DNA of 64,000 bases, taken from positions 5,890,001 to 5,954,000 of the forward strand of contig NZ_CP027707.1 of assembly GCF_003850345.1 (NCBI RefSeq), given 5' to 3'. Position 1 is the first letter of the stretch, and each line of letters begins with the position of its first letter. Positions 1 through 64,000 of this stretch are shown one piece after another. The notes below the pieces were generated by a model, which worked only from the letters and a program-made list of their open reading frames with translations, searched no databases and was not told the DNA's origin. This DNA is from Pseudomonas chlororaphis subsp. piscium. GTDB taxonomy: Bacteria; Pseudomonadota; Gammaproteobacteria; Pseudomonadales; Pseudomonadaceae. Made by a program: the position numbers and the translations under genes.

Positions 1-1500
1 GAAGCAGTAGACGTCGTATTGGTTGGGGCCGGCATCATGAGTGCCACCCTCGCTGTACTGCTCAAAGAACTCGACCCCGCGATCAAGCTGGAAGTCGTCG
101 AGCTGATGGATTCGGGTGCCGCGGAGAGTTCCAACCCGTGGAACAACGCCGGTACCGGCCACGCCGGCCTCTGTGAGCTGAACTACACGCCACAGGCCGC
201 CGACGGTTCCGTCGATATCAAGAAAGCCGTGCACATCAACACCCAGTTCGAGGTGTCGAAGCAGTTCTGGTCCTACCTGACCAAGAAAGGCACCTTCGGC
301 TCGTCCAAGTCCTTTATCAGCCCGGTGCCGCACCTGAGCTTCGTCCAGGGCGACAGCGGTGTGTCCTTCCTGAAGAAGCGCTTTGAAGTGCTGAGCAAGC
401 ACCACGCTTTCGCGGACATGGAATACACCGAAGACAAGGCCAAGATGGCCGAGTGGATGCCGCTGATGATGCCGGGCCGCCCGGCTGACGAAACCATCGC
501 CGCCACCCGCGTGATCAACGGCACCGACGTCAACTTCGGCGCCCTGACCAACCAGTTGCTCAAGCACCTGACCAGCGCACCCGATGCCCAGGTCAAGTAC
601 TGCAAGCGCGTGACCGGTCTGAAACGCAACAAGGACAACGGCTGGACCGTCAGCATCAAGGACGTCAACAGCGGCAACAGCCGTGAAGTCGACGCCAAGT
701 TCGTGTTCCTCGGCGCTGGCGGCGCGGCGCTGCCGCTGCTGCAGGCTTCGGGCATCGAAGAGAGCAAAGGCTTCGGCGGTTTCCCGATCAGCGGCCAGTG
801 GCTGCGTTGCGACAACCCGGAAGTGGTCAAGCACCACCAGGCCAAGGTCTACAGCCAGGCCGCGGTCGGTTCGCCACCGATGTCCGTGCCGCACCTGGAC
901 ACCCGCGTGGTCGATGGCAAGAAGTCCCTGCTGTTCGGACCCTACGCCGGCTTCACCACCAAGTTCCTCAAGCACGGTTCCTTCATGGACCTGCCGATGT
1001 CGGTTCGCGCCGGCAACATCGGCCCGATGCTGGCCGTGGCAAAGAACAACATGGACCTGACCAAGTACCTGGTCAGTGAAGTGATGCAGTCCATGGAGCA
1101 GCGCCTGGAATCCCTGCGTCGCTTCTACCCTGAAGCCAAAGCCGAAGACTGGCGCCTGGAAGTGGCCGGCCAGCGGGTACAGATCATCAAGAAAGATCCG
1201 AAGAAAGGCGGCGTGCTGCAGTTCGGCACCGAGCTGGTCGCGGCCAAGGACGGCTCCCTCGCCGCCCTGCTCGGCGCTTCGCCGGGCGCTTCGGTGACCG
1301 TCTCGATCATGCTGGAACTGATCGAGCGCTGCTTCCCGACCAAGGCGGCTGGCGAGTGGGCCAGCAAGCTCAAGGAAATCTTCCCAGCCCGTGAAAAGGC
1401 CCTGGAAACCGACGCCGCGCTGTACCGCAAGATCAACAGCGAGAACAACGTCAGCCTGGAGCTGGTCGAGCAGAGCAGCGAAGCCGAAAGCTACGCTTAA
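1..1500 (+). CDS. mqo: Malate:quinone oxidoreductase, 5' end cut by window
   Basis: This enzyme oxidises L-malate to oxaloacetate at the inner face of the cytoplasmic membrane and passes electrons to quinone, replacing or supplementing NAD-dependent malate dehydrogenase in the TCA cycle. The reading frame is open from base 1, with an FAD-binding [10 protein letters not shown] motif within the first 20 codons. About 499 codons are visible and the family is about 500 residues, so only a few N-terminal residues are missing. A strong hairpin terminator follows the stop, so it is probably transcribed alone. The identification is firm from the full-length family match. Whether it is mqoA- or mqoB-like cannot be told from here. 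Confidence 0.95.
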
Positions 1501-1512
1501 GCCGCGCTCATG

Positions 1513-1552
1513 AAAAAACGCCCCGCTCTCTTGGAGAACGGGGCGTTTTTTT
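1513..1552 (+). terminator. Rho-independent terminator after mqo
   Basis: A 9-bp stem pairs AACGCCCCG (1517-1525) with CGGGGCGTT (1539-1547), followed by a run of T. It lies 13 bases after the mqo stop. The A-run on the left arm would also let it work for the opposing gene. Confidence 0.9.
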
Positions 1553-1592
1553 ATGGCTGCTTAAAGGCAATCGCAGCCGGGGCGGCGCATTT

Positions 1593-1880
1593 TCAGCCGC
1601 GGGCTTTTTCGATCAGTTCGATGTAGTCGGCGGCGTTGCGCTGGTCCTGGATCAGGGCCACGAAATCCTTGCCGTGTTCGTCCTTGCCGTCCAGGTCGTA
1701 ACCAGCCTCGACGAAGAACGCCAGGAAACGCTCGAAATCGTCGATACGCAGGCCGCGATAGGCCTTGATCAGCTTGTGCAGGGACGGCGAAGTGGCGTCG
1801 ACCGGCTCGAAATCGAGGAACAGTTTGATCTGCGCATCGCCGATCTCGTCACCAATCACTTGTTTCTTATCTTTACGCAT
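1593..1880 (-). CDS. PA4642-family conserved hypothetical protein
   Basis: A 95-residue acidic protein of unknown function, recognised by its start (MRKDKKQVIGDEI) and by its place next to mqo as in P. aeruginosa PA4642. It has no signal peptide and no membrane segment, so it should be cytosolic. The middle contains FERFLAFFVEAGYDLDGKDEHG, which resembles the short helical sequences of small conserved gammaproteobacterial proteins without a known activity. It converges on mqo and shares the bidirectional terminator. No function is proposed. Confidence 0.8.
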   Translation of the reverse strand: MRKDKKQVIGDEIGDAQIKLFLDFEPVDATSPSLHKLIKAYRGLRIDDFERFLAFFVEAGYDLDGKDEHGKDFVALIQDQRNAADYIELIEKARG

Positions 1881-1943
1881 TGCCGACTCCAGCTCGCAGA
1901 CATTTCACGGGGCAGGCAGTTTACCCCCAGGCCGCGTCAGGCC

Positions 1944-2429
1944 TCAACGCGAGCGTACCGCGCCGGTGTGCAGATCGGCCCAGATGTGGCCGTTGGCGTA
2001 GCTGAGGAACTGGCAATACACCGTGTCGTTGCGCAGCAGGTCCATCACCACCCGATACTGGGCCAGCGGGTAGAACAGGGTGAGGGTCTTGCTCTTGTCG
2101 TCGAACTGCGGTTTTTTCAGGCTTTTGCTCTCACCGTCGAAGTTCACCAGCACCTGGCTGATGGTGGCGCCCTTGTTCAACGGCTTGCCCTTGAGGCGGA
2201 TCAATAGCGGCGAGGTGACCGGAATCGGTTGCTGGTTGGACTGGCGCTGGCTGCCGATGACCACCGAGTACTCGGTGACCTGCAACAGCTGTTGCTGCTC
2301 GGGGGCGGCATCACGCAGGGTCAGGTCATCAGGAGGCAGGAACTGCCCGTGCATGGGCGCCGGGGCGGCGGCCAAGGGCAGGCTCAGGATCAGAAGAAAG
2401 GCCGCGCAACTGCGAATCAAAAGGCTCAT
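1944..2429 (-). CDS. Exported protein of unknown function (PA4643-like)
   Basis: The start at 2429 is chosen because GGAG lies six bases upstream and the protein then opens with a classical signal peptide (MSLLIRSCAAFLLILSLPLAAA), cleaved near residue 22. The mature part, about 140 residues, has no membrane segment and is expected in the periplasm. It contains several beta-rich stretches such as LLIRLKGKPLNKG and KTLTLFYPLAQYRVV. No catalytic motif is recognised. It lies between the PA4642-like gene and the WbuC cupin in conserved Pseudomonas order. A longer start 12 codons upstream is possible but has no better ribosome site. Confidence 0.75.
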   Translation of the reverse strand: MSLLIRSCAAFLLILSLPLAAAPAPMHGQFLPPDDLTLRDAAPEQQQLLQVTEYSVVIGSQRQSNQQPIPVTSPLLIRLKGKPLNKGATISQVLVNFDGESKSLKKPQFDDKSKTLTLFYPLAQYRVVMDLLRNDTVYCQFLSYANGHIWADLHTGAVRSR

Positions 2430-2519
2430 GACAGGCTCCGGACACAAGGCCTGGCACTCTAGCATGGGTCAGCGCAGATGTTTGCAGGCGCGGCTACAGC
2501 TCAAGCGCGAGGATGGTGC

Positions 2520-2993
2520 TCAGTCGAACTGGGCGCGCATCCAGGCCTGGTATTCGGCCACACCCGGCTCACCCTCGCGGGGCGCCCAAGCAGCCAACTC
2601 ACCTTCGCCGACCGGGCGATAAGGCCCGGCCTTGCATTCGAACATCAGGCTGTCGGGCTCAAGCACCACCAGGCCGTGATAGACACCGACCGGCAGGTCG
2701 ACGCCCATGCAATCGCCACCCGCCTGCAGCACACGCTTGGCCAGCACCTGACCGGCGTCGTCGAAAACCAGCAGGCCCAGGCGCCCCTTGAGCACCAGCA
2801 GGGTCTCGGCCTTGTCGTCACTCAGGTGGCGATGAGGCGGAATGTAGGTGGATGGCTGCAACCCCACCGCCATGCGGTGACAAGGCTCTTGCATCTGGTG
2901 GAAGTTGTGGTGGTGGCGACCACGGGGGCTGGCCGAGGCCTTTTCAGCCAGCTCGGCAAACAGCGACTGATCCAGAAAGCTCGGCTCACTCAT
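2520..2993 (-). CDS. WbuC-family cupin-fold metalloprotein
   Basis: A 157-residue small cupin. The metal-binding cupin pattern is visible as PPHRHLSDDKAET (two His and a Glu) followed by VYHGLVVLEP with a further His near residue 105. WbuC proteins were named from lipopolysaccharide O-antigen loci, but their reaction is not well defined, and here the gene sits in a nucleotide-salvage neighbourhood rather than an O-antigen cluster. It starts three bases after the hpt stop on the same strand, so the two are probably co-transcribed. Fold assignment is confident, substrate unknown. Confidence 0.8.
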   Translation of the reverse strand: MSEPSFLDQSLFAELAEKASASPRGRHHHNFHQMQEPCHRMAVGLQPSTYIPPHRHLSDDKAETLLVLKGRLGLLVFDDAGQVLAKRVLQAGGDCMGVDLPVGVYHGLVVLEPDSLMFECKAGPYRPVGEGELAAWAPREGEPGVAEYQAWMRAQFD

Positions 2994-2996
2994 GAT

Positions 2997-3554
2997 TTAC
3001 ATGCCCTTGACGGCAAAGATGCCGGCAGCGTTACGCCAGTAACCCTTGTAGTCCATGCCGTAACCGAAGATGTAGCGGTCCACGCATGGCAGGCCAACGT
3101 AGTCGGCTTTCAGGTCGGGACGGGCCTTGCGGTCGTGGTCCTTGTCGATCAGCACGGCGGTGTGCACCGCACGGGCGCCGGCATGTTTGCAGAAGTCGAT
3201 GATCGCGCCCAGGGTATGCCCCTCGTCGAGGATGTCGTCGATGATCAGCACGTCACGGTCGATGAAGGACACTTCCGGCTTGGACTTCCAGAACAGCTCG
3301 CCGCCGCTGGTTTCGTTGCGATAGCGGGTGGCGTGCAGGTAGGAAGCTTCCAGCGGGAATTTGAGGTGGGTCAGCAACTTGCCGGAGAAGATCAGGCCAC
3401 CGTTCATCACGCAGAAAACCACCGGATTGCGCTCCGCCAGTTGTTCATTGATTTGTGCACCGACTCGGGCGATGGCCGCCTCGACCTCAGCTTCGGTGTA
3501 CAGGCAGTCAGCCTCGCGCATGATTTGACGGATATGCTCGAGATCAGCGGACAT
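2997..3554 (-). CDS. hpt: Hypoxanthine-guanine phosphoribosyltransferase
   Basis: It converts hypoxanthine or guanine plus PRPP into IMP or GMP in purine salvage, in the cytosol. The PRPP-binding loop is DVLIIDDILDEGHT around residues 100-115, typical of type I phosphoribosyltransferases. The start at 3554 (MSADLEHIRQ) is preferred because TGGAG lies just upstream; an upstream in-frame ATG adds 17 unconserved residues. At 185 residues the length fits the family. It is divergent from upp, so purine and pyrimidine salvage genes face away from each other across a short AT-rich promoter region. Confidence 0.93.
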   Translation of the reverse strand: MSADLEHIRQIMREADCLYTEAEVEAAIARVGAQINEQLAERNPVVFCVMNGGLIFSGKLLTHLKFPLEASYLHATRYRNETSGGELFWKSKPEVSFIDRDVLIIDDILDEGHTLGAIIDFCKHAGARAVHTAVLIDKDHDRKARPDLKADYVGLPCVDRYIFGYGMDYKGYWRNAAGIFAVKGM

Positions 3555-3720
3555 GGCGCTCTCCAGGGGGGTGGCAGTTTCGGAAAAGCGGGCAAAGGTA
3601 CGCATCCAGCCCGGTCAGATCAAGCGTTTCTGGACTAACGTACTTAGATGTCTATAGGACAACACCCTCGGATAGATTAATCTAGGCCGGTTTTTTTGCC
3701 CGCCGCCGGAGCCTTTCCCT

Positions 3721-4359
3721 ATGCCCATCCGTGAGATCCGCCATCCGCTGATCCGACACAAACTTGGCCTTATGCGCCGCGCCGACATTAGCACGAAGAA
3801 CTTCCGCGAGCTCGCTCAGGAAGTCGGTGCCCTGCTGACGTACGAAGCCACCAAAGACCTGCCGCTCGAATCCTATGAGATTCCGGGCTGGTGCGGCCCT
3901 GTCCAGGTCGAGAAGATCGCAGGCAAGAAGATTACCGTGGTGCCTATCCTGCGCGCCGGTATCGGCATGCTCGAAGGCGTGCTCAGCCTGATCCCGGGCG
4001 CCAAGGTCAGCGCCGTGGGCGTGGCCCGCAACGAGGAAACCCTGCAGGCGCACACCTACCTGGAAAAACTGGTTCCGGAAATCGACGAACGCCTGGCCAT
4101 GATCATCGACCCGATGCTCGCCACCGGCAGTTCCATGGTCGCGACCATCGACCTGCTGAAAAAGGCTGGCTGCAAGGATATCCGCGCCATGGTGCTGGTC
4201 GCCGCCCCCGAAGGCATCGAAGCCGTCGAGAAAGCTCACCCGGACGTGACTATCTACACCGCTTCCATCGATCAGAAACTCAACGAGCACGGCTACATCA
4301 TCCCGGGCCTGGGCGATGCCGGCGACAAGATCTTCGGCACCAAGCAGAAGGACGCCTGA
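3721..4359 (+). CDS. upp: Uracil phosphoribosyltransferase
   Basis: It makes UMP from uracil and PRPP in pyrimidine salvage. The 212-residue protein begins [16 protein letters not shown], typical of Upp, and carries the PRPP-binding stretch [13 protein letters not shown] (about residues 122-134) and the C-terminal uracil-binding [16 protein letters not shown]. It is followed after two bases by the uracil permease gene, forming the usual upp-uraA uptake and salvage operon. Length and motifs are complete. Confidence 0.97.
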
Positions 4360-4361
4360 GC

Positions 4362-5636
4362 ATGCAGGATGAGTTCAACGATCCGCTCTGGCGCCAGGTG
4401 CTGTCTGGCGCGCAGATGCTCTTCGTGGCTTTTGGCGCGTTGGTGTTGATGCCGCTGATTACCGGTCTCGACCCCAACGTGGCGCTGTTCACGGCGGGTC
4501 TCGGGACTCTGTTGTTCCAACTCGTGACCGGGCGCCAGGTGCCAGTATTCCTGGCCTCCAGCTTTGCCTTCATCACCCCGATCATTCTCGCCAAGGGCCA
4601 GTTCGGCCTGGCCGCGACCATGGGCGGCGTGATGGCGGCCGGTTTCGTTTATACCTTCCTGGGCCTGGCGGTGAAGATCAAGGGCACCGGGTTCATCGAC
4701 CGGCTGCTGCCGCCGGTGGTGATCGGTCCGGTGATCATTTCCATCGGCCTGGCCATGGCGCCGATCGCCGCCAACATGGCGATGGGCAAGGCCGGCGACG
4801 GCAGCGAGCTGATTCATTACCAGACGGCGATGATGATCTCGATGCCGGCGCTGCTGACCACCCTGATCGTCGCGGTGTTCGGCAAAGGCATCTTCCGCCT
4901 GGTGCCGATCATCTCCGGTGTACTGGTGGGTTTTGCCCTGTCGTTCTACTTTGGCGTGGTCGATACCGCGAAGATCGCCGCGGCGCCCTGGCTGGCCCTG
5001 CCGCACTTCACCGCGCCGGAGTTCAACTGGCAGGCGATCCTGTTCATCGTCCCTGTGGCCCTGGCACCCGCCATCGAGCACATCGGCGGGGTGATCGCGG
5101 TCGGCAGCGTGACTGGTCGCGACTACCTGAAGAAGCCTGGCCTGCATCGCACCCTGCTCGGTGACGGCATCGCCACCACCGCCGCCGGCCTGTTCGGCGG
5201 TCCGCCCAACACCACCTACGCCGAAGTGACCGGCGCGGTAATGCTGACCAAGAACTACAACCCGAAAATCATGACCTGGGCGGCGATCTTCGCCATCAGC
5301 CTGGCGTTCATCGGCAAGTTCGGCGCACTGCTGCAAAGCATTCCAGTACCGGTGATGGGCGGGATTCTCTGCCTGTTGTTCGGTTCGATCGCGGCGGTGG
5401 GCATGAACACCCTGATCCGTCACAAGATCGACCTGAGCGAAGCCCGCAACCTGGTGATCGTTTCGGTGACCCTGGTGTTCGGGATTGGCGGGGTGTTGAT
5501 CGGTACCGGTACCGGCCCGGACGACTTCGGCCTGAAAGGAATCGCCCTGTGCGCCATCGTCGCGATTGCGCTGAACCTGATCCTGCCGGGCAACGATGGC
5601 TGGAAGAACAAGAAGGCTGATGAGCCGCTGATCTGA
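4362..5636 (+). CDS. uraA: Uracil permease, NCS2 family
   Basis: A 424-residue inner-membrane proton-coupled uracil importer. The chosen ATG follows the upp stop by two bases, giving translational coupling. The protein is strongly hydrophobic, with about a dozen predicted spans, and has the NCS2 motifs PVFLASSFAFITP near the start and ALAPAIEHIGGVIAVGSVTGRD in the middle (the His/Glu pair lies in the nucleobase-binding region), followed by GGPPNTTYAEVTGAV. The in-frame extension upstream overlaps upp in another frame and is not used. The gene ends just before a long perfect palindrome. Confidence 0.95.
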   Translation: MQDEFNDPLWRQVLSGAQMLFVAFGALVLMPLITGLDPNVALFTAGLGTLLFQLVTGRQVPVFLASSFAFITPIILAKGQFGLAATMGGVMAAGFVYTFLGLAVKIKGTGFIDRLLPPVVIGPVIISIGLAMAPIAANMAMGKAGDGSELIHYQTAMMISMPALLTTLIVAVFGKGIFRLVPIISGVLVGFALSFYFGVVDTAKIAAAPWLALPHFTAPEFNWQAILFIVPVALAPAIEHIGGVIAVGSVTGRDYLKKPGLHRTLLGDGIATTAAGLFGGPPNTTYAEVTGAVMLTKNYNPKIMTWAAIFAISLAFIGKFGALLQSIPVPVMGGILCLLFGSIAAVGMNTLIRHKIDLSEARNLVIVSVTLVFGIGGVLIGTGTGPDDFGLKGIALCAIVAIALNLILPGNDGWKNKKADEPLI

Positions 5637-5660
5637 GGATCTGCGTCAACCGGAAAATCT

Positions 5661-5722
5661 ATCGCGGGCAAGCCTCGCTCCTACAGACGGTATTGACCGT
5701 AGGAGCGAGGCTTGCCCGCGAT
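5661..5722. repeat. Palindromic REP element
   Basis: Two perfect 24-base arms (5661-5684 and 5699-5722), beginning ATCGCGGGCAAGCCTCGCTC and its reverse complement, flank a 14-base loop. The GCGGGCAAGCC core is the common Pseudomonas repetitive extragenic palindrome. It sits between the convergent uraA and hemH genes and may serve as a transcription barrier. Confidence 0.9.
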
Positions 5723-5727
5723 GCCTT

Positions 5728-6744
5728 TTACAACGCCAAAGGTGCGCGCTCGCACAAGGCGTTCAATGCCTTGGCCCATTGCGGGTCGTCGTTCAGGCAC
5801 GGCACCAGCACCAACTCCTCCCCTCCCGCTTCGCGGAACTGCTCGCGACCGCGATCGCCGATCTCTTCCAGGGTCTCGATGCAGTCGGCGACGAACGCCG
5901 GGCACATCACCAGGATCTTCTTCACCCCCTGTCGGGCCAGCTCATCCAGGCGCGCCTCGGTGTAGGGTTCAATCCATTTGGCACGCCCCAGGCGGGACTG
6001 GAACGACACCGACCACTTGCCGTCCGGCAGCCCCATGCGCTCGGCGAATGCCCGGGCCGTGTTCAGGCACTGGCCGCGGTAACAGGTGGCGGCCACCTCG
6101 GGGGGTGCATCGCGGCAGCAATCGCCTTCCAGGCTATGGCCGGGATTGAGCTTTTTCAGGTGCCGCTCGGGCAAGCCATGGAAGCTCAGCAGCAGATGAT
6201 CGAAGTCCTGTTGCAGGTGCGGCCTGGCACTGGCCACCAGCGCGTCGAGGTACTCCGGCTGATCGTAAAACGGCTGCAGCACCGAAAGCTGCACATCCAG
6301 CTTCCTGTCCCGGATCACCCGCCGGGCTTCTTCCACCACGGTGGTCACGGTGCTGTCGGCGAATTGTGGGTAGAGCGGCGCCAGGGTGATCCTCTTCTGC
6401 CCCTGGGCCACCAGGCGCAGCAACGCCGACTCGATGGACGGCTCGCCATAACGCATCGCCAGTTCCACCGGGCCATGCTTCCACTCGCGGGTCATGGTTT
6501 CCTGCAGACGGCGGCTGAGCACCACCAGCGGCGAACCCTGCTCCCACCAGATCGAGGCGTAGGCATGGGCCGATTGCTCCGGACGCTTGATCAGGATCAG
6601 CGACACCAGCAGCCGTCGGACCGGCCATGGCAGATCGATCACGTAAGGGTCCATCAGGAATTGATTGAGGTAGCTGCGCACATCCGCCACCGAGGTGGAG
6701 GCCGGCGAACCCAGGTTGACCAGGAGCAACGCGTGATCGGTCAT
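5728..6744 (-). CDS. hemH: Ferrochelatase
   Basis: It inserts ferrous iron into protoporphyrin IX, the last step of haem synthesis, at the inner membrane. The 338-residue protein starts [14 protein letters not shown] and contains the metal-site [12 protein letters not shown] (His near residue 195) and the acidic [10 protein letters not shown] near residue 275. The start at 6744 was chosen over an upstream in-frame ATG because the family begins right at LLLVNLGSP. It follows the epimerase gene on the same strand after 13 bases, as in other pseudomonads. Confidence 0.95.
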
Positions 6745-6757
6745 GCAACATCCTATT

Positions 6758-7660
6758 TCAGAGGCGGCTGGACAGGTCGTCCAGGGCCGCGCGCAAATCA
6801 GTGAACTGGAAAGTGAATCCGGCGGCCTGCAACCGCGCTGGGACCGCGCGCTGACCACCCAGCAACAACAACGACAACTCCCCCAGGCCGACGCGCAAGA
6901 CGAGGGCCGGCACCGGCACTATGGCCGGTCGGTGCAAGATGCTGCCCAGGGTCTTGGCGAACTCGCGATTGCGCACCGGCGTGGGCGCGCAGGCATTATA
7001 AGGACCGCTGGCATCACTGCGGTGCAGAAGAAAATCAATCAGGGCGATTTGATCCTTGATATGAATCCACGGCATCCACTGCCGACCGTTGCCGATCGGC
7101 CCGCCCAGGGCCAGCTTGAAGGGCAGCAGCAAGCGCGACAAAAAGCCGCCCTCGGCCGCCAGCACCAGACCCGTGCGAATCAGCACCACACGTATGCCCA
7201 TGGCCTCGGCACGTTGCGCGGTCTCTTCCCAGGCGATACATAACTGGCTGGCGAAATCCTCACTGACCGGGGGCGAGTCCTCGTTCAGCTCGCGCTCCCC
7301 GCCATCGCCATACCAGCCCACGGCCGACCCGGAGATCAACAACCCGGGCTTCTGCCCCCGACTTTCCAACCAGGCCAGCAGCTTTTCCGTCAGGGTAATG
7401 CGGCTGCTCCAGAGCAACGCCTTGCGCTTGTGGGTCCAGGGCCGATCGGCGATTGGAGCTCCCGCCAGATTGATAATGGCGTCGACCGGCTCCTCTGCGA
7501 GTTCGTCCAGGCGGCCGATGCCGCGGACCTGGGCGCCACACAGTTTGGGCACCTCGGCAGGCCGGCGACTCCATACGGTCAACTGATGGCCCTGGGTCAG
7601 CCAGTGACGGCAGAGCTGACGTCCCATCAAACCAGTACCGCCGGTCAGCAATATGTGCAT
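6758..7660 (-). CDS. TIGR01777-family NAD(P)-binding epimerase-like protein
   Basis: A 300-residue extended short-chain dehydrogenase fold protein. The nucleotide-binding motif is [12 protein letters not shown] at the N-terminus, with [13 protein letters not shown] and [16 protein letters not shown] typical of the YfcH/SULA-like TIGR01777 family, and a C-terminal DUF1731-like segment ([19 protein letters not shown]). The substrate is not known. It is the first gene of a two-gene unit with hemH and is divergent from the FAD oxidoreductase gene. The genetic link with hemH is conserved in pseudomonads, but a role in haem metabolism is only inferred from position. Confidence 0.88.
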
Positions 7661-7817
7661 GACATCTTCCTCGCGTGGCGTTTTACCCGGATCACTAGTC
7701 TATTTTTATAAGCAGGGATCTTTTCAATCGGGCAGGCTCTGTGTTTAACAATAGGACACCCTGTAAAACCGATAACGCCGAAAGTTATACCAAAAAACAA
7801 AACCGTATAGATTTTAA

Positions 7818-8837
<1,020 letters not shown>

Positions 8838-9047
8838 GCGTATCACCCCGCGTAACTTTGCTGCTGTCGCAATGGACAGCAGCCTGCCTTCTCCGCTCAA
8901 AACCCGAAACACACGTCTGCTCATCGGACTGTTCCGCGATGAAGAAAAACGCGCGCTTATGCGTTAGCCAGTCAGCAGTCGAATGGGCATAGCCCAGCGA
9001 CCGTTAGATGAGCAGGAAATGGCCCGAAAAGTCCCAGAGCACAAACT

Positions 9048-9071
9048 TGTACAAAATATTTAACTTGCACA
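9048..9071. promoter_or_regulatory. Operator 1: TGTACA-N12-TGCACA
   Basis: TGTACA (9048-9053) and TGCACA (9066-9071) are separated by exactly 12 bases. The spacing and half-sites agree with the T(G/A)TACA-N12-TGTA(C/T)A pattern that I recall for LitR/PplR light-responsive MerR regulators of Pseudomonas phr genes. One base of the right half deviates. Confidence 0.55.
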
Positions 9072-9097
9072 CCTTTGACTCTATGATGAGGCAAAAT

Positions 9098-9121
9098 TGT
9101 ACAAACCCATATTTTTGTACA
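9098..9121. promoter_or_regulatory. Operator 2: perfect TGTACA-N12-TGTACA
   Basis: TGTACA at 9098-9103 and 9116-9121 with exactly 12 bases between. It starts 50 bp after operator 1. A -35-like TTGACT (9075-9080) lies 17 bases before the left half-site, so a regulator bound here would cover the -10 region, as expected for a light-relieved repressor. Confidence 0.65.
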
Positions 9122-9142
9122 TGAAGTCCCAGAGCCCTCCAC

Positions 9143-9316
9143 ATGCCCGACAGTCCGACCCAGGCCGACAAACCGAGAATCGCCATCAGCGCCCGTCTGC
9201 TGGATGCGCCTGTGCGTTACAACGGCCGGCACAAGGAACTGCGCCAGTACCGTCACGGCCTGGCGCTGCTGGTGGTGTCACTGATCCTGCTAATGCAGGA
9301 ATCCCCATGCAATTGA
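9143..9316 (+). pseudogene. Remnant of a DUF523/DUF1722 (YbgA-type) gene
   Basis: The 57-codon frame begins with RIAISARLLDAPVRYNGRHK, which resembles the N-terminus of DUF523 proteins (usually ISACLLG with a Cys, here Arg). After KE it jumps to RQYRHGLALLVVSLILL, which resembles the C-terminal part of DUF1722 proteins. Roughly 250 internal residues are missing compared with the family's usual length near 320. The frame overlaps the phr start by 10 bases, a junction probably inherited from the intact operon. I infer an internal deletion; it could still be translated as a leader for phr. Confidence 0.6.
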
Positions 9317-10752
9317 TCTGGCTACGCAGCGACCTGCGTCTGCATGACAACACCGCGCTGAGCGCCGCGACCCAGCGCGGGCCGACTGTGGCCGTATACC
9401 TGCTGAGCCCGACGCAATGGCAGGCGCATGACGATGCGCCGTGCAAGGTCGACTTCTGGCTGCGCAACCTGGAGCAGTTGAGCGGTGACCTGGCCCGGCT
9501 GAACATCCCGCTGCTGATCCGCGAGGCCCCAAGCTGGGAACAGGCCCCCCAGGTACTGTTGCAGCTGTGTCAGGAGCTAGCCATCGAGGCGCTGCACGTC
9601 AACGAGGAATACGGCATTCACGAGAGCCGCCGCGATACAGCGGTGGCCAGCCTGCTGAAGAGTCACAGCGTGAATTTCCACAGTTACCTCGATCAGTTGC
9701 TGTTCCGGCCCGGCAGCGTGCTGACCAGGAGCGGCTGCTATTTCCAGGTCTTCAGCCAGTTCCGCAAGGTCTGCTACAACCGGTTGCACAGCGCCCTGCC
9801 GCCACGGCTGGCGATACCCGGGGTGCAAGCCGCGCTGAGGATAAAGGCCGATGTGGTGCCCCGGCAGGTCGAGGGTTTCCCCACACCCACCTCGCACTTG
9901 CAAGCGCTCTGGCCAGCCGGTGAAACCGCGGCGCAACAACGCCTGGCGCATTTTGCCGAAGCGCAGCTCGACCACTACCAAGCCGAGCGCGACTTCCCGG
10001 CCAAGCCCGGCACCAGCCAGCTTTCGCCCTACCTCGCCGCCGGCGTGCTGTCGCCACGCCAATGCCTGCACGCGGCCCTGCAAAACAACCGCGGCGAGTT
10101 CGCCAGCGGCAGCCCCGGCGCCGTCACCTGGATCAACGAACTGCTCTGGCGCGAGTTCTACAAACACATCCTGGTGGGCTACCCGCGGGTGTCCCGGCAC
10201 CGGGCCTTCCGCCCGGAAACCGAAGCCGTGGCCTGGCGCGATGCCCCCGATGAGCTGGCGGCCTGGCAACAGGCCCGCACCGGCCTGCCGATCATCGACG
10301 CCGCCATGCGCCAGTTGCTGGAAACCGGCTGGATGCACAATCGCCTGCGGATGATCGTGGCGATGTTCCTGACCAAGAACCTGCTGATCGACTGGCGCCT
10401 GGGCGAACGCTTTTTCATGCGCCACCTGATCGACGGCGACCTGTCGGCGAACAATGGGGGCTGGCAGTGGAGTTCATCCACCGGCACCGATTCGGTGCCC
10501 TACTTCCGGATCTTCAATCCGCTGAGCCAGTCGCAGAGGTTCGACAGCCAAGGGACTTTCATCAAGCACTGGCTGCCGGAGCTGGCGGGGTTGAATGAAA
10601 AAGATATCCACAACCCGAACGCCATGGGCGGCCTGTTCGGCGTGGCCGGTTACCCGCCGCCGATGGTCGATCTGTCGATGTCCCGCGAGCGCGCCCTCGC
10701 GGCCTTCAAGAACCTGCCGTCGCGGCCGGTTGCCGAGGGGTATCGGGAATAA
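9307..10752 (+). CDS. phr: Deoxyribodipyrimidine photolyase (CPD photolyase)
   Basis: It repairs UV-induced cyclobutane pyrimidine dimers using blue light. The 481-residue protein starts MQLIWLRSDLRLHDN (N-terminal alpha/beta antenna domain) and has the C-terminal FAD-binding region with INELLWREFYKHIL, TGLPIIDAAMRQL, ETGWMHNRLRM and SSTGTDSVPYFRIFNP. All conserved segments are present, so it should be active. The start follows family alignment; the in-frame upstream extension overlaps the YbgA remnant. Expression is probably light-controlled through the two TGTACA-N12 repeats upstream, although the expected regulator gene is not in this window. Confidence 0.96.
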   Translation: MQLIWLRSDLRLHDNTALSAATQRGPTVAVYLLSPTQWQAHDDAPCKVDFWLRNLEQLSGDLARLNIPLLIREAPSWEQAPQVLLQLCQELAIEALHVNEEYGIHESRRDTAVASLLKSHSVNFHSYLDQLLFRPGSVLTRSGCYFQVFSQFRKVCYNRLHSALPPRLAIPGVQAALRIKADVVPRQVEGFPTPTSHLQALWPAGETAAQQRLAHFAEAQLDHYQAERDFPAKPGTSQLSPYLAAGVLSPRQCLHAALQNNRGEFASGSPGAVTWINELLWREFYKHILVGYPRVSRHRAFRPETEAVAWRDAPDELAAWQQARTGLPIIDAAMRQLLETGWMHNRLRMIVAMFLTKNLLIDWRLGERFFMRHLIDGDLSANNGGWQWSSSTGTDSVPYFRIFNPLSQSQRFDSQGTFIKHWLPELAGLNEKDIHNPNAMGGLFGVAGYPPPMVDLSMSRERALAAFKNLPSRPVAEGYRE

Positions 10753-10817
10753 GGGAGCGGCAGGCGTCCGTCAGTGGTTTCACACAGCCTGCGGCCACTG
10801 CCTTACACTGCGCGCCT

Positions 10818-11123
10818 ATGACCACTATTCCTGTCACCCAGATCGCCGAAACAGCGGTCACCTGCTCGAGCTGCGCGGCCTGCTGCTGCCAACTGGAAGT
10901 GATGCTGATCACCGAAACCGGGGTGCCCGAACGCTTTATCGACACCGACGACTGGGGTGGCGAAGTCATGCTGCGGCTGGATGACGGTTGGTGTGCCGCG
11001 CTGGATCGCAACAGCATGCTGTGCAGCATCTACGAACAACGGCCCCTGATCTGCCGGGAGTTCGAGATGGGGGAAGTGGACTGCCTCAACGAACGCCGCG
11101 GCATCGCCACGGCGTATCGCTGA
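10818..11123 (+). CDS. YkgJ-family cysteine cluster protein
   Basis: A 101-residue protein with the metal-binding pattern CSSCAACCC near residue 17, WCAAL near 60, and CSIYEQRPLICREFEMG followed by a further Cys. These conserved cysteines define the YkgJ/Fe-S or zinc cluster family, whose biochemical role is unknown. It lies 65 bases after phr on the same strand and may have its own promoter. The short length fits the small PA-type members of the family. Confidence 0.85.
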   Translation: MTTIPVTQIAETAVTCSSCAACCCQLEVMLITETGVPERFIDTDDWGGEVMLRLDDGWCAALDRNSMLCSIYEQRPLICREFEMGEVDCLNERRGIATAYR

Positions 11124-11130
11124 AAGGGTC

Positions 11131-11649
11131 TTACAACGGCATGGTGTAATGCAGCGAGTAGCTCTCTACACCGTCGTTGGGCGTTGTAATACCAGCGTTG
11201 GAATAGTGCGTGGCACGGATACCGACTTCATGCCCGCCGTTGAAACGCAGGCCGAAACCGAAGCGGTCCTCGAACTGGAACGCCGAACCGAGCTTGTTGT
11301 CCTCCACCTCGGTGTTGGCGAACACCGCCACGCCGATCCCCGCCTCGATGTAAGGCTTGATGTTCTGCCCGGCAAATTCGTACACCAGTACCGGCGAGAA
11401 CGACAGACTGTGGTTGCTGGACGTCTTGTCGCCATCCCAGAAGGTATAGGCACCGCTCCAGTAGCCGGTCAGACGACCGACATCGCTTTGCAACCAGCTT
11501 TTGTCCCAATCGAATTGCATGCCCAGGCGATAAGCCTGGGTCGAATCACTGGTCTGTCCCACCGAAAACTCGACGCCAGCCGCCTGTACCGAAAGACTTT
11601 GCCCCAACAGCGCGGCCGCAAGCGCAGCCAAATAAAACATTCGTCTCAT
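11131..11649 (-). CDS. pagL: Lipid A 3-O-deacylase, PagL family
   Basis: An outer-membrane beta-barrel esterase that removes the 3-linked acyl chain from lipid A. The start at 11649 (MRRMFYLAALAAALLG) has AAGGA eight bases upstream and gives a signal peptide ending at VQA. The mature protein of about 150 residues alternates polar and apolar residues as a barrel should, and ends in an aromatic-rich strand. The catalytic His and Ser are visible in ATHYSNAG near the C-terminus (H-x-S-N motif). It converges on the YkgJ-type gene. An extracytoplasmic-function sigma promoter candidate lies upstream. Confidence 0.88.
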   Translation of the reverse strand: MRRMFYLAALAAALLGQSLSVQAAGVEFSVGQTSDSTQAYRLGMQFDWDKSWLQSDVGRLTGYWSGAYTFWDGDKTSSNHSLSFSPVLVYEFAGQNIKPYIEAGIGVAVFANTEVEDNKLGSAFQFEDRFGFGLRFNGGHEVGIRATHYSNAGITTPNDGVESYSLHYTMPL

Positions 11650-11707
11650 CAGGAACATCCTTTTCAAACGATTCGTATGGTGTTGTACAGATGTCACACA
11701 CACGTTA

Positions 11708-11735
11708 GTAGAAATCCGCGCTTGAACAGAAGTTC
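11708..11735 (-). promoter_or_regulatory. Possible AlgU/RpoE-type promoter for pagL
   Basis: On the minus strand GAACTT (11735-11730) is followed after 17 bases by TCTAC (11712-11708). The -35 matches the AlgU envelope-stress consensus GAACTT; the -10 matches only partly (TCTGA expected). It is placed about 60 bases before the pagL start. Confidence 0.35.
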
Positions 11736-11765
11736 AGCGCAAATCACCGCTTCTGCGTGATTCTT

Positions 11766-12557
11766 CTATAGAGCGAAGCTTTGCACCGCTCCCGTCTCTT
11801 TCCAGAGCAGCGGCAGAATATGTCTGAAATGATGCGGATCGCCACTGGTCCAGAACTGAGCCTGGCGTGCCGGCCCCGCGGCCAACAGCTCGCGCTCGCC
11901 GAGCAAGCGCTCCAGTTGGCGGGCAACCGCGGCCCCGGTATCGATCAGGCTGATGTCCTCGGGGATCATCGACTTGAGCAACGGCTTGAGAAACGGATAG
12001 TGGGTGCAGCCGAGGATGATGGTGTCGCAGCCGGCCGCCAGCAGCGGCTCGACATACCCCTGCAGCAGTTGGCGCAACGCGGGGCTGTGCAGATCCCCGG
12101 CCTCGATCCGTTCCACCAGGCCCGGGCATGGCCGGGTAATGACCTTGATGTCGGTGGCGAAACGATCGAGCAAGGCGGCGAACTTGGCACTCTGCAAGGT
12201 GCCGGTGGTGGCCAGCACACCGACCACGCCGCTGCGGGTGGCGGCGGCAGCCGGCTTGACCGCGGGCTCCATGCCGACGATGGGCCAGTCCGGGTAGTCC
12301 CGACGCAGGTCGGCGACGCCGGCCACAGTCGCGGTGTTGCAAGCCAGCACCAGCGCCTTGGCGCCCTGCTCGCGGAAAAACCCGGCGACCAGGCTGCAAC
12401 GCTGGCGGATGAATTCGGGGGTTTTCTCGCCATAGGGAATGTTGCCGCAATCGGCTACATACAGCAGCGACTCATGGGGCAGGCGCTGCTGGATTTCCGC
12501 CAGTACCGACAGGCCGCCGACGCCGGAGTCGAAGACACCGATCGGCGCTTCACGCAT
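11766..12557 (-). CDS. murI: Glutamate racemase
   Basis: It interconverts L- and D-glutamate to supply D-Glu for peptidoglycan. The 263-residue protein begins [15 protein letters not shown] and has both catalytic cysteine motifs, LACNTATV (about residue 70) and [10 protein letters not shown] (about residue 182). The start at 12557 overlaps the moeB stop by 8 bases, showing coupling. It is the last gene of the hemA-prfA-prmC-moeB-murI unit on the minus strand. The in-frame extension upstream lies inside moeB and is ignored. Confidence 0.95.
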
Positions 12558-13305
12558 GCTGGTCTCCACAGACGCTGCAGCCCGGGTCGCGCTTGACCCG
12601 CAGTTCGCGAAAGCGCGTGCCCAGGGCATCGATCAACAACAGGCGGCCCACCAGCGGCTCGCCGAACCCCACCAGCAGCTTCAAGGCCTCGAGGGCCTGC
12701 AGGCTGCCCACCAACCCTACTAGCGGCCCGACCACACCGGCTTCGCTGCAGGTCAGTTCGGCTTCGCTGCCGTGCCCATATAAACAGTGGTAGCACGGGC
12801 TCTCGGGGCGGCGTGGGTCGAACACCGACAACTGCCCTTCCAGGCGAATCGCAGCGCCACTGACCAGCGGCTTACCGACGGCGACACAAGCGGCATTCAC
12901 CGCCTCGCGAGTGGAGAAGTTGTCGGTGCAATCGAGCACCAGGTCCACCGCCGTGACCGCGGCCGCCAGGGAGTCGGCATCCAGCGCGGCGCGATGGGGC
13001 ACCAGCTGGATTTCGGGATTGATCGCGGACAAGCGACGCATCGCCGAATCGACCTTGCTCAGGCCGACGCTGTCGGTGTCATGGATGATCTGGCGTTGCA
13101 GGTTGGTCAGGTCGACCGTATCGAAGTCGGCCAGGTGCAGCTCGCCGACACCCGCGGCGGCCAGGTACAAGGCCACCGGAGCGCCCAGGCCGCCGAGGCC
13201 GACGATCAATACGCGGCTGGCCTTGAGTCGCAACTGGCCATCGATGTCGACGTGCTGCAACAGAATCTGCCGGCTGTAGCGCAACAACTCCTGATCGTTC
13301 AGCAC
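12550..13305 (-). CDS. moeB: MoeB/ThiF-family adenylyltransferase
   Basis: An E1-like enzyme that adenylates the C-terminal Gly-Gly of the small molybdopterin synthase subunit during molybdenum cofactor synthesis. The 251-residue protein has the ATP-binding [20 protein letters not shown], the [11 protein letters not shown] segment, the DCTDNF motif and zinc-binding CYHCLYG and CSVCGD pairs. It overlaps both neighbours (prmC by 7 bases, murI by 8). A role as thiazole or HesA-type activator cannot be excluded from sequence alone, but the length without a rhodanese domain fits MoeB. Confidence 0.9.
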
Positions 13306-14129
13306 GGCAGGCTTCCTAAGCTGATGCGTTCATGACCACCCAGGTCGACACGGCTGTGGACCTCGGCAAACCCTTGGCTGAGTAACAGGCCGCGTACAGC
13401 CGGCGCTTGATCATAGCCATGCTCCAGCATCAACCAGCCGCCGGCTTCGAGGTGACCTGGCGCCTGGGCAATGATCAGGCGCAGATCGTCCAGCCCGTCC
13501 TTGCCCGCGACCAGGGCGCTCTCCGGCTCGAAGCGCACATCGCCGGCCGCCAGATGCGGGTCGGCGTCGGCAATATAGGGCGGATTGCTGATGATCAGCT
13601 GATAACGCTCGCCTTGCAGGGCGCTGAACCAATGGCTGCTCAGCACCCTGACATTGTCCAGTTGCAGGCGCTGGCGGTTGCGTTCGGCCAGGGCCACGGC
13701 TTCCAGCACCCGGTCGACCGCGGTGACCCGCCACGCCGGGCGCTCGCTGGCCAGGGCCAGGGCGATGGCACCGCTGCCGGTGCCCAGGTCGAGCACCTTG
13801 GCCGGCGTGGCGGCCAGCAGCTCCAGCGCCGCTTCCACCAGCAACTCGGTGTCAGGGCGCGGAATCAGGGTGTGGGGCGCCACTTCCAGGTCGAGCTTCC
13901 AGAACCCCTGCTGGCCAAGGATATAGGCCACCGGCTCGCCGGAGCGGCGCCGCTGCAGGTAACTGGCGAAGGTCAATGCCGCTTCGCTGGGCACGATCCG
14001 CTCGGGCCAGGTGTGCAGGAAGCTGCGCGGCTTGCCCAGGGCGGCGGCCAGCAGCAACTCGGCATCCAGACGGGCCGTGGGCGAATCGGGCAATTGGGCG
14101 GCGCGCAGCAGGCTGGCGATGATGGTCAT
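13299..14129 (-). CDS. prmC: Release factor glutamine N5-methyltransferase
   Basis: It methylates the Gln of the GGQ motif in release factors 1 and 2. The 276-residue protein has an N-terminal helical domain and a C-terminal AdoMet-dependent methyltransferase domain with VLDLGTGSGAIALALA and the diagnostic NPPY motif in LIISNPPYIAD. It follows prfA after six bases, placing the enzyme next to its substrate gene, an arrangement common in proteobacteria. Confidence 0.95.
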   Translation of the reverse strand: MTIIASLLRAAQLPDSPTARLDAELLLAAALGKPRSFLHTWPERIVPSEAALTFASYLQRRRSGEPVAYILGQQGFWKLDLEVAPHTLIPRPDTELLVEAALELLAATPAKVLDLGTGSGAIALALASERPAWRVTAVDRVLEAVALAERNRQRLQLDNVRVLSSHWFSALQGERYQLIISNPPYIADADPHLAAGDVRFEPESALVAGKDGLDDLRLIIAQAPGHLEAGGWLMLEHGYDQAPAVRGLLLSQGFAEVHSRVDLGGHERISLGSLPC

Positions 14130-14135
14130 TTATGT

Positions 14136-15218
14136 TTACTCGCCCAGTGCCGCAAGTTGATCGGCCTGGTATTCGGCCAGAAGCGGTTCGATCACGGCCT
14201 CGACGCCACCGGCGAGGATTTCATCGAGGGAATAGAGGGTCAGGTTGACGCGGTGATCGGTCACCCGGCCCTGGGGAAAGTTGTAGGTGCGGATACGCTC
14301 GGAGCGGTCGCCCGAACCCACCAGCAGCTTGCGTTCGCTGGCAATCGCATTAGCCGCGGCGCTGGTCTGCTGGTCGTTGAGCTTGGCCGACAGCCAGGAC
14401 ATGGCCCGCGCCCGGTTCTTGTGCTGGGAACGCTCTTCCTGGCACTCGACCACGATTCCCGACGGGATGTGGGTGATGCGGATCGCCGAGTCGGTCTTGT
14501 TGACGTGCTGGCCACCGGCACCGGAGGAGCGGTAGGTGTCGATCCGCAGGTCCGCCGGGTTGATCTCGATGGCTTCCTGCTCGTCCGGCTCGGGCAATAC
14601 CGCCACGGTGCAGGCCGAGGTATGGATGCGCCCCTGGGATTCAGTGGCCGGCACCCGCTGTACGCGGTGGGCGCCGGATTCGAATTTCAGCTTGCCGTAG
14701 ACGTTCTCGCCTTCGACCCGGGCGATGACTTCTTTATAGCCGCCGTGCTCGCCCTCGTTTTCCGAGAGGATCTCCAGCCGCCAGCCACGCCGCTCGGCAT
14801 AACGCGAATACATGCGGAACAGGTCGCCGGAGAAGATCGCCGCCTCGTCGCCACCGGTGCCGGCGCGGATTTCCAGGAACACGTTGCGCCCGTCGTTGGG
14901 GTCCTTGGGCAACAGCATGCGTTGCAGGGTGCTTTCCAGCTCGACCAGTTGCTCCTTGGCCTCGCGGACTTCTTCCACCGCCATTTCGCGCATGTCCGGA
15001 TCGCTGTCCTTGAGCAGCGCCTGGGCGCCCTCGAGATCGGCCTGGACCTTGAGCACCTGTTTATAGGTCTCGACGATCGGCTCGACTTCGGCGTACTCCT
15101 TGGAATAGGCGCGGAACTTGGCCTGATCGGAAATGACTTCGCCGTCGCCAAGCAACGCGGTCAGTTCCTCGAAACGGTCCTGGAGGACATCCAGCTTATT
15201 GAGCAGTGACGCTTTCAT
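14136..15218 (-). CDS. prfA: Peptide chain release factor 1
   Basis: RF1 reads UAA and UAG stop codons and triggers peptide release. The 360-residue protein contains the peptidyl-transferase GGQ motif ([15 protein letters not shown], near residue 235) and the codon-reading PxT region [14 protein letters not shown]. Its start overlaps the hemA stop by four bases. Length and all motifs are intact. Confidence 0.97.
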
Positions 15219-16501
15219 TGCGGTTTTTTATCCGAAGAGTCCGAAGCGCCCTCACCGAGGGCAAAGAGTTCCTGGGCCATGGCCAGCGCATCCAGGCGGC
15301 CTTCAGCGGTCAGTTTTTTCAACTGGACGCTGGGCGCATGCAGCAATTTGTTGGTCAGGCCGCGAGCCAGTTGCATCAGGACGTCTTCGGCGCTGCTGCC
15401 GTTGGCCAGCATGCGCTGGGCCTTTTGCAGTTCTTCGTCGCGCAGGCGCTCGCTCTGCTGACGATACGCCTTGAGCACATCCACCGCAGCCAGCTCGCGC
15501 AGGCGCGCCATGAAGTCCTCGGCGCCGATGTTCACCAGCTCTTCCGCCGCCTGCGCCGCGCCTTGACGGCTCTTGAGGTTTTCGGCGACCACTTCGTGGA
15601 GATCGTCGACGGTATAGAGGTAAACGTCGTCCAACTCGCCGACTTCCGGCTCAATATCCCGGGGAACGGCGATATCCACCATAAAGATCGGCTTGTGCTT
15701 GCGCAGCTTCAGCGCGCTTTCCACCGCGCCCTTGCCCAGGATCGGCAACTGGCTGGCGGTGGAACTGATGACGATGTCGCTGTGCACTAGCTCCTGAGGG
15801 ATATCCGACAACAGCACGGCATGGGCTCCAAACTGTTCGGCCAGGGTGCTGGCGCGCTCCAGGGTGCGGTTGGCGACCACGATGCGCTTGACCCCCAGGT
15901 CATGCAGGTGGCGGGCGACCAGGGTGATGGTCTCGCCGGCGCCGATCAGCAGCGCCTGGCTGCGCTGCAGATCGCTGAAAATCTGTTTCGCCAGGCTCAC
16001 CGCGGCAAAGGCCACGGAAACCGGGTTTTCGCCGATGGCGGTATCGGTGCGCACCTGTTTGGCGGCACTGAAGGTGGCCTGGAACAGCCGCCCCAGCAGC
16101 GGACCAATGGTTCCGGCCTCACGCGCCACAGCGTAGGCGGATTTCATCTGCCCGAGGATCTGCGGTTCGCCCAGCACCAGCGAATCCAGCCCCGAGGCGA
16201 CACGCATCATGTGACGAACGGCCGCATCGTCTTCGTGCACATAGGCACTGGCGCGCAGGTCTTCGAGGCTCAGATGGTGGTACTCGGCCAGCCAGCGCAG
16301 CACGACATCCGCCGAAAGGTGATCCTGTTCTATATAGAGTTCACTGCGATTGCAGGTGGAGAGGATCGCAGCTTCGCGGCTGTCGGTGAGGCGGCAGAGC
16401 TGCTGCAAGGCCTCAACCAACTGCTCAGGGGTAAAGGCCACGCGCTCGCGGACGTCTACTGAAGCAGTCTTGTGGTTAATACCGAGTGCGAGGAAGGCCA
16501 T
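15215..16501 (-). CDS. hemA: Glutamyl-tRNA reductase
   Basis: It reduces glutamyl-tRNA-Glu to glutamate-1-semialdehyde, the first committed step of tetrapyrrole synthesis by the C5 pathway. The 428-residue protein opens [13 protein letters not shown] and carries the catalytic cysteine in [10 protein letters not shown] (near residue 50), the tRNA/substrate site [17 protein letters not shown] and an NADPH-binding domain with ALLIGAGET. It is the first gene of the minus-strand operon and is divergent from the TPR lipoprotein gene. Confidence 0.97.
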
Positions 16502-16682
16502 TCAAGGTCGCTGATGATGTCGAGAAGCCGACAATTGTCCTACTTCGAAAGATTCAGAACAACCACTGCCGACTATTGTCCCAATAGACTGCCTCTGTAA
16601 GGCATCCGCTGAGTCTCGGTTATGTTTGGCCGAAGGCTTGTGTCATGATGATCCGACCGCAGGTTAGTCGTCCTCTTCCTAT

Positions 16683-18407
16683 ATGAATAGATCTTCCGCG
16701 TTGCTCCTCGCTTTTGTCTTCCTCAGCGGCTGCCAGGCCTTGGCACCCGTTTCACCGGACGGTACGCCGCCGGTCGAAGACAGCACACCGGCTCCTGAAA
16801 AGCCCAAGGTTTACTCCTCGTTCAGCGAAGACACGATCTTCAGCCTGCTGAGCGCGGAACTGGCTGGCCAACGCAATCGTTTCGACATTGCCCTGGACAA
16901 CTATGTCACCCAGGCCATCAACACCCAGGACCCGGGCATCTCCGAGCGGGCGTTCCGCATCGCCGAATACCTGGGCGCCGACCAGGCCGCGCTGGACACG
17001 GCGCTGATCTGGGCGAAAAACGCCCCGGACGACCTGGAAGCTCAGCGTGCCGCCGCCATCCAGCTGGCCCGCACCGGGCGTTACGACGAATCCATGGTCT
17101 ATATGGAGAAAGTCCTGCAGGGCAAGGGCGACACCCACTTCGATTTCCTCGCGCTGTCGGCCGCCGACACCGACCAGGACACCCGCAACGGTCTGATGAA
17201 GAGTTTCGACCGCCTGCTGCAAAAACACCCGAACAACGGCCAACTGGTCTTCGGCAAGGCGTTGCTGCTGCAACAGGACGGCGACACCCGCGAAGCCCTG
17301 AAGCTGCTCGAGCAGAACCCGCCGGAAGAAGGCGAAATCGCGCCGATCCTCCTGCGCGCCCGCCTGCTGCAGAGCCTCAGCCGCGCCGACGAAGCCCTGC
17401 CGCTGCTGGAAAAAAGCATTCGCAAGTACCCGGACGACAAGCGCCTGCGCCTGACTTACGCGCGCATGCTGGTCGAACAGGATCGCATGGACGATGCCAA
17501 GGCCCAGTTCTCCAGCCTGGTCCAGCAGTATCCGGAAGACGACGAGCTGCGTTACTCCCTGGCACTGGTCTGCCTGGAAGCCAAGGACTGGGCAGAAGCC
17601 AAGGGTTACCTGGAAGACCTGATCGCCCGGGAAAGCCATGTCGATTCGGCGCACCTGAACCTTGGCCGCATCGCCGAAGAACTCAATGATCCACAGGGCG
17701 CGCTGGTGGAATACGGCCAGGTCGGCCCAGGCAACGACTACCTGCCGGCACAATTGCGTCAGGCCGATATCCTGATGAACAACGGCCGTACCGCCGAAGC
17801 CGAAAAACGCCTGGCCGCGGCCCGCGACACCCAACCGGACTACGCCATCCAGCTGTACCTGATCGAAGCCGAAACCCTGTCCGCCAACAAACAGGGCGAC
17901 AAGGCCTGGAAGATTCTCCAGCAAGCCCTGCAGCAATACCCGGACGACGTAAACCTGCTCTACACCCGTGCGATGCAGGCCGAGAAGCGCAACGACCTGG
18001 CCCAGATGGAAAAGGACCTGCGCCTGATCATCAAGCGCGAGCCGGACAACGCCATGGCCTTGAACGCCCTCGGCTACACCCTGTCGGATCGCACGACCCG
18101 CTACGCCGAAGCCAAGGCCCTGATCGAACAGGCCCATCAGCTGACCCCGGACGATCCGGCGGTGCTCGATAGCCTGGGCTGGGTGAACTATCGCCTGGGC
18201 AACCTCGCGGAGGCCGAACGCCTGCTGCGCCAGGCGCTGGAACGCTTCCCCGACCAGGAAGTCGCCGCGCACCTGGGCGAAGTGCTCTGGGCCAATGGCA
18301 AGCAACGCGAAGCCAGGCAGATCTGGAGCAAGTTCCTCAAGGATCAGCCCGACAGCCCAATCCTGCGCAGCACCATCAAGCGCCTGACCGGATCAGAGAC
18401 CCTTTAA
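16683..18407 (+). CDS. TPR-repeat lipoprotein (PA4667-like)
   Basis: A 574-residue tetratricopeptide-repeat protein. The N-terminus is a lipoprotein signal with the lipobox LSGC, so the mature protein should be acylated at Cys17 and sit in the periplasm, most likely at the outer membrane. Repeated TPR helices run through most of the protein; the clearest are near residues 460-560 ([35 protein letters not shown]). Function is not established. It lies four bases before lolB, which also acts on lipoproteins, and the pairing is conserved in Pseudomonas, suggesting an envelope role. Confidence 0.88.
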
Positions 18408-18411
18408 GACT

Positions 18412-19029
18412 ATGTTTTTGCGCCACCTTATCGTTTTCAGCTTTATCGCTCTGCTCGCCGGCTGTTCGGGTTTCGGTACCCGTGAATCCGTCGAGGGTCA
18501 TGGCAGCCCCGCGTTATGGCGCGAACATAAGCAGCAGTTGACCGGCCTCGACGGCTGGCAGATCAACGGCAAGATCGGCATTCGTGCGCCCAAGGATTCG
18601 GGCAGCGGCACGCTGTTCTGGCTGCAACGCCAGGACTACTACGATATCCGCCTGTCCGGCCCGCTGGGTCGTGGTGCCGCCCGCCTGACCGGCCGTCCCG
18701 GCCAGGTCGCGCTGGAAGTCGCCAACCAGGGACGTTACGAAGCGCCAACCCCGGAAGCCCTGCTCGAAGAACAGCTGGGCTGGAAGCTGCCTGTCTCCCA
18801 TCTGGCCTGGTGGGTTCGCGGACTGCCCGCCCCCGACAGCAAGAGCCGCCTGACCCTGGATGGCGACAGCCGTTTGTCCAATCTCGAACAGGACGACTGG
18901 CAGGTCGAGTACCTGAGTTATGCACAACAGAGCGGTTACTGGCTGCCCGAGCGGATCAAGCTGCATGGCCGCGACCTTGACGTCACGCTGGTGATCAAGG
19001 AATGGCAACCACGCAAGCTGGGGCAGTAA
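18412..19029 (+). CDS. lolB: Outer-membrane lipoprotein receptor LolB
   Basis: LolB accepts lipoproteins from periplasmic LolA and inserts them in the outer membrane. The 205-residue protein is itself a lipoprotein, with the lipobox LLAGC near residue 18. The mature part shows the LolB features [12 protein letters not shown] and [22 protein letters not shown]. It precedes ispE by two bases, the conserved lolB-ispE-prs order. Confidence 0.95.
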
Positions 19030-19031
19030 GC

Positions 19032-19883
19032 ATGAACGCACCACGACTGACCCTGCCCTCCCCGGCAAAACTCAATCTGATGCTGCACATCCTCGGGCGC
19101 CGTGAAGACGGTTATCACGAGCTGCAGACGATCTTTCAGTTTCTCGATTACGGCGATGAAATCACCTTCGCCGTGCGCGATGACGGCGTCATTCGCCTGC
19201 ATACGGAATTCGCCGGCGTGCCCCACGACAGCAATCTGATCGTGCGGGCGGCCAAACAGCTTCAGGAACAGTCCGCTTGCCCACTGGGTATCGATATCTG
19301 GATCGAGAAAGTCCTGCCCATGGGGGGCGGCATCGGTGGCGGCAGCTCCAATGCGGCGACCACCCTGCTGGGCCTGAATCATCTCTGGCAACTGGGCTGG
19401 GACGAAGATCGCCTGGCCACGCTGGGCCTTTCCCTGGGCGCCGACGTGCCGGTTTTCGTGCGCGGGCATGCGGCTTTCGCCGAGGGCGTGGGAGAAAAAC
19501 TCACCCCGGTAGACCCCGAGGAGCCTTGGTATCTCGTACTGGTGCCGCAAGTCTCTGTAAGTACAGCAGAAATTTTTTCAGATCCGCTGTTGACACGTGA
19601 CACTCCGCCCATTAAAGTGCGCCCCGTTCCCAAGGGAAACAGCAGAAATGACTGCTTGCCGGTGGTTGCAAGGCGTTATCCAGATGTACGTAACGCATTG
19701 AATTTGTTAGGTAAATTTACCGAAGCAAAACTGACCGGAACTGGAAGTTGTGTGTTTGGGGGCTTCCCAAGCAAAGCTGAAGCTGATAAAGTCTCGGCCC
19801 TTCTTACAGAGACCCTTACAGGGTTTGTAGCGAAAGGAAGCAACGTTTCGATGTTGCATCGCAAGCTGCAAAGTCTGCTCTAA
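19032..19883 (+). CDS. ispE: 4-diphosphocytidyl-2-C-methyl-D-erythritol kinase
   Basis: It phosphorylates CDP-methylerythritol in the non-mevalonate isoprenoid pathway. The 283-residue protein belongs to the GHMP kinases: [20 protein letters not shown] at the N-terminus, the ATP-binding [14 protein letters not shown] (about residues 95-108) and a C-terminal [11 protein letters not shown] glycine motif. The start at 19032 follows the lolB stop by two bases. A tRNA gene follows 37 bases after the stop and may be on the same transcript. Confidence 0.96.
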
Positions 19884-19920
19884 AAGGAACCAAGTGCCAG
19901 GCACTTGATGCAACAGATAC

Positions 19921-19995
19921 AGGGGCGTCGCCAAGCGGTAAGGCAGCAGGTTTTGATCCTGCCATGCGTTGGTTCGAATCCAGCCGCCCCTGCCA
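19921..19995 (+). tRNA. tRNA-Gln (anticodon TTG)
   Basis: The 7-bp acceptor stem AGGGGCG/CGCCCCT is followed by an encoded GCCA end. The anticodon loop reads GTTTTGATC with TTG, and the T-loop GGTTCGAATCC is standard. Position between ispE and prs is conserved in pseudomonads. Confidence 0.97.
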
Positions 19996-20043
19996 TTTTC
20001 CTTATACTCATCCAGGTATACCCTCAGCCTTCAGGTACTGCGC

Positions 20044-20985
20044 GTGTCCAAGATGATGGTCTTTACGGGGAACGCTAACCCCGATCTGGCTCGGCGTGTC
20101 GTACGTCAGCTGCATATCCCTCTCGGTGACATCTCTGTCGGTAAGTTTTCCGACGGCGAAATTACCGCTGAGATCAATGAAAATGTCCGCGGTAAGGACG
20201 TCTTCATTATTCAGCCGACTTGCGCTCCGACCAACGATAACCTGATGGAACTCGTCGTGATGGCTGATGCCTTCCGCCGCTCCTCAGCGACTCGAATCAC
20301 TGCTGTAATTCCTTACTTTGGTTATGCCCGTCAGGATCGCCGTCCGCGTTCCGCACGTGTGGCTATCAGCGCGAAAGTCGTGGCTGACATGCTTACCGTA
20401 GTCGGCATCGACCGTGTTCTCACGGTTGATCTGCATGCTGACCAGATTCAGGGCTTCTTCGATATTCCGGTAGATAACATCTACGGCTCCCCGGTTCTGG
20501 TGGATGACATCGAAGACCAACGTTTCGAAAACCTGATGATCGTCTCCCCGGACATTGGTGGCGTCGTGCGTGCACGTGCCGTTGCCAAATCCCTGGGCGT
20601 GGATCTCGGGATCATCGACAAGCGCCGTGAGAAAGCCAATCACTCTGAAGTGATGCATATCATCGGTGACGTTGAAGGCCGTACCTGCATCCTGGTTGAC
20701 GACATGGTCGATACCGCCGGCACCCTGTGCCACGCGGCCAAGGCCCTGAAAGAGCATGGCGCTGCCAAGGTCTTTGCCTACTGCACACACCCTGTGCTGT
20801 CGGGTCGAGCAATCGAGAACATTGAAAATTCCGTGCTGGACGAGCTGGTGGTGACCAACACCATCCCGCTGTCCGCTGCAGCACAAGCCTGTGCGCGTAT
20901 CCGTCAACTGGATATCGCCCCGGTTGTTGCCGAAGCGGTTCGCCGTATCAGCAACGAAGAATCGATCAGCGCGATGTTCCGCTAA
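20044..20985 (+). CDS. prs: Ribose-phosphate pyrophosphokinase
   Basis: It makes PRPP from ribose-5-phosphate and ATP, feeding nucleotide, histidine and tryptophan synthesis and the two salvage enzymes earlier in this window. The 313-residue protein starts at a GTG codon with [16 protein letters not shown], matching the Pseudomonas family start; upstream in-frame codons run into the tRNA. Motifs include the catalytic-loop [28 protein letters not shown] and the PRPP-binding [13 protein letters not shown]. Confidence 0.97.
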
Positions 20986-21020
20986 GGCCCTGCCCTAGCC
21001 TTACATCTCGATGACGAAAA

Positions 21021-21062
21021 GCGCCCCGCCCCAGCATTCCTGTTGGGGCGGGGCTTTTTTGC
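21021..21062 (+). terminator. Rho-independent terminator after prs
   Basis: GCGCCCCGCCCCA pairs with TTGGGGCGGGGC across a short loop, followed by six T. It separates prs from rplY. Confidence 0.9.
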
Positions 21063-21125
21063 CCATATCGCCTTTAGCGCTGGTCGCAAACGCTGGGGCG
21101 AGTGTGGTTATTTTGGAGATACAAC

Positions 21126-21725
21126 ATGAACGATTTTACTCTGAATGCTGAACTGCGTTCCGACCTGGGGAAAGGTGCGAGCCGCCGCCTGCGTCGTCTC
21201 GCAAGCCTGGTTCCAGCTGTAGTTTACGGTGGCGACAAAGCCCCTGAATCCATCAGCATGCTGGCCAAAGAAGTTGCCAAACTGCTCGAAAACGAAGCGG
21301 CTTACAGCCACATCATCGAGCTGAACGTTGGCGGCACCAAGCAAAACGTCGTGATCAAGGCGCTGCAACGTCACCCGGCCAAAGGCCACGTGATGCACGC
21401 TGACTTCGTACGCGTTGTTGCTGGTCAGAAACTGACCGCTATCGTTCCAGTGCACTTCATCAACGAAGCTGCTCCGGTCAAGAAAGGCGGCGAGATTTCG
21501 CACGTTGTTGCTGAAATCGAAGTGTCCTGCCTGCCGAAAGACCTGCCTGAGTTCATCGAAGTCGACCTGGCTGACGCTGAAATCGGCACCATCGTTCACC
21601 TGTCGAACATCAAGGCCCCTAAAGGCGTTGAGTTCGTTGCTCTGGCTCACGGTAACGACCTGGCTGTTGCCAACGTTCACGCTCCACGTGTTGCTCCAGA
21701 AGCTGCAGAAGGCGCTGCAGAGTAA
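21126..21725 (+). CDS. rplY: 50S ribosomal protein L25/general stress protein Ctc
   Basis: A 5S-rRNA-binding ribosomal protein of the longer TL5/CTC type. The 199-residue protein has the N-terminal L25 domain ([31 protein letters not shown]) and a C-terminal TL5 domain with [20 protein letters not shown]. The chosen ATG follows GGAG by eight bases; an upstream in-frame ATG adds eight poor residues. It is followed by pth, the usual neighbour. Confidence 0.96.
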
Positions 21726-21807
21726 TTCACTCTGCTTGCCGGAGTTACCGGAAACATCGCGGACTGGAACGTAGCGAGAAAGCGGGCGGGAACGCGGAGT
21801 TTACATA

Positions 21808-21897
21808 ATGGTAAATGAGCACTTGTCGTCCACTTTCGCCGCACACTCCAGTCGCGGCGATGTTATCCACAACTCCAAGGAAGGGCCCCTATCGTGA
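21808..21897 (+). CDS. Possible 29-residue leader peptide upstream of pth
   Basis: A short frame begins ATGGTAAATGAGCAC behind GGAG (nine bases) and ends TCGTGA, where the TGA overlaps the GTG start of pth by two bases. This arrangement would couple translation of the two. No similarity is recognised, and pth has its own AAGGAAGG site, so the frame may be accidental. Confidence 0.3.
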
Positions 21898-22478
21898 CTG
21901 CCATCAAACTGATCGTTGGCCTGGGTAATCCAGGCACCGAATACGAACAGACCCGGCATAACGCAGGGGCCCTTTTTGTTGAGCGCATCGCCGAGAAACA
22001 AGGCGTCAACCTTGTGGCCGATCGCAAATATTTCGGCCTGACCGGGCGCTTTTCGCACCAGGGTCAGGACATTCGTCTGCTGATACCCACCACCTACATG
22101 AACCGCAGCGGCCAGGCCGTGGCGGCATTGGCCGGTTTCTTCCGCATCAAGCCCGAAGAAATCCTGGTGGCGCATGACGAGCTCGACCTGCCACCCGGCG
22201 TCGCCAAGCTCAAACAGGGCGGCGGGCATGGCGGGCACAACGGGTTGCGCGACATCATCGCGCAACTGGGCAACCAGAACACCTTTCACCGCTTGCGGCT
22301 TGGCATCGGCCACCCAGGCGTCGCCAGCATGGTCTCGAACTTTGTCCTGGGTCGCGCGCCACGCGCCGAACAGGAAAAGCTCGATGCCAGCATCGATTTT
22401 GCCCTCGGCGTGCTGCCGGATATCTTCGCCGGTGAATGGAACCGTGCGATGAAAAACCTGCACAGCCAGAAGGCCTGA
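21894..22478 (+). CDS. pth: Peptidyl-tRNA hydrolase
   Basis: It recycles tRNA by cleaving peptidyl-tRNA that has dropped off ribosomes. The 194-residue protein uses a GTG start behind AAGGAAGG and opens [14 protein letters not shown]. The catalytic His is in [12 protein letters not shown] (near residue 23), with [11 protein letters not shown] and the catalytic Asp in HDELDLPPG. Length and motifs are complete. It is followed by ychF after 22 bases, the conserved pth-ychF pair. Confidence 0.96.
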
Positions 22479-22500
22479 CTCTTATCCGAGGGGAAACACC

Positions 22501-23601
22501 ATGGGATTCAACTGCGGCATCGTCGGCCTGCCTAACGTCGGCAAGTCCACCCTGTTCAACGCCCTGACCAAATCCGGTATCGCGGCCGAGAACTTCCCCT
22601 TCTGCACCATCGAGCCGAACAGCGGCATCGTGCCGATGCCGGATCCGCGCCTGGATGCCCTGGCCGCCATCGTGGTGCCTGAGCGCGTGCTGCCGACCAC
22701 CATGGAATTCGTCGACATCGCCGGCCTGGTGGCGGGCGCCTCGAAAGGTGAAGGCCTGGGTAACAAGTTCCTGGCCAACATCCGCGAAACCGATGCCATC
22801 GCCCACGTGGTCCGCTGCTTCGAAGACGATAACGTGATCCACGTGTCCAACAGCGTCGACCCGAAACGCGACATCGAGATCATCGACCTGGAACTGATCT
22901 TCGCCGACCTCGACAGCTGCGAAAAACAACTGCAGAAAGTCGCACGCAACGCCAAGGGCGGTGACAAGGACGCCGTGGCGCAGAAAGCCCTGCTCGAGCA
23001 ACTGATCGCTCACTTCACCGAAGGCAAGCCAGCGCGCAGCCTGATGAAGAACATGAGCACCGACGAAAAAGCGGTGATCAAAGGCTTCCACCTGCTGACC
23101 ACCAAGCCGGTCATGTACATCGCCAACGTTGCCGAAGACGGTTTCGAAAACAACCCGCACCTTGACGTGGTCAAGGCCATCGCCGAAGAAGAAGGCGCCG
23201 TGGTCGTGCCGGTCTGCAACAAGATCGAAGCGGAAATCGCCGAACTTGAAGACGGCGAAGAGAAAGACATGTTCCTCGAAGCCCTGGGTCTCGAAGAACC
23301 AGGCCTGAACCGCGTGATCCGCGCCGGTTACGAAATGCTGCACCTGCAGACCTACTTCACCGCCGGCGTCAAAGAAGTTCGCGCTTGGACCGTCCGTGTG
23401 GGTGCCACCGCCCCACAGGCCGCCGCTGTGATCCACACCGACTTCGAGAAAGGTTTTATCCGCGCCGAAGTGATCGCCTACAACGACTTCATCCAGTTCA
23501 AGGGTGAAGCCGGTGCCAAGGAAGCCGGCAAATGGCGCCTGGAAGGCAAGGAATACATCGTCAAGGATGGCGACGTGATGCACTTCCGCTTCAACGTCTG
23601 A
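22501..23601 (+). CDS. ychF: Redox-regulated ATPase YchF (Obg family)
   Basis: A P-loop protein that binds ATP rather than GTP and associates with ribosomes. The 366-residue protein has [14 protein letters not shown] (Walker A), [16 protein letters not shown] (switch region), the NKIEAEI motif and a C-terminal TGS-like domain with [19 protein letters not shown]. It follows pth closely and ends before a long perfect hairpin. Length fits the family. Confidence 0.96.
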
Positions 23602-23671
23602 CGCGTTTTTGCCGAAGCTCAGTGGCGCCATTAGAACGCCACTGACAATAGATCTCTTTAAATAAGAAGTT

Positions 23672-23715
23672 GCTGAAAACAATAGGGCCCCGCATGGGGC
23701 CCTATTGTTTTCAGC
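23672..23715. terminator. Bidirectional terminator with perfect 20-bp stem
   Basis: GCTGAAAACAATAGGGCCCC (23672-23691) is perfectly complementary to 23696-23715 around a GCAT loop. The A/T-rich stem base gives T-runs on both strands, so it can stop ychF and any reading from the fimbrial gene. Confidence 0.88.
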
Positions 23716-23864
23716 CACAAAAAACTGGGGTATCCCGGTTCAAGATCAAGTCAGTAAACCTCCCTCGATTCCCCCTCCCAAGCTCCCGCACAGGCCTGAT
23801 TGTTCTTCTGGTCCAATCCTTCAGCCTTGAAAATAACTCTTCACGGTTCTCTGCACGCCTTAGC

Positions 23865-24887
23865 TCACTGATAACTCAGCGTGAAAGTCGCCAATCCGTT
23901 TGCACTGCCAGGCGATACGTTTGGCGCAATCTGCACATAGCGCGCACTGAGTGGAATCTGAAACACCGACACGCCTTGCGCGATTGTGCCCGCCCTCCAT
24001 TGATTGATATTCCCTGCAGAACTGGAGTCAGGCCCATAACCGAGCACGACATCCTCTTTGAGAATATGAATACCTAGCCCGGATGCGGTCGACGCAGAAG
24101 TGAGCGACAACGTGGTGGAGGTATTGTCTGGGCGAGACACGTCCGTCAGCGTGACATAGGAACTGATCGTAGTACCCGGCTCTCCCCCCGAGCAAGCCAA
24201 GGTGATGGTAAAAGGGCGGGGAGGAGATGTAGCGCCCATGCCCGTAAAAGTCGTGGTTGCAATGTTGCCCATCGATACCGGAATTGCCGGTGTGGAAACG
24301 CTACAAGTTGGTCCGGCCGAGATACTGCTTTGACCGGCCACCGTAACCTGCCAGTCCCTGCAGCCGCCCTGCGCACAGTTGAATTTGCTTGTCACCAGAG
24401 TCCCAACCGATAACTTCCCGCTCTGAATCGGGCCTGTCTTTATCAGCTCTATCCAGATGGTTTGCATATGAGAATCATTGAGCTGCCAACCGGTTGCACC
24501 GGCGTTGTGAGTCCCTGGGCTGGTGATCGGGGTGGTGACCCCACTGGGAAAATTTCGGGCCCGCCATATAGCCCACCACCTGACGCCCAAGCCAGGAATA
24601 TTGGTCTCGTAGACATCGGTAAATCCTGGAGCCAGTGTTCCATTACTCACTGAGCCCCAAATTGTAGAGTTTTCGGCGAACGTCCCGTCCAGCAGTTTTG
24701 ACTCTTCTCGAGTAGAGGTCCACAGCACCGCCCCGACGTCGGCGTTTCCTGGAACAACGATGTTTGCAGGCAGTGAAATACTGGATGTTCGTGGACTGAA
24801 CCATCCAGCGGCAAACACATGACTCGGTAGTAATGCAGAGAAGATAAAAAACAGAATAAACACCGGGATAAAAATGCTGCGTTTCAT
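23865..24887 (-). CDS. Orphan fimbrial tip-adhesin-like protein
   Basis: A 340-residue exported protein. The start at 24887 gives a clear signal peptide (MKRSIFIPVFILFFIFSALL...HVFA). The last third resembles a chaperone-usher pilin domain: a Cys at the pilin start (GPTCSVSTPAIPVSMGNI), a second Cys in TLACSGG, and a C-terminal strand ending NGLATFTLSYQ for donor-strand exchange. The first half would be the receptor-binding domain, as in two-domain tip adhesins. No chaperone, usher or major pilin gene is nearby, so it must use machinery from elsewhere or be a remnant. Its AT-richer codons differ from neighbours and suggest transfer. It is divergent from a response regulator and sensor kinase. 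Confidence 0.75.
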   Translation of the reverse strand: MKRSIFIPVFILFFIFSALLPSHVFAAGWFSPRTSSISLPANIVVPGNADVGAVLWTSTREESKLLDGTFAENSTIWGSVSNGTLAPGFTDVYETNIPGLGVRWWAIWRARNFPSGVTTPITSPGTHNAGATGWQLNDSHMQTIWIELIKTGPIQSGKLSVGTLVTSKFNCAQGGCRDWQVTVAGQSSISAGPTCSVSTPAIPVSMGNIATTTFTGMGATSPPRPFTITLACSGGEPGTTISSYVTLTDVSRPDNTSTTLSLTSASTASGLGIHILKEDVVLGYGPDSSSAGNINQWRAGTIAQGVSVFQIPLSARYVQIAPNVSPGSANGLATFTLSYQ

Positions 24888-25367
24888 ATGAAAGTCATCA
24901 GTACCATCTAGAGGGAATTTGCATCGATCGCCAGGGCAACAACCCTTGTGGCCGGGCTTCTTTATCCAAACAGAAGGGCTTTGTCCCGTCTGATGACAAG
25001 ACCCAACGCGGTCGCTATTTTCCGAAAGAAAATGCAGCCCTCTCAATAAGGCAATTCCTATATTCCTAATTTCAGAAAGGAAAAGTCCTAAATCGCCCCC
25101 CACATAGCCGAGGACGATCTCTATGTGGGTAGGGGTTGGCTGCCGTCATCACGCAGCGACAACTCCGGATCGCTCGATAACACTCTTGCAGGCCAAGCCC
25201 TGACAAGCGTCAAATCGCAAACCAGATCCACCATCTTCTCAATAGAAAACCGAAGGCTTGGGTAACTCTGCCGCTGAAAGCCACGGACACTTCATCGCGC
25301 CACGCGACAGGAGTACCCTGCATCCCTCTGACACAGGCAGATACTTGCATGCGTTCTGCTTAACTCT
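24888..25367. other. 480-bp divergent regulatory region with repeats
   Basis: No gene is seen. ATTCCTA occurs twice, 8 bases apart (25054-25060 and 25062-25068), with a further AGTCCTA at 25084-25090 and inverted TTTCCTT-like sequence between; these resemble heptads bound by BvgA/EvgA-type regulators. A 9-bp perfect hairpin CCCACATAG/CTATGTGGG (25099-25107 and 25121-25129) follows. The region lies between the adhesin and the two-component genes and probably carries both promoters. Confidence 0.5.
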
Positions 25368-25409
25368 ATGCACTCGCTCACGCTACGCACGGACAGGGCC
25401 CCGCCACAG

Positions 25410-26036
25410 ATGCAAAGGAAAGTAATAGTCGTCGACGATCACCTGCTGACACTGATCGGCATTCGGGCGTCGCTCAGTGATGACAGCACGCTGCAGATCG
25501 TCGGCGAGGCCCAGGATGTCGAAGGGCTTTTCCAGCTGTTGGCCGAGCAGCCCTGTGACCTGGTCATCACCGACCTGATGATGCCCCACAGCCAACAGGC
25601 CGACGGCATCCGCCTGATCGAACACTTGCGCCGTCGTTATCCGGCCATTGCGGTCATAGTGGTGACCATGCTCAACAACCCGGCGCTGCTGGCCTCGATC
25701 CTCAAGCTGGGCGTCCAGGGGCTGATCAGCAAGCGCGGGGTACAAGGCGACCTGCAGATGGCGGTTCGCGCCAGCCAGGCCAAGCCCTTCATATCCCCCT
25801 CCATCCGGCATCTGCTCAACCCCGGCCAACCCGTGACCGAGGTCGAGCAACTGTCCCCTCGCGAAGTCGAGGTCTTGCGCCTGTACGGCGCCGGGCTTTC
25901 GGTCAATGAAATAGCCCTGCACCTCAACCGTTCCAAACAGACCATCAGTAGCCAGAAAAGCAGCGCCATGCGCAAACTGGGGCTGGATAACAATGCCAGC
26001 CTGTACCTGTACATCCAGGAAGTCGGGCTGGCCTGA
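25410..26036 (+). CDS. NarL/FixJ-type response regulator
   Basis: A roughly 208-residue regulator with an N-terminal receiver domain (KVIVVDDH acidic pocket, phosphoacceptor Asp in DLVITDLMMP) and a C-terminal LuxR-type DNA-binding domain (LSPREVEVLRLYGAGLSVNEI ... KQTISSQKSSAMRKLGL). The start is uncertain: 25410 aligns with BvgA-type proteins, but an in-frame ATG at 25368 would add 14 residues and neither has a strong ribosome site. It lies five bases before the unorthodox kinase gene and is its likely partner. The layout is like RocA1/RocS1 or BvgA/BvgS, whose regulators control fimbriae. Confidence 0.88.
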   Translation: MQRKVIVVDDHLLTLIGIRASLSDDSTLQIVGEAQDVEGLFQLLAEQPCDLVITDLMMPHSQQADGIRLIEHLRRRYPAIAVIVVTMLNNPALLASILKLGVQGLISKRGVQGDLQMAVRASQAKPFISPSIRHLLNPGQPVTEVEQLSPREVEVLRLYGAGLSVNEIALHLNRSKQTISSQKSSAMRKLGLDNNASLYLYIQEVGLA

Positions 26037-26040
26037 GACT

Positions 26041-29000
26041 ATGCCTAACCCTCTAGCGGGCCTGTCGCGTCTGACCCTCTGGATCACGCTCATGCTGACC
26101 AGCGTTGCTTCCCTGGGCGCCACCGAACCTGAGCCTGCGCCGCTGTCCCTGGCCACGCTGATGGCCCTGCGTCAGACACTGCCCCCGCGCCCGCTACGGG
26201 TCGCCGAAGTGAGCGCCTCCAACGAGCGACCCGAGCCTCGCGGCAACGTTGTCCTCAACCAGATCACCAACGACTACCTGGAACACATCAGCCAGTTTCT
26301 CGAACTGCCGATCCAGCGCGTGCCCTACCCTACGGTGGACACCGCCATCGCCGCGCTGACCACCGGGGACATCGACCTGATGCCCCGCGCCACCGAGTAC
26401 GAAAGGAAGCAACCCGGGTTCATCTACAGCATGCCCTACCTGGACAACGAGCCGATCATCGTCGGCCGCATCGCCGACAAGGACCTGCCCCCGGACCTGG
26501 AGGGCAAACGCGTGCTGGTCCCGGCCTACTATGTACAGGCCGAAACGGTCGCCAAGGCCTACCCCAAGGCCGAACTGATCGTGATCAAAAGCATTGTCGA
26601 AGGCCTGCAACGCCTGGCCGACGGCGAGGCCGACGCGCTGATCGGCGATCAACTGCGCAGCAATTTCTACATGCGCAGCCTGGCCAACCTCAAGCTGCAG
26701 AACAAATACGTCGCCGACCTGCCGGCCATGGGCTTCAGCTTCGCCGCACGGGGGCATGAAGAGAATCTGGTCACCCTGATCAACGCCTCGCTGAAGACGG
26801 TTACCCGGGAGCGCAAACAAGAGATATTGCAGCACTGGGAACGCTCGCCCTGGCTGTTCGCGCCGACCGACTCCTTCGCCCTCAACAGCGCGGAAGACAG
26901 CTGGCTCAAGCGCCTTCCGTCGCTGAACCTGATTGCCCGCCAAATCCCCAATTACCTGTACCGCAAGGCCGATGGCCAATGGGCCGGGCTGGCATTCAAT
27001 GTGCTGCGCAGCCTGGCCGACGACTATCAGCTGCAACTGAACATCATCGACAGCCAGTCGCCGGAAATCGACCAGCGCCGCCTGGAAAATGACGAAGCCC
27101 AGATCGCCCTGTCCCTGGCGGCGACCCCGGCCCTGCAAAAAAGCCTGCTGTTCAGCGATGGCTTCGGCACCGAGTACTGGGCCTTCGTTACCCGCAAAGG
27201 CGCCAGTTCCCCCAGTTCATTGGCGGCCCTGGGCGGCAGGCGCCTGGCACTCCAGGCCGGGCACCCGCTGCAGTCGCTGCTGGCGAGCCGCTACCCGACG
27301 ATCGAACTGGTGCTTACTGACAATTACGATCAGGCCGTGCAATTGGTGGAACAGGGCATGGTCGACGCCATGCTGAACAGCGCCGCCGATGCCCGGCAAA
27401 TGACTAATCCGGGGCTGCGCGTCGGCAAGCAGTTCCAGGCCCAGCCCGACCCCCTGGTGTTCGCCGTCTCGGCCAAGCACCCCGAACTCCTGAGCATCCT
27501 CAACAAGCTCCTGTACTCGTTGAAGAACTCGGACGGCAACCAGGACCGTATCAGCGTTCTGGCGCGGCCCGCGACCAAGGGCTCGCTCTGGGACTATCTG
27601 CCGAGCTGGGTGTGGCAGACCGCTGCACTGGTCCTGGTGCTGGTGTTGCTGTCCTTGCATTGGAACTGGCGTCTGCGGATTCAGATCCGCAAACGGCGCG
27701 CCGCGCAGAACCAGCTCAAGGACCAACTGGCCTTCCAGTTCGCCCTGCTCAACGGCTTGCCCATTCCCCTTTACGTACGCGACCTGCAGGGGCGCCTGAG
27801 CACCTGCAACCACGCCTATGAGCAGTTCTTCGGCCAATCCCTGGACGAGATCCGCGGCACCACGCCCCAGGAGCAAGGCATAAGCCCGCCCGCGCTGGCC
27901 CTGGAGCTGGAGGAACAGCACCAGCGGCTGCTGGATAACCGCCAGTCGCAGTTCCTCGACAGCGTGATCGAGGTCAGCGGCCAGACCCACCATATCTACC
28001 AATGGCTGGTGCCCTTCTACACCGCGCTCGGTAAACAGCAGGGTCTGCTGGGGGGCTGGATCGATATCAGCGTGCGCAAGCACCTGGAAAATAAACTGCT
28101 CGAAGCCCAGCAACAGGCGCTCGACGCCAGCGCGGCGAAAAGCCAGTTCCTCGCGACCATGAGCCATGAGCTGCGCACCCCGCTGAACGCCATGGTCGGC
28201 CTGCTGGAGCTGGAAACCAGCGGCTCGTCCGCGCCCTCGCAGAACCTGAGCATCGCCCAGCAGTCGGCGCAATCGATGATCGACCTGATCGGCAACATTC
28301 TCGATCTGGACAAGGCCGAGACCGGCCAGATGGAACTGGCGCCCAGCCCCACCGCGCTCGCCCCGTTACTGGAAAGCTGCCTTGAACTGTTCGCCGTCCA
28401 GGCCCGGGAAAAGCACCTGGAGCTGAAGCTGGAACACAACCTGGCCCCGCGGCGGCACTATCCGGTGGACGCCATGCGCCTGACGCAAATCCTCCATAAC
28501 CTGCTGTCCAACGCCTTGAAGTTCACCGCTCATGGCCAGGTCGAACTGAAGGTCCGGGAACTCGACTCGGCCCCACGCCAGAGCCGGCTGATATTCCAGG
28601 TCAACGACACCGGTGTCGGTATCGCCGAAGAACTCCAGTCGCAGATCTTCGCGCCTTATCAGCAAGCCTATGCCGAGATTGCCCATCAGCACGGCGGCTC
28701 CGGCCTGGGCCTGAGCATCTGCAAACAGCTGGTCGAACTCATGGGCGGCAATATCCGGCTCGACAGTGCGCCAGGCCTGGGTTGCCGGATCAGCTTCGAA
28801 TTGCTCCTGCCCTGGCAACCCGTCGTCGAGGACGAAGCGCCGCAGGCCGTTCAAGGCCCTGTAGCGGTCACCGCGCTGCATGTGCTGATCGTCGACGACG
28901 TCTCCACCAACGGCCTGGTGCTCGAGCAACAACTGCTCAGGCTCGGCCATCGAGGCACCTACGTCGGTAGCGGCAAGGCGGCCCTGCAGGCCTGGGAACA

Positions 29001-29622
29001 GGGCGACTTCGATGTGCTGATCACCGACTGCAACATGCCGGAAATGGACGGCTACGCCCTCACCCGCAACGTCCGCGCCGCGGAACAGGCGCGCGGCCTG
29101 CCAAGGCTGCCGATCATCGGCTACACCGCCCGGGCCCTGGCCGATGAAAAGCAGCGTTGCCAGGCGGCGGGCATGGACGACCTGATGGTCAAGCCCATCG
29201 TCCTCGAACGCCTGCGGGAAATACTCGGCGGGCTATCCAATGCATCCCTCAAAGCCCCCCTCACGCCTCCCCTCGCCCCAGCGCCTGACGAGGAAGCCGC
29301 CGCATCGTTCGACCTGGCCTACCTGGAGGGTTTCCAGAACGATCCGCAGCTCAAGGGACGCTTGTTCCAGGAGCTGCGCCGCAACCTGGAACAGGAGCGC
29401 GAGCTGCTGAGCGCCCCTCTGCCCGACACACCGGACTTCCTCGAACAGTGGGTCCACCGGGTCAGCGGGCTGGCCTGCACCGTCGATTCGCCAGCGTTGA
29501 TGCGGGCCTGCCTCGACCTGCAACTCGCGGCCCGCCAGGGTGCGCAGAATCTGGATGACCAACGTGAAGCCGTGCTGGCCGTCATCGAACGCATGCTGCG
29601 CGATATCGAACGCCACGGCTGA
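26041..29622 (+). CDS. BvgS/RocS-type unorthodox hybrid sensor kinase
   Basis: A 1193-residue membrane kinase. In order it has a signal/first membrane segment, two periplasmic solute-binding-protein family 3 domains (about residues 55-290 and 300-515), a membrane span (about 523-541, QTAALVLVLVLLSLHW), a PAS domain (about 560-690), HisKA with SHELRTPL (His near 708), HATPase with NDTGVGIAEE and GGSGLGLSICKQL, a receiver with ITDCNMPEMDGY (Asp near 995), and a C-terminal HPt with WVHRVSGLA (His near 1139). The multistep His-Asp-His path should end on the adjacent NarL-type regulator. The two periplasmic domains probably bind a small ligand, unknown here. Start at 26041 gives the signal-like N-terminus. 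It faces the LPMO and secretion genes downstream. Confidence 0.92.
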   Translation: MPNPLAGLSRLTLWITLMLTSVASLGATEPEPAPLSLATLMALRQTLPPRPLRVAEVSASNERPEPRGNVVLNQITNDYLEHISQFLELPIQRVPYPTVDTAIAALTTGDIDLMPRATEYERKQPGFIYSMPYLDNEPIIVGRIADKDLPPDLEGKRVLVPAYYVQAETVAKAYPKAELIVIKSIVEGLQRLADGEADALIGDQLRSNFYMRSLANLKLQNKYVADLPAMGFSFAARGHEENLVTLINASLKTVTRERKQEILQHWERSPWLFAPTDSFALNSAEDSWLKRLPSLNLIARQIPNYLYRKADGQWAGLAFNVLRSLADDYQLQLNIIDSQSPEIDQRRLENDEAQIALSLAATPALQKSLLFSDGFGTEYWAFVTRKGASSPSSLAALGGRRLALQAGHPLQSLLASRYPTIELVLTDNYDQAVQLVEQGMVDAMLNSAADARQMTNPGLRVGKQFQAQPDPLVFAVSAKHPELLSILNKLLYSLKNSDGNQDRISVLARPATKGSLWDYLPSWVWQTAALVLVLVLLSLHWNWRLRIQIRKRRAAQNQLKDQLAFQFALLNGLPIPLYVRDLQGRLSTCNHAYEQFFGQSLDEIRGTTPQEQGISPPALALELEEQHQRLLDNRQSQFLDSVIEVSGQTHHIYQWLVPFYTALGKQQGLLGGWIDISVRKHLENKLLEAQQQALDASAAKSQFLATMSHELRTPLNAMVGLLELETSGSSAPSQNLSIAQQSAQSMIDLIGNILDLDKAETGQMELAPSPTALAPLLESCLELFAVQAREKHLELKLEHNLAPRRHYPVDAMRLTQILHNLLSNALKFTAHGQVELKVRELDSAPRQSRLIFQVNDTGVGIAEELQSQIFAPYQQAYAEIAHQHGGSGLGLSICKQLVELMGGNIRLDSAPGLGCRISFELLLPWQPVVEDEAPQAVQGPVAVTALHVLIVDDVSTNGLVLEQQLLRLGHRGTYVGSGKAALQAWEQGDFDVLITDCNMPEMDGYALTRNVRAAEQARGLPRLPIIGYTARALADEKQRCQAAGMDDLMVKPIVLERLREILGGLSNASLKAPLTPPLAPAPDEEAAASFDLAYLEGFQNDPQLKGRLFQELRRNLEQERELLSAPLPDTPDFLEQWVHRVSGLACTVDSPALMRACLDLQLAARQGAQNLDDQREAVLAVIERMLRDIERHG

Positions 29623-29877
29623 CCTGTTCCGGACAACCCTGCGCACAGCATCCCGGCCCTGGGCGACGCCCAGGCCGGCGCCCTGAAACATCTTGTTCCA
29701 CTCCCTCCTCGCGCCTTTCGTACTCGTCTCATACAAGCCCGCAAGCCTGCTCGGCATCCTAGGAGCCCTTCGTTACCGGGCACTGCCAGCCACGGGCAAC
29801 CCTGGCCGCGTCATGCAGCGGCCGGCATCGAAGACCTCAAGGAAGTCCACTTCATATACTTAAATCAAGGTGATTCG

Positions 29878-31368
29878 ATGCTTCATAACAACCGCGCCAC
29901 CGCCATGCGCAAGCTGCCGCTGGCCATCACCCTCGGCCTGGCTTCGCTGGCCAGCCAACAAGCCTTCGCCCACGGTTACATCGAAAGTCCGAAGTCCCGG
30001 GCCTTCATGTGCTCCGCGAACGGCGGCAACCTCAACCGCGATTGCGGCCCCGTCACTTACGAACCGCAAAGTGTCGAGTACTCGCCATCGGTCCAGCATC
30101 ACTACCCCAAGGATTACTGCTCGGGCGACTTCACCAAATGCGGCCCGGCGAACGGCACCATCCCGGCGGGCGGCATCACCAGCTTCTCCCAGCTCAACGA
30201 GCAGACGGCGACCCGCTGGCAGAAAACCACAATCAAGCCGGGCATGAATGAATTCACCTGGTACTACTCCGCCGGTCACGCCAGCGCCTACTACCAGTTC
30301 TATATCACCAAGAAAGACTGGAACCCGAACCAGCCGCTGACCCGCGACTCCTTCGAGATGACCCCGCTGCTCGATGAAAAAGCGAACGGCGCGCGTCCGC
30401 CAGCCGGTGGCAGGACCAAGCACAAGGTCAACATTCCTGCCGATCGCAGCGGTTACCACGTGATCCTGGCGACCTGGAAAATCGCCGACACCGCCGCCAC
30501 CTTCTATCAGGCCATCGACGTCAACATCGACAACGATGGCGCGCCGATTCCTGACTGGAAGATCCTCGGCGCGGTGCAGCCTGAACAGCTGCGTGTCGGC
30601 GACAAGGTCAGCACCCGTGTGTTCACCAACGCCGGCGAACAGCAGAACCGCCAGACCCGCCTGAGCATCGAGACCACTGAGCAGGCCCAGGCCAACACCT
30701 GGCCGTACCTGTTGGCGCAGCAGGTCAACAAGGCCAATGCCGGCTACATGATGGGCGAGCTCAACGCCAATAATGAAGTCGTGCCCAACTACGGCAAGAA
30801 CACCATGTATGCCAAGAACAACAGCGACGTGGTACGCGTGGAAATCCAGAAAGAGCAGCCGAGCATTCCTGGCGAGCTGAAGCTTTCCGGCCTGCAGGCC
30901 GAGTACCCCCTGAAGGACAACGCCACCGACCTGCACTTCAATGCCATTGCCCAGGGCGGCAAGTACACCATCGCCTCCACCGTGTTCAACGGCAAAGGCG
31001 AAAGCATCGCCCACCAGCAGGCGGAAGCCGGCAACAACACCCCGCACTTCTCCATCGCGCTGCGTAACGTCAGCGAAGGCGACTATGACGTGGTGGTCGT
31101 GGCCAAGCCGGAAAAAGGCGAGCAGCTGCAACAAAGCCAGCGCATCACCCTGAAAGCCGAAGAAGTGGGCGGCGGCGACTACGACTTCGTCTTCCCCAAA
31201 GGCCTGACCGGCTACAAGGCCGGCACCAAGGTTTTGGCCAAGGACGGCAATGTCTATGAGTGCAAGCCGTTCCCTTACAGCGGCTACTGCATCCAGTGGA
31301 ACGCTGGCGCCACTCAGTACGAGCCTGGCGTTGGCAGCAACTGGAAGGACGCCTGGATTCGCAAGTAA
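29878..31368 (+). CDS. GbpA-like chitin-binding lytic polysaccharide monooxygenase (AA10)
   Basis: A secreted copper enzyme that cleaves crystalline chitin oxidatively and binds GlcNAc surfaces. A 31-residue signal peptide ends QQAFA, leaving His32 (HGYIESP) as the N-terminal copper ligand; the second His is in YYSAGHASAYYQF (near residue 134). The 496-residue protein continues with GbpA-type middle domains (about 215-410) and a C-terminal chitin-binding module rich in aromatics (YKAGTKVLAKDGNVYECK ... WNAGATQYEPG). Length is close to Vibrio GbpA and longer than P. aeruginosa CbpD. AAGGTG precedes the ATG by about six bases. It is the gene immediately upstream of the type II secretion operon and is its probable substrate. 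Confidence 0.93.
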   Translation: MLHNNRATAMRKLPLAITLGLASLASQQAFAHGYIESPKSRAFMCSANGGNLNRDCGPVTYEPQSVEYSPSVQHHYPKDYCSGDFTKCGPANGTIPAGGITSFSQLNEQTATRWQKTTIKPGMNEFTWYYSAGHASAYYQFYITKKDWNPNQPLTRDSFEMTPLLDEKANGARPPAGGRTKHKVNIPADRSGYHVILATWKIADTAATFYQAIDVNIDNDGAPIPDWKILGAVQPEQLRVGDKVSTRVFTNAGEQQNRQTRLSIETTEQAQANTWPYLLAQQVNKANAGYMMGELNANNEVVPNYGKNTMYAKNNSDVVRVEIQKEQPSIPGELKLSGLQAEYPLKDNATDLHFNAIAQGGKYTIASTVFNGKGESIAHQQAEAGNNTPHFSIALRNVSEGDYDVVVVAKPEKGEQLQQSQRITLKAEEVGGGDYDFVFPKGLTGYKAGTKVLAKDGNVYECKPFPYSGYCIQWNAGATQYEPGVGSNWKDAWIRK

Positions 31369-31389
31369 TCCATAACCTGACCAACCGCA

Positions 31390-31411
31390 GCGTGGTGCCT
31401 CGGCACCGCGT
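31390..31411 (+). other. Hairpin between LPMO gene and cytochrome b561 gene
   Basis: CGTGGTGCC and GGCACCGCG pair around a two-base loop, with no T-run. It could dampen read-through or protect the 3' end of the LPMO message, producing more LPMO than secretion machinery from one transcript. Confidence 0.4.
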
Positions 31412-31431
31412 TGCGGACCTTGGGAATCGAC

Positions 31432-31953
31432 ATGAATCACCCTCACTACTCCAGACCGCGCAGGCTGCTGCACTGGCTGTTCGCCGCCGTTGTCCTGTGG
31501 GCCACGATCAGCGGCTATGCCAGCGCGCTGTTGCAGCCACCCTGCTCGGTCCAACAGGCGATCGCCTTTATCAACGTCTCGCTGACCACCCTGCTGGTGC
31601 CGCTGTTCGTCCTGCGGCTGTTCTACCTCGTGCGTCATCCCGCTCCGCCGGCCCCTGCCCATCAGAGCGCGGGCGAACGCCGCCTGGTGCATGCCGGGCA
31701 CGGCGCATTGCTGGTCACCCTCGGTACCGTGCTGTTCAGCGGTGTGCTGATGATGTCGCGCCCGATCGATCTGTTCGGCCTGCAGCTGCCGCAACCCTTG
31801 CAGGACCCGGCGGCCATCACCTTTTTCGAAGAGATTCACCACTACAGCTGCATGGCCCTGGCCCTGCTGGTGGCCGGCCATATCGCCGCGGTGATCCTCC
31901 ACCAACTGCGCGGGCATGGCGTGCTCAGACGCATGCTGCCCAAACGCCCATGA
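31432..31953 (+). CDS. Cytochrome b561-family membrane protein
   Basis: A 173-residue inner-membrane dihaem cytochrome of the bacterial b561/CybB type. Four membrane spans are visible, with histidines placed for haem ligation in RRLLHWLFAA, VHAGHGALL, EEIHHYSC and AGHIAAVILH. Such proteins move electrons from quinol across or into the periplasm. The start at 31432 has GGGA nearby. The stop overlaps the gspC start as ATGA, and the LPMO gene ends 63 bases before, so it lies inside the LPMO-secretion unit. A role in supplying electrons to the copper monooxygenase is inferred only from position. Confidence 0.85.
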   Translation: MNHPHYSRPRRLLHWLFAAVVLWATISGYASALLQPPCSVQQAIAFINVSLTTLLVPLFVLRLFYLVRHPAPPAPAHQSAGERRLVHAGHGALLVTLGTVLFSGVLMMSRPIDLFGLQLPQPLQDPAAITFFEEIHHYSCMALALLVAGHIAAVILHQLRGHGVLRRMLPKRP

Positions 31954-32501
31954 AGACGATGTTCCCATGGCGCCCGCGCGGCTCCGGCCAACGCTACCTG
32001 CTCCCCGTCAGCCTGGTCGCCCTCGGCCTCTGGCTGACCTGGTTGAGCCTCGACAGCTGGACCTACCGGCAAGTGCTGGCGGGCCAGCCGGTGCCGGCTG
32101 CGGTACCGAGTGCCAGCGCCGAAAAGCTGCTGCCCGCGCCCCTGGACGATCACAACATCGCCAGGGTCTTCGGCGCCGTGCCGGTCGAATTCGACAGCGC
32201 GCAGGCCAGCCTGCCGCTGGTCCTGCTCGCCAGCCTGCTGGGCAACCAGCCCGAGCAATCCAGGGCCCTGATCCAGTACGCCGACAGCCGGGCCTTCTAC
32301 TCCCCGGGCGAACGCCTGCCCGACGGCACGCTGCTCAAGAGCGTCAGCGCCGATCAGGTGGTGGTGCTGCGCAACGGCCGTGAACAGAACCTGCTGCTGC
32401 CCGGGCGCCAGATGCGCCTGCTCAGCCCCCAGACAACCCCACCGGAGGTCGCCGACCGAAAAGCCACGGCCCTTCTGCGAGCGATAGAGAACACACCATG
32501 A
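31950..32501 (+). CDS. gspC: Type II secretion protein GspC (short form)
   Basis: The inner-membrane clamp that contacts the secretin periplasmic domain. The 183-residue protein has one N-terminal membrane span (about residues 14-32, LLPVSLVALGLWLTWLSL) and a homology-region domain (about 60-140: LVLLASLLGNQ, SRAFYSPGERLPDGTLLKSVSADQVVVLRNGREQ). It stops soon after this domain and lacks the PDZ or coiled-coil tail found in PulC-type proteins. It overlaps the cytochrome and gspD genes by four bases each. Confidence 0.85.
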   Translation: MKTMFPWRPRGSGQRYLLPVSLVALGLWLTWLSLDSWTYRQVLAGQPVPAAVPSASAEKLLPAPLDDHNIARVFGAVPVEFDSAQASLPLVLLASLLGNQPEQSRALIQYADSRAFYSPGERLPDGTLLKSVSADQVVVLRNGREQNLLLPGRQMRLLSPQTTPPEVADRKATALLRAIENTP

Positions 32502-34399
32502 AACTGTCCAAGATCGCGGGCGCCGTGCTCAGCCTCGGCCTCCTGCTGAATGCCCTGCCCAGTAGCGCGGCCCTGACCACCCAGCGCCTGTGGACATTGA
32601 ACATGAAGGACGCCGAACTGCGCGACCTGGCCAGCGAGGTCGGGGAAATCACCGGCAAGACCCTGGTGGTCGATGCCCGGCTGCAAGGCAAGGTCAGCGT
32701 GCAATCGTCCAAAGCCCTGGACAAGGAAGGTATTTACTCGCTGTTTCTCAGCGTGCTGCGCAGCCAGGGTTTCGTCGCCCTGGACCAGGGCGACCGGGTG
32801 CTGATCATGCCGGCGGCGGAAGCCAAGACCAAATCCAGCGAGCAATCGGGCGATGAGTTCGTGACCAAGGTCCTGGACCTGCGCAACGCCAACGCCGCGG
32901 AAATCTCCGGGGTGGTCCGCCCGCTGGTGAGCGACGATGCCTATGTCGCGCCCTCGGCCAGCTCCAATGCCCTGGTGGTGTCCGACAGCGCCAGCAACGT
33001 CGAGCGCATCCGCCAGGTGGTCAGCGAACTGGACCAGGCCGGCAACCGCTCGTTCAGTACCGTGGCCCTCAAGCACGCCTGGGCCAGCGATGTGGCTCGG
33101 ACCCTGAACGAGAGCATCAGCCAGACGGGCAACGGCCCCAGCGACGCCAAGGCCGTGGGCGACGCCCGCAGCAACCGGGTGATCCTCGCAGGCTCCGCCC
33201 AGGCCCGCCAGCGCATGGCCGATCTGGTCAGGGCCATCGACGTGCCGAGCAATGCCAACGACAGCGCGCGGGTGGTGCGCCTGCACCACAGCGATGCCAA
33301 GCAGCTGTCGAAGCTGCTCAACGGCATCGGCAAGCGCCTGGAAGACAGCAACCGCGGTGGTGGCGAAGGCAAGGGCGGCGGTAGCTCGATACTGGTGAGC
33401 GCCGACGAAAGCCAGAACGCCCTGGTGCTGATGGCCGACCCGGCGCAACTGAGCATGCTCAATAAAGTCATCACCCAGCTGGACCAGCCACGGGCCCAGG
33501 TGCTGGTGGAAGCGGCCATTGTCGAGGTCAGCGGCGACATCAACGAAGCCCTCGGCGTGCAATGGGCGGCGCGCGCCGGCAACGTCGCCGGCGGCACCAA
33601 TTTCAGCGGCACCGGCCTGTCGATCGGCACCCTGCTGAGCCAGGGCAAGGACAAGAACATCACCCTGCCGGACGGCGCCATCATCGGCATCGGCACGAGC
33701 AATTTCGGCGCGCTGGTCACCGCCCTGTCCAGCGACTCCAAGAACAACCTGCTGTCCACCCCGAGCCTGCTGACCCTGGACAACGAAGCGGCGGAAATCC
33801 TCGTCGGCCAGAACGTGCCGTTCCAGACCGGCTCCTACACCACCGACACCGCCGGCGCCAGCAACCCCTTCACCACCGTGGAACGCCAGGACGTCGGCGT
33901 GACCCTCAAGGTGACGCCGCACATCAACGAGGGCAACACCCTGCGCCTGAAGGTCGAGCAGGAAAGCTCGGAATTGGCCAGCGCCCCGCCCGGCATCACC
34001 ACCAGCGACGTGATCACCAACAAGCGTTCGGTGAAAAGCACCATCCTCGCCGACGACGGCCAGATCATCGTGCTCGGCGGCCTGATCAAGGACAACGTCA
34101 AGACCCAGGTCAGCAAGGTCCCGGTGCTGGGCAGCATTCCCTGGCTCGGCCGGCTGTTCACCAGCACCAAGGACGTCACCGAAAAGACCAACCTGATGGT
34201 GTTCCTGCGGCCGACCCTGGTGCGGGGCAGCGCCGATGCCGTCAACGTCAGCGAGCGCAAGTACAACGACCTGCGCAAGTTGCGCGCCAACGGTGACAGC
34301 CGTAGCGGCCTGGCCTTGCCCGCCGACTCGCGCCAACTGTTCGATGCCGCGCCGCAGGAGGCGACCATCGATATGCGCGCCAACGAGCCACGCCGATGA
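32498..34399 (+). CDS. gspD: Type II secretion secretin GspD
   Basis: The outer-membrane channel of the secretion system. The 633-residue protein has a non-lipoprotein signal peptide (ending PSSA), N-terminal N0-N3 domains (for example [49 protein letters not shown]) and the C-terminal secretin domain with [16 protein letters not shown] and the barrel segment [14 protein letters not shown]. No pilotin gene is seen nearby. It overlaps gspC and gspE by ATGA junctions. Confidence 0.95.
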
Positions 34400-35880
34400 G
34401 CCCGGTCGCGCGCCTGCCCTTTGGTTTCGCCAAGCGCCATGGGGTCCTGCTGGAGCCCTTGGAGAGCGGCCTGCGGCTTTATTGCCGGGCCGACACGCCG
34501 GTGGAAATCCTCGCCGAGATCCGCCGCTGCCATGGCCCGTTGCAGGGCCATCGGATACTCGACGCCGAGGGTTTCACCGAGCGGCTGGCCGAGCAGTATC
34601 GCGACGGGCGCGACGACGCCATGCAGATGGCCGAAGGCCTGGGCGACCAGATCGCCGGCCAGGACGACCTGGCCAGCCTGGCCGAGCAACTGCCGCAGAT
34701 CACCGACCTGCTGGAGCAGGAAGACGACGCACCGATCATTCGCCTGATCAACGCGATCCTCGGCGAGGCGGTCAAGGTCAAGGCGTCGGATATCCACCTG
34801 GAAACCTTCGAGCAGCACCTGTCCGTGCGCCTGCGGGTCGACGGCCTGCTGCGTGAGGTGCTGCGCCCGCGCCGGGAGCTGGCGGGCCTGCTGGTGTCGC
34901 GGATCAAGGTCATGTCCAAGCTCGACATCGCTGAAAAGCGTATCCCCCAGGACGGCCGCATCGCCCTGCGCATCGGCGGCCATGAAGTGGATGTGCGGGT
35001 CTCCACCCTGCCTTCGGCCTACGGCGAGCGGGTGGTGATGCGCCTGCTCGACAAACAGGCCGGGCGCCTGAACCTGGGCCGGCTGGGCATGGCCGAGGCG
35101 ATCCGCGGCAAGCTCGAAGACGCCCTGCTGCGCCCCCACGGCATCCTGCTGGTCACCGGCCCCACCGGTTCCGGCAAGACCACCACGCTGTACGCCGGGC
35201 TCAGCAGCCTGAACAACCAGACCCGCAACATCCTGACCATCGAAGACCCAGTGGAATACCACCTGGCCGGCATCGGCCAGACCCAGGTCAACACCAAGGT
35301 CGACATGACCTTCGCCCGTGGCCTGCGCGCCATCCTGCGCCAGGACCCGGACGTGGTCATGGTCGGCGAGATCCGCGACCGGGAAACCGCCGACATCGCC
35401 GTGCAGGCTTCCCTCACCGGCCACCTGGTGCTGTCCACCCTGCACACCAACAGCGCCATCGGCGCCGTCACCCGCCTGCTGGACATGGGCATCGAGCCCT
35501 TCCTGCTCTGCACCTCGCTGCTCGGCGTGGTCGCCCAGCGCCTGGTGCGGGTGCTCTGCATCGATTGCAAGAGCGCCGCGCCCGCCGATGCCGCGGCCTG
35601 CCAGCAGTTGAACCTCGACCCGCGACAGGCGCCGGTGCTCTACCACCCGGTCGGCTGCCCGGCCTGCCAGCACAGCGGCTATCGCGGCCGCCAGGGCATC
35701 TACGAACTGGTGCTGTTCGACGAACCGCTGCGCCAACTGATCCATGAAGGGGCTGGCGAGGCCGCCTTGACCCACTACGCGCGCCAGCATGCCCACAGCC
35801 TGTTCGCCGACGGCCGGGACAAGGTGCTGCAAGGCGTCACCAGTGTCGAAGAACTGCTACGCGTAACCCGGGAGCACTGA
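34396..35880 (+). CDS. gspE: Type II secretion ATPase GspE
   Basis: The cytoplasmic ATPase that drives pseudopilus assembly. The 494-residue protein has an N-terminal GspE-N domain, Walker [16 protein letters not shown], Asp box TIEDPVEYH, Walker [17 protein letters not shown], the His box [11 protein letters not shown], and a four-cysteine zinc module (CIDCK ... CPACQ, spaced about 45 residues). All catalytic elements are present, so it should be active. Confidence 0.96.
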
Positions 35881-35882
35881 CC

Positions 35883-37097
35883 GTGGCCGCCTACGAATAC
35901 CTCGCGATGTGCAACGCCGGGCGCAAGACCCGCGGCGTGCAGGAAGCCGACAGCGCGCGGCAGGTCCGCCAGCTGCTGCGCGAACGCAATCTGATCGCCC
36001 TGCAGGTCAAGCCGGCCCGCGGGCAAAAGGACCGTTCCGGCGCCGCGCTGACCAGCAGCCAGCGCCTCAGCCCGGCGCAACTGGCCTTGCTGACCCGCCA
36101 GCTGGCGACCCTGGTCCAGGCCTCACTGCCACTGGAAGAAGTGCTGGCCGCCGTCGCCGCACAATGCAGCAAGCGCGCGCAGCAGAGCATGATGCTGGCG
36201 ATCCGTGCGCGAGTGCTGGAAGGCCATGACCTGGCGCGGGCCATGGGCGAATACCCGCGCGCCTTCGCCTCGATGTACCGGGCCACGGTGGCCGCCGGCG
36301 AACGCGCTGGCCACCTGGCCCAGGTGCTGATGCAACTGGCCGACTACACCGAGGCCCGCCACGCCGCCCGCCAGCAGCTGCAACTGGCCATGCTGTACCC
36401 GAGCATCCTGCTGTTGGCGGCCTTCGGCATCGTCGGTTTTCTGCTCAGTTTCGTGGTGCCGGATGTGGTCAAGGTGTTCATCGACAGTGGCCAGCAACTG
36501 CCGGTACTGACCCGCGGCCTGATCGCCACCAGCGACTTCGCCCGAGATTACGGCCTGGTCCTGTTGCTGATACTCGGCAGCCTCGCCACCGGCCTGCGCG
36601 TGGCCCTGCGCAAGCCCGCCCTGGCGATGCGCTGGCATCAGGTCCAGCTGCGCTTGCCGGTGATCGGACGGGTCATCCAGGCCAGCAACAGCACCCGTTT
36701 TGTCAGCACCCTGGCGATTCTCGGGCGCAGCGGCGTGCCGCTTGTTGATGCCCTGGAGATTTCCGCCGAGGTGGTCGCCAACCAGCAGATTCGTACTCGT
36801 ATGAAAGACGTGGCGCGTGCCGTGCGCGAAGGTAGCGGACTGACCCGGGCCCTGGAACAGAGCGGCGATTTCCCGCCGATGATGCTGTACATGATCGCCA
36901 GCGGCGAGCGCTCGGGGGAACTGGACAGCATGCTCGAACGCGCCGCCCACCAGCAGCAGACCCAGCTGTCCAACGGCATCGCCATGCTGGTCGGGCTGTT
37001 CGAGCCGGCGATGCTGGTGTTCATGGGCGCCAGCGTGCTGGTCATCGTCCTGGCGATCCTGATGCCCATTCTCAACCTCAACCAACTCATCACCTGA
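35883..37097 (+). CDS. gspF: Type II secretion inner-membrane protein GspF
   Basis: The polytopic platform protein that couples GspE to the pseudopilus. The 404-residue protein has the two repeated GspF domains and three membrane segments (about 165-190, LLLAAFGIVGFLLSFVV; about 215-235; and the last at 375-395, MLVFMGASVLVIVLAILMPIL). It starts at GTG two bases after the gspE stop, giving tight coupling. Confidence 0.95.
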   Translation: MAAYEYLAMCNAGRKTRGVQEADSARQVRQLLRERNLIALQVKPARGQKDRSGAALTSSQRLSPAQLALLTRQLATLVQASLPLEEVLAAVAAQCSKRAQQSMMLAIRARVLEGHDLARAMGEYPRAFASMYRATVAAGERAGHLAQVLMQLADYTEARHAARQQLQLAMLYPSILLLAAFGIVGFLLSFVVPDVVKVFIDSGQQLPVLTRGLIATSDFARDYGLVLLLILGSLATGLRVALRKPALAMRWHQVQLRLPVIGRVIQASNSTRFVSTLAILGRSGVPLVDALEISAEVVANQQIRTRMKDVARAVREGSGLTRALEQSGDFPPMMLYMIASGERSGELDSMLERAAHQQQTQLSNGIAMLVGLFEPAMLVFMGASVLVIVLAILMPILNLNQLIT

Positions 37098-37109
37098 AGA
37101 GCACACAAC

Positions 37110-37544
37110 ATGCGCAACCCTTCCCGCCAACGCGGCTTCACCCTGATCGAGATCATGGTGGTCGTGGTGATTCTCGGTGTCCTGGCCGCCCTGGTGGTCC
37201 CGCAGATCATGAGCCGTCCGGACCAGGCCAAGGTCACCGCCGCCCGCAGTGACATCAAGGCGGTGGCCACGGCCCTGGAAATCTACAAGCTCGACAACCA
37301 CCACTACCCCTCGACCCAGCAGGGCCTGGAAGCCCTGGTGAAAAAACCGGCCGGCCTGCCGGCGGCCCTCAACTGGAACCCCGACGGCTACCTCAAGCGC
37401 CTGCCCAAGGATCCCTGGGGCAACCCTTACCAGTTCCTCGCCCCGGGTCGCGAAGGCTCGGCCTACGACCTGTACTCCTTCGGTGCCGACGGCCGCAACG
37501 GCGGCGACGGGACCAATGCCGACATCGGCAACTGGGAGCCTTGA
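37110..37544 (+). CDS. gspG: Type II secretion major pseudopilin GspG
   Basis: The main subunit of the periplasmic pseudopilus. The 144-residue protein has a short basic leader ending RQRG and then FTLIEIMVVVVILGVLAALVV, the class III prepilin cleavage signal and helix. The C-terminal part has the calcium-site region GADGRNGGDGTNADIGNW. No prepilin peptidase gene is in the operon, so cleavage must rely on PilD encoded elsewhere. Confidence 0.96.
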   Translation: MRNPSRQRGFTLIEIMVVVVILGVLAALVVPQIMSRPDQAKVTAARSDIKAVATALEIYKLDNHHYPSTQQGLEALVKKPAGLPAALNWNPDGYLKRLPKDPWGNPYQFLAPGREGSAYDLYSFGADGRNGGDGTNADIGNWEP

Positions 37545-37545
37545 A

Positions 37546-38010
37546 GTGCGCAAGCCAATGGCGGGTTTCACCCTGCTGGAGCTGCTGGTGGTCATGGTGA
37601 TCATCGGCTTGCTGGCCGGCATGGTCGGGCTGGTCCAGAGCGACTCGGGCGGGCAGAAGGCCCGGCGCGAGGCCGAGCGCCTGCAGAACCTCATTGGCCT
37701 GCTGCGTGAAGACGCAGTGTTGAACAACATTAACCACGGCCTGCGCCTGGAGCCGGACCATTACACAGTGCTGAGCCTCGACCGCGGCGGCCAGTGGCAG
37801 GCGGACAAGCGCTTCAAGGAGCACCGGCTGCCCGGCGAGCTGCGCCTGAACCTGAAGGATCCACGACCGCAGGGCAAGGAACCACAACTCTGGGTACTGG
37901 CCAACGACCAGATCTCGCCCTTCAGCCTGCTGCTGGAATACCGCCAGCAGCCGCTGCTGTCGCTGTCCAGCGACGGGGTCGAGGAGGTGCGTCTTGCCCC
38001 GGTGCAATGA
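37546..38010 (+). CDS. gspH: Type II secretion minor pseudopilin GspH
   Basis: A minor pseudopilin of 154 residues. The GTG start at 37546 is preferred because GGGAG lies about eight bases upstream inside gspG's end; an ATG at 37558 is the alternative. The leader ends MAG and is followed by FTLLELLVVMVIIGLLAG. The globular part is short with LRLEPDHYTVLSLDRGG. It overlaps the gspI start. Confidence 0.9.
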   Translation: MRKPMAGFTLLELLVVMVIIGLLAGMVGLVQSDSGGQKARREAERLQNLIGLLREDAVLNNINHGLRLEPDHYTVLSLDRGGQWQADKRFKEHRLPGELRLNLKDPRPQGKEPQLWVLANDQISPFSLLLEYRQQPLLSLSSDGVEEVRLAPVQ

Positions 38011-38368
38011 ACAGGCGGGCTTCACCCTGCTGGAAGTGATGGTCGCCCTGGCCATCTTCGCCGTGCTGTCGCTGTCGCTCTACAGCGCCACCGAACACCT
38101 GATCGGCAACAACGGTGGCCTCAGCGAGCGGACCCTGGCGCAATGGCTGGCGGACAACCGCCTGAACGAACTGCGCGCCGGCATGCGCCAGCCCCAGAGC
38201 CAGCGCCAGGAACCGATCCGCTTCGCCGGGCGCGACTGGCTGCTGACCAGCGAAACCGCCGCGGCACCCGACCCGCGCCTGCTGAAGATCGTGCTCGAAG
38301 TCTCCACCGACGCGCCCATGCCGCGGCAACGCGCGCGCCTGGCGGGCTACCTGGAGGCCCGCCCATGA
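37994..38368 (+). CDS. gspI: Type II secretion minor pseudopilin GspI
   Basis: A 124-residue minor pseudopilin with leader MPRCNEQAG and FTLLEVMVALAIFAVLSLSLY. The start is a TTG codon at 37994, chosen because GAGGAGG lies six bases before it and no in-frame ATG occurs closer than the processed helix. The Cys4 in the leader is unremarkable. It overlaps gspH by 17 bases and gspJ by four. GspI nucleates the pseudopilus tip with GspJ and GspK. Confidence 0.9.
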   Translation: MPRCNEQAGFTLLEVMVALAIFAVLSLSLYSATEHLIGNNGGLSERTLAQWLADNRLNELRAGMRQPQSQRQEPIRFAGRDWLLTSETAAAPDPRLLKIVLEVSTDAPMPRQRARLAGYLEARP

Positions 38369-38967
38369 AACGCCGGCAGCAGGGCTTCACCCTGCTCGAA
38401 GTGCTGATCGCCATGGCCCTGTTCAGCCTGCTCGGCCTGGCTTGCTATCAGTTGCTCGAACGCATGATCCATACCGACCAGCGGATTCATCAGCACGAAC
38501 TGCAACTGCGGCGCCTGCAGCGTGCGGTGGGTATCTTCGAGCGTGACCTGACCCAGGCCATCGCCTACCCGGTCAACGGCAGTTCGGCGCGCCAGGCACT
38601 GATCGGCGAGCCCGGGCGCATCCAGCTGGTGCGCGGCGGCTGGAGCAATCCCTTGCAGCAGGCGCGCAATGACCTGCTGCTGGTCACCTATCGCTGGAAC
38701 GACGGCCAATGGCTGCGCGAATACCGCAGCCCGATGGACAGCCCCGACCTGTCCGGCACTGCCGCGCAGCAATTGCTGCTCGATGGTGTCCGGCTCGAAC
38801 GCCTGCGCTACATCGACGACCAGGGTAAGGCCCACTCCAACTGGCCCGTCGGCCAGGCGCCATTGAGCCTGCCCCAGGCCATCGAACTGGAGCTCGACGC
38901 CCCCGGTTATCCCGGCCTGCGGCGGGTGATCCTGCTGCCGGGCTTCAAGGGGCTGGAGCATGGTTAA
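38365..38967 (+). CDS. gspJ: Type II secretion minor pseudopilin GspJ
   Basis: A 200-residue minor pseudopilin, part of the I-J-K tip complex. The leader MKRRQQG precedes FTLLEVLIAMALFSLLGLACY. The C-terminal domain includes FERDLTQAIAYPVNGS and LVTYRWNDGQWLREYRSP typical of GspJ. The ATG overlaps the gspI stop as ATGA. The longer in-frame extension lies within gspI and is not used. Confidence 0.93.
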   Translation: MKRRQQGFTLLEVLIAMALFSLLGLACYQLLERMIHTDQRIHQHELQLRRLQRAVGIFERDLTQAIAYPVNGSSARQALIGEPGRIQLVRGGWSNPLQQARNDLLLVTYRWNDGQWLREYRSPMDSPDLSGTAAQQLLLDGVRLERLRYIDDQGKAHSNWPVGQAPLSLPQAIELELDAPGYPGLRRVILLPGFKGLEHG

Positions 38968-39832
38968 GGCCTGTAGACAACGGGGCATCGCGCTGATCAG
39001 CGTGCTGCTGATCACCTCCCTGGCGACCCTGATCGTCAGCGACATGCTGGCCCGCCAGCGCCTGAGCCTGATCGGCAGTTCCAACCAGCTGTCGCAGCAG
39101 CAACTGTGGCAACTGGCGCTCAGTGGCGAAGCCTGGGCCCGTGGCCAACTGCGCGATGACTGGCGCGATGAACCGGAGCCCAAGCGCGTGCACCTGGGCC
39201 AGCGCTGGGCACAAAACACACCGGTGTTCGACATCGACGGCGGGCGTATCCGCATCCAGCTGCAGGACCTCAGCGCACGCTTCAACCTCGGCACCCTGCG
39301 CACGCCCAACGACCGGATCAGCCGCCTGCGTTATCAACGTCTGTTGCAGGTGCTTGGCCTGCCGCCCCACGACCCCACGCGCTTGCCACCGGTCCGTGGT
39401 TTCGACGGCAAGCCGCTGGCCTGGAACGACAGCAGCGAACTGATGCGCCTGGAGGCCGTCGACACAGCGGTCATGGAGCGCCTGCGGCCCTGGGTCAGAA
39501 CCACGCCTGGGGCCCTGAACCTCAACACCGCCCCGGCCGAACAACTGGCCAGCCTGGGCAAGCTCGACCTGGCCCAGGCCGTCGCCCTGGTGCAGGCACG
39601 CCCCGCCGAAGGCTACAAGACGGTGCAGGAGTTTCTCGACGCCCCCGCGCTGAAACAGCACGAGATCAACAGCCAGGGGCTCGATGTCAGCAGCCGGTAT
39701 TTCCAGGCGGTGCTGGATGTCGAACTGGGCGACCGCCAATTGCGCCTGATCAGCCGCCTGCGCATCGAGCCGGACGGCCAGGTCAGCGTACTGCAGCGCA
39801 CCCTCGCCGCCCCTTCCCGTTTTCCGGAGTAA
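38960..39832 (+). CDS. gspK: Type II secretion minor pseudopilin GspK
   Basis: The large pseudopilin that caps the tip. The 290-residue protein has a leader MVKACRQRG then IALISVLLITSLATLIV; the residue after Gly is Ile rather than Phe, which is usual for GspK, and no Glu occurs at +5, also a GspK hallmark that blocks further polymerisation. A C-terminal helix-hairpin region (LNLNTAPAEQLASLG) supports the assignment. It overlaps gspJ by 8 bases. Confidence 0.93.
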   Translation: MVKACRQRGIALISVLLITSLATLIVSDMLARQRLSLIGSSNQLSQQQLWQLALSGEAWARGQLRDDWRDEPEPKRVHLGQRWAQNTPVFDIDGGRIRIQLQDLSARFNLGTLRTPNDRISRLRYQRLLQVLGLPPHDPTRLPPVRGFDGKPLAWNDSSELMRLEAVDTAVMERLRPWVRTTPGALNLNTAPAEQLASLGKLDLAQAVALVQARPAEGYKTVQEFLDAPALKQHEINSQGLDVSSRYFQAVLDVELGDRQLRLISRLRIEPDGQVSVLQRTLAAPSRFPE

Positions 39833-39836
39833 TCCC

Positions 39837-40919
39837 ATGCAAGCCTGGCTTTACCTCACCACAGTGAATGCGGACGACGACGCGCCCGTCACCTGGTGGC
39901 AAACCGACGGCGAGCCGCTGCACGGTACGCTGCAGCAGGCGGCGGTGCTGGCCGGCCTGCGCCTGACCCTGCTGCTGCCGGCCGAAATCGCCAGCCATCA
40001 CCGCTTCGACGTACCGCCGCGCAGTGGCCGCTGGCTGCAGCAAGCCATCCATTCGGTGCTGGAAGAACGGCTGCTGGACGACCCCGAGCAGTTGCACCTG
40101 GCCCGCGGGCCATTGCAAGCGCGTCGGCACTGCCGCCTGTTCGTCCTGCAACGCCAGTGGCTGGAACAACTATTGGAACGGCTGGCCCGCCATGGCCTGA
40201 CGGCCGAGCGCATTCATGTCGATGCCGACTGCCTGCCGGACAACCAGGCGCTGGCCCTGCGTTGCCACGAGCGCTGGCTGATCGGCGGGGCCTGCCAGCA
40301 ACGCCTGGCGCTCGACGACCAGGCCCTCGAAGAGCTGGCCCCGCTGCTACCCGACAACCTGCAACGCAGTGAGGAAACACCTTGGCCGCTATTGGCCCGG
40401 GGCAGCGGGCAGGCCATCGACCTGCGCCAGGGCGCCTTCGCCCTGCGCAGCCCGACGCGTACGCCATGGCGGGCGCTGCTGGCGATCCTGTTCATCGCCT
40501 GCGGCGCTCAAGTGGCACAGGACCTGGGCCATCGCTGGCTGCTGCAACACAAGACCGCCCAGGTGACCGAGGCCAGCCTGGAACTCTGGCGCCAGCGTTT
40601 TCCCGACGAGCCGCGGGTGATCGACCTCGCCCGCCAGGTCCAGGCCCGTGCCCAGCAAGCCGGCCAGCCCCAGCAAAGCCTGGCGCGCCGGCTCGACAGC
40701 CTGGCCAGCCAATGGACCAACAGCGACGGCGGCGATACGCGGATCCGCCGGCTGGACTACCAACAGGCGCAAGGCTGGACCCTGCAAGTCAACGCGCCGG
40801 ATTTCTTCACCCTCGAACGCCTGCGCGAAGCCCTCGCGCAGCAGGGCGTGAACGTCCAGGCCGACTCGGCCGTGCTCGCCCCCGACGGGGTCAGCGCCCG
40901 CCTGAAAATCACGGACTAA
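39837..40919 (+). CDS. gspL: Type II secretion inner-membrane protein GspL
   Basis: The bitopic protein that binds GspE on the cytoplasmic side. The 360-residue protein has a large actin-like cytoplasmic N-terminal domain (about 1-200), one membrane span (about 205-222, RALLAILFIACGAQVAQ) and a periplasmic ferredoxin-like domain (about 290-360). It begins four bases after the gspK stop and is followed by gspM after three bases. Confidence 0.9.
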   Translation: MQAWLYLTTVNADDDAPVTWWQTDGEPLHGTLQQAAVLAGLRLTLLLPAEIASHHRFDVPPRSGRWLQQAIHSVLEERLLDDPEQLHLARGPLQARRHCRLFVLQRQWLEQLLERLARHGLTAERIHVDADCLPDNQALALRCHERWLIGGACQQRLALDDQALEELAPLLPDNLQRSEETPWPLLARGSGQAIDLRQGAFALRSPTRTPWRALLAILFIACGAQVAQDLGHRWLLQHKTAQVTEASLELWRQRFPDEPRVIDLARQVQARAQQAGQPQQSLARRLDSLASQWTNSDGGDTRIRRLDYQQAQGWTLQVNAPDFFTLERLREALAQQGVNVQADSAVLAPDGVSARLKITD

Positions 40920-40922
40920 GCC

Positions 40923-41393
40923 ATGACCACCCTTTTCAATCCTTACTCGAACCGCTGGCAGCAGCTACCGGCCCGCGATCGCCTGGCCCTGAAGTTGCTC
41001 AGCCTGTTTCTGACAGTGACGCTGTTCTGGACCCTGCTCTGGAGCCCTCAGCGCCAAGCTTTGCAGCAGGCTGAACAGCAGTTCCAGGAGGCCCTGCAGT
41101 TGCAAACCGATCTGCTCAAGCTCCCTTCGTCCAGCAACGCTCGCGGTCCGCAGGCCAACAGCCGCACCCTGGCCGGCCTGATCACCGCCAGCACGGCCGC
41201 GGCCAACCTGAGCATCGAACGCATGGACAGCGAACAGGCCGGACGCCTCAATCTCAACCTGGGCGGCTCGCTGCAAGACCTGCTGACCTGGCTGGACGAA
41301 GTGGAAAACCAGGGCGTCAACCTGGTGTCGCTGCAGTTGGAAGTCGACCCTCAGGCCCTGGTCCAGGCGCGCCTGACCCTGGAGTCGAACTGA
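40923..41393 (+). CDS. gspM: Type II secretion inner-membrane protein GspM
   Basis: The GspL partner of 156 residues, with one N-terminal membrane span (about 24-42, LLSLFLTVTLFWTLLW), a coiled-coil segment rich in Gln/Glu (QQAEQQFQEALQLQTD) and a ferredoxin-like C-terminal domain containing LQDLLTWLDEVENQGVNLVSLQLE. It is the last gene of the operon; no gspN or peptidase gene follows. Confidence 0.9.
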   Translation: MTTLFNPYSNRWQQLPARDRLALKLLSLFLTVTLFWTLLWSPQRQALQQAEQQFQEALQLQTDLLKLPSSSNARGPQANSRTLAGLITASTAAANLSIERMDSEQAGRLNLNLGGSLQDLLTWLDEVENQGVNLVSLQLEVDPQALVQARLTLESN

Positions 41394-41406
41394 TCGCGCC
41401 CGCCGC

Positions 41407-42123
41407 TCAGCGAGCGGGCTCCTCATCGACCCGCACAGTGCCCTGCAGGCGCGGGCCCCAATCCTCGACCGCCGCCTGCTCGACCCGCCGCTCCAGGGTC
41501 CGGCGCCACGACGGCACCAACGGCAGCTCCAGGCACAGACGAATCTCCTCCAGCGCCACCTCACGGGAAAACAGCACCGCGCTCAAGCGCGACAGCGGCC
41601 ACTGCTCGAAAGGGCGCTCGACCTGCTGCAACACATCCCCGGCGCTCAGACTGCCCGCCTCCAACACCCGGTAGTACCAACCGGTGCGTCCGCTCTGCTG
41701 GACCCGTAGCGACATGTCTTTCACGGCAAAGCGGTCATTGAGTTTCCAGCACGGCATGCGTCCCTGGGACACCTCCAGCAACACGCTGCCGACCCGGACA
41801 CGATCGCCCAGGCAGACGTTCTGCTCGGTCCAGCCGTGGCTGCTGAAATTCTCGCCAAAGGCACCCGGTTGCTCCAGCAACGCGTGCGGCCCCAACTCGG
41901 CGGCCCAGGCGGCGTAATGCTCGCGGGGGTAGTGATGAATGGCTTTTTCCGTGCCGCCATGCACCCGCAGGTCGCCCTGCTCGTCTTCCAGCAGGCCCAG
42001 CGGACCGATCTGCAGGCTGCCGGTGCGCGGGGTCTTGGCGATCGCGCTCATCGACTCCGGGCGGCTATAGGCCACGGCGCGGCCGGTCAACAGGGCATCG
42101 AGGGTTATACGCTCAGGGGTCAT
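41407..42123 (-). CDS. MOSC-domain protein, YiiM-like
   Basis: A 238-residue MOSC-domain protein. The domain core is visible as LRVHGGTEKAIHHYPREHY, PGAFGENFSSHGWTE, VCLGDRVRVGSVLLEVSQGRMPCWKL (the conserved Cys) and GRTGWYYRVLEAG, followed by a C-terminal 3-alpha-type segment. MOSC proteins bind molybdenum cofactor or transfer sulfur; YiiM-type proteins reduce N-hydroxylated bases such as 6-hydroxylaminopurine. The start at 42123 lies just after the MarR stop, so the two are co-transcribed; an ATG at 42144 inside the MarR gene is possible. Confidence 0.88.
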   Translation of the reverse strand: MTPERITLDALLTGRAVAYSRPESMSAIAKTPRTGSLQIGPLGLLEDEQGDLRVHGGTEKAIHHYPREHYAAWAAELGPHALLEQPGAFGENFSSHGWTEQNVCLGDRVRVGSVLLEVSQGRMPCWKLNDRFAVKDMSLRVQQSGRTGWYYRVLEAGSLSAGDVLQQVERPFEQWPLSRLSAVLFSREVALEEIRLCLELPLVPSWRRTLERRVEQAAVEDWGPRLQGTVRVDEEPAR

Positions 42124-42127
42124 TACC

Positions 42128-42688
42128 TTACTCCATGGTTTCATCGGCGAACTGATGTTCCCGGCAGATCAACTCAATGTCGGCAGGCGCCAGCGGCTCT
42201 TCGGTCAGGCCGCAGAAAGGCCCGCCCGCGACTTGCTGGTGAAAGCGGCAGGTCTTGCACAGGCCGAAGCTCGGCACGTCCTGGGTGCGCTGCACGTTGC
42301 GCAGCAGTTCGCCGAGCAAGTGCTCCAGCTCCTTGGCTTGCCCACCCATGCGTTGCGCGGCGGTATCGAGGAACGCCGGCGGCATCACCGCCGCCAGCAG
42401 GGTCTTGGCCTGCTCGGTCAGCAGCAGGTGCACGCTGCGCTTGTCCCGGGCGTCCTGGCTTTTGCTGATCAGGCCCTTGGCTTCCAGCGCCTTGAGCGAC
42501 TGCGACACCGTGCCCTTGGTCAGGCCCAGGTAATCAGCCACCGCCAGCGGTGTATTGGAGTAGCCGTTGCAGCGCGCCAGATACAGCAGCGCGCTCAACT
42601 GGATCGGCTGGATATCCGCCAGCAGCGGGTGCTCGCGAAACCAGACGCGGGTCAGGCTGGTAAGCCTTTCAAGCAAATCGAACAGCAC
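42128..42688 (-). CDS. MarR-family regulator with C-terminal cysteine motif
   Basis: A 186-residue winged-helix regulator. The MarR DNA-binding domain spans about 20-110 (LSALLYLARC, LGLTKGTVSQSLKALEAKGLI, wing with DARDKRSVHLLLT). Unlike plain MarR proteins it has a 50-residue tail with LCKTCRFHQQ and GPFCGL, three cysteines and a His that could bind metal or sense redox. The first Cys also occurs at about residue 40 (YLARCNG). It is divergent from a thioredoxin-like gene, with palindromes between, so it probably represses itself and that operon. Confidence 0.88.
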   Translation of the reverse strand: MLFDLLERLTSLTRVWFREHPLLADIQPIQLSALLYLARCNGYSNTPLAVADYLGLTKGTVSQSLKALEAKGLISKSQDARDKRSVHLLLTEQAKTLLAAVMPPAFLDTAAQRMGGQAKELEHLLGELLRNVQRTQDVPSFGLCKTCRFHQQVAGGPFCGLTEEPLAPADIELICREHQFADETME

Positions 42689-42707
42689 AGGGGCATTTTC
42701 CGGATCA

Positions 42708-42727
42708 ATACTTGCGATAAATAGTAT
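42708..42727. promoter_or_regulatory. Inverted repeat ATACT-N10-AGTAT near MarR start
   Basis: ATACT (42708-42712) and AGTAT (42723-42727) form an imperfect operator-like pair 20 bases before the MarR gene. The AGTATCG half-site recurs in the perfect palindrome at 42778, so both may bind the MarR protein. Confidence 0.4.
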
Positions 42728-42777
42728 CGAATAAAAACTATATTGACAAAGGGCAAAGGCAATGAAAATCTAAATGC

Positions 42778-42794
42778 AGTATCGATCCGATACT
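42778..42794. promoter_or_regulatory. Perfect palindrome AGTATCG-ATC-CGATACT
   Basis: A 17-bp palindrome with 7-bp arms lies 18 bases before the thioredoxin-like start and downstream of a TTGACA (42743-42748) -35-like hexamer. A repressor bound here would block initiation. The neighbouring MarR gene encodes the likely regulator. Confidence 0.6.
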
Positions 42795-42812
42795 TTTATT
42801 GGAGACTCACCC

Positions 42813-43043
42813 ATGACACGCGCTCGTTACTACCACGCTGGTTGCCCGGTTTGCGTCGAGACGGAACAGACCCTGCTGGAACTGCTGGACCCGCAAATCC
42901 AAGTGGAAATCGTCCACCTCGGCCAGGCGCCCGCGCGAATCGCCGAGGCCGAAGCCGCCGGCGTCAAATCGGTGCCGGCCCTGGTGGTCGCGGACAAGGT
43001 CCTGCACCTGAACTTCGGTGCGGCCCTGGCCGACCTCAAGTAG
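42813..43043 (+). CDS. Small thioredoxin-like protein with CPVC motif
   Basis: A 76-residue protein with the redox motif GCPVCVETEQ near residue 10 and a cis-Pro loop region VKSVPALVVADK near residue 50. It is shorter than ordinary thioredoxin and resembles glutaredoxin-like proteins without the C-terminal helix. It should be cytosolic. Ribosome site TTGGAG precedes the ATG. It is the first gene of a three-gene run with DUF2024 and a Rho antiterminator and is divergent from the MarR gene with the CxxC tail. Confidence 0.85.
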   Translation: MTRARYYHAGCPVCVETEQTLLELLDPQIQVEIVHLGQAPARIAEAEAAGVKSVPALVVADKVLHLNFGAALADLK

Positions 43044-43108
43044 ATCCGCTCGCCAGCGCACTCCTGACGAGGCGCTGGCGCCCTCTTTTCTCGACGGATG
43101 AAACCGCC

Positions 43109-43405
43109 ATGAACGTGAAAGTCTTCGACACCCATGTGCGCACCCGCGCAGGTCACTACCTGCACTTCGACGTGCTGACCGAAACCCACGACGCCGCCCT
43201 CGCCCGGCAATACGCCTTTGCCTGGCTGGACAGCCTGGGCGTGCGGGAAAGCGATATCTCGCAGAACGAATGTCGCTTCTGTCACAGCCAGATCGGCGAT
43301 CCACGGGTGATGCAAGGCATCGCTCGCCAAGGCTATTTCATTATCCCGCTGCAAGGTTTCGCGACAGCGGGCTTCGAGGCGACAGGCCTGGAGGTGAGCG
43401 GATGA
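43109..43405 (+). CDS. DUF2024 family protein
   Basis: A 98-residue protein of unknown function. It begins MNVKVFDTHVRTRAG, typical of DUF2024, and ends with a cysteine motif NECRFCHSQIG and RQGYFIIPLQGF. The CxxC-H pattern could bind metal or react with thiols. It lies 65 bases after the thioredoxin-like gene and overlaps the Rho antiterminator start as ATGA. Membrane segments are absent. Confidence 0.85.
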   Translation: MNVKVFDTHVRTRAGHYLHFDVLTETHDAALARQYAFAWLDSLGVRESDISQNECRFCHSQIGDPRVMQGIARQGYFIIPLQGFATAGFEATGLEVSG

Positions 43406-43680
43406 ATGCCTATAAACCACTGGACTGCGACCTGCACGACTACCTGGAAATCGCCTGCCTGCATGGCTACCGGCTGCTGGTGGAACAGATCGATGGCAGC
43501 CAGTTCGAGGCGCTCGGCAAGACCACCCGCACCAACACCAGCGGCGAAGAATTCTTCTGCCTGGAGGGCGCCGAAGGTCCGCTCGAAATACGCCTCGACC
43601 AGTTGCTGGCGATTACCCCGCTGGACGCCAACCGCAGCTTCGGGCGTATCCAGCTGGCCAGGCAACAGGGCTCGATCTGA
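43402..43680 (+). CDS. Rho-binding antiterminator (ROF/YaeO family)
   Basis: A 92-residue protein of the Rof family, which binds the Rho primary RNA-binding site and blocks termination. The family signature MNAYKPLDCDLHDYLEIACLHG is present, followed by an Sm-like barrel with IRLDQLLAITPLD. It overlaps the DUF2024 gene, so it is translated from the same message. A terminator follows. Confidence 0.88.
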   Translation: MNAYKPLDCDLHDYLEIACLHGYRLLVEQIDGSQFEALGKTTRTNTSGEEFFCLEGAEGPLEIRLDQLLAITPLDANRSFGRIQLARQQGSI

Positions 43681-43704
43681 CTCGGCGAGCACCTTTGCCA
43701 AGGG

Positions 43705-43742
43705 CAAAAAAAAGCGCCGACATCATTGTCGGCGCCCTTTCT
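43705..43742. terminator. Bidirectional terminator between rof and MFS gene
   Basis: GCGCCGACA (43714-43722) pairs with TGTCGGCGC (43727-43735) around TCAT. The minus strand gets a run of eight T, the plus strand only TTT, so it is stronger for the MFS gene. Confidence 0.88.
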
Positions 43743-43756
43743 CTCACGGCATGCGC

Positions 43757-44974
43757 TCAGGCTTTTTTGGTCCGTGGCAGGAAGATCGCCAGCAGGCCGA
43801 ACAGCGGCAGGAACGAGCACAGGAAGTACACGTACTCGATGCCGTGGATGTCCGCCAGGTGGCCCAGCAGCGCCGCGCCGATCCCGCCGAAACCGAACAT
43901 CAGGCCGAAGAACACCCCGGCGATCATGCCGACATTGCCCGGCACCAGCTCCTGAGCGTAGACCACGATGGCCGAGAACGCCGACGCCAGGATGAAGCCG
44001 ATCACCACGCTGAGCACGCTGGTCCAGAACAGGTCGACATGGGGTAGCAACAAGGTGAACGGCGCCGCGCCGAGAATCGAGAACCAGATCACCGCCTTGC
44101 GCCCGATCTTGTCGCCGATCGGCCCGCCGAAGAAGGTCCCGGCCGCCACCGCGCCAAGGAAGAGGAACAGGTGCAGCTGCGAACTGGTCACCGACAGGTC
44201 GAACTTCTCGATCAGGTAGAAGGTGAAGTAGCTGGTAAGGCTGGCCATGTAGAAATACTTGGAGAACACCAGCAGCCCCAGCACCACCAGGGCGCTGAGC
44301 ACCCGCCCCTTGGACAGGCCGTGGGTCGCCGCCTGGCCCTGCTTGAGCTTGAACAGCTTGAGGTGGCTGGCGTACCAGCGGCTGATGGCGTAGAGCAACC
44401 CTAGGGCGAACACCGCGAACAAGCCCATCCAGGCCACATTGCCCTGGCCGAAAGGAATGATGATCGCCGCCGCCAACAGCGGGCCGAAGGCCGTGCCGGC
44501 GTTGCCGCCGACCTGGAAGGTCGATTGCGCCAGGCCGAAACGTCCGCCGGAGGCCAGCCGCGCCACCCGCGAGGCTTCCGGGTGGAAAGTCGAGGAACCG
44601 ACGCCGATCAGCCCCGCCGCCAGTAGGATCAAGGCAAAGCTGCCGACCTGGGACATCATCAGAATGCCGATCAGGGTGCAGATCATGCCCACCGGTAACA
44701 GGTATGGCTTGGGATGGCGGTCAGTGTAATAACCGACCCAGGGCTGCAGCAGCGAGGCCGTGAGCTGGAAAGTCAGGGTAATCAGGCCGACCTGGGTGAA
44801 GGTCAGGCCGTAGCTGGCCTTGAGCATCGGGTAGATCGCCGGCAGCACCGCCTGGATCAGGTCGTTGATCAAATGCGCCAGCGCCACCGCGCCAATGATG
44901 CGCAGCACCAGGGGGCTGCTTTGAGAGGCCGCGGGAGTCGCCACAGAGGCGGACTGAAGGTTGCTGAGAGCCAT
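43757..44974 (-). CDS. MFS exporter, fosmidomycin-resistance (Fsr) type
   Basis: A 405-residue major facilitator with about twelve spans. The N-terminus LINDLIQAVLPAIYPMLKASYGLTFTQVG and the motif PWVGYYTDRHPKPYLLPVGM are characteristic of the Fsr family, as are GVGSSTFHPEASRVARLASG and GGNAGTAFGPLL. Fsr proteins export fosmidomycin in E. coli; the natural substrate here is unknown. Its downstream end shares a terminator with the antiterminator gene. The start at 44974 gives the standard N-terminus. Confidence 0.9.
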   Translation of the reverse strand: MALSNLQSASVATPAASQSSPLVLRIIGAVALAHLINDLIQAVLPAIYPMLKASYGLTFTQVGLITLTFQLTASLLQPWVGYYTDRHPKPYLLPVGMICTLIGILMMSQVGSFALILLAAGLIGVGSSTFHPEASRVARLASGGRFGLAQSTFQVGGNAGTAFGPLLAAAIIIPFGQGNVAWMGLFAVFALGLLYAISRWYASHLKLFKLKQGQAATHGLSKGRVLSALVVLGLLVFSKYFYMASLTSYFTFYLIEKFDLSVTSSQLHLFLFLGAVAAGTFFGGPIGDKIGRKAVIWFSILGAAPFTLLLPHVDLFWTSVLSVVIGFILASAFSAIVVYAQELVPGNVGMIAGVFFGLMFGFGGIGAALLGHLADIHGIEYVYFLCSFLPLFGLLAIFLPRTKKA

Positions 44975-45309
44975 GGGAGTTTCCGTACAGCAGATGGATG
45001 CGCAGTTGCAGGGTTGGCCAATGTGCCATTTTTCGGTGCGCCGCGGCTATCCCCTTAGCTTGCTAACGACTTGAATATTTCGCTTGATGCGCAGCACAAC
45101 AAAACCCTGCCGCCTGCGCTCGGCGGCGCAGCCGATGCAAACCGGCCAATACGCTGTATCAGCTAAAACACGGATCAGGGTCACGACCCAATCGCAGGAT
45201 GTGCTGGCGGCTACAGGAGGGATTTTGATAAACGGTTGATAGCGTAGATAATTTTTTTATAAAAAGCGCTTGACGCCTCATCGTTCTACGCGAATAATGC
45301 GCGCCACTT
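44975..45309. other. Intergenic between MFS gene and tRNA-Met
   Basis: No gene is seen in 335 bases. The distal part is AT-rich and carries the tRNA promoter; the rest holds the MFS promoter, not identified. Confidence 0.5.
45270..45298 (+). promoter_or_regulatory. Sigma-70 promoter for tRNA-Met
   Basis: TTGACG (45270-45275), a 17-base spacer and AATAAT (45293-45298), ending 11 bases before the tRNA. This matches a housekeeping stable-RNA promoter. Confidence 0.75.
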
Positions 45310-45386
45310 GGCTACATAGCTCAGTTGGTTAGAGCATAGCATTCATAATGCTGGGGTCCGGGGTTCAAGTCCCTGTGTAGCCACCA
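45310..45386 (+). tRNA. tRNA-Met (anticodon CAT, elongator type)
   Basis: The acceptor stem GGCTACA/TGTAGCC has an encoded ACCA end. The anticodon loop ATTCATAAT contains CAT, and the T-loop GGTTCAAGTCC is standard. The paired first base distinguishes it from the initiator. A strong terminator follows, and the phenazine cluster begins just beyond. Confidence 0.96.
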
Positions 45387-45393
45387 AGTACCT

Positions 45394-45427
45394 CAACAAA
45401 GCCCGCCTTGTGCGGGCTTTGTTGTTT
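45394..45427 (+). terminator. Terminator after tRNA-Met
   Basis: CAACAAAGCCCGC (45394-45406) pairs with GCGGGCTTTGTTG (45412-45424), followed by TTT. Confidence 0.88.
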
Positions 45428-45746
45428 CTGGCTATCTCTCCACCTTCCCTCCCTGTATCTCCCTATCCTCGCCAAATCATTGATCCGAGGGGATACAAGC
45501 CCAAAGAAAGCAATCCGCGATAAAACGCCGCCGCCCTGCCCCATGAGCGCACCCGCCATTCTCTACGACTGCCTGGGCCAAACTGTCGCCTTCAATGCCG
45601 ACGGCTGTCGCCGCCGCTCGCTTCGACAAAGTCCCCAACGAATGGCTTCACCTCGATTCCACCGATGCCCCTACCAGATCTTGCAGGTGCCAAGCCTGTG
45701 CAAGTGCTCTATAAAACTGCACTCCCTCCCTAAGGAAACCCCAGTA
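45428..45746. other. phzI upstream region
   Basis: No gene with support is found in 319 bases. A frame from 45542 (MSAPAILYDCLGQTVAF...) runs into the phzI promoter and has no recognised relatives; it may be an old coding fragment. The distal part carries the phz box and the phzI -10. Confidence 0.45.
45670..45687 (+). promoter_or_regulatory. phz box upstream of phzI
   Basis: CCTACCAGATCTTGCAGG is an 18-bp near-palindrome matching the ACTACCAGATCTTGTAGT-type LuxR-family operator. TATAAA (45710-45715) follows with its centre about 34 bases from the box centre, so bound PhzR would occupy the -35 position. Confidence 0.8.
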
Positions 45747-46337
45747 ATGCACATGGAAGAGCACACACTGAACGGAATGAGCGACGAGTTGAAACTCATG
45801 CTCGGCCGTTTTCGGCACGAACAATTCGTCGAGAAACTCGGATGGCGGCTGCCAGCCCATCCGAGCCAGCCAGGTTGTGAATGGGATCAATACGACACCG
45901 AGCACGCCCGCTACCTCCTGGCGTTCAATGAAGACTGCGCCATCGTTGGCTGTGCCCGCCTGATTCCCACCACACTCCCTAACCTGCTTGAAGGGGTGTT
46001 CAGCCATACCTGCGCCGGGGCGCCGCCCAAGCATCCAGCCATCTGGGAAATGACCCGCTTCACCACCCGCGAACCGCAATTGGCGATGCCGTTGTTCTGG
46101 AGAAGCCTGAAGACGGCCAGCCTGGCGGGTGCAGATGCCATCGTCGGGATCGTCAACAGCACCATGGAGCGCTATTACAAAATCAACGGTGTCCACTACG
46201 AACGACTGGGCCCGGTCACGGTGCACCAGAATGAGAAAATCCTCGCCATCAAACTCTCGGCTCACCGTGAGCACCACCGCGGCGCAGCCGCACCGTCAGC
46301 CTTCATGTCCGACACATTATTGAAAGAGATAGCTTGA
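45747..46337 (+). CDS. phzI: N-acyl-homoserine lactone synthase PhzI
   Basis: A LuxI-family enzyme that makes the acyl-homoserine lactone signal (mainly hexanoyl-HSL in characterised P. chlororaphis) from S-adenosylmethionine and acyl-ACP. The 196-residue protein shows the LuxI N-terminal motif FRHEQFVEKLGWRLP, the conserved EWDQYDTEHARYLLAF and CARLIPTTLPNLLEGVF segments and the EMTRFTTREP region. The start MHMEEHTLNGMSDEL matches the known protein length. It converges on phzR and is preceded by a phz box, giving positive feedback. Confidence 0.96.
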   Translation: MHMEEHTLNGMSDELKLMLGRFRHEQFVEKLGWRLPAHPSQPGCEWDQYDTEHARYLLAFNEDCAIVGCARLIPTTLPNLLEGVFSHTCAGAPPKHPAIWEMTRFTTREPQLAMPLFWRSLKTASLAGADAIVGIVNSTMERYYKINGVHYERLGPVTVHQNEKILAIKLSAHREHHRGAAAPSAFMSDTLLKEIA

Positions 46338-46343
46338 TACAGG

Positions 46344-46369
46344 CCGAGTCGTCCTTCTGGTCGACTCGG
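46344..46369. terminator. Hairpin between convergent phzI and phzR
   Basis: CCGAGTCG (46344-46351) pairs with CGACTCGG (46362-46369) around a 10-base loop. There is no good T-run on either side, so it may be a weak or Rho-assisted terminator. Confidence 0.55.
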
Positions 46370-46385
46370 AGATAGTAAATGCCCC

Positions 46386-47111
46386 TCAGATATAGCCCAT
46401 CGCAACTGCGTAAGACACTGCCTGCACGCGGTTACTGGCGCCGATTTTGCGTTGGATGTTGCGGTGATGGTAATTCACGGTATCGGTGCACACCCCCATG
46501 ATCACGCCGATTTCCTCCGAGGTCTTGCCGTCGGCCGTCCAGCGCAGCACATCACATTCCCTCCCGCTGAACTCCACATCCGTATTGAAGACACACACGT
46601 CGCTCTCCAGCTCGGAAATTTTCTCGTGGATCGCTGCCGCAAACGCCTTGGTCATCAGCTTCAAGGCTTCAAACTCCTGAAGACTGATGGGGTTGTCCTT
46701 GCGTGCCAGGCTTAACATCCCGACTCTCCCCTGGGCGTTGAACGAGGGTTGTGCCAGGCCGTGGCATAAGTTTGAGTCGTTGGCTTCAGACCACAGGTCC
46801 GGGCAACCCCGGAACAACTCATTGCTCCACAAAATGGGGGTCGACGAGACTTTGCTGTGCTTCACCGTGGGGTCGATCACCGCGTAGTTAGCCGTCTGAT
46901 ATCGCTGCACCCAGTCCTCGGGATAATTGCCGTACATACAAGTCCTGGGCCGCATGAACGGGGTCACGCTGCACATGCCGTAGGCAAAGAAATCAAACCG
47001 TAGTTCGCGCAAGACCCTCAATGTGACAGCCGTAAATTCCTGCATGTCCATGGTTCGCGCAAAGATATTATAAAAGTACGAATCCCATCCCAACTGCTGC
47101 CCTAACTCCAT
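46386..47111 (-). CDS. phzR: LuxR-type quorum-sensing activator PhzR
   Basis: It binds acyl-homoserine lactone and activates the phenazine operon. The 241-residue protein begins [15 protein letters not shown]; an in-frame ATG four codons upstream is less likely. The autoinducer domain (about 25-165) has [10 protein letters not shown] and D residues in [10 protein letters not shown] and NYAVIDPTV. The C-terminal helix-turn-helix is [36 protein letters not shown], near residues 180-225. It is divergent from phzA and convergent to phzI. Confidence 0.96.
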
Positions 47112-47144
47112 TTTGAGCACCACTAAAGTTGAAAACAGGCCGTT

Positions 47145-47172
47145 AGACTAGACCAACCTGAACCCCTGTCAA
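47145..47172 (-). promoter_or_regulatory. Candidate sigma-70 promoter for phzR
   Basis: On the minus strand TTGACA (47172-47167), a 16-base spacer and TAGTCT (47150-47145), about 34 bases before the phzR start. Confidence 0.45.
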
Positions 47173-47375
47173 CAAGCAAAACCACAGAGTCATAGACCGC
47201 TTCGTACTAGCACTAGATTTCCTGCATCTGACCCAACTAACTAGCCATAGGACATTGCATCCTGACGATGTTAGTAAGCCATTAGTGCCTCCCAGCCGAC
47301 GAATGAACCTGCTTCTTCACAATAATGCAACAGTTCACCCGGTGTGACTGCAGCCAGCCCGTTCACGCCCTAATC

Positions 47376-47393
47376 ACTACAAGATCTGGTAGT
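47376..47393 (+). promoter_or_regulatory. phz box controlling phzA
   Basis: ACTACAAGATCTGGTAGT is an 18-bp near-perfect palindrome known as the binding site of PhzR. TATAAA (47417-47422) lies with its centre 35 bases after the box centre, a class-II activator geometry like the one at phzI. Confidence 0.9.
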
Positions 47394-47543
47394 TCCAGCC
47401 CCAAGAAATGCAGGTGTATAAACAACACCCGTTCGGCACCGCCACAAAGGAACACTAGTTAAAAACTGTAAACACCTACCCGCGCCAAATTAACTAAACA
47501 TTTACTTTTAAAAAATACCAGCCCAACTAAGGAGGATGCTGCC

Positions 47544-48035
47544 ATGCCTGCTTCGCTTTCCCCTAGCAGCTTTAATGATCATCTTGAACTTCGCCAAAAA
47601 AATCGGGCCACCGTCGAACAGTACATGCGCACTAACGGCAAAGATCGCCTGCGTCGTCATGAATTGTTCACTCAGGATGGCAGTGGCGGTTCCTGGAACA
47701 CCGAAACCGGTGAGCCCCTTGTGTTCAAAGGCCACTCGAAGCTGGCCGCCCTCGGCGTATGGCTGGAGAAATGCTTTCCAGACTGGCAATGGCACAACGT
47801 CCGGGTGTTTGAAACAGACAATCCCAACCACTTCTGGGTGGAAAGCGACGGTCGCGGCAAGACTCTGGTTCCCGGTTACCCCGAAGGTTATTGCGAAAAT
47901 CATTACATCCATTCTTTCGAACTGGACGACGGCAAGATCACGCAGAACCGTGAATTCATGAACCCCTTCCAACAACTTCGCGCCTTGGGCATCCCTGTTC
48001 CAAAAATCAAGCGTGAAGGTATCCCCGCCTCATAA
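47544..48035 (+). CDS. phzA: Phenazine biosynthesis protein PhzA
   Basis: A 163-residue NTF2/ketosteroid-isomerase-fold protein that works with PhzB in condensing two PhzF products to the tricyclic phenazine precursor. It shares RATVEQYMRT, DRLRRHELFT and NREFMNPFQQLRALGIPVP with PhzB. At the position of PhzB His71 (AEHAVWSLKCF) PhzA has Leu (AALGVWLEKCF), and the following Ser is also changed, so the acid-base His is absent, as known for PhzA paralogues. A strong AAGGAGGA site precedes the ATG. First gene of the biosynthetic operon. Confidence 0.97.
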   Translation: MPASLSPSSFNDHLELRQKNRATVEQYMRTNGKDRLRRHELFTQDGSGGSWNTETGEPLVFKGHSKLAALGVWLEKCFPDWQWHNVRVFETDNPNHFWVESDGRGKTLVPGYPEGYCENHYIHSFELDDGKITQNREFMNPFQQLRALGIPVPKIKREGIPAS

Positions 48036-48061
48036 GCCCCCTTATTCATTGGAGATTGAGC

Positions 48062-48553
48062 ATGCCTAATAGCGCAGCGCAACAACTAACCGCTAGCGAC
48101 ACCACTGAACTTCGCCGCAAGAACCGCGCCACGGTCGAGCAATATATGCGTACCAAAGGCCAGGACCGCCTGCGCCGTCATGAACTATTTACCGAAGATG
48201 GTACAGGCGGCTTATGGACCACCGACACCGGCGCGCCGATTGTAATCAGTGGCAAAGCCAAGTTGGCCGAACATGCTGTTTGGTCACTCAAGTGCTTCCC
48301 GGACTGGGAGTGGTACAACGTCAAAGTATTTGAAACCGATGATCCTAACCATTTCTGGGTCGAGTGTGATGGCCACGGCAAGATTCTCTTTCCTGGCTAT
48401 CCGGAAGGCTATTACGAGAACCATTTCCTGCACTCCTTCGAGCTGGAAGACGGCAAAGTAAAACGCAATCGCGAGTTTATGAACGTCTTTCAACAACTGC
48501 GCGCCCTGGGTATTCCAGTACCGCAAATCAAACGCGAAGGCATCCCAACTTAA
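48062..48553 (+). CDS. phzB: Phenazine biosynthesis protein PhzB
   Basis: The active paralogue of PhzA, 163 residues, catalysing the condensation of two 6-amino-5-oxocyclohex-2-ene-1-carboxylate molecules. It keeps the His in AEHAVWSLKCF (residue 71) and the Glu in NREFMN. The start at 48062 is preceded by GGAG; a TTG two codons upstream is ignored. It begins 26 bases after phzA and is a clear tandem duplicate of it. Confidence 0.97.
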   Translation: MPNSAAQQLTASDTTELRRKNRATVEQYMRTKGQDRLRRHELFTEDGTGGLWTTDTGAPIVISGKAKLAEHAVWSLKCFPDWEWYNVKVFETDDPNHFWVECDGHGKILFPGYPEGYYENHFLHSFELEDGKVKRNREFMNVFQQLRALGIPVPQIKREGIPT

Positions 48554-48577
48554 TTCTCTCGTGAGAGTGATCGCATC

Positions 48578-49780
48578 ATGGAAGACTTACTGAAACGGGT
48601 ATTAAGTTGTGAAGCGTTCCAGCAGCCTCAATGGAGCGAGCCCTCACAATTGCATGACGCGCAGGCCTACCTCAGGGACAGCGCCTCATTGATTCGGGTA
48701 GAGGACATCCTGGTGCTGCGCGCCACCTTGGCTCGTGTAGCGGCCGGCGAAGCGATGATCATCCAGTCCGGTGACTGCGCCGAGGACATGGATGAGAGCA
48801 CTCCCGACCATGTGGCCCGCAAAGCAGCGGTGCTGGACATCCTGGCCGGTGCGTTCCGACTCGTGACCCAGCAACCGGTGGTACGGGTGGGACGGATTGC
48901 CGGGCAGTTTGCCAAGCCCCGTTCCAACAACAACGAACGCATTGGCGATGTTGAATTACCGGTGTATCGCGGCGACATGGTCAACGGCCGCGAGGCCGTC
49001 TGCGGCCATCGCCAGCACGATGCGCAACGCCTGGTTCGAGGCTATAGCGCCGCGCGGGACATCATGCAGCACCTGGGCTGGAAAGCGTCGGCAGGCCAGG
49101 AGCAACTCATAGGTTCACCGGCCTGGACCAGCCACGAAATGCTGGTACTCGACTACGAACTGCCACAACTGCGCCAGGACGAACAGGGCCGGGTATTTCT
49201 CGGTTCCACCCACTGGCCGTGGATCGGCGAGCGTACCCGTCAGTTAACGGGCGCTCACGTGGCGCTGCTCAGCGAAGTACTCAATCCGGTGGCGTGCAAG
49301 GTCGGCCCGGACATCACCCGGGACCAGTTGCTGAGCCTGTGTGAACGCCTGGACTCCAAGCGCGAACCCGGCCGGCTGACCCTGATTGCCCGCATGGGCG
49401 CCCACAAGGTCGCCGATCGCCTGCCTCCGCTGGTTGAGGCGGTGCGCCAGGCCGGCCACAAGATCATCTGGCTGAGCGACCCGATGCACGGCAACACCAT
49501 CGTTGCGCCCTGCGGCAACAAGACCCGCATGGTGCAGGCCATCACCGAGGAAATCACCGCCTTCAGGCATGCCGTGACCTCAGCCGGTGGCGTGGCCGCC
49601 GGCCTGCACCTGGAAACCACCCCTGACGACGTCAGCGAGTGCGCTTCCGATGCCGCCGGCCTGAATCAGGTCGCCAGCCGCTACAAAAGCCTGTGCGACC
49701 CGCGGCTGAACCCCTGGCAGGCCATTACTGCGGTGATGGCCTGGAAAAACCAGCCCTCCTCACCCCTTGCCTCCTTTTGA
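48578..49780 (+). CDS. phzC: Class II DAHP synthase PhzC
   Basis: It joins phosphoenolpyruvate and erythrose-4-phosphate to DAHP, pushing carbon into the shikimate pathway for phenazine production. The 400-residue protein is of the plant-like type II class: [60 protein letters not shown] and LSDPMHGNT are visible. It is shorter than plant enzymes and lacks N-terminal regulatory extensions, consistent with reduced feedback inhibition in this family. Confidence 0.96.
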
Positions 49781-49795
49781 CTGGAGTTTGTCGCC

Positions 49796-50419
49796 ATGAC
49801 CGGCATTCCATCGATAGTCCCTTACACCTTGCCTACTTCCCGCGACCTGCCCGTCAACCTCGCGCAATGGAGCATCGACCCCGAGCGTGCCGTGCTGCTG
49901 GTGCATGACATGCAGCGCTACTTCCTGCGGCCCTTGCCTGACGCCCTGCGTGAACAAGTGGTGAGCAATGCCGCGCGCATTCGCCAGTGGGCTGCCGACA
50001 ACGGCGTTCCGGTGGCCTACACCGCCCAGCCTGGCAGCATGAGCGAGGAGCAACGCGGGCTGCTCAAGGACTTCTGGGGCCCAGGCATGAAGGCCAGCGC
50101 CACCGACCGCGAGGTGGTCGACGCCCTGACGCCCAAGCCCAGTGACTGGCTGCTGACCAAGTGGCGCTACAGCGCGTTCTTCAACTCCGACCTGCTGGAA
50201 CGCATGCGCGCCAACGACCGCGATCAGTTGATCCTGTGCGGGGTGTACGCCCATGTCGGGGTACTGATTTCCACCGTGGATGCCTACTCCAACGATATCC
50301 AGCCCTTCCTCGTTGCCGACGCTATCGCCGACTTCAGCAAGGAGCACCACTGGATGGCCATCGAATACGCCGCCAGCCGTTGCGCCATGGTCATCACCAC
50401 CGACGAGGTGGTGCTATGA
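49796..50419 (+). CDS. phzD: Isochorismatase-like hydrolase PhzD
   Basis: It hydrolyses the vinyl ether of 2-amino-2-deoxyisochorismate to trans-2,3-dihydro-3-hydroxyanthranilate (DHHA) and pyruvate. The 207-residue protein has the catalytic Asp38 in [10 protein letters not shown], the Lys in [15 protein letters not shown] and the cis-peptide CGVYAHVG region. It follows phzC after 15 bases and overlaps phzE by four. Confidence 0.97.
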
Positions 50420-52329
50420 ACCAAGCCGCAGCCCGTCTCATGGAACGCATCCTGCAACCGGTTCCCGAGCCGTTTGCCCTGTTGTACCGCCCGGAATCCA
50501 GCGGGCCCGGCCTGCTGGATGTATTGATCGGCGAAATGTCGGAACCCCAGGTCCTGGCCGATATCGACTTGCCTGCCACCTCGATCGGCGCGCCTCGCCA
50601 AGATGTACTGGCGCTGATCCCCTACCGCCAGATTGCCGAACGCGGTTTCGAGGCAGTGGACGATCAGTCGCCGCTGCTGGCGATGAACATCACCGAGCAG
50701 CAATCCATCAGCATCGAACGCTTGCTGGGATTGCTGCCCAACGTGCCGATCGAGTTGAACAGCGAACGCTTCGACCTCAGCGACGCGAGCTACGCCGAGA
50801 TCGTCAGCCAGGTGATCGCCAACGAAATCGGCTCCGGGGAAGGCGCCAACTTCGTCATCAAGCGCACCTTCCTGGCCGAGATCAGCGAGTACGGCCCGGC
50901 CAGCGCGCTATCGTTCTTTCGCCATCTGCTAGAGCGGGAGAAAGGCGCCTACTGGACGTTCATCATCCACACCGGCAGCCGTACCTTCGTCGGTGCGTCC
51001 CCCGAGCGCCACATCAGCGTCAAGGATGGGCTCGCGGTGATGAACCCCATCAGCGGCACTTACCGCTATCCGCCCGCCGGCCCGAACCTGACCGAAGTCA
51101 TGGACTTTTTGGCGGATCGCAAGGAGGCCGACGAGCTCTACATGGTGGTGGATGAAGAGCTGAAAATGATGGCGCGCATTTGTGACGACGGCGGCCACGT
51201 CCTCGGCCCTTACCTCAAGGAAATGGCGCACCTGGCCCACACCGAGTACTTCATCGAAGGCAAGACCCGTCGCGATGTACGGGAAATCCTGCGCGAAACC
51301 CTGTTTGCTCCTACCGTCACCGGCAGCCCGCTGGAAAGCGCCTGCCGGGTCATCCAGCGCTATGAGCCACAAGGCCGCGCGTACTACAGCGGCATGGCCG
51401 CGCTGATCGGCAGCGATGGCAAGGGCGGGCGTTCGCTGGACTCGGCGATCCTGATTCGCACCGCCGACATCGATAACAGCGGCCAGGTACGGATCAGCGT
51501 GGGCTCGACCATCGTGCGCCATTCCGACCCCATGACCGAGGCTGCTGAAAGCCGGGCCAAGGCCACTGGCCTGATCAGCGCACTGAAAAACCAGACGCCC
51601 TCGCGCTTCGGCAACCACCTGCAAGTGCGCGCCGCATTGGCCAGCCGCAATGCCTACGTCTCGGACTTCTGGTTGATGGACAGCCAGCAGCGGCAGCAGA
51701 CCCAGGACGACTTCAGTGGGCGCCAGGTGCTGATCGTCGACGCCGAAGACACCTTCACCTCGATGATCGCCAAGCAACTGCGGGCCCTGGGCCTGGTGGT
51801 GACGGTGTGCAGCTTCAGCGATGAATACAGCTTTGACGGCTACGACCTGGTCATCATGGGCCCCGGCCCCGGCAACCCGAGCGAAGTCCAACTGCCGAAA
51901 ATCAACCATCTGCATGTGGCCATCCGTTCCTTGCTCAGCCAGCAGCGGCCGTTCCTTGCGGTGTGCCTGAGCCATCAAGTACTGAGCTTGTGCCTGGGTC
52001 TGGAATTGCAGCGCAAAGCCATTCCCAACCAGGGCGTGCAAAAACAGATCGACCTGTTCGGCAACGCCGAGCGGGTGGGTTTCTACAACACCTTCGCCGC
52101 CCAGAGCGCGAGTGACCGCCTGGACATCGACGGCATCGGCACCGTCGAAATCAGCCGCGACAACGAGACCGGCGAGGTGCATGCCCTGCGTGGGCCGTCG
52201 TTTGCCTCCATGCAGTTCCATGCCGAGTCGCTACTGACCCAGGAAGGTCCGCGCATCATCGCCGACCTGCTGCGGCACGCCCTCATCCATACACCTGTCG
52301 AGAGCACCGCTTCGGCCGCCGGGAGATAA
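50416..52329 (+). CDS. phzE: 2-amino-2-deoxyisochorismate synthase PhzE
   Basis: It converts chorismate and glutamine to ADIC, diverting chorismate to phenazines. The 637-residue protein fuses a chorismate-binding synthase domain (about 1-400: [47 protein letters not shown]) to a class I glutamine amidotransferase domain (about 430-620) with the nucleophile Cys in [13 protein letters not shown] and the His-Glu pair in MQFHAES. The start overlaps the phzD stop. Confidence 0.97.
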
Positions 52330-52331
52330 CC

Positions 52332-53168
52332 ATGCACAACTACGTCATCATCGACGCCTTTGCCAGCGCCCCGCTGGAAGGCAATCCGGTCGCGGTGTTC
52401 TTTGACGCCGATGACTTGTCGGCCACGCAAATGCAACGCATCGCCCGAGAGATGAACCTGTCGGAAACCACCTTCGTGCTCAAGCCACGTAACTGTGGTG
52501 ATGCGCTGATCCGGATCTTCACCCCGGTCAACGAACTGCCCTTCGCCGGGCACCCGTTGCTGGGCACGGCCATTGCCCTGGGTGCGCACACCGACAATCA
52601 CCGGCTGTTCCTGGAAACCCAGATGGGCACCATCGCCTTTGAGCTGGAGCGCCAGAACGGCAGCGTCGTCGCCGCCAGCATGGACCAGCCGATACCGACC
52701 TGGACGGCCCTGGGGCGCGACGTCGAATTGCTCAAGGCCCTGGGCATCAGCGACTCGACCTTTCCCATCGAGATCTATCACAACGGCCCACGTCATGTGT
52801 TTGTCGGCCTGCCGAGCATCGCCGCGTTGTCGGCCCTGCACCCCGACCACCGTGCCCTGTCCAACTTCCACGACATGGCCATCAACTGTTTTGCCGGCGC
52901 GGGACGGCGTTGGCGCAGCCGGATGTTCTCACCGGCCTATGGGGTGGTCGAGGATGCGGCCACGGGCTCCGCTGCCGGGCCCTTGGCGATTCATCTGGCG
53001 CGTCATGGCCAGATCGAATTCGGCCAGCAGATCGAGATTCTTCAGGGCGTGGAAATCGGCCGCCCTTCACTGATGTTCGCCAGGGCCGAGGGCCGCGCCG
53101 ATCAACTGACGCGGGTCGAAGTATCAGGCAATGGCGTCACCTTCGGACGGGGGACCATCGTTCTATGA
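52332..53168 (+). CDS. phzF: DHHA isomerase PhzF
   Basis: It isomerises DHHA to the ketone that dimerises into the phenazine scaffold. The 278-residue protein has the two-lobed diaminopimelate-epimerase fold. The catalytic Glu45 is present ([11 protein letters not shown]), as are [16 protein letters not shown] and the C-lobe [14 protein letters not shown]. It starts two bases after phzE and overlaps phzG by four bases. Confidence 0.97.
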
Positions 53169-53833
53169 ACAGTTCAATACAAGGCAAACCGCTATTGGGT
53201 AAAGGCATGTCGGAATCCCTGACCGGCACACTGGATGCGCCGTTCCCCGAGTACCAGACGCTGCCTGCCGATCCCATGAGCGTGCTGCACAACTGGCTCG
53301 AACGCGCACGCCGCGTGGGCATCCGCGAACCCCGCGCGCTGGCGCTGGCGACGGCTGACAGCCAGGGCCGGCCTTCGACGCGCATCGTGGTGATCAGTGA
53401 GATCAGCGAGCGTGGCGTGGTGTTTGCCACCCATGCCGGAAGCCAGAAAGGCCGCGAACTGCTGCAAAACCCCTGGGCCTCGGGTGTGCTGTATTGGCGC
53501 GAAACCAGTCAGCAAATCATCCTCAACGGTCAGGCCGTGCGCTTGCCGGATACCAAGGCTGATGAGGCCTGGTTGAAACGCCCTTATGCCACGCATCCGA
53601 TGTCATCGGTGTCTCGCCAGAGTGAAGAGCTCAAGGATGTTCAGGCCATGCGCAACGCCGCCAGGGAACTGGCCGAGGTTCAAGGTCCGCTGCCGCGTCC
53701 CGAGGGTTATTGCGTGTTTGAGCTGCGGCTTGAATCGTTGGAATTCTGGGGTAACGGCCAGGAGCGCCTGCATGAACGCTTGCGCTATGACCGCAGCGAT
53801 ACGGGCTGGAAGGTGCGGCGTCTGCAACCCTGA
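53165..53833 (+). CDS. phzG: FMN-dependent oxidase PhzG
   Basis: A pyridoxamine-5'-phosphate-oxidase-like flavoenzyme that oxidises the hexahydrophenazine precursor toward phenazine-1-carboxylic acid. The 222-residue protein has the FMN-binding [36 protein letters not shown] and the C-terminal [16 protein letters not shown]. Its ATG overlaps the phzF stop. Confidence 0.96.
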
Positions 53834-53944
53834 ATAACGCAGGTTTTTGCACGAGATCTGCCGCGCTGACGAGTCAGCCAAGGTGGCATGACTCACCAAA
53901 GACAAACCTGGCGCGGCTCAATGATTAATTACAGGAGTTACTAA

Positions 53945-55777
53945 ATGTGCGGTCTCACAGGATGGGTAGACTATACGCGCAGGCTCGAAGGGGAAGACCC
54001 CGCGATTCGCGCGATGACCAATACCCTCGCACTTCGCGGGCCTGATGCCGAAGGCATATGGAAACATCGACACGCCCTTCTGGGGCATCGGCGGCTGGCG
54101 GTCATCGACCTGAGCGGCGGTACCCAGCCGATGGTCTATCGCTTTCCAGACGGCCAGGAAGTCTCGCTGGTCTACACGGGAGAGGTCTACAACCACGACG
54201 CATTGCGCGACCAGCTACGGCAGGCGGGGCATGTATTTCAGACTCGCAGCGATACCGAGGTCGTGCTGCATGCCTACCTGGAATGGGGCGAGCGTTGCTG
54301 TGATCACCTGACAGGCATGTTCGCCTTCGCCCTGTTCGACGGACGCGACGGCCACCTGCTCCTGGTACGCGATCGCCTTGGGATCAAGCCGCTGTTCTAT
54401 GCCCGGCATCGTGAAGGGCTGCTCTTCGGCTCGGAGATCAAGGCCATCCTGGCCCACCCGGAATTCACCACGGGGCTGGAGGTGACGGGGTTGGTCGACG
54501 TGCTCACGCTGTCGAAGGGAACCGCCCAGACGCCTTTCAGGAACCTGATGGAGCTGCTTCCCGGCCACTTCCTGTCCTGGCGCCCCAATGGGCAGATGAA
54601 AATCCAGTGCTACTGGAAGGTACGCCGCCAGGAGCACCAGCACGACCTGCAAACGACAGTGCAACAGACCCGCGAGTTGGTCACCCATGCGCTGGGCTCG
54701 CAGTTGTATGCCGACGTTCCCGTGTGCTCGCTGCTGTCCGGCGGGCTCGACTCCACCACCCTCACGGCTCTCGCGCAACGTATCGTGAAGGCGAAGACCG
54801 GCGGGAATATCAATTCCTTTTCGGTGGACTTCACTGGCCAGTCCGCGCAGTTCAAGAGCGACGACCTGCGTCCCGACCAGGACCAGCCCTTTGCTCTGTT
54901 GGCCGCGGAGTTCATCGGTAGCCGGCACCAGACCGTCCTCATCGACAACGAGGAACTGGTCTCCGACCTGGCGCGCGAGGAGGTGTTCCGCGCCAAGGAC
55001 CTGCCGTTCACCTTTGGCGACATGGATACCTCGTTGAACCTGTTGTTCAGGGAGATTCGCAAGCACTCCACGGTGGCCATCTCGGGAGAAGGTGCCGATG
55101 AGGTCTTCGGTGGCTATGGCTGGTTCCGTGATCCTCAGGCCATAGCCTCCGCGTCCTTTCCATGGTCGTCGCGGGTGAAGTTGCCGGCCGGTTTCATCAA
55201 TGCCGACTTCAACCGCCAATGCGATCTCGCCAAGTACCAACAGGCGAGCTACGACGACGCCCTGCGCCAGGTCGAACACCTGGCACAAGACAGCCCGCAC
55301 GAGCGTCGGATGCGCGAGCTTTGCCACATGCACCTGAAACGCTGGATGGTGATGCTGCTGGACCGCAAGGACCGCCTGAGCATGTGCAACAGCCTCGAGG
55401 TACGTGTGCCGTTCACCGATCACGAACTGGTCGAGTACGTCTATAACGTGCCTTGGTCGATCAAGAGCAAGGATGGCGAGGAGAAGTGGCTGCTCAAGCA
55501 GGCCTGTGCCGACTTGGTACCGGAGGCGGTGCTCAAACGCAGGAAGAGTCCCTATCCGACCTCGGCCGACCTGGGCTACGAACGCTTCCTTCGCCAGAGT
55601 GCCCGGCAGCTTCTGCAGGACACGGGGAACCCGGTGTTCGGTATCGTATCCCACGCCTATATGGCCGAAGAACTGCGCCAGCCCGAGGGCTACTTCAATA
55701 CGCAGATGAGCCGGCACAACCTGGAAACAGCGCTGGCGCTGGATGCCTGGCTACGCTTGCACAAGATCTCGCTCTGA
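53945..55777 (+). CDS. phzH: PhzH, glutamine-dependent amidotransferase making PCN
   Basis: It amidates phenazine-1-carboxylic acid to phenazine-1-carboxamide. The 610-residue protein is an asparagine-synthetase-B homologue: the nucleophile Cys2 (MCGLTGWVDY) opens the class II amidotransferase domain (about 1-200), followed by an ATP-pyrophosphatase domain with the PP-loop SLLSGGLDSTTL (about residue 265) and the ISGEGADEVFGGYGW motif. It lies 111 bases after phzG with its own GGAG site. Strains of subspecies aureofaciens carry phzO at this place instead, so this gene points to a PCN producer. Confidence 0.95.
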   Translation: MCGLTGWVDYTRRLEGEDPAIRAMTNTLALRGPDAEGIWKHRHALLGHRRLAVIDLSGGTQPMVYRFPDGQEVSLVYTGEVYNHDALRDQLRQAGHVFQTRSDTEVVLHAYLEWGERCCDHLTGMFAFALFDGRDGHLLLVRDRLGIKPLFYARHREGLLFGSEIKAILAHPEFTTGLEVTGLVDVLTLSKGTAQTPFRNLMELLPGHFLSWRPNGQMKIQCYWKVRRQEHQHDLQTTVQQTRELVTHALGSQLYADVPVCSLLSGGLDSTTLTALAQRIVKAKTGGNINSFSVDFTGQSAQFKSDDLRPDQDQPFALLAAEFIGSRHQTVLIDNEELVSDLAREEVFRAKDLPFTFGDMDTSLNLLFREIRKHSTVAISGEGADEVFGGYGWFRDPQAIASASFPWSSRVKLPAGFINADFNRQCDLAKYQQASYDDALRQVEHLAQDSPHERRMRELCHMHLKRWMVMLLDRKDRLSMCNSLEVRVPFTDHELVEYVYNVPWSIKSKDGEEKWLLKQACADLVPEAVLKRRKSPYPTSADLGYERFLRQSARQLLQDTGNPVFGIVSHAYMAEELRQPEGYFNTQMSRHNLETALALDAWLRLHKISL

Positions 55778-56276
55778 TATGAGCCTGAGGGAGCCACGGC
55801 AGGCCCGGCCAGGTACCTGGCATGCCTGTGGCTTCCACGGCCGGCAGGGTGTTTCCAGCTGGATTCGCCACGCGTTGGATCACCTGCCGCTTTTCAGGTT
55901 TCTACTGTTCAAGATCATTCAGCCGCCCCTTTCTGGGTTCGGCTGAATCGAACCAGGTTTGTCGGAGCCCCTTTTGTTCGAGCCCTGCCACCTTGGCAGG
56001 CTCGTTCAGTTGTAGCGGTCAGCCTGTCGCCGGTTGGCTTGCCATCCGTCCCTGTCTCGATGCACTGGGATGAATCAACCCAAGCCCCGCCCCCCAGAAA
56101 TCCCAACGGCACCACCAGCCGCCTCCAGGCCGGCGTCTTGCCTCGGGTCTTGCCCGGAAGCGCCCGCCATATCGGTCCCGTAGCGATCCACGAAAGGGTC
56201 AGCATGGGCCCGCTCACTGCTGTACATTCCTCCCCACGGACGACACATCATTTACCCAGTGAACGGAGTTCAACGC
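55778..56276. other. Intergenic after phzH with two hairpins
   Basis: No supported gene in 499 bases. TTCAGCCG and CGGCTGAA form a hairpin (about 55917-55947) that could end the phz message, and GAGCCCTGCCA with TGGCAGGCTC forms another (about 55979-56004). Neither has a strong T-run. This is probably the distal border of the phenazine cluster. Confidence 0.5.
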
Positions 56277-58115
56277 GTGTTCTCGACCCTCAATCCGCGT
56301 CACCGCCGGCTTACCAGTTTCTCGCTGATAGCCGTCGCCCTCAGCCTCGCCGCCTGCAACGCCTCCGCCCCTTCCCACACCGCCCTGCCCCCCGCCCCGG
56401 AAATCGCTTCGGGTTATCGCACCGACCTGCAGGTGCAGCATGCCAACCAGCATATGGCGGCCGCGGCCAACCCGTTGGCGGCCGAAGCCGGGCGCGAGAT
56501 GTTGCGCAAGGGTGGTTCGGCCATCGATGCGGCGATTGCCATGCAAGCCGTGCTGACCCTGGTGGAGCCACAGTCGTCGGGCATCGGCGGCGGGGCCTTG
56601 ATCGTGCTCTGGGACGGCAAAGCCGTGCGCACTTATGACGGTCGCGAAACCGCGCCGGCCGGGGCCACCGAGAAGTTGTTCCTGCAGGCGGACGGCAAAC
56701 CCATGCCGTTCCCCCAGGCGCAGATCGGCGGACGCTCGGTAGGTACGCCAGGGGTGCTGCGGGCCCTGGAACTGGCCCATAAAAAACACGGCCGCCTGCC
56801 GTGGGCGCAACTGTTCGAGCCGGCGATCCGCCTGGCGGCCCAGGGCTTCCCGATCTCCCCACGCCTGCACAGCATGATCGTCGCCGATCCGTACCTGGCG
56901 AAATCGCCGGACATGGCGGCCTACTTCCTGAATGCCGATGGCACGCCGAAAGCCGTCGGCACCCGGCTGAAAAACCCGCAGTTGGCCGCGGTGCTCGAAC
57001 GCATCGCCAAAGAGGGTCCGAACGCCTTGTACCAAGGCCCGGTCGCCCGGGAAATCGTCGCCAAGGTGCAGGGCCATGCCAACCCCGGCAGCCTGTCACT
57101 CAACGACCTGCAAGGCTATCGCGCCAAGGAGCGCGAACCGCTGTGCACCGACTACAAGCGCTGGCAGGTCTGCGGCATGCCGCCACCCTCCTCGGGCGGG
57201 ATCGCCCTGGCGCAGATCCTCGGCACCCTGCAGGCGCTGGAGGCCCGCGATCCGCGTTATGCGCTGCCACCCTTGAAACCGGTCAAGACCAATCTACCGG
57301 CCGGCCTGGAACCGGCGCCTGAAGCCGTGCACCTGATCGCCGAGGCCGAACGCCTGGCCTACGCCGACCGTGCTTTGTACGTGGCGGATTCGGACTTCGC
57401 CCCAGTGCCGATCGCCGGCCTGGTCGCCCCACGCTACCTGGCCCAACGCGCCGCCTTGATCGGCGAACGCAGCATGACCAAGGCCGAACCCGGCAAGCCC
57501 CAGGGCATCCAGGTGGCCTACGCCCCGGACCGTTCGCCGATGCGCATCTCCACCTCGCAAGTGGTGGCCGTGGATGACCAGGGCGGCGCGGTGTCCATGA
57601 CCACCACCGTGGAGGCGGCCTTCGGCTCGCACCTGATGGTCCAGGGCTTCATGCTCAACAACCAGATGACCGACTTCTCCTTCATCCCCGAAGAGAACGG
57701 CCAGCCGGTGGCCAACCGCGTCCAGCCGGGCAAGCGCCCACGCTCGTCCATGGCGCCGACCCTGGTCTTCGACCGCAACAGCGGTGAACTGCTGGCCACC
57801 GTCGGCTCGCCGGGTGGCTCGCAGATTATCGAGTACGTGGCCAAGTCGGTGATCGGCATGCTCGACTGGAACCTCGACCCGCAAGCTGCCATCAGCCTGC
57901 CCAACTTCGGCAGCCGCAACGGCCCGACCGAACTGGAACAAGGCCAGTTCACCCCTGGGTTGAAAGCAGCACTGAAAGCCAAGGGGCATGAGGTGACCGA
58001 TATCGACATGACCAGCGGCACCCAGGCGATCATCCGGGTACGTGATGCCCAGGGTAAAACCTCGTGGGCCGGTGGCGCCGATCCACGCCGCGAAGGGGCT
58101 GCGTTGGGGGATTGA
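56277..58115 (+). CDS. ggt: Gamma-glutamyltransferase
   Basis: It transfers or hydrolyses the gamma-glutamyl group of glutathione and related peptides outside the cytoplasm. The 612-residue precursor starts at GTG 56277 (CGGAG eight bases before) and carries a lipoprotein-like signal ending LSLAAC. The catalytic Thr of the autocleaved small subunit is in VSMTTTVEAAFGSH (near residue 441). Substrate residues appear in VEPQSSGIGGGA and YDGRETAP. An upstream GTG at 56259 is an alternative start. Confidence 0.94.
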   Translation: MFSTLNPRHRRLTSFSLIAVALSLAACNASAPSHTALPPAPEIASGYRTDLQVQHANQHMAAAANPLAAEAGREMLRKGGSAIDAAIAMQAVLTLVEPQSSGIGGGALIVLWDGKAVRTYDGRETAPAGATEKLFLQADGKPMPFPQAQIGGRSVGTPGVLRALELAHKKHGRLPWAQLFEPAIRLAAQGFPISPRLHSMIVADPYLAKSPDMAAYFLNADGTPKAVGTRLKNPQLAAVLERIAKEGPNALYQGPVAREIVAKVQGHANPGSLSLNDLQGYRAKEREPLCTDYKRWQVCGMPPPSSGGIALAQILGTLQALEARDPRYALPPLKPVKTNLPAGLEPAPEAVHLIAEAERLAYADRALYVADSDFAPVPIAGLVAPRYLAQRAALIGERSMTKAEPGKPQGIQVAYAPDRSPMRISTSQVVAVDDQGGAVSMTTTVEAAFGSHLMVQGFMLNNQMTDFSFIPEENGQPVANRVQPGKRPRSSMAPTLVFDRNSGELLATVGSPGGSQIIEYVAKSVIGMLDWNLDPQAAISLPNFGSRNGPTELEQGQFTPGLKAALKAKGHEVTDIDMTSGTQAIIRVRDAQGKTSWAGGADPRREGAALGD

Positions 58116-58289
58116 GGCCAACGCAGGAAAACCAGAAGGGCTTGCCGTGAGGCAGGCCCTTTTTATTACTCACGCCATAGAAGCGCCAGCATGGGTGGCC
58201 AATGCTGTATGCCGTTTTTTACTGGGCTCTGTGTCTGACGTGATCTTTTGATCCCTCCTAGCATCAGCTTTTTTGCCGAGGTGCATGGG

Positions 58290-58790
58290 ATGAACGAGAT
58301 TCTCGGCGGTATCGATTTTTCAGGCTTGGCCGTGCGCCGACTTGTGGCCGACGACCTCGAACTGGTCTGCCGGCATCGCGAGGCGATGTTCCTCGAAGCC
58401 GGAGGTGAACCCGCGGCCCTGCAAGTGATGACCGAGCACTTCCGCCCCTGGTTGCGCGAGCGTTTACCCGATGGTCGCTACTACGGCTTTGCCCTACTGG
58501 ACGGCCAGCAACCGGTGGCGGCCATTGGCTTGATGAGCATCGACTGGCCGCCCCACCCGTCCCATCCCACCCAGGACCAGCGCGGTTATGTGCTCAACGT
58601 CTACGTCGAACCCGCCTACCGGCGCCGGGGGCTGGCCTCGGCCCTGATGAAGCTGGCGGAAGCCGAATTCATCCAGCGCGGGCTGAGCTTCGCCGTGTTG
58701 CATGCCACCGAGGTGGGCAAGCCGGTGTATGCGGGATTGGGTTGGGCGGCTACCGCTGAAATGGCGAAGGCACTGGGAAACGGCGACTGA
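58290..58790 (+). CDS. GNAT-family N-acetyltransferase
   Basis: A 166-residue acetyl-CoA-dependent acetyltransferase. Motif A is visible as GYVLNVYVEPAYRRRGLASALM (about 102-123), with the R/Q-x-x-G-x-A pyrophosphate loop. The substrate is unknown. Start at 58290 follows GAGG. A palindromic repeat lies just after the stop. Confidence 0.88.
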   Translation: MNEILGGIDFSGLAVRRLVADDLELVCRHREAMFLEAGGEPAALQVMTEHFRPWLRERLPDGRYYGFALLDGQQPVAAIGLMSIDWPPHPSHPTQDQRGYVLNVYVEPAYRRRGLASALMKLAEAEFIQRGLSFAVLHATEVGKPVYAGLGWAATAEMAKALGNGD

Positions 58791-58801
58791 ACACAGCCCC
58801 C

Positions 58802-58902
58802 TGTAGCCGCTGCCGAAGGCTGCGATCGACCGGAACGGGCGCAGCGATCCTACTGGCGTCAAAGTCCCTTCGGACTTATCGCAGCCTTCGGCAGCGGCTA
58901 CA
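58802..58902. repeat. Inverted REP pair with 25-bp perfect arms
   Basis: TGTAGCCGCTGCCGAAGGCT... (58802-58826) is perfectly complementary to 58878-58902, separated by 51 bases. The GCCGCTGCCGAAGGCTGCGA core is a widespread Pseudomonas repeat of different type from the one after uraA. Confidence 0.9.
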
Positions 58903-59106
58903 TACTCCGTTATGGCTTCAAGAAGTGCGCTCATCCCATAGTCACAGAATGTCGCAGTAACAGCGTTGCGACTCCATCTCTTCCAACCTATGGTTCGACC
59001 ATCGCTGCAAACCAGCGAACAGGCTTGGCGGCCTGATAGAATCGAGGCGCAAAAGCGCCCCCCAACCTTTGCAGGCGCTTTTTTTTGCGCCCGCATACCT
59101 GCGTTA
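58903..59106. other. Untranslated stretch with terminator-like stem
   Basis: No gene is supported. AAAGCGCC (about 59055-59062) and GGCGCTTTTTTTT (about 59077-59089) form a terminator-like hairpin. The stretch before it may hold the promoter of the structured leader. Confidence 0.4.
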
Positions 59107-59183
59107 TGACGGGTTGCGTGGGAGAACCTTCGGGTTCGCCGGTTGCCTTGATTCCCGGTCCGCCAATCCTGCGTAACCCGTCA
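59107..59183 (+). ncRNA. Candidate structured leader of the DUF3077 gene
   Basis: An outer 12-bp stem pairs TGACGGGTTGCG (59107-59118) with CGTAACCCGTCA (59172-59183), one pair being G-U. Inside is GAACC-TTCG-GGTTC (59124-59137), a C(UUCG)G tetraloop hairpin, then a third helix around GCCGG and CCGG. The three-helix layout suggests a cis-acting RNA or stable small RNA. The family is not recognised. Confidence 0.45.
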
Positions 59184-59238
59184 CCCTGATCTGTTTGGCG
59201 GCAGGCGGTGATGACTCTTCGAATCAAGGAGGTTCACC

Positions 59239-59535
59239 ATGAAACACACCCTCAATCCGTCCCCTTCCTCCCTGCACACCCTCGGCGAAATAACCTTTGC
59301 CAATTGTGGCGAAGGCAAACGCCCATTGCTGCGGGTCAACGCCGACGTGCCCCTGGCTGATGCCCTGGAACACGCTTCGTTGCTGCTACATCTGGCAAAA
59401 CAGTTGACCCTGGACGCGGCCATGGAACCGCAGGCGGACCGCTATGCTTGGGCGGCACATTACCTGGGTGAGATGGGTAAAGCGGTGATGGATGATGTGC
59501 ACACCGCGATGACAGCAGGCGCTGATCGACACTGA
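59239..59535 (+). CDS. DUF3077 family protein
   Basis: A 98-residue acidic protein with a mid-region PLADALEHASLLLHLAKQLTLDAAME and a C-terminal helix (AAHYLGEMGKAVMDDVHTA). These match DUF3077, a small Pseudomonas family of unknown function present in several copies per genome. AAGGAGGT precedes the ATG by six bases. Preceded by the structured leader. Confidence 0.85.
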   Translation: MKHTLNPSPSSLHTLGEITFANCGEGKRPLLRVNADVPLADALEHASLLLHLAKQLTLDAAMEPQADRYAWAAHYLGEMGKAVMDDVHTAMTAGADRH

Positions 59536-59635
59536 GCAACACCTCTGGGACGGGTAGCCTCGATGACTATCCGTCCATCGCCTTCCTCTCTCATCCCATT
59601 GCTTAAGTCCCATGACGGGACTAGGATTTCGAGCC

Positions 59636-59938
59636 ATGAGGATTATCGCCGTCAGTCATTTGAAGACGTTCTGGGAAAAGCACCCGGATGTCGAACAACC
59701 GCTTCTGGCCTGGATCGATGAAGCGCGCAATGCCAGCTGGTCCACCCCGGCGCAAATCAAGGACCAGTTTTGCAGCGCGAGCATTCTTAAGAGCCGTCGC
59801 GTGGTGTTCAACATCAAAGGCAATGACTACCGCTTGGTAGTGGCCGTGGCTTATCGCTTTGGCGCCCTCTACATCAAGTTCGTTGGCACTCACCAGCAGT
59901 ACGATGCCATCGACGCCGACAGCGTTGAAATGGAGTAA
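59636..59938 (+). CDS. higB: HigB-family mRNA-interferase toxin
   Basis: A 100-residue RelE-superfamily toxin that cleaves ribosome-bound mRNA. The HigB pattern MRIIAVSHLKTFWEKHPD, the central FNIKGNDYRLVVAVAYRF and the C-terminal IKFVGTHQQYDAID are all visible, with basic Lys/Arg and His residues as used for cleavage. It precedes the antitoxin gene by five bases, in the toxin-first order of HigBA. The start at 59636 gives the family length. Confidence 0.9.
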   Translation: MRIIAVSHLKTFWEKHPDVEQPLLAWIDEARNASWSTPAQIKDQFCSASILKSRRVVFNIKGNDYRLVVAVAYRFGALYIKFVGTHQQYDAIDADSVEME

Positions 59939-59943
59939 CGAGC

Positions 59944-60315
59944 ATGCAGATTCGCCCCATTCACACCGACCAGGACTACCGCGCGGCACTCAAGCAGGTG
60001 TCAGTGCTGTTCGATAACGAGCCAGAACCCGGCACCGCAGAAGGCGATTACTTCGACGTGATGATCACCCTGATCGAAGCCTACGAAGCCAAACAGTTCC
60101 CGGTCGACCTGCCCAACCCGATCGATGCCATCAAGTTCCGTATGGAGCAATCGGGCCTGTCAGCCGCCGACCTGGTCCCGGCCATCGGCCGAACCAACCG
60201 GGTCTACGAAGTGCTCAACGGCAAACGCGCCCTGACCCTGCCAATGATCTGGAAGCTGCACCAACTGTTCGGCATCCCCGCCGAGAGCCTGATCAAGCCG
60301 GTGAAGTCGGTCTGA
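59944..60315 (+). CDS. higA: HigA-family antitoxin
   Basis: A 123-residue antitoxin with an N-terminal dimer region and a C-terminal helix-turn-helix (SGLSAADLVPAIGRTNRVYEVLNGKRALTLPM, about 70-105). It neutralises HigB and should repress the operon. Length fits the E. coli HigA type. Confidence 0.9.
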   Translation: MQIRPIHTDQDYRAALKQVSVLFDNEPEPGTAEGDYFDVMITLIEAYEAKQFPVDLPNPIDAIKFRMEQSGLSAADLVPAIGRTNRVYEVLNGKRALTLPMIWKLHQLFGIPAESLIKPVKSV

Positions 60316-60348
60316 GCGGTTCTTGATTCAGGCCTTGCACCCTCGCCC

Positions 60349-60786
60349 TTAGCGGGGGCCATTCCTGATCGCGCATAAACTCCAGCCTTTGATGATTTCA
60401 GAAAGCACTATCACCCCCAGCATCATCAGCGGGTTGTAGCCCGGAAAAAAATACGCGCCGATCAGAAGCACTGAAAAAGACGGCACGACAAACACCAAGC
60501 GCAAAGGGATCTGCGCAAGCCCCAGCCACTTGGCTTCTTTACGCTGAAACAGAAACAGGAAAGCGCTGACGACTATCGATAGCTGCAAACCCCAATTGAT
60601 CATCACCATAACCAAAGCAGCGGTTCCATGCTCCTTGAGCACTTCAGTCGCCGCGGTCAGGTCATCCCAGAACGGAACCTTGCCCAGCCAGGCGCTACTC
60701 GAGACGTACCACAACAAATAGAGCCCATCGAGCCCGCCCCAAAACTGCCAGATCCGGGTCCGGTTCAGCTTCCTGAAAAAAAACAT
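60349..60786 (-). CDS. Small membrane protein of unknown function
   Basis: A 145-residue protein with four hydrophobic stretches (about 19-34, 58-80, 95-114 and 120-140: LYLLWYVSSSAWL, VMINWGLQLSIVVSAFLFLF, RLVFVVPSFSVLLIGAYFF, LMMLGVIVLSEIIKGWSL). AAGGAG precedes the ATG. No family is recognised. It faces the HigBA pair. Confidence 0.7.
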   Translation of the reverse strand: MFFFRKLNRTRIWQFWGGLDGLYLLWYVSSSAWLGKVPFWDDLTAATEVLKEHGTAALVMVMINWGLQLSIVVSAFLFLFQRKEAKWLGLAQIPLRLVFVVPSFSVLLIGAYFFPGYNPLMMLGVIVLSEIIKGWSLCAIRNGPR

Positions 60787-60935
60787 TACCGCTCCTTACT
60801 TGGCGCCGAGCCTTCTTCTCAGCAGCTCTGCCTTATAGATTTACCAATCTAATCTGGCTGTCATCCCGCGCCTATTTACCCTCCAGACTTCTCTGAAAGA
60901 TTCTCGGATACTTGAAAAAATACCGTGGAACAACC

Positions 60936-60966
60936 TTGAGCTTGCCCCTAGGTAAACCCCTAAAGT
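60936..60966 (+). promoter_or_regulatory. MerR-type promoter with 19-bp spacer
   Basis: TTGAGC (60936-60941) and TAAAGT (60961-60966) are separated by 19 bases, the long spacer typical of MerR-activated promoters, and the spacer contains a partial palindrome TTGCCCCTAGGTAA. The next gene encodes a MerR protein, suggesting autoregulation. Confidence 0.6.
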
Positions 60967-61001
60967 GCCGCTCGACCCTCACCACAAAAAAGGACGTTTG
61001 C

Positions 61002-61814
61002 ATGCTCACCATCGGTCAAATGGCCCGTTGCCATGACCTCACCACCAAGACCTTGCGCCACTACGACAGCATCGGTCTGTTTGCCCCGGCGCTGACCGGG
61101 CAAGACAACGGTTATCGCTATTACAAGCCGGAGCAGATCGGCACATTGGGGCGCATTGTCTGGTTGCGGCAGTTGGGCATGGGGCTGGAGGAGATTCGCG
61201 GGCTGGCGGACAGCGGCGCGTTGCACAGCGTGTTGAGTTTGCGCCAGGCGTTGCAGGCCCATGCCGGTGAACTGGAAACGCAGATCGCCCGCAGCCAGAA
61301 CGTGCTCGGCCAGTTGCAGCGTTATCTGGCGCAGCCCGAACGCAGCCTGCCGGCACCGCAGACACCGGTGCGGGTGACGCTGGCGGCGCAGCGCATCATC
61401 GGCATGGCCTGGCAGCAGGATGACAAGGGCTCGATTGCCGAGCTGTGGCAGCGCTTCGAACCGCGCGAGCAGGAGATCCAGCGCCTGGCCGAACCTGTCG
61501 GCACTTACGGTATTTGCCAGCCTTTGAGCGACGGCCAGTGGCGTTATGTCGCCGGGCTACCGGTCAGCGCCGAGGCGCCCTTGGTGGAAGGCATGGTGGA
61601 ACTGGAAATCCCCGCCCGCCAGTACGCCCGGATCGAGCATCGGGGCACGGTGCATACCCTGCCGGAAACCTTCCGCGCTGCCTACAGCGAATGGCTGCCG
61701 GCCGCCGGGATGCGGGCCGATGAAGGGGTGGAATTCGAGTACACCGGGGAGCGTTTTTTCGGGCCGATGCACCCGGACAGCGTGGTCGAACTCTATATTC
61801 CTCTGAAAAACTGA
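61002..61814 (+). CDS. MerR regulator with GyrI-like effector domain
   Basis: A 270-residue regulator with an N-terminal MerR winged-helix domain (MLTIGQMARCHDLTTKTLRHYDSIGL, then DNGYRYYKPEQIGTLGRI), a coiled-coil dimer helix (about 85-120) and a C-terminal GyrI/effector-binding-like domain (about 125-268, QRIIGMAWQQDD ... GTYGICQPLSDGQWRYVAGLP ... PARQYARIEHRG). This BmrR-like architecture senses hydrophobic or cationic compounds. The start at 61002 has AAAAGGA upstream. Confidence 0.9.
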   Translation: MLTIGQMARCHDLTTKTLRHYDSIGLFAPALTGQDNGYRYYKPEQIGTLGRIVWLRQLGMGLEEIRGLADSGALHSVLSLRQALQAHAGELETQIARSQNVLGQLQRYLAQPERSLPAPQTPVRVTLAAQRIIGMAWQQDDKGSIAELWQRFEPREQEIQRLAEPVGTYGICQPLSDGQWRYVAGLPVSAEAPLVEGMVELEIPARQYARIEHRGTVHTLPETFRAAYSEWLPAAGMRADEGVEFEYTGERFFGPMHPDSVVELYIPLKN

Positions 61815-61922
61815 TGCCTCGATCGGACGAGCAACCGACCAGATGACAGGTCTCTGTCAGCAAAAGGACTCATGATCCCGCTATGCTCTGTAGCTCATCC
61901 ACAGCAACAGAGCGAAGGTCCG

Positions 61923-62639
61923 ATGAGTTTCCAGGCGCCAGTGTTGAAGCAGATACCAGGCATCCGTCACGAGTTTTCTCGGATCGGGGCACCACTGCCT
62001 GCCAATCTGTTCTTCTGCTCCCAGGCCCACACCGGCGAGGTGGTCGAGGCCAGCACCACGCTGCCGAGCGGCATCATCCGCGGCGACGCGGTGTTCACCC
62101 GCACCGGCCGGCCTATAGCGGTGATTACAGCCGACTGCCTGCCGCTGCTGATCAGCAGTGAAGACGCCTCGTGGGTCGCCGCGGTCCATGCCGGCTGGAA
62201 AGGCCTGCACGGCGGCATCATCGACAATGTGCTGCAACGCTTCGCCGCCAAGGGCATCGCCGCCCATCAGTTGCGCGTGGCGTTCGGCCCGTCGATCAAG
62301 CCTTGCTGCTACGAAGTCAGTCCGGAGTTCATCGACACCCTGTCGGCCACCCAAGGCCACCTGTGGTCGCAGGAGCAGGCACCCTGGAGCCAGGAACGCC
62401 CCGCACCGCGGCTGCCCCCGGAGATTGCCCCGCCACCACCGACCCGGCCGGACTCGCTCTGGTTCGACCTGAGCGGCTATGCGCTGCACCTGTTGCGCGT
62501 GGCGGGCATCAGCGATGAACAGATCGAACACTGCGAGCACTGCACCTACTGTTCCAGCCCGACCCTGGCCAGCTATCGCCGCCGCGGCCACCGGGGCGAA
62601 GAAAAGTCCTTTCAGTACTCGTGGATAGGGCGTGCCTGA
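61923..62639 (+). CDS. Peptidoglycan editing factor PgeF/multicopper polyphenol oxidase-like (YfiH)
   Basis: A 238-residue laccase-domain protein. Metal-binding residues appear in HAGWKGLHGGI, CCYEV and CTYCSSPTLASYRRRG near the C-terminus, with TADCLPLLIS in the middle. The family removes mis-incorporated L-Ser from peptidoglycan precursors, and related proteins act on purine nucleosides; which holds here cannot be told. In many pseudomonads another copy sits beside rluD, so this one may be a paralogue. The start at 61923 follows AAGG. Confidence 0.82.
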   Translation: MSFQAPVLKQIPGIRHEFSRIGAPLPANLFFCSQAHTGEVVEASTTLPSGIIRGDAVFTRTGRPIAVITADCLPLLISSEDASWVAAVHAGWKGLHGGIIDNVLQRFAAKGIAAHQLRVAFGPSIKPCCYEVSPEFIDTLSATQGHLWSQEQAPWSQERPAPRLPPEIAPPPPTRPDSLWFDLSGYALHLLRVAGISDEQIEHCEHCTYCSSPTLASYRRRGHRGEEKSFQYSWIGRA

Positions 62640-62727
62640 AAGCGCATTTTCAGATTTATCACGATAGGTCTTGGGCGCCGCACCGGGTTAACCTTGCGCG
62701 CCCCACAGACCCAACAAAGGAATGATC

Positions 62728-63303
62728 GTGTCTGACCAGCGCTATGCCCCGCCTCAAGCCGAGCTGGCCACTGCCAACGAAGTGCAGCGCCCTTTCTACG
62801 TAGTGTCCAAGACCAAGTTCATGACCCTGTTCATGCTGACCTTCGGCCTCTACCTGCCCTACTGGGCCTACAAGAACTGGCAGCAGTTCAAGCAGGCCAG
62901 CGGGCAGCCCATGTGGCCCATCGCCCGGGCAGTACTCATGCTGTTCTACACCCACGCGCTGTACCGCGAAGCCAATACCCTGATCAAGAAAAGCGGCCGC
63001 CGCTTTGACTGGCTGCCGTGGGACCTGGCTTCGCAGTTCGTGGTGATACTGCTGATCAGCCACGGCCTCGATGGCATGTCCAGAAGGAATCCCGACAGTT
63101 TGTCGCTGGATATCGCCAGCCTGGTGCTGTTACCGATCCAGGCGCTGGTGACCTTCAAGGGTCAGCGCGGCCTCAACGCAGCCGCCGGTGACCCGCTGGG
63201 CGAAAGCAACGCCCGGTTCACCCCGATCAACTATGTGTTCATGGCCATCGGGGCAACGCTGTGGAGCACGATGCTGTACTACATGGCCACGACCGTGAAC
63301 TGA
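62728..63303 (+). CDS. Inner-membrane protein of unknown function
   Basis: A 191-residue protein beginning MSDQRYAPPQAELA, using a GTG start because AAAGGA lies six bases before it; an ATG at 62722 is too near that site. It has about three to four hydrophobic segments (FMTLFMLTFGLYLPYWAYKNW, FVVILLISHGLDGM, LVLLPIQALVTF, YVFMAIGATLWSTMLYYMA). The YWxYKNW motif recurs in small uncharacterised membrane proteins. No function proposed. Confidence 0.75.
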   Translation: MSDQRYAPPQAELATANEVQRPFYVVSKTKFMTLFMLTFGLYLPYWAYKNWQQFKQASGQPMWPIARAVLMLFYTHALYREANTLIKKSGRRFDWLPWDLASQFVVILLISHGLDGMSRRNPDSLSLDIASLVLLPIQALVTFKGQRGLNAAAGDPLGESNARFTPINYVFMAIGATLWSTMLYYMATTVN

Positions 63304-63313
63304 GCCCGGCGCC

Positions 63314-63667
63314 TCAAGCGCTCACATACACCCACGCCTCGATCCCGGACTGCAGCACCACGCTTACGCGCTTGTAGTCCGCCACCTCGTAGCTGTCCGC
63401 CGCGGCCAGCTCCTGGGCGGTGATGCGAAACACCGTGCCCGGGATAGGCGCACTGGCCGCGTTGCCCGGGCGGAGGATCGGGTGATGGGTCTTGCCGCTG
63501 GTGGCCAGCACCTCGGGGTCGGTGATCTCCACCCAGGCCTGTTCATACCCCGGCAGCGCGTCCGCGCTCCCCTCCAGTTCGCGACCGAAATTGGCCAGTT
63601 GCACGGCCTTGTCCTGCAAGGTGCCGTAGGAAAACAGGTACTGCAACGCTTCAGTGGTAACGCTCAT
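63314..63667 (-). CDS. Gamma-glutamylcyclotransferase/AIG2-like protein
   Basis: A 117-residue protein with the family motif FSYGTLQDKAVQLANFGRELEG near the start (substrate-binding YGTL) and the catalytic-type Glu in ADSYEVADYKR near residue 94. The family includes enzymes that release 5-oxoproline from gamma-glutamyl amines or peptides, but many members have no proven activity. It lies 15 bases after the ddl stop on the same strand. Confidence 0.85.
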   Translation of the reverse strand: MSVTTEALQYLFSYGTLQDKAVQLANFGRELEGSADALPGYEQAWVEITDPEVLATSGKTHHPILRPGNAASAPIPGTVFRITAQELAAADSYEVADYKRVSVVLQSGIEAWVYVSA

Positions 63668-63682
63668 TTCTCACTCCAGAAT

Positions 63683-64000
63683 TCAGCGGCTGATTTTCAG
63701 TGCCTGGCGCGCCGCATGGCGCTCCAGCGCCAGCTCGATCAAGCGGCTGACCAGTTCGCTGTAGGTCATGCCCGCGGCCTGCCACAGCTTCGGATACATG
63801 CTGATGCGGGTGAAACCGGGCAGCGAATTGATCTCGTTGATCAGCACTTCGCCGCCCTGGGTCAGGAACACATCAACCCGCGCCAGCCCCGAACAACCCA
63901 GCACCTGGAACGCCTCGACGGCCAGGGCGCGAATACGCTCGCTGACCTCTTCGCTGAGGTCAGCCGGCACCACCACCTGGGCCGCCTGGTCGTCGATGTA
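63683..64000 (-). CDS. ddl: D-alanine--D-alanine ligase, C-terminal part only
   Basis: Only the last 105 codons are in the window; the start lies beyond base 64000. The visible part carries the ATP-grasp end: [34 protein letters not shown], with the metal-binding Glu and Asn in INEINSLPG, characteristic of D-Ala-D-Ala ligases. The family makes the D-Ala-D-Ala dipeptide for peptidoglycan. Which paralogue (ddlA or ddlB) is not clear; absence of cell-division neighbours favours the A type. Confidence 0.88.

Follow-up and report, generated by a model that had tools for sequence, protein, structure and literature searches.

A 64,000-nucleotide stretch of DNA from Pseudomonas chlororaphis subsp. 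piscium (contig NZ_CP027707.1), referred to here as the window, carries a unit that we interpret, with moderate confidence, as a Txc-type type II secretion system (T2SS) unit for a GbpA/CbpE-type chitin LPMO, joined by an optional, quinone-linked accessory cytochrome of the b561 type. The original prediction had seen a self-contained chitin-oxidation unit, in which a cytochrome locked into the secretion operon charges the LPMO before or during export. The analysis turns this loose suggestion into testable points: the cytochrome is optional, its heme site is odd, and its gene lies past a hairpin, together with the machine genes.

Anatomy of the locus

The open reading frames and the Pfam and NCBIfam models confirmed the predicted run of LPMO, b561, and gspC to gspM genes from position 29878 to 41393, with all gsp genes on the + strand (Table 1). 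Pfam T2SS models matched gspC to gspG and gspI to gspM, and gspH was recognized by the NCBIfam gspH model. The operon had been called complete, which applies to the C–M core; no gspN, gspO, or gspS was seen within the LPMO-to-gspM block. The regulator pair at 25368–29622 is also part of the unit, which begins further upstream than had been stated. The b561 stop codon (TGA, 31951–31953) does overlap the gspC ATG at 31950, with ATGA as the shared bases. This overlap is real at this locus and is not general: it was found in 7 of 42 loci, in which the spacing ran from −44 to +197 bp (starts chosen automatically).

Table 1 Genes and hairpin of the unit, in window coordinates
Feature	Position	Strand	Evidence
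Response regulator (REC + LuxR-type HTH), TtsR ortholog	25368..26036	+	Pfam Response_reg/GerE; 64% identity over 94% to same-place gene in PA7 (L004)
Hybrid sensor kinase (SBP_bac_3, PAS, HisKA, HATPase, REC), TtsS ortholog	25993..29622	+	Pfam; 54% identity over 95% to PA7
GbpA/CbpE-type AA10 LPMO, 496 aa	29878..31368	+	PF03067, GbpA_2, GbpA_D3, NCBIfam GbpA; 72% identity to PA7 gene at CbpE position
Hairpin in LPMO–b561 gap	31385..31416	+	Uninterrupted 14-pair stem, 4-base loop
Four-helix cytochrome b561-like protein, 173 aa, Asn-for-His subfamily	31432..31953	+	PF01292, E 2.4e-24
gspC	31950..32501	+	PF11356
gspD secretin	32498..34399	+	PF00263, TIGR02517
gspE ATPase	34396..35880	+	TIGR02533
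gspF	35883..37097	+	TIGR02120
gspG major pseudopilin	37110..37544	+	TIGR01710
gspH	37546..38010	+	NCBIfam TIGR01708, scored on longer frame 37483-38010
gspI	about 37994..38368 (start approximate)	+	PF02501, TIGR01707
gspJ	38365..38967	+	PF11612, TIGR01711, scored on longer frame; start set separately
gspK	38960..39832	+	PF03934
gspL	39837..40919	+	PF05134, PF12693
gspM	40923..41393	+	PF04612

The LPMO matched PF03067 with an E value of 3.1e-40, scored above the cut-off of the NCBIfam GbpA equivalog, and contains GbpA domains 2 and 3 and a GbpA-like C-terminal segment. As read from the sequence, the signal sequence extends to residue 31, and the mature protein would begin at His32. In the match to CBP21 (2bem), query residue 32 falls on residue 1 of the chain, suggesting that this histidine is the free N-terminal His of the histidine brace. 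H134 aligned with a GbpA histidine, and we take it to be the second brace residue. The domain and the predicted brace mark the protein as an AA10 LPMO with putative chitin-oxidizing activity. LPMOs act outside the cell, where they need to be reduced again and again, and to our knowledge, the electron and copper supply of bacterial LPMOs is still poorly understood.

The hairpin in the LPMO–b561 gap starts 16 bases past the LPMO stop. It is not followed by a T-run, and no terminator of the T-run kind was found there on the + strand; T-rich stretches follow the stem in some relatives. In most loci, a hairpin stands immediately past the LPMO stop, its sequence unconserved, with z-scores taken from single-base, not dinucleotide, shuffles and with one locus (L111) omitted from the count because its LPMO lies at the opposite end of the operon and leaves no true LPMO–gspC gap. 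This recurrent hairpin is new in this analysis, and because it directly follows the LPMO stop, b561 is placed on the machine side of the message. The hairpin was rejected as a repeated element, since it has a single match in the genome. A promoter-like site was not found in 29500–32600, a result of little weight.

Recurrence and optional presence of the cytochrome

Of the 46 LPMO–gsp loci found among 199 Pseudomonas genomes, 28 carry b561 between LPMO and gspC and 1 carries it downstream of gspM; another holds a remnant of the gene, and the remaining 16 stretches have no b561. An intact b561 was missing from 17 of these loci, and 16 of the 17 genomes had no other match at E 1e-12. In a GspE tree of 62 loci, the supported branches require at least eight gains or losses of b561. 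The cytochrome is an optional member of LPMO–gsp loci, and the proposal that it is locked into the operon is not supported. The LPMO accompanied b561 and the gsp operon in 29 of 29 cases in the genus sample and in all 20 gsp-bearing loci among 31 pattern-retrieved b561 loci, a set that overlaps the genus sample. No locus seen paired b561 with a gsp operon lacking an LPMO, the pattern that the original prediction had named as contrary to its redox link. Weak b561 hits (50–60 bits) in seven genomes (G039, G043, G073, G084, G163, G177, and G194; context retrieved for three) and a weak second hit in G176 were not counted as members of the subfamily.

The association of b561 with an AA10 LPMO and gsp genes, which the original prediction had proposed to search for in Pseudomonas genomes, recurs in four genera. 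Pseudomonas has LPMO-b561-C..M, Yersinia and Pantoea have b561-(C)D..M-LPMO, and in Endozoicomonas, LPMO-b561 has divergent gsp genes as its neighbors; in Chromobacterium, LPMO and b561 stand together, with gsp genes absent from the stretch. Across 321 genomes drawn class-wide (up to 11 b561 candidates scored per genome), the b561 subfamily was present in at least 3 and AA10 in 7, with the window genome counted in both. The only other genome with both (G484) has them about 41 kb apart, and G442 carries b561 without AA10. Co-occurrence outside the genus is too sparse for weighing.

b561 also persists without its partners. Nineteen genomes of the genus had a strong b561 and no GbpA-type LPMO, and 14 of these had no AA10 match at all. 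Five unlinked b561 pairs gave dN/dS values of about 0.14–0.24, dN being far smaller than dS in genomes that lack an AA10 match; both rates were taken from stop-to-stop frames, which include some codons upstream of the true start. These results suggest that b561 has or had another use. Together with the 17 loci that lack an intact b561, they argue against a self-contained chitin-oxidation unit.

It is a realistic, if unlikely, possibility that b561 works independently as a redox protein of the envelope, with no functional tie to the LPMO or the T2SS, and sits at a favored insertion site or travels with the cluster by descent. At seven loci of the genus (L032, L033, L039, L043, L048, L050, and L051), b561 stands alone at a gltBD-hemE--MFS-LysR site, with no LPMO or gsp genes, and at the same site in L041, it is flanked only by remnants of LPMO and gspM. 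Further unlinked contexts were seen in L034–L038, L040, L047, and L053, and a preferred insertion site is among the options given in the excerpted 2012 Yersinia review (PMC3521999). However, the trio stays together in the differing gene orders of Pseudomonas, Yersinia/Pantoea, and Endozoicomonas, and on the b561 tree (built without the remnant L072 and the CybB row), the linked label was clustered, requiring 11 changes compared with a mean of 28.5 under shuffling, near-copies adding to the clustering. The b561 sequence of L028 is the same as that of L048, and in G197 (L078), the unlinked b561 is close to the end of its contig, with only its downstream side visible. No partner was found among the neighbors of the unlinked genes; the 244-aa f5 matched no Pfam model, and the candidates f14 and f20 look by eye like spurious frames.

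The probably altered heme site and its bearing on function

The AlphaFold2 model of b561 (mean pLDDT 91.2) has the four-helix fold, with a TM score of 0.85 to E. coli CybB (5oc0), at 24% identity between the two proteins. H13, H87, H137, H151, and H158 of CybB are all kept in the alignment, and the quinone-site histidines H87, H151, and H158 are kept in 90, 89, and 90 of 90 rows, respectively. In the excerpts of PMC11869295, H13 is a heme-1 residue and H87, H151, and H158 belong to the quinone side; by elimination, the H45/H137 pair would hold heme 2 on the periplasmic side. In the window protein, N48 takes the position of H45, and all 78 distinct subfamily sequences have Asn there; 31 loci (L001–L031) were retrieved with a pattern that fixes this Asn and so cannot by themselves show its conservation, and the genus hits were not chosen in that way. 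The other PF01292-type proteins compared had His there in 7 of 7 cases. Although its family-model match and fold place b561 in PF01292, it is not a standard two-heme b561, H45 being replaced and H13, H137, and H151 of the four heme histidines kept. This Asn-for-His subfamily is new in this analysis.

The replacement in all 78 sequences makes the standard two-heme wire from quinone to periplasm doubtful. We therefore consider it improbable that b561 passes electrons from quinol through two hemes across the inner membrane, reducing the copper of the LPMO, or else a shuttle, before or during export, even though b561 is recurrently adjacent to the LPMO, including in Chromobacterium, and its quinone-side histidines are conserved. 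The A22 position is also Trp in 78 of 78 sequences and the G49 position Thr in 70 of 78, 17 of the 46 LPMO–gsp loci have no intact b561, and the LPMO works, and is repeatedly reduced, outside the cell. The predicted redox link thus fared unevenly: b561 beside gsp genes always came with an LPMO, whereas its frequent absence, its persistence in genomes without AA10, and the lost H45 speak against the link.

A CybB-like superoxide oxidase clearing superoxide from the copper enzyme or the envelope is very improbable, since the shared fold and quinone-side residues are offset by the replacement of H45 throughout and by a depleted antenna, in which R30 and R35 are mostly replaced, the R108 column is empty in all 90 rows (an R that 66 rows have at window position 110 may take its place), and K134 is K in 8 of 90. 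As read from the alignment, the window protein keeps none of the five antenna charges R30, R35, R38, R108, and K134. Across the alignment, the R38 position is still K or R in 61 of 90 rows.

Further residues are also conserved: Trp23 and Met107 are invariant (78/78), Met108 occurs in 76 and His136 in 77 of 78 sequences, and Cys140 is present in 44 of 45 LPMO/T2SS-linked sequences and in 69 of 78 overall. By CybB topology, this Asn/Trp/Met/His/Cys set falls in the periplasmic half of the bundle. There is a very slender chance that the periplasmic heme site has been rebuilt from these residues (N48, Trp23, Met107, Met108, His136, and Cys140) and binds copper or an open five-coordinate heme. Quinol from the cytoplasmic side would then reduce copper or oxygen on the periplasmic face and thereby contribute to loading or priming of the LPMO ahead of export. 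When helix positions are counted on the model, however, Met107 and Met108 come out closer to the surface than N48 and H136 by about ten residues and may not share a site with them, which lowered an already small probability further. Cys140 is also present in most unlinked copies, a weak point for the copper or heme reading.

Proposed working and comparison with known systems

The unit most resembles the Txc T2SS/CbpE/TtsSR system of P. aeruginosa PA7 (P. paraeruginosa), which has orthologs of all 15 genes of the unit in the same order (L004). Collinear orthologous gspC–M genes, a CbpE-type LPMO upstream of them, and an upstream TtsR/TtsS pair are all found in the window. The PA7 locus likewise has a b561, lying downstream of the cbpE-position gene and ahead of the txc genes, with an 8-base gap to gspC. 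The species differ, and identities are 56% for b561 and 44–83% for the gsp genes (others in Table 1), b561 being less conserved than the LPMO and 8 of the 11 gsp genes. In PA7, according to excerpts of PMC12369383 and PMC8623646, Txc comprises PSPA7_1407–1417, exports CbpE (1419), and is controlled by the pair 1420–21; the remaining number, 1418, falls at the place of b561. The window locus is a Txc-type type II secretion locus of the LPMO-exporting kind, consistent with the predicted T2SS route for a GbpA-type LPMO, and by analogy with these PA7 papers, its LPMO is probably secreted and controlled in the same way.

In our preferred reading of an LPMO-exporting unit with an optional cytochrome, the sensor kinase and regulator would switch on the LPMO-b561-gspC–M genes. 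The LPMO would cross the inner membrane via its signal sequence, be cut before His32, fold and probably take up copper in the periplasm, and then be exported by GspC–M. The hairpin past the LPMO stop may separate the substrate message from the machine message. b561, presumably made with the machine, would be a quinone-reactive inner-membrane protein with an altered or lost periplasmic-side heme site and could tune the redox environment of the envelope as the copper enzyme is exported, being helpful and not required. Because it is often absent and differs in build from ordinary family members, a role as a plain electron supply line to the LPMO is unlikely.

The linkage of b561 to GbpA-exporting T2SS loci is not new: the excerpted 2012 Yersinia review (PMC3521999) already reported it, assigning no role and calling the role unknown. 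The Yts1 T2SS of Yersinia with ChiY also combines a GbpA-type substrate, a T2SS, and a b-type cytochrome, and these excerpts place Yts1-like clusters in Erwinia, Serratia, P. aeruginosa, and P. putida, with the b-type cytochrome in Yersinia and Pseudomonas. The Yts1-type order differs, being b561-(C)D..M-LPMO (L111–L115), and the window shares about 35% identity with L112 for LPMO and gspD. E. coli CybB shares the PF01292 four-helix fold and the quinone-site histidines with the window b561 but differs in H45 and in the superoxide antenna, which is largely missing here. Burkholderia LcoA is also a b561 whose gene is linked to a secreted or periplasmic protein, the lipocalin BcnA; this partner differs in being of the YceI type, and the excerpted account (PMC9113575), which describes b561 proteins as holding two bis-His hemes, mentions neither an LPMO nor a T2SS. 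Cbp2D and Cbp2E of Cellvibrio japonicus are likewise candidates for redox partners, in their case of a bacterial LPMO that is secreted, but they differ in being carbohydrate-binding proteins and not integral b561 proteins; in the excerpts of PMC12542752, Cbp2D has a c-type cytochrome domain and the electron-donor roles of both are termed putative.

The LPMO operon, its genome and its known relatives

The block of LPMO, cytochrome b561 and type II secretion (gsp) genes described in the original prediction was present and every gene was matched, but the unit begins further upstream than had been proposed and extends through a regulator pair. Downstream of gspM, the MOSC-domain, DUF2024 and MFS genes were taken as lying outside the unit. 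The genome carries three AA10 genes, five PF01292 genes and two gspD genes above the family cut-off. The second gspD was examined with its surroundings over 19 kb (L110): gsp genes were present and no b561 gene was found.

Features of the window and its surroundings (contig positions for the window, window positions for the rest)
Feature	Position	Remarks
Window	5890001-5954000	Forward strand of the 7.07-Mb genome, single contig
Response regulator and hybrid sensor kinase	25368-29622	Immediately 5' of the block
Strong hairpin	31369-31431	LPMO-b561 gap, directly after the LPMO stop; one match in the genome
MOSC-domain protein (opposite strand), DUF2024 protein, MFS transporter	41407-44974	3' of gspM

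The P. aeruginosa PA7 locus (L004; Txc T2SS, CbpE and TtsSR) contained orthologs of all 15 unit genes in identical order, and its b561 gene was deduced from gene order to be PSPA7_1418. CbpE is described as an LPMO homologous to GbpA (PMC7902821). The window operon represents an already known type. A 2012 review of Yersinia T2SSs reported that the cytochrome is linked in Yersinia, P. aeruginosa and P. putida, and left undecided whether this linkage stems from an insertion site or from a function in secretion (PMC3521999). Our search of the open-licence PMC literature found nothing addressing LPMO and cytochrome b561 jointly on this subject; the single paper that named both concerned dust mites.

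Linkage, gain and loss of the b561 gene

A scan of genome contigs for b561 relatives yielded 31 loci from 30 genomes, seven of which lacked an AA10 match. The gsp operon lay within the stretch at 20 of the 31 loci, and an LPMO was present at all 20, adjoining b561 in 15; in five (four Yersinia and one Pantoea) it stood at the opposite end of the gsp genes, some 12 kb from b561 on the same contig. The refuting case named in the original prediction, b561 with a gsp operon but no LPMO, did not occur among these 20 loci. Ten of the 11 remaining loci lacked both LPMO and gsp genes in the stretch, and Chromobacterium (L029) showed an LPMO-b561 pair without gsp genes. The LPMO past the gsp operon in Yersinia massiliensis (L113) matched in two separate pieces and looks broken in that record.

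Among 199 genomes of the genus, 48 carried a GbpA-type LPMO (E 1e-40), followed 3' by a gsp operon in 46. At these 46 loci, b561 occupied the LPMO-gspC gap in 28, lay 3' of gspM in one, was a remnant in one and was absent from the stretch in 16. Strong b561 matches (>80 bits) occurred in 30 of the 48 genomes, compared with 19 of the 151 others; 14 of these 19 had no AA10 match whatever. Tandem GbpA-type LPMO genes preceded the unit at L005, L064/L119 and L105, with b561 missing from L064. At L066/L118 and L067/L117 (genomes G139 and G150), a GbpA-type LPMO was present and both gsp genes and b561 were missing from the fetched stretches; the G150 LPMO was 64% identical to that of the window.

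On a GspE tree built by a quick method from 62 loci (45 with b561 and 17 without), b561 presence changed 13 times, at least eight of these changes being forced by supported branches; shuffles averaged 15.2 changes, and about 50 of 500 were as low as 13. On the b561 tree, LPMO/T2SS-linked copies were clustered (11 changes vs a shuffled mean of 28.5). Many genomes of the genus, namely the 36-42% LPMO group, carry the unit with gltD-hemE on one side and an MFS-LysR pair on the other, and this site holds LPMO and gsp genes without b561 in some genomes and b561 alone in others; loss here runs in both directions. At the hemE-MFS site of L041 (about 7800-8900), an intact b561 lies between apparent LPMO and gspM remnants, which look like a decayed copy of the unit. 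Pairs of unlinked b561 genes retained dN below dS, both in genomes without AA10 (L050/L051, 0.124/0.754; L034/L035, 0.042/0.304) and in genomes with an AA10 gene elsewhere (L032/L033, 0.084/0.354). At L034-L038, L040, L047 and L053, an Asn-type b561 adjoins an amino acid permease and a conserved protein that matched no Pfam family; all eight genomes lacked an AA10 match.

An Asn subfamily of b561 and the proposed redox link

The closest named relative of the window b561 was a P. chlororaphis protein (89% identity). The AlphaFold2 model of the window b561 was a confident four-helix fold (mean pLDDT 91.2) that matched E. coli superoxide oxidase (CybB, 5oc0) with a TM score of 0.85. CybB H13, H87, H137, H151 and H158 were retained in 89-90 of 90 alignment rows, and the H45 position was Asn in every row (78/78 distinct sequences). 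Outside the subfamily this position was His in all seven relatives compared, of which four come from the window's own genome, and, by eye, in 16/16 more distant proteins (P0051-P0066). Trp at the A22 position (78/78) and Thr at the G49 position (70/78) also mark the subfamily. The account in PMC11869295 makes H151 a ligand of heme 1. It locates the quinone, together with H87, H151 and H158, at the cytoplasmic face and heme 2 at the periplasmic one. By elimination, H45 and H137 would hold heme 2. Judged from sequence, the subfamily may be read as having lost or altered its periplasmic-side heme with the quinone side intact. A redox link between b561 and the LPMO is possible, but it is not favoured in the form first proposed, in which a quinol-linked b561 would charge the LPMO or a periplasmic shuttle ahead of export or in its course.

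A hairpin at the 3' end of the LPMO gene

All 42 LPMO-b561 gaps (38 distinct loci) folded better than their own shuffles, each clearing two standard deviations, with a mean z of -3.7; among the controls, two of 84 LPMO coding windows and one of 42 placed at the b561 end did so. In 36/42 gaps (33/38 distinct), 9-15 pairs form an unbroken stem that begins 6-21 bases past the LPMO stop; the form was conserved across relatives and the stem sequences diverged widely between loci. Since z also fell below -2 in 14 of 18 gaps in which gspC directly follows the LPMO (L111 left out), the hairpin tracks the 3' end of the LPMO gene, not b561. Together with the Asn subfamily, it deserves specialist attention. 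Hairpins hold substrate message above machine message in other operons that encode a substrate and its machine, and by analogy the hairpin here likely serves the same end.
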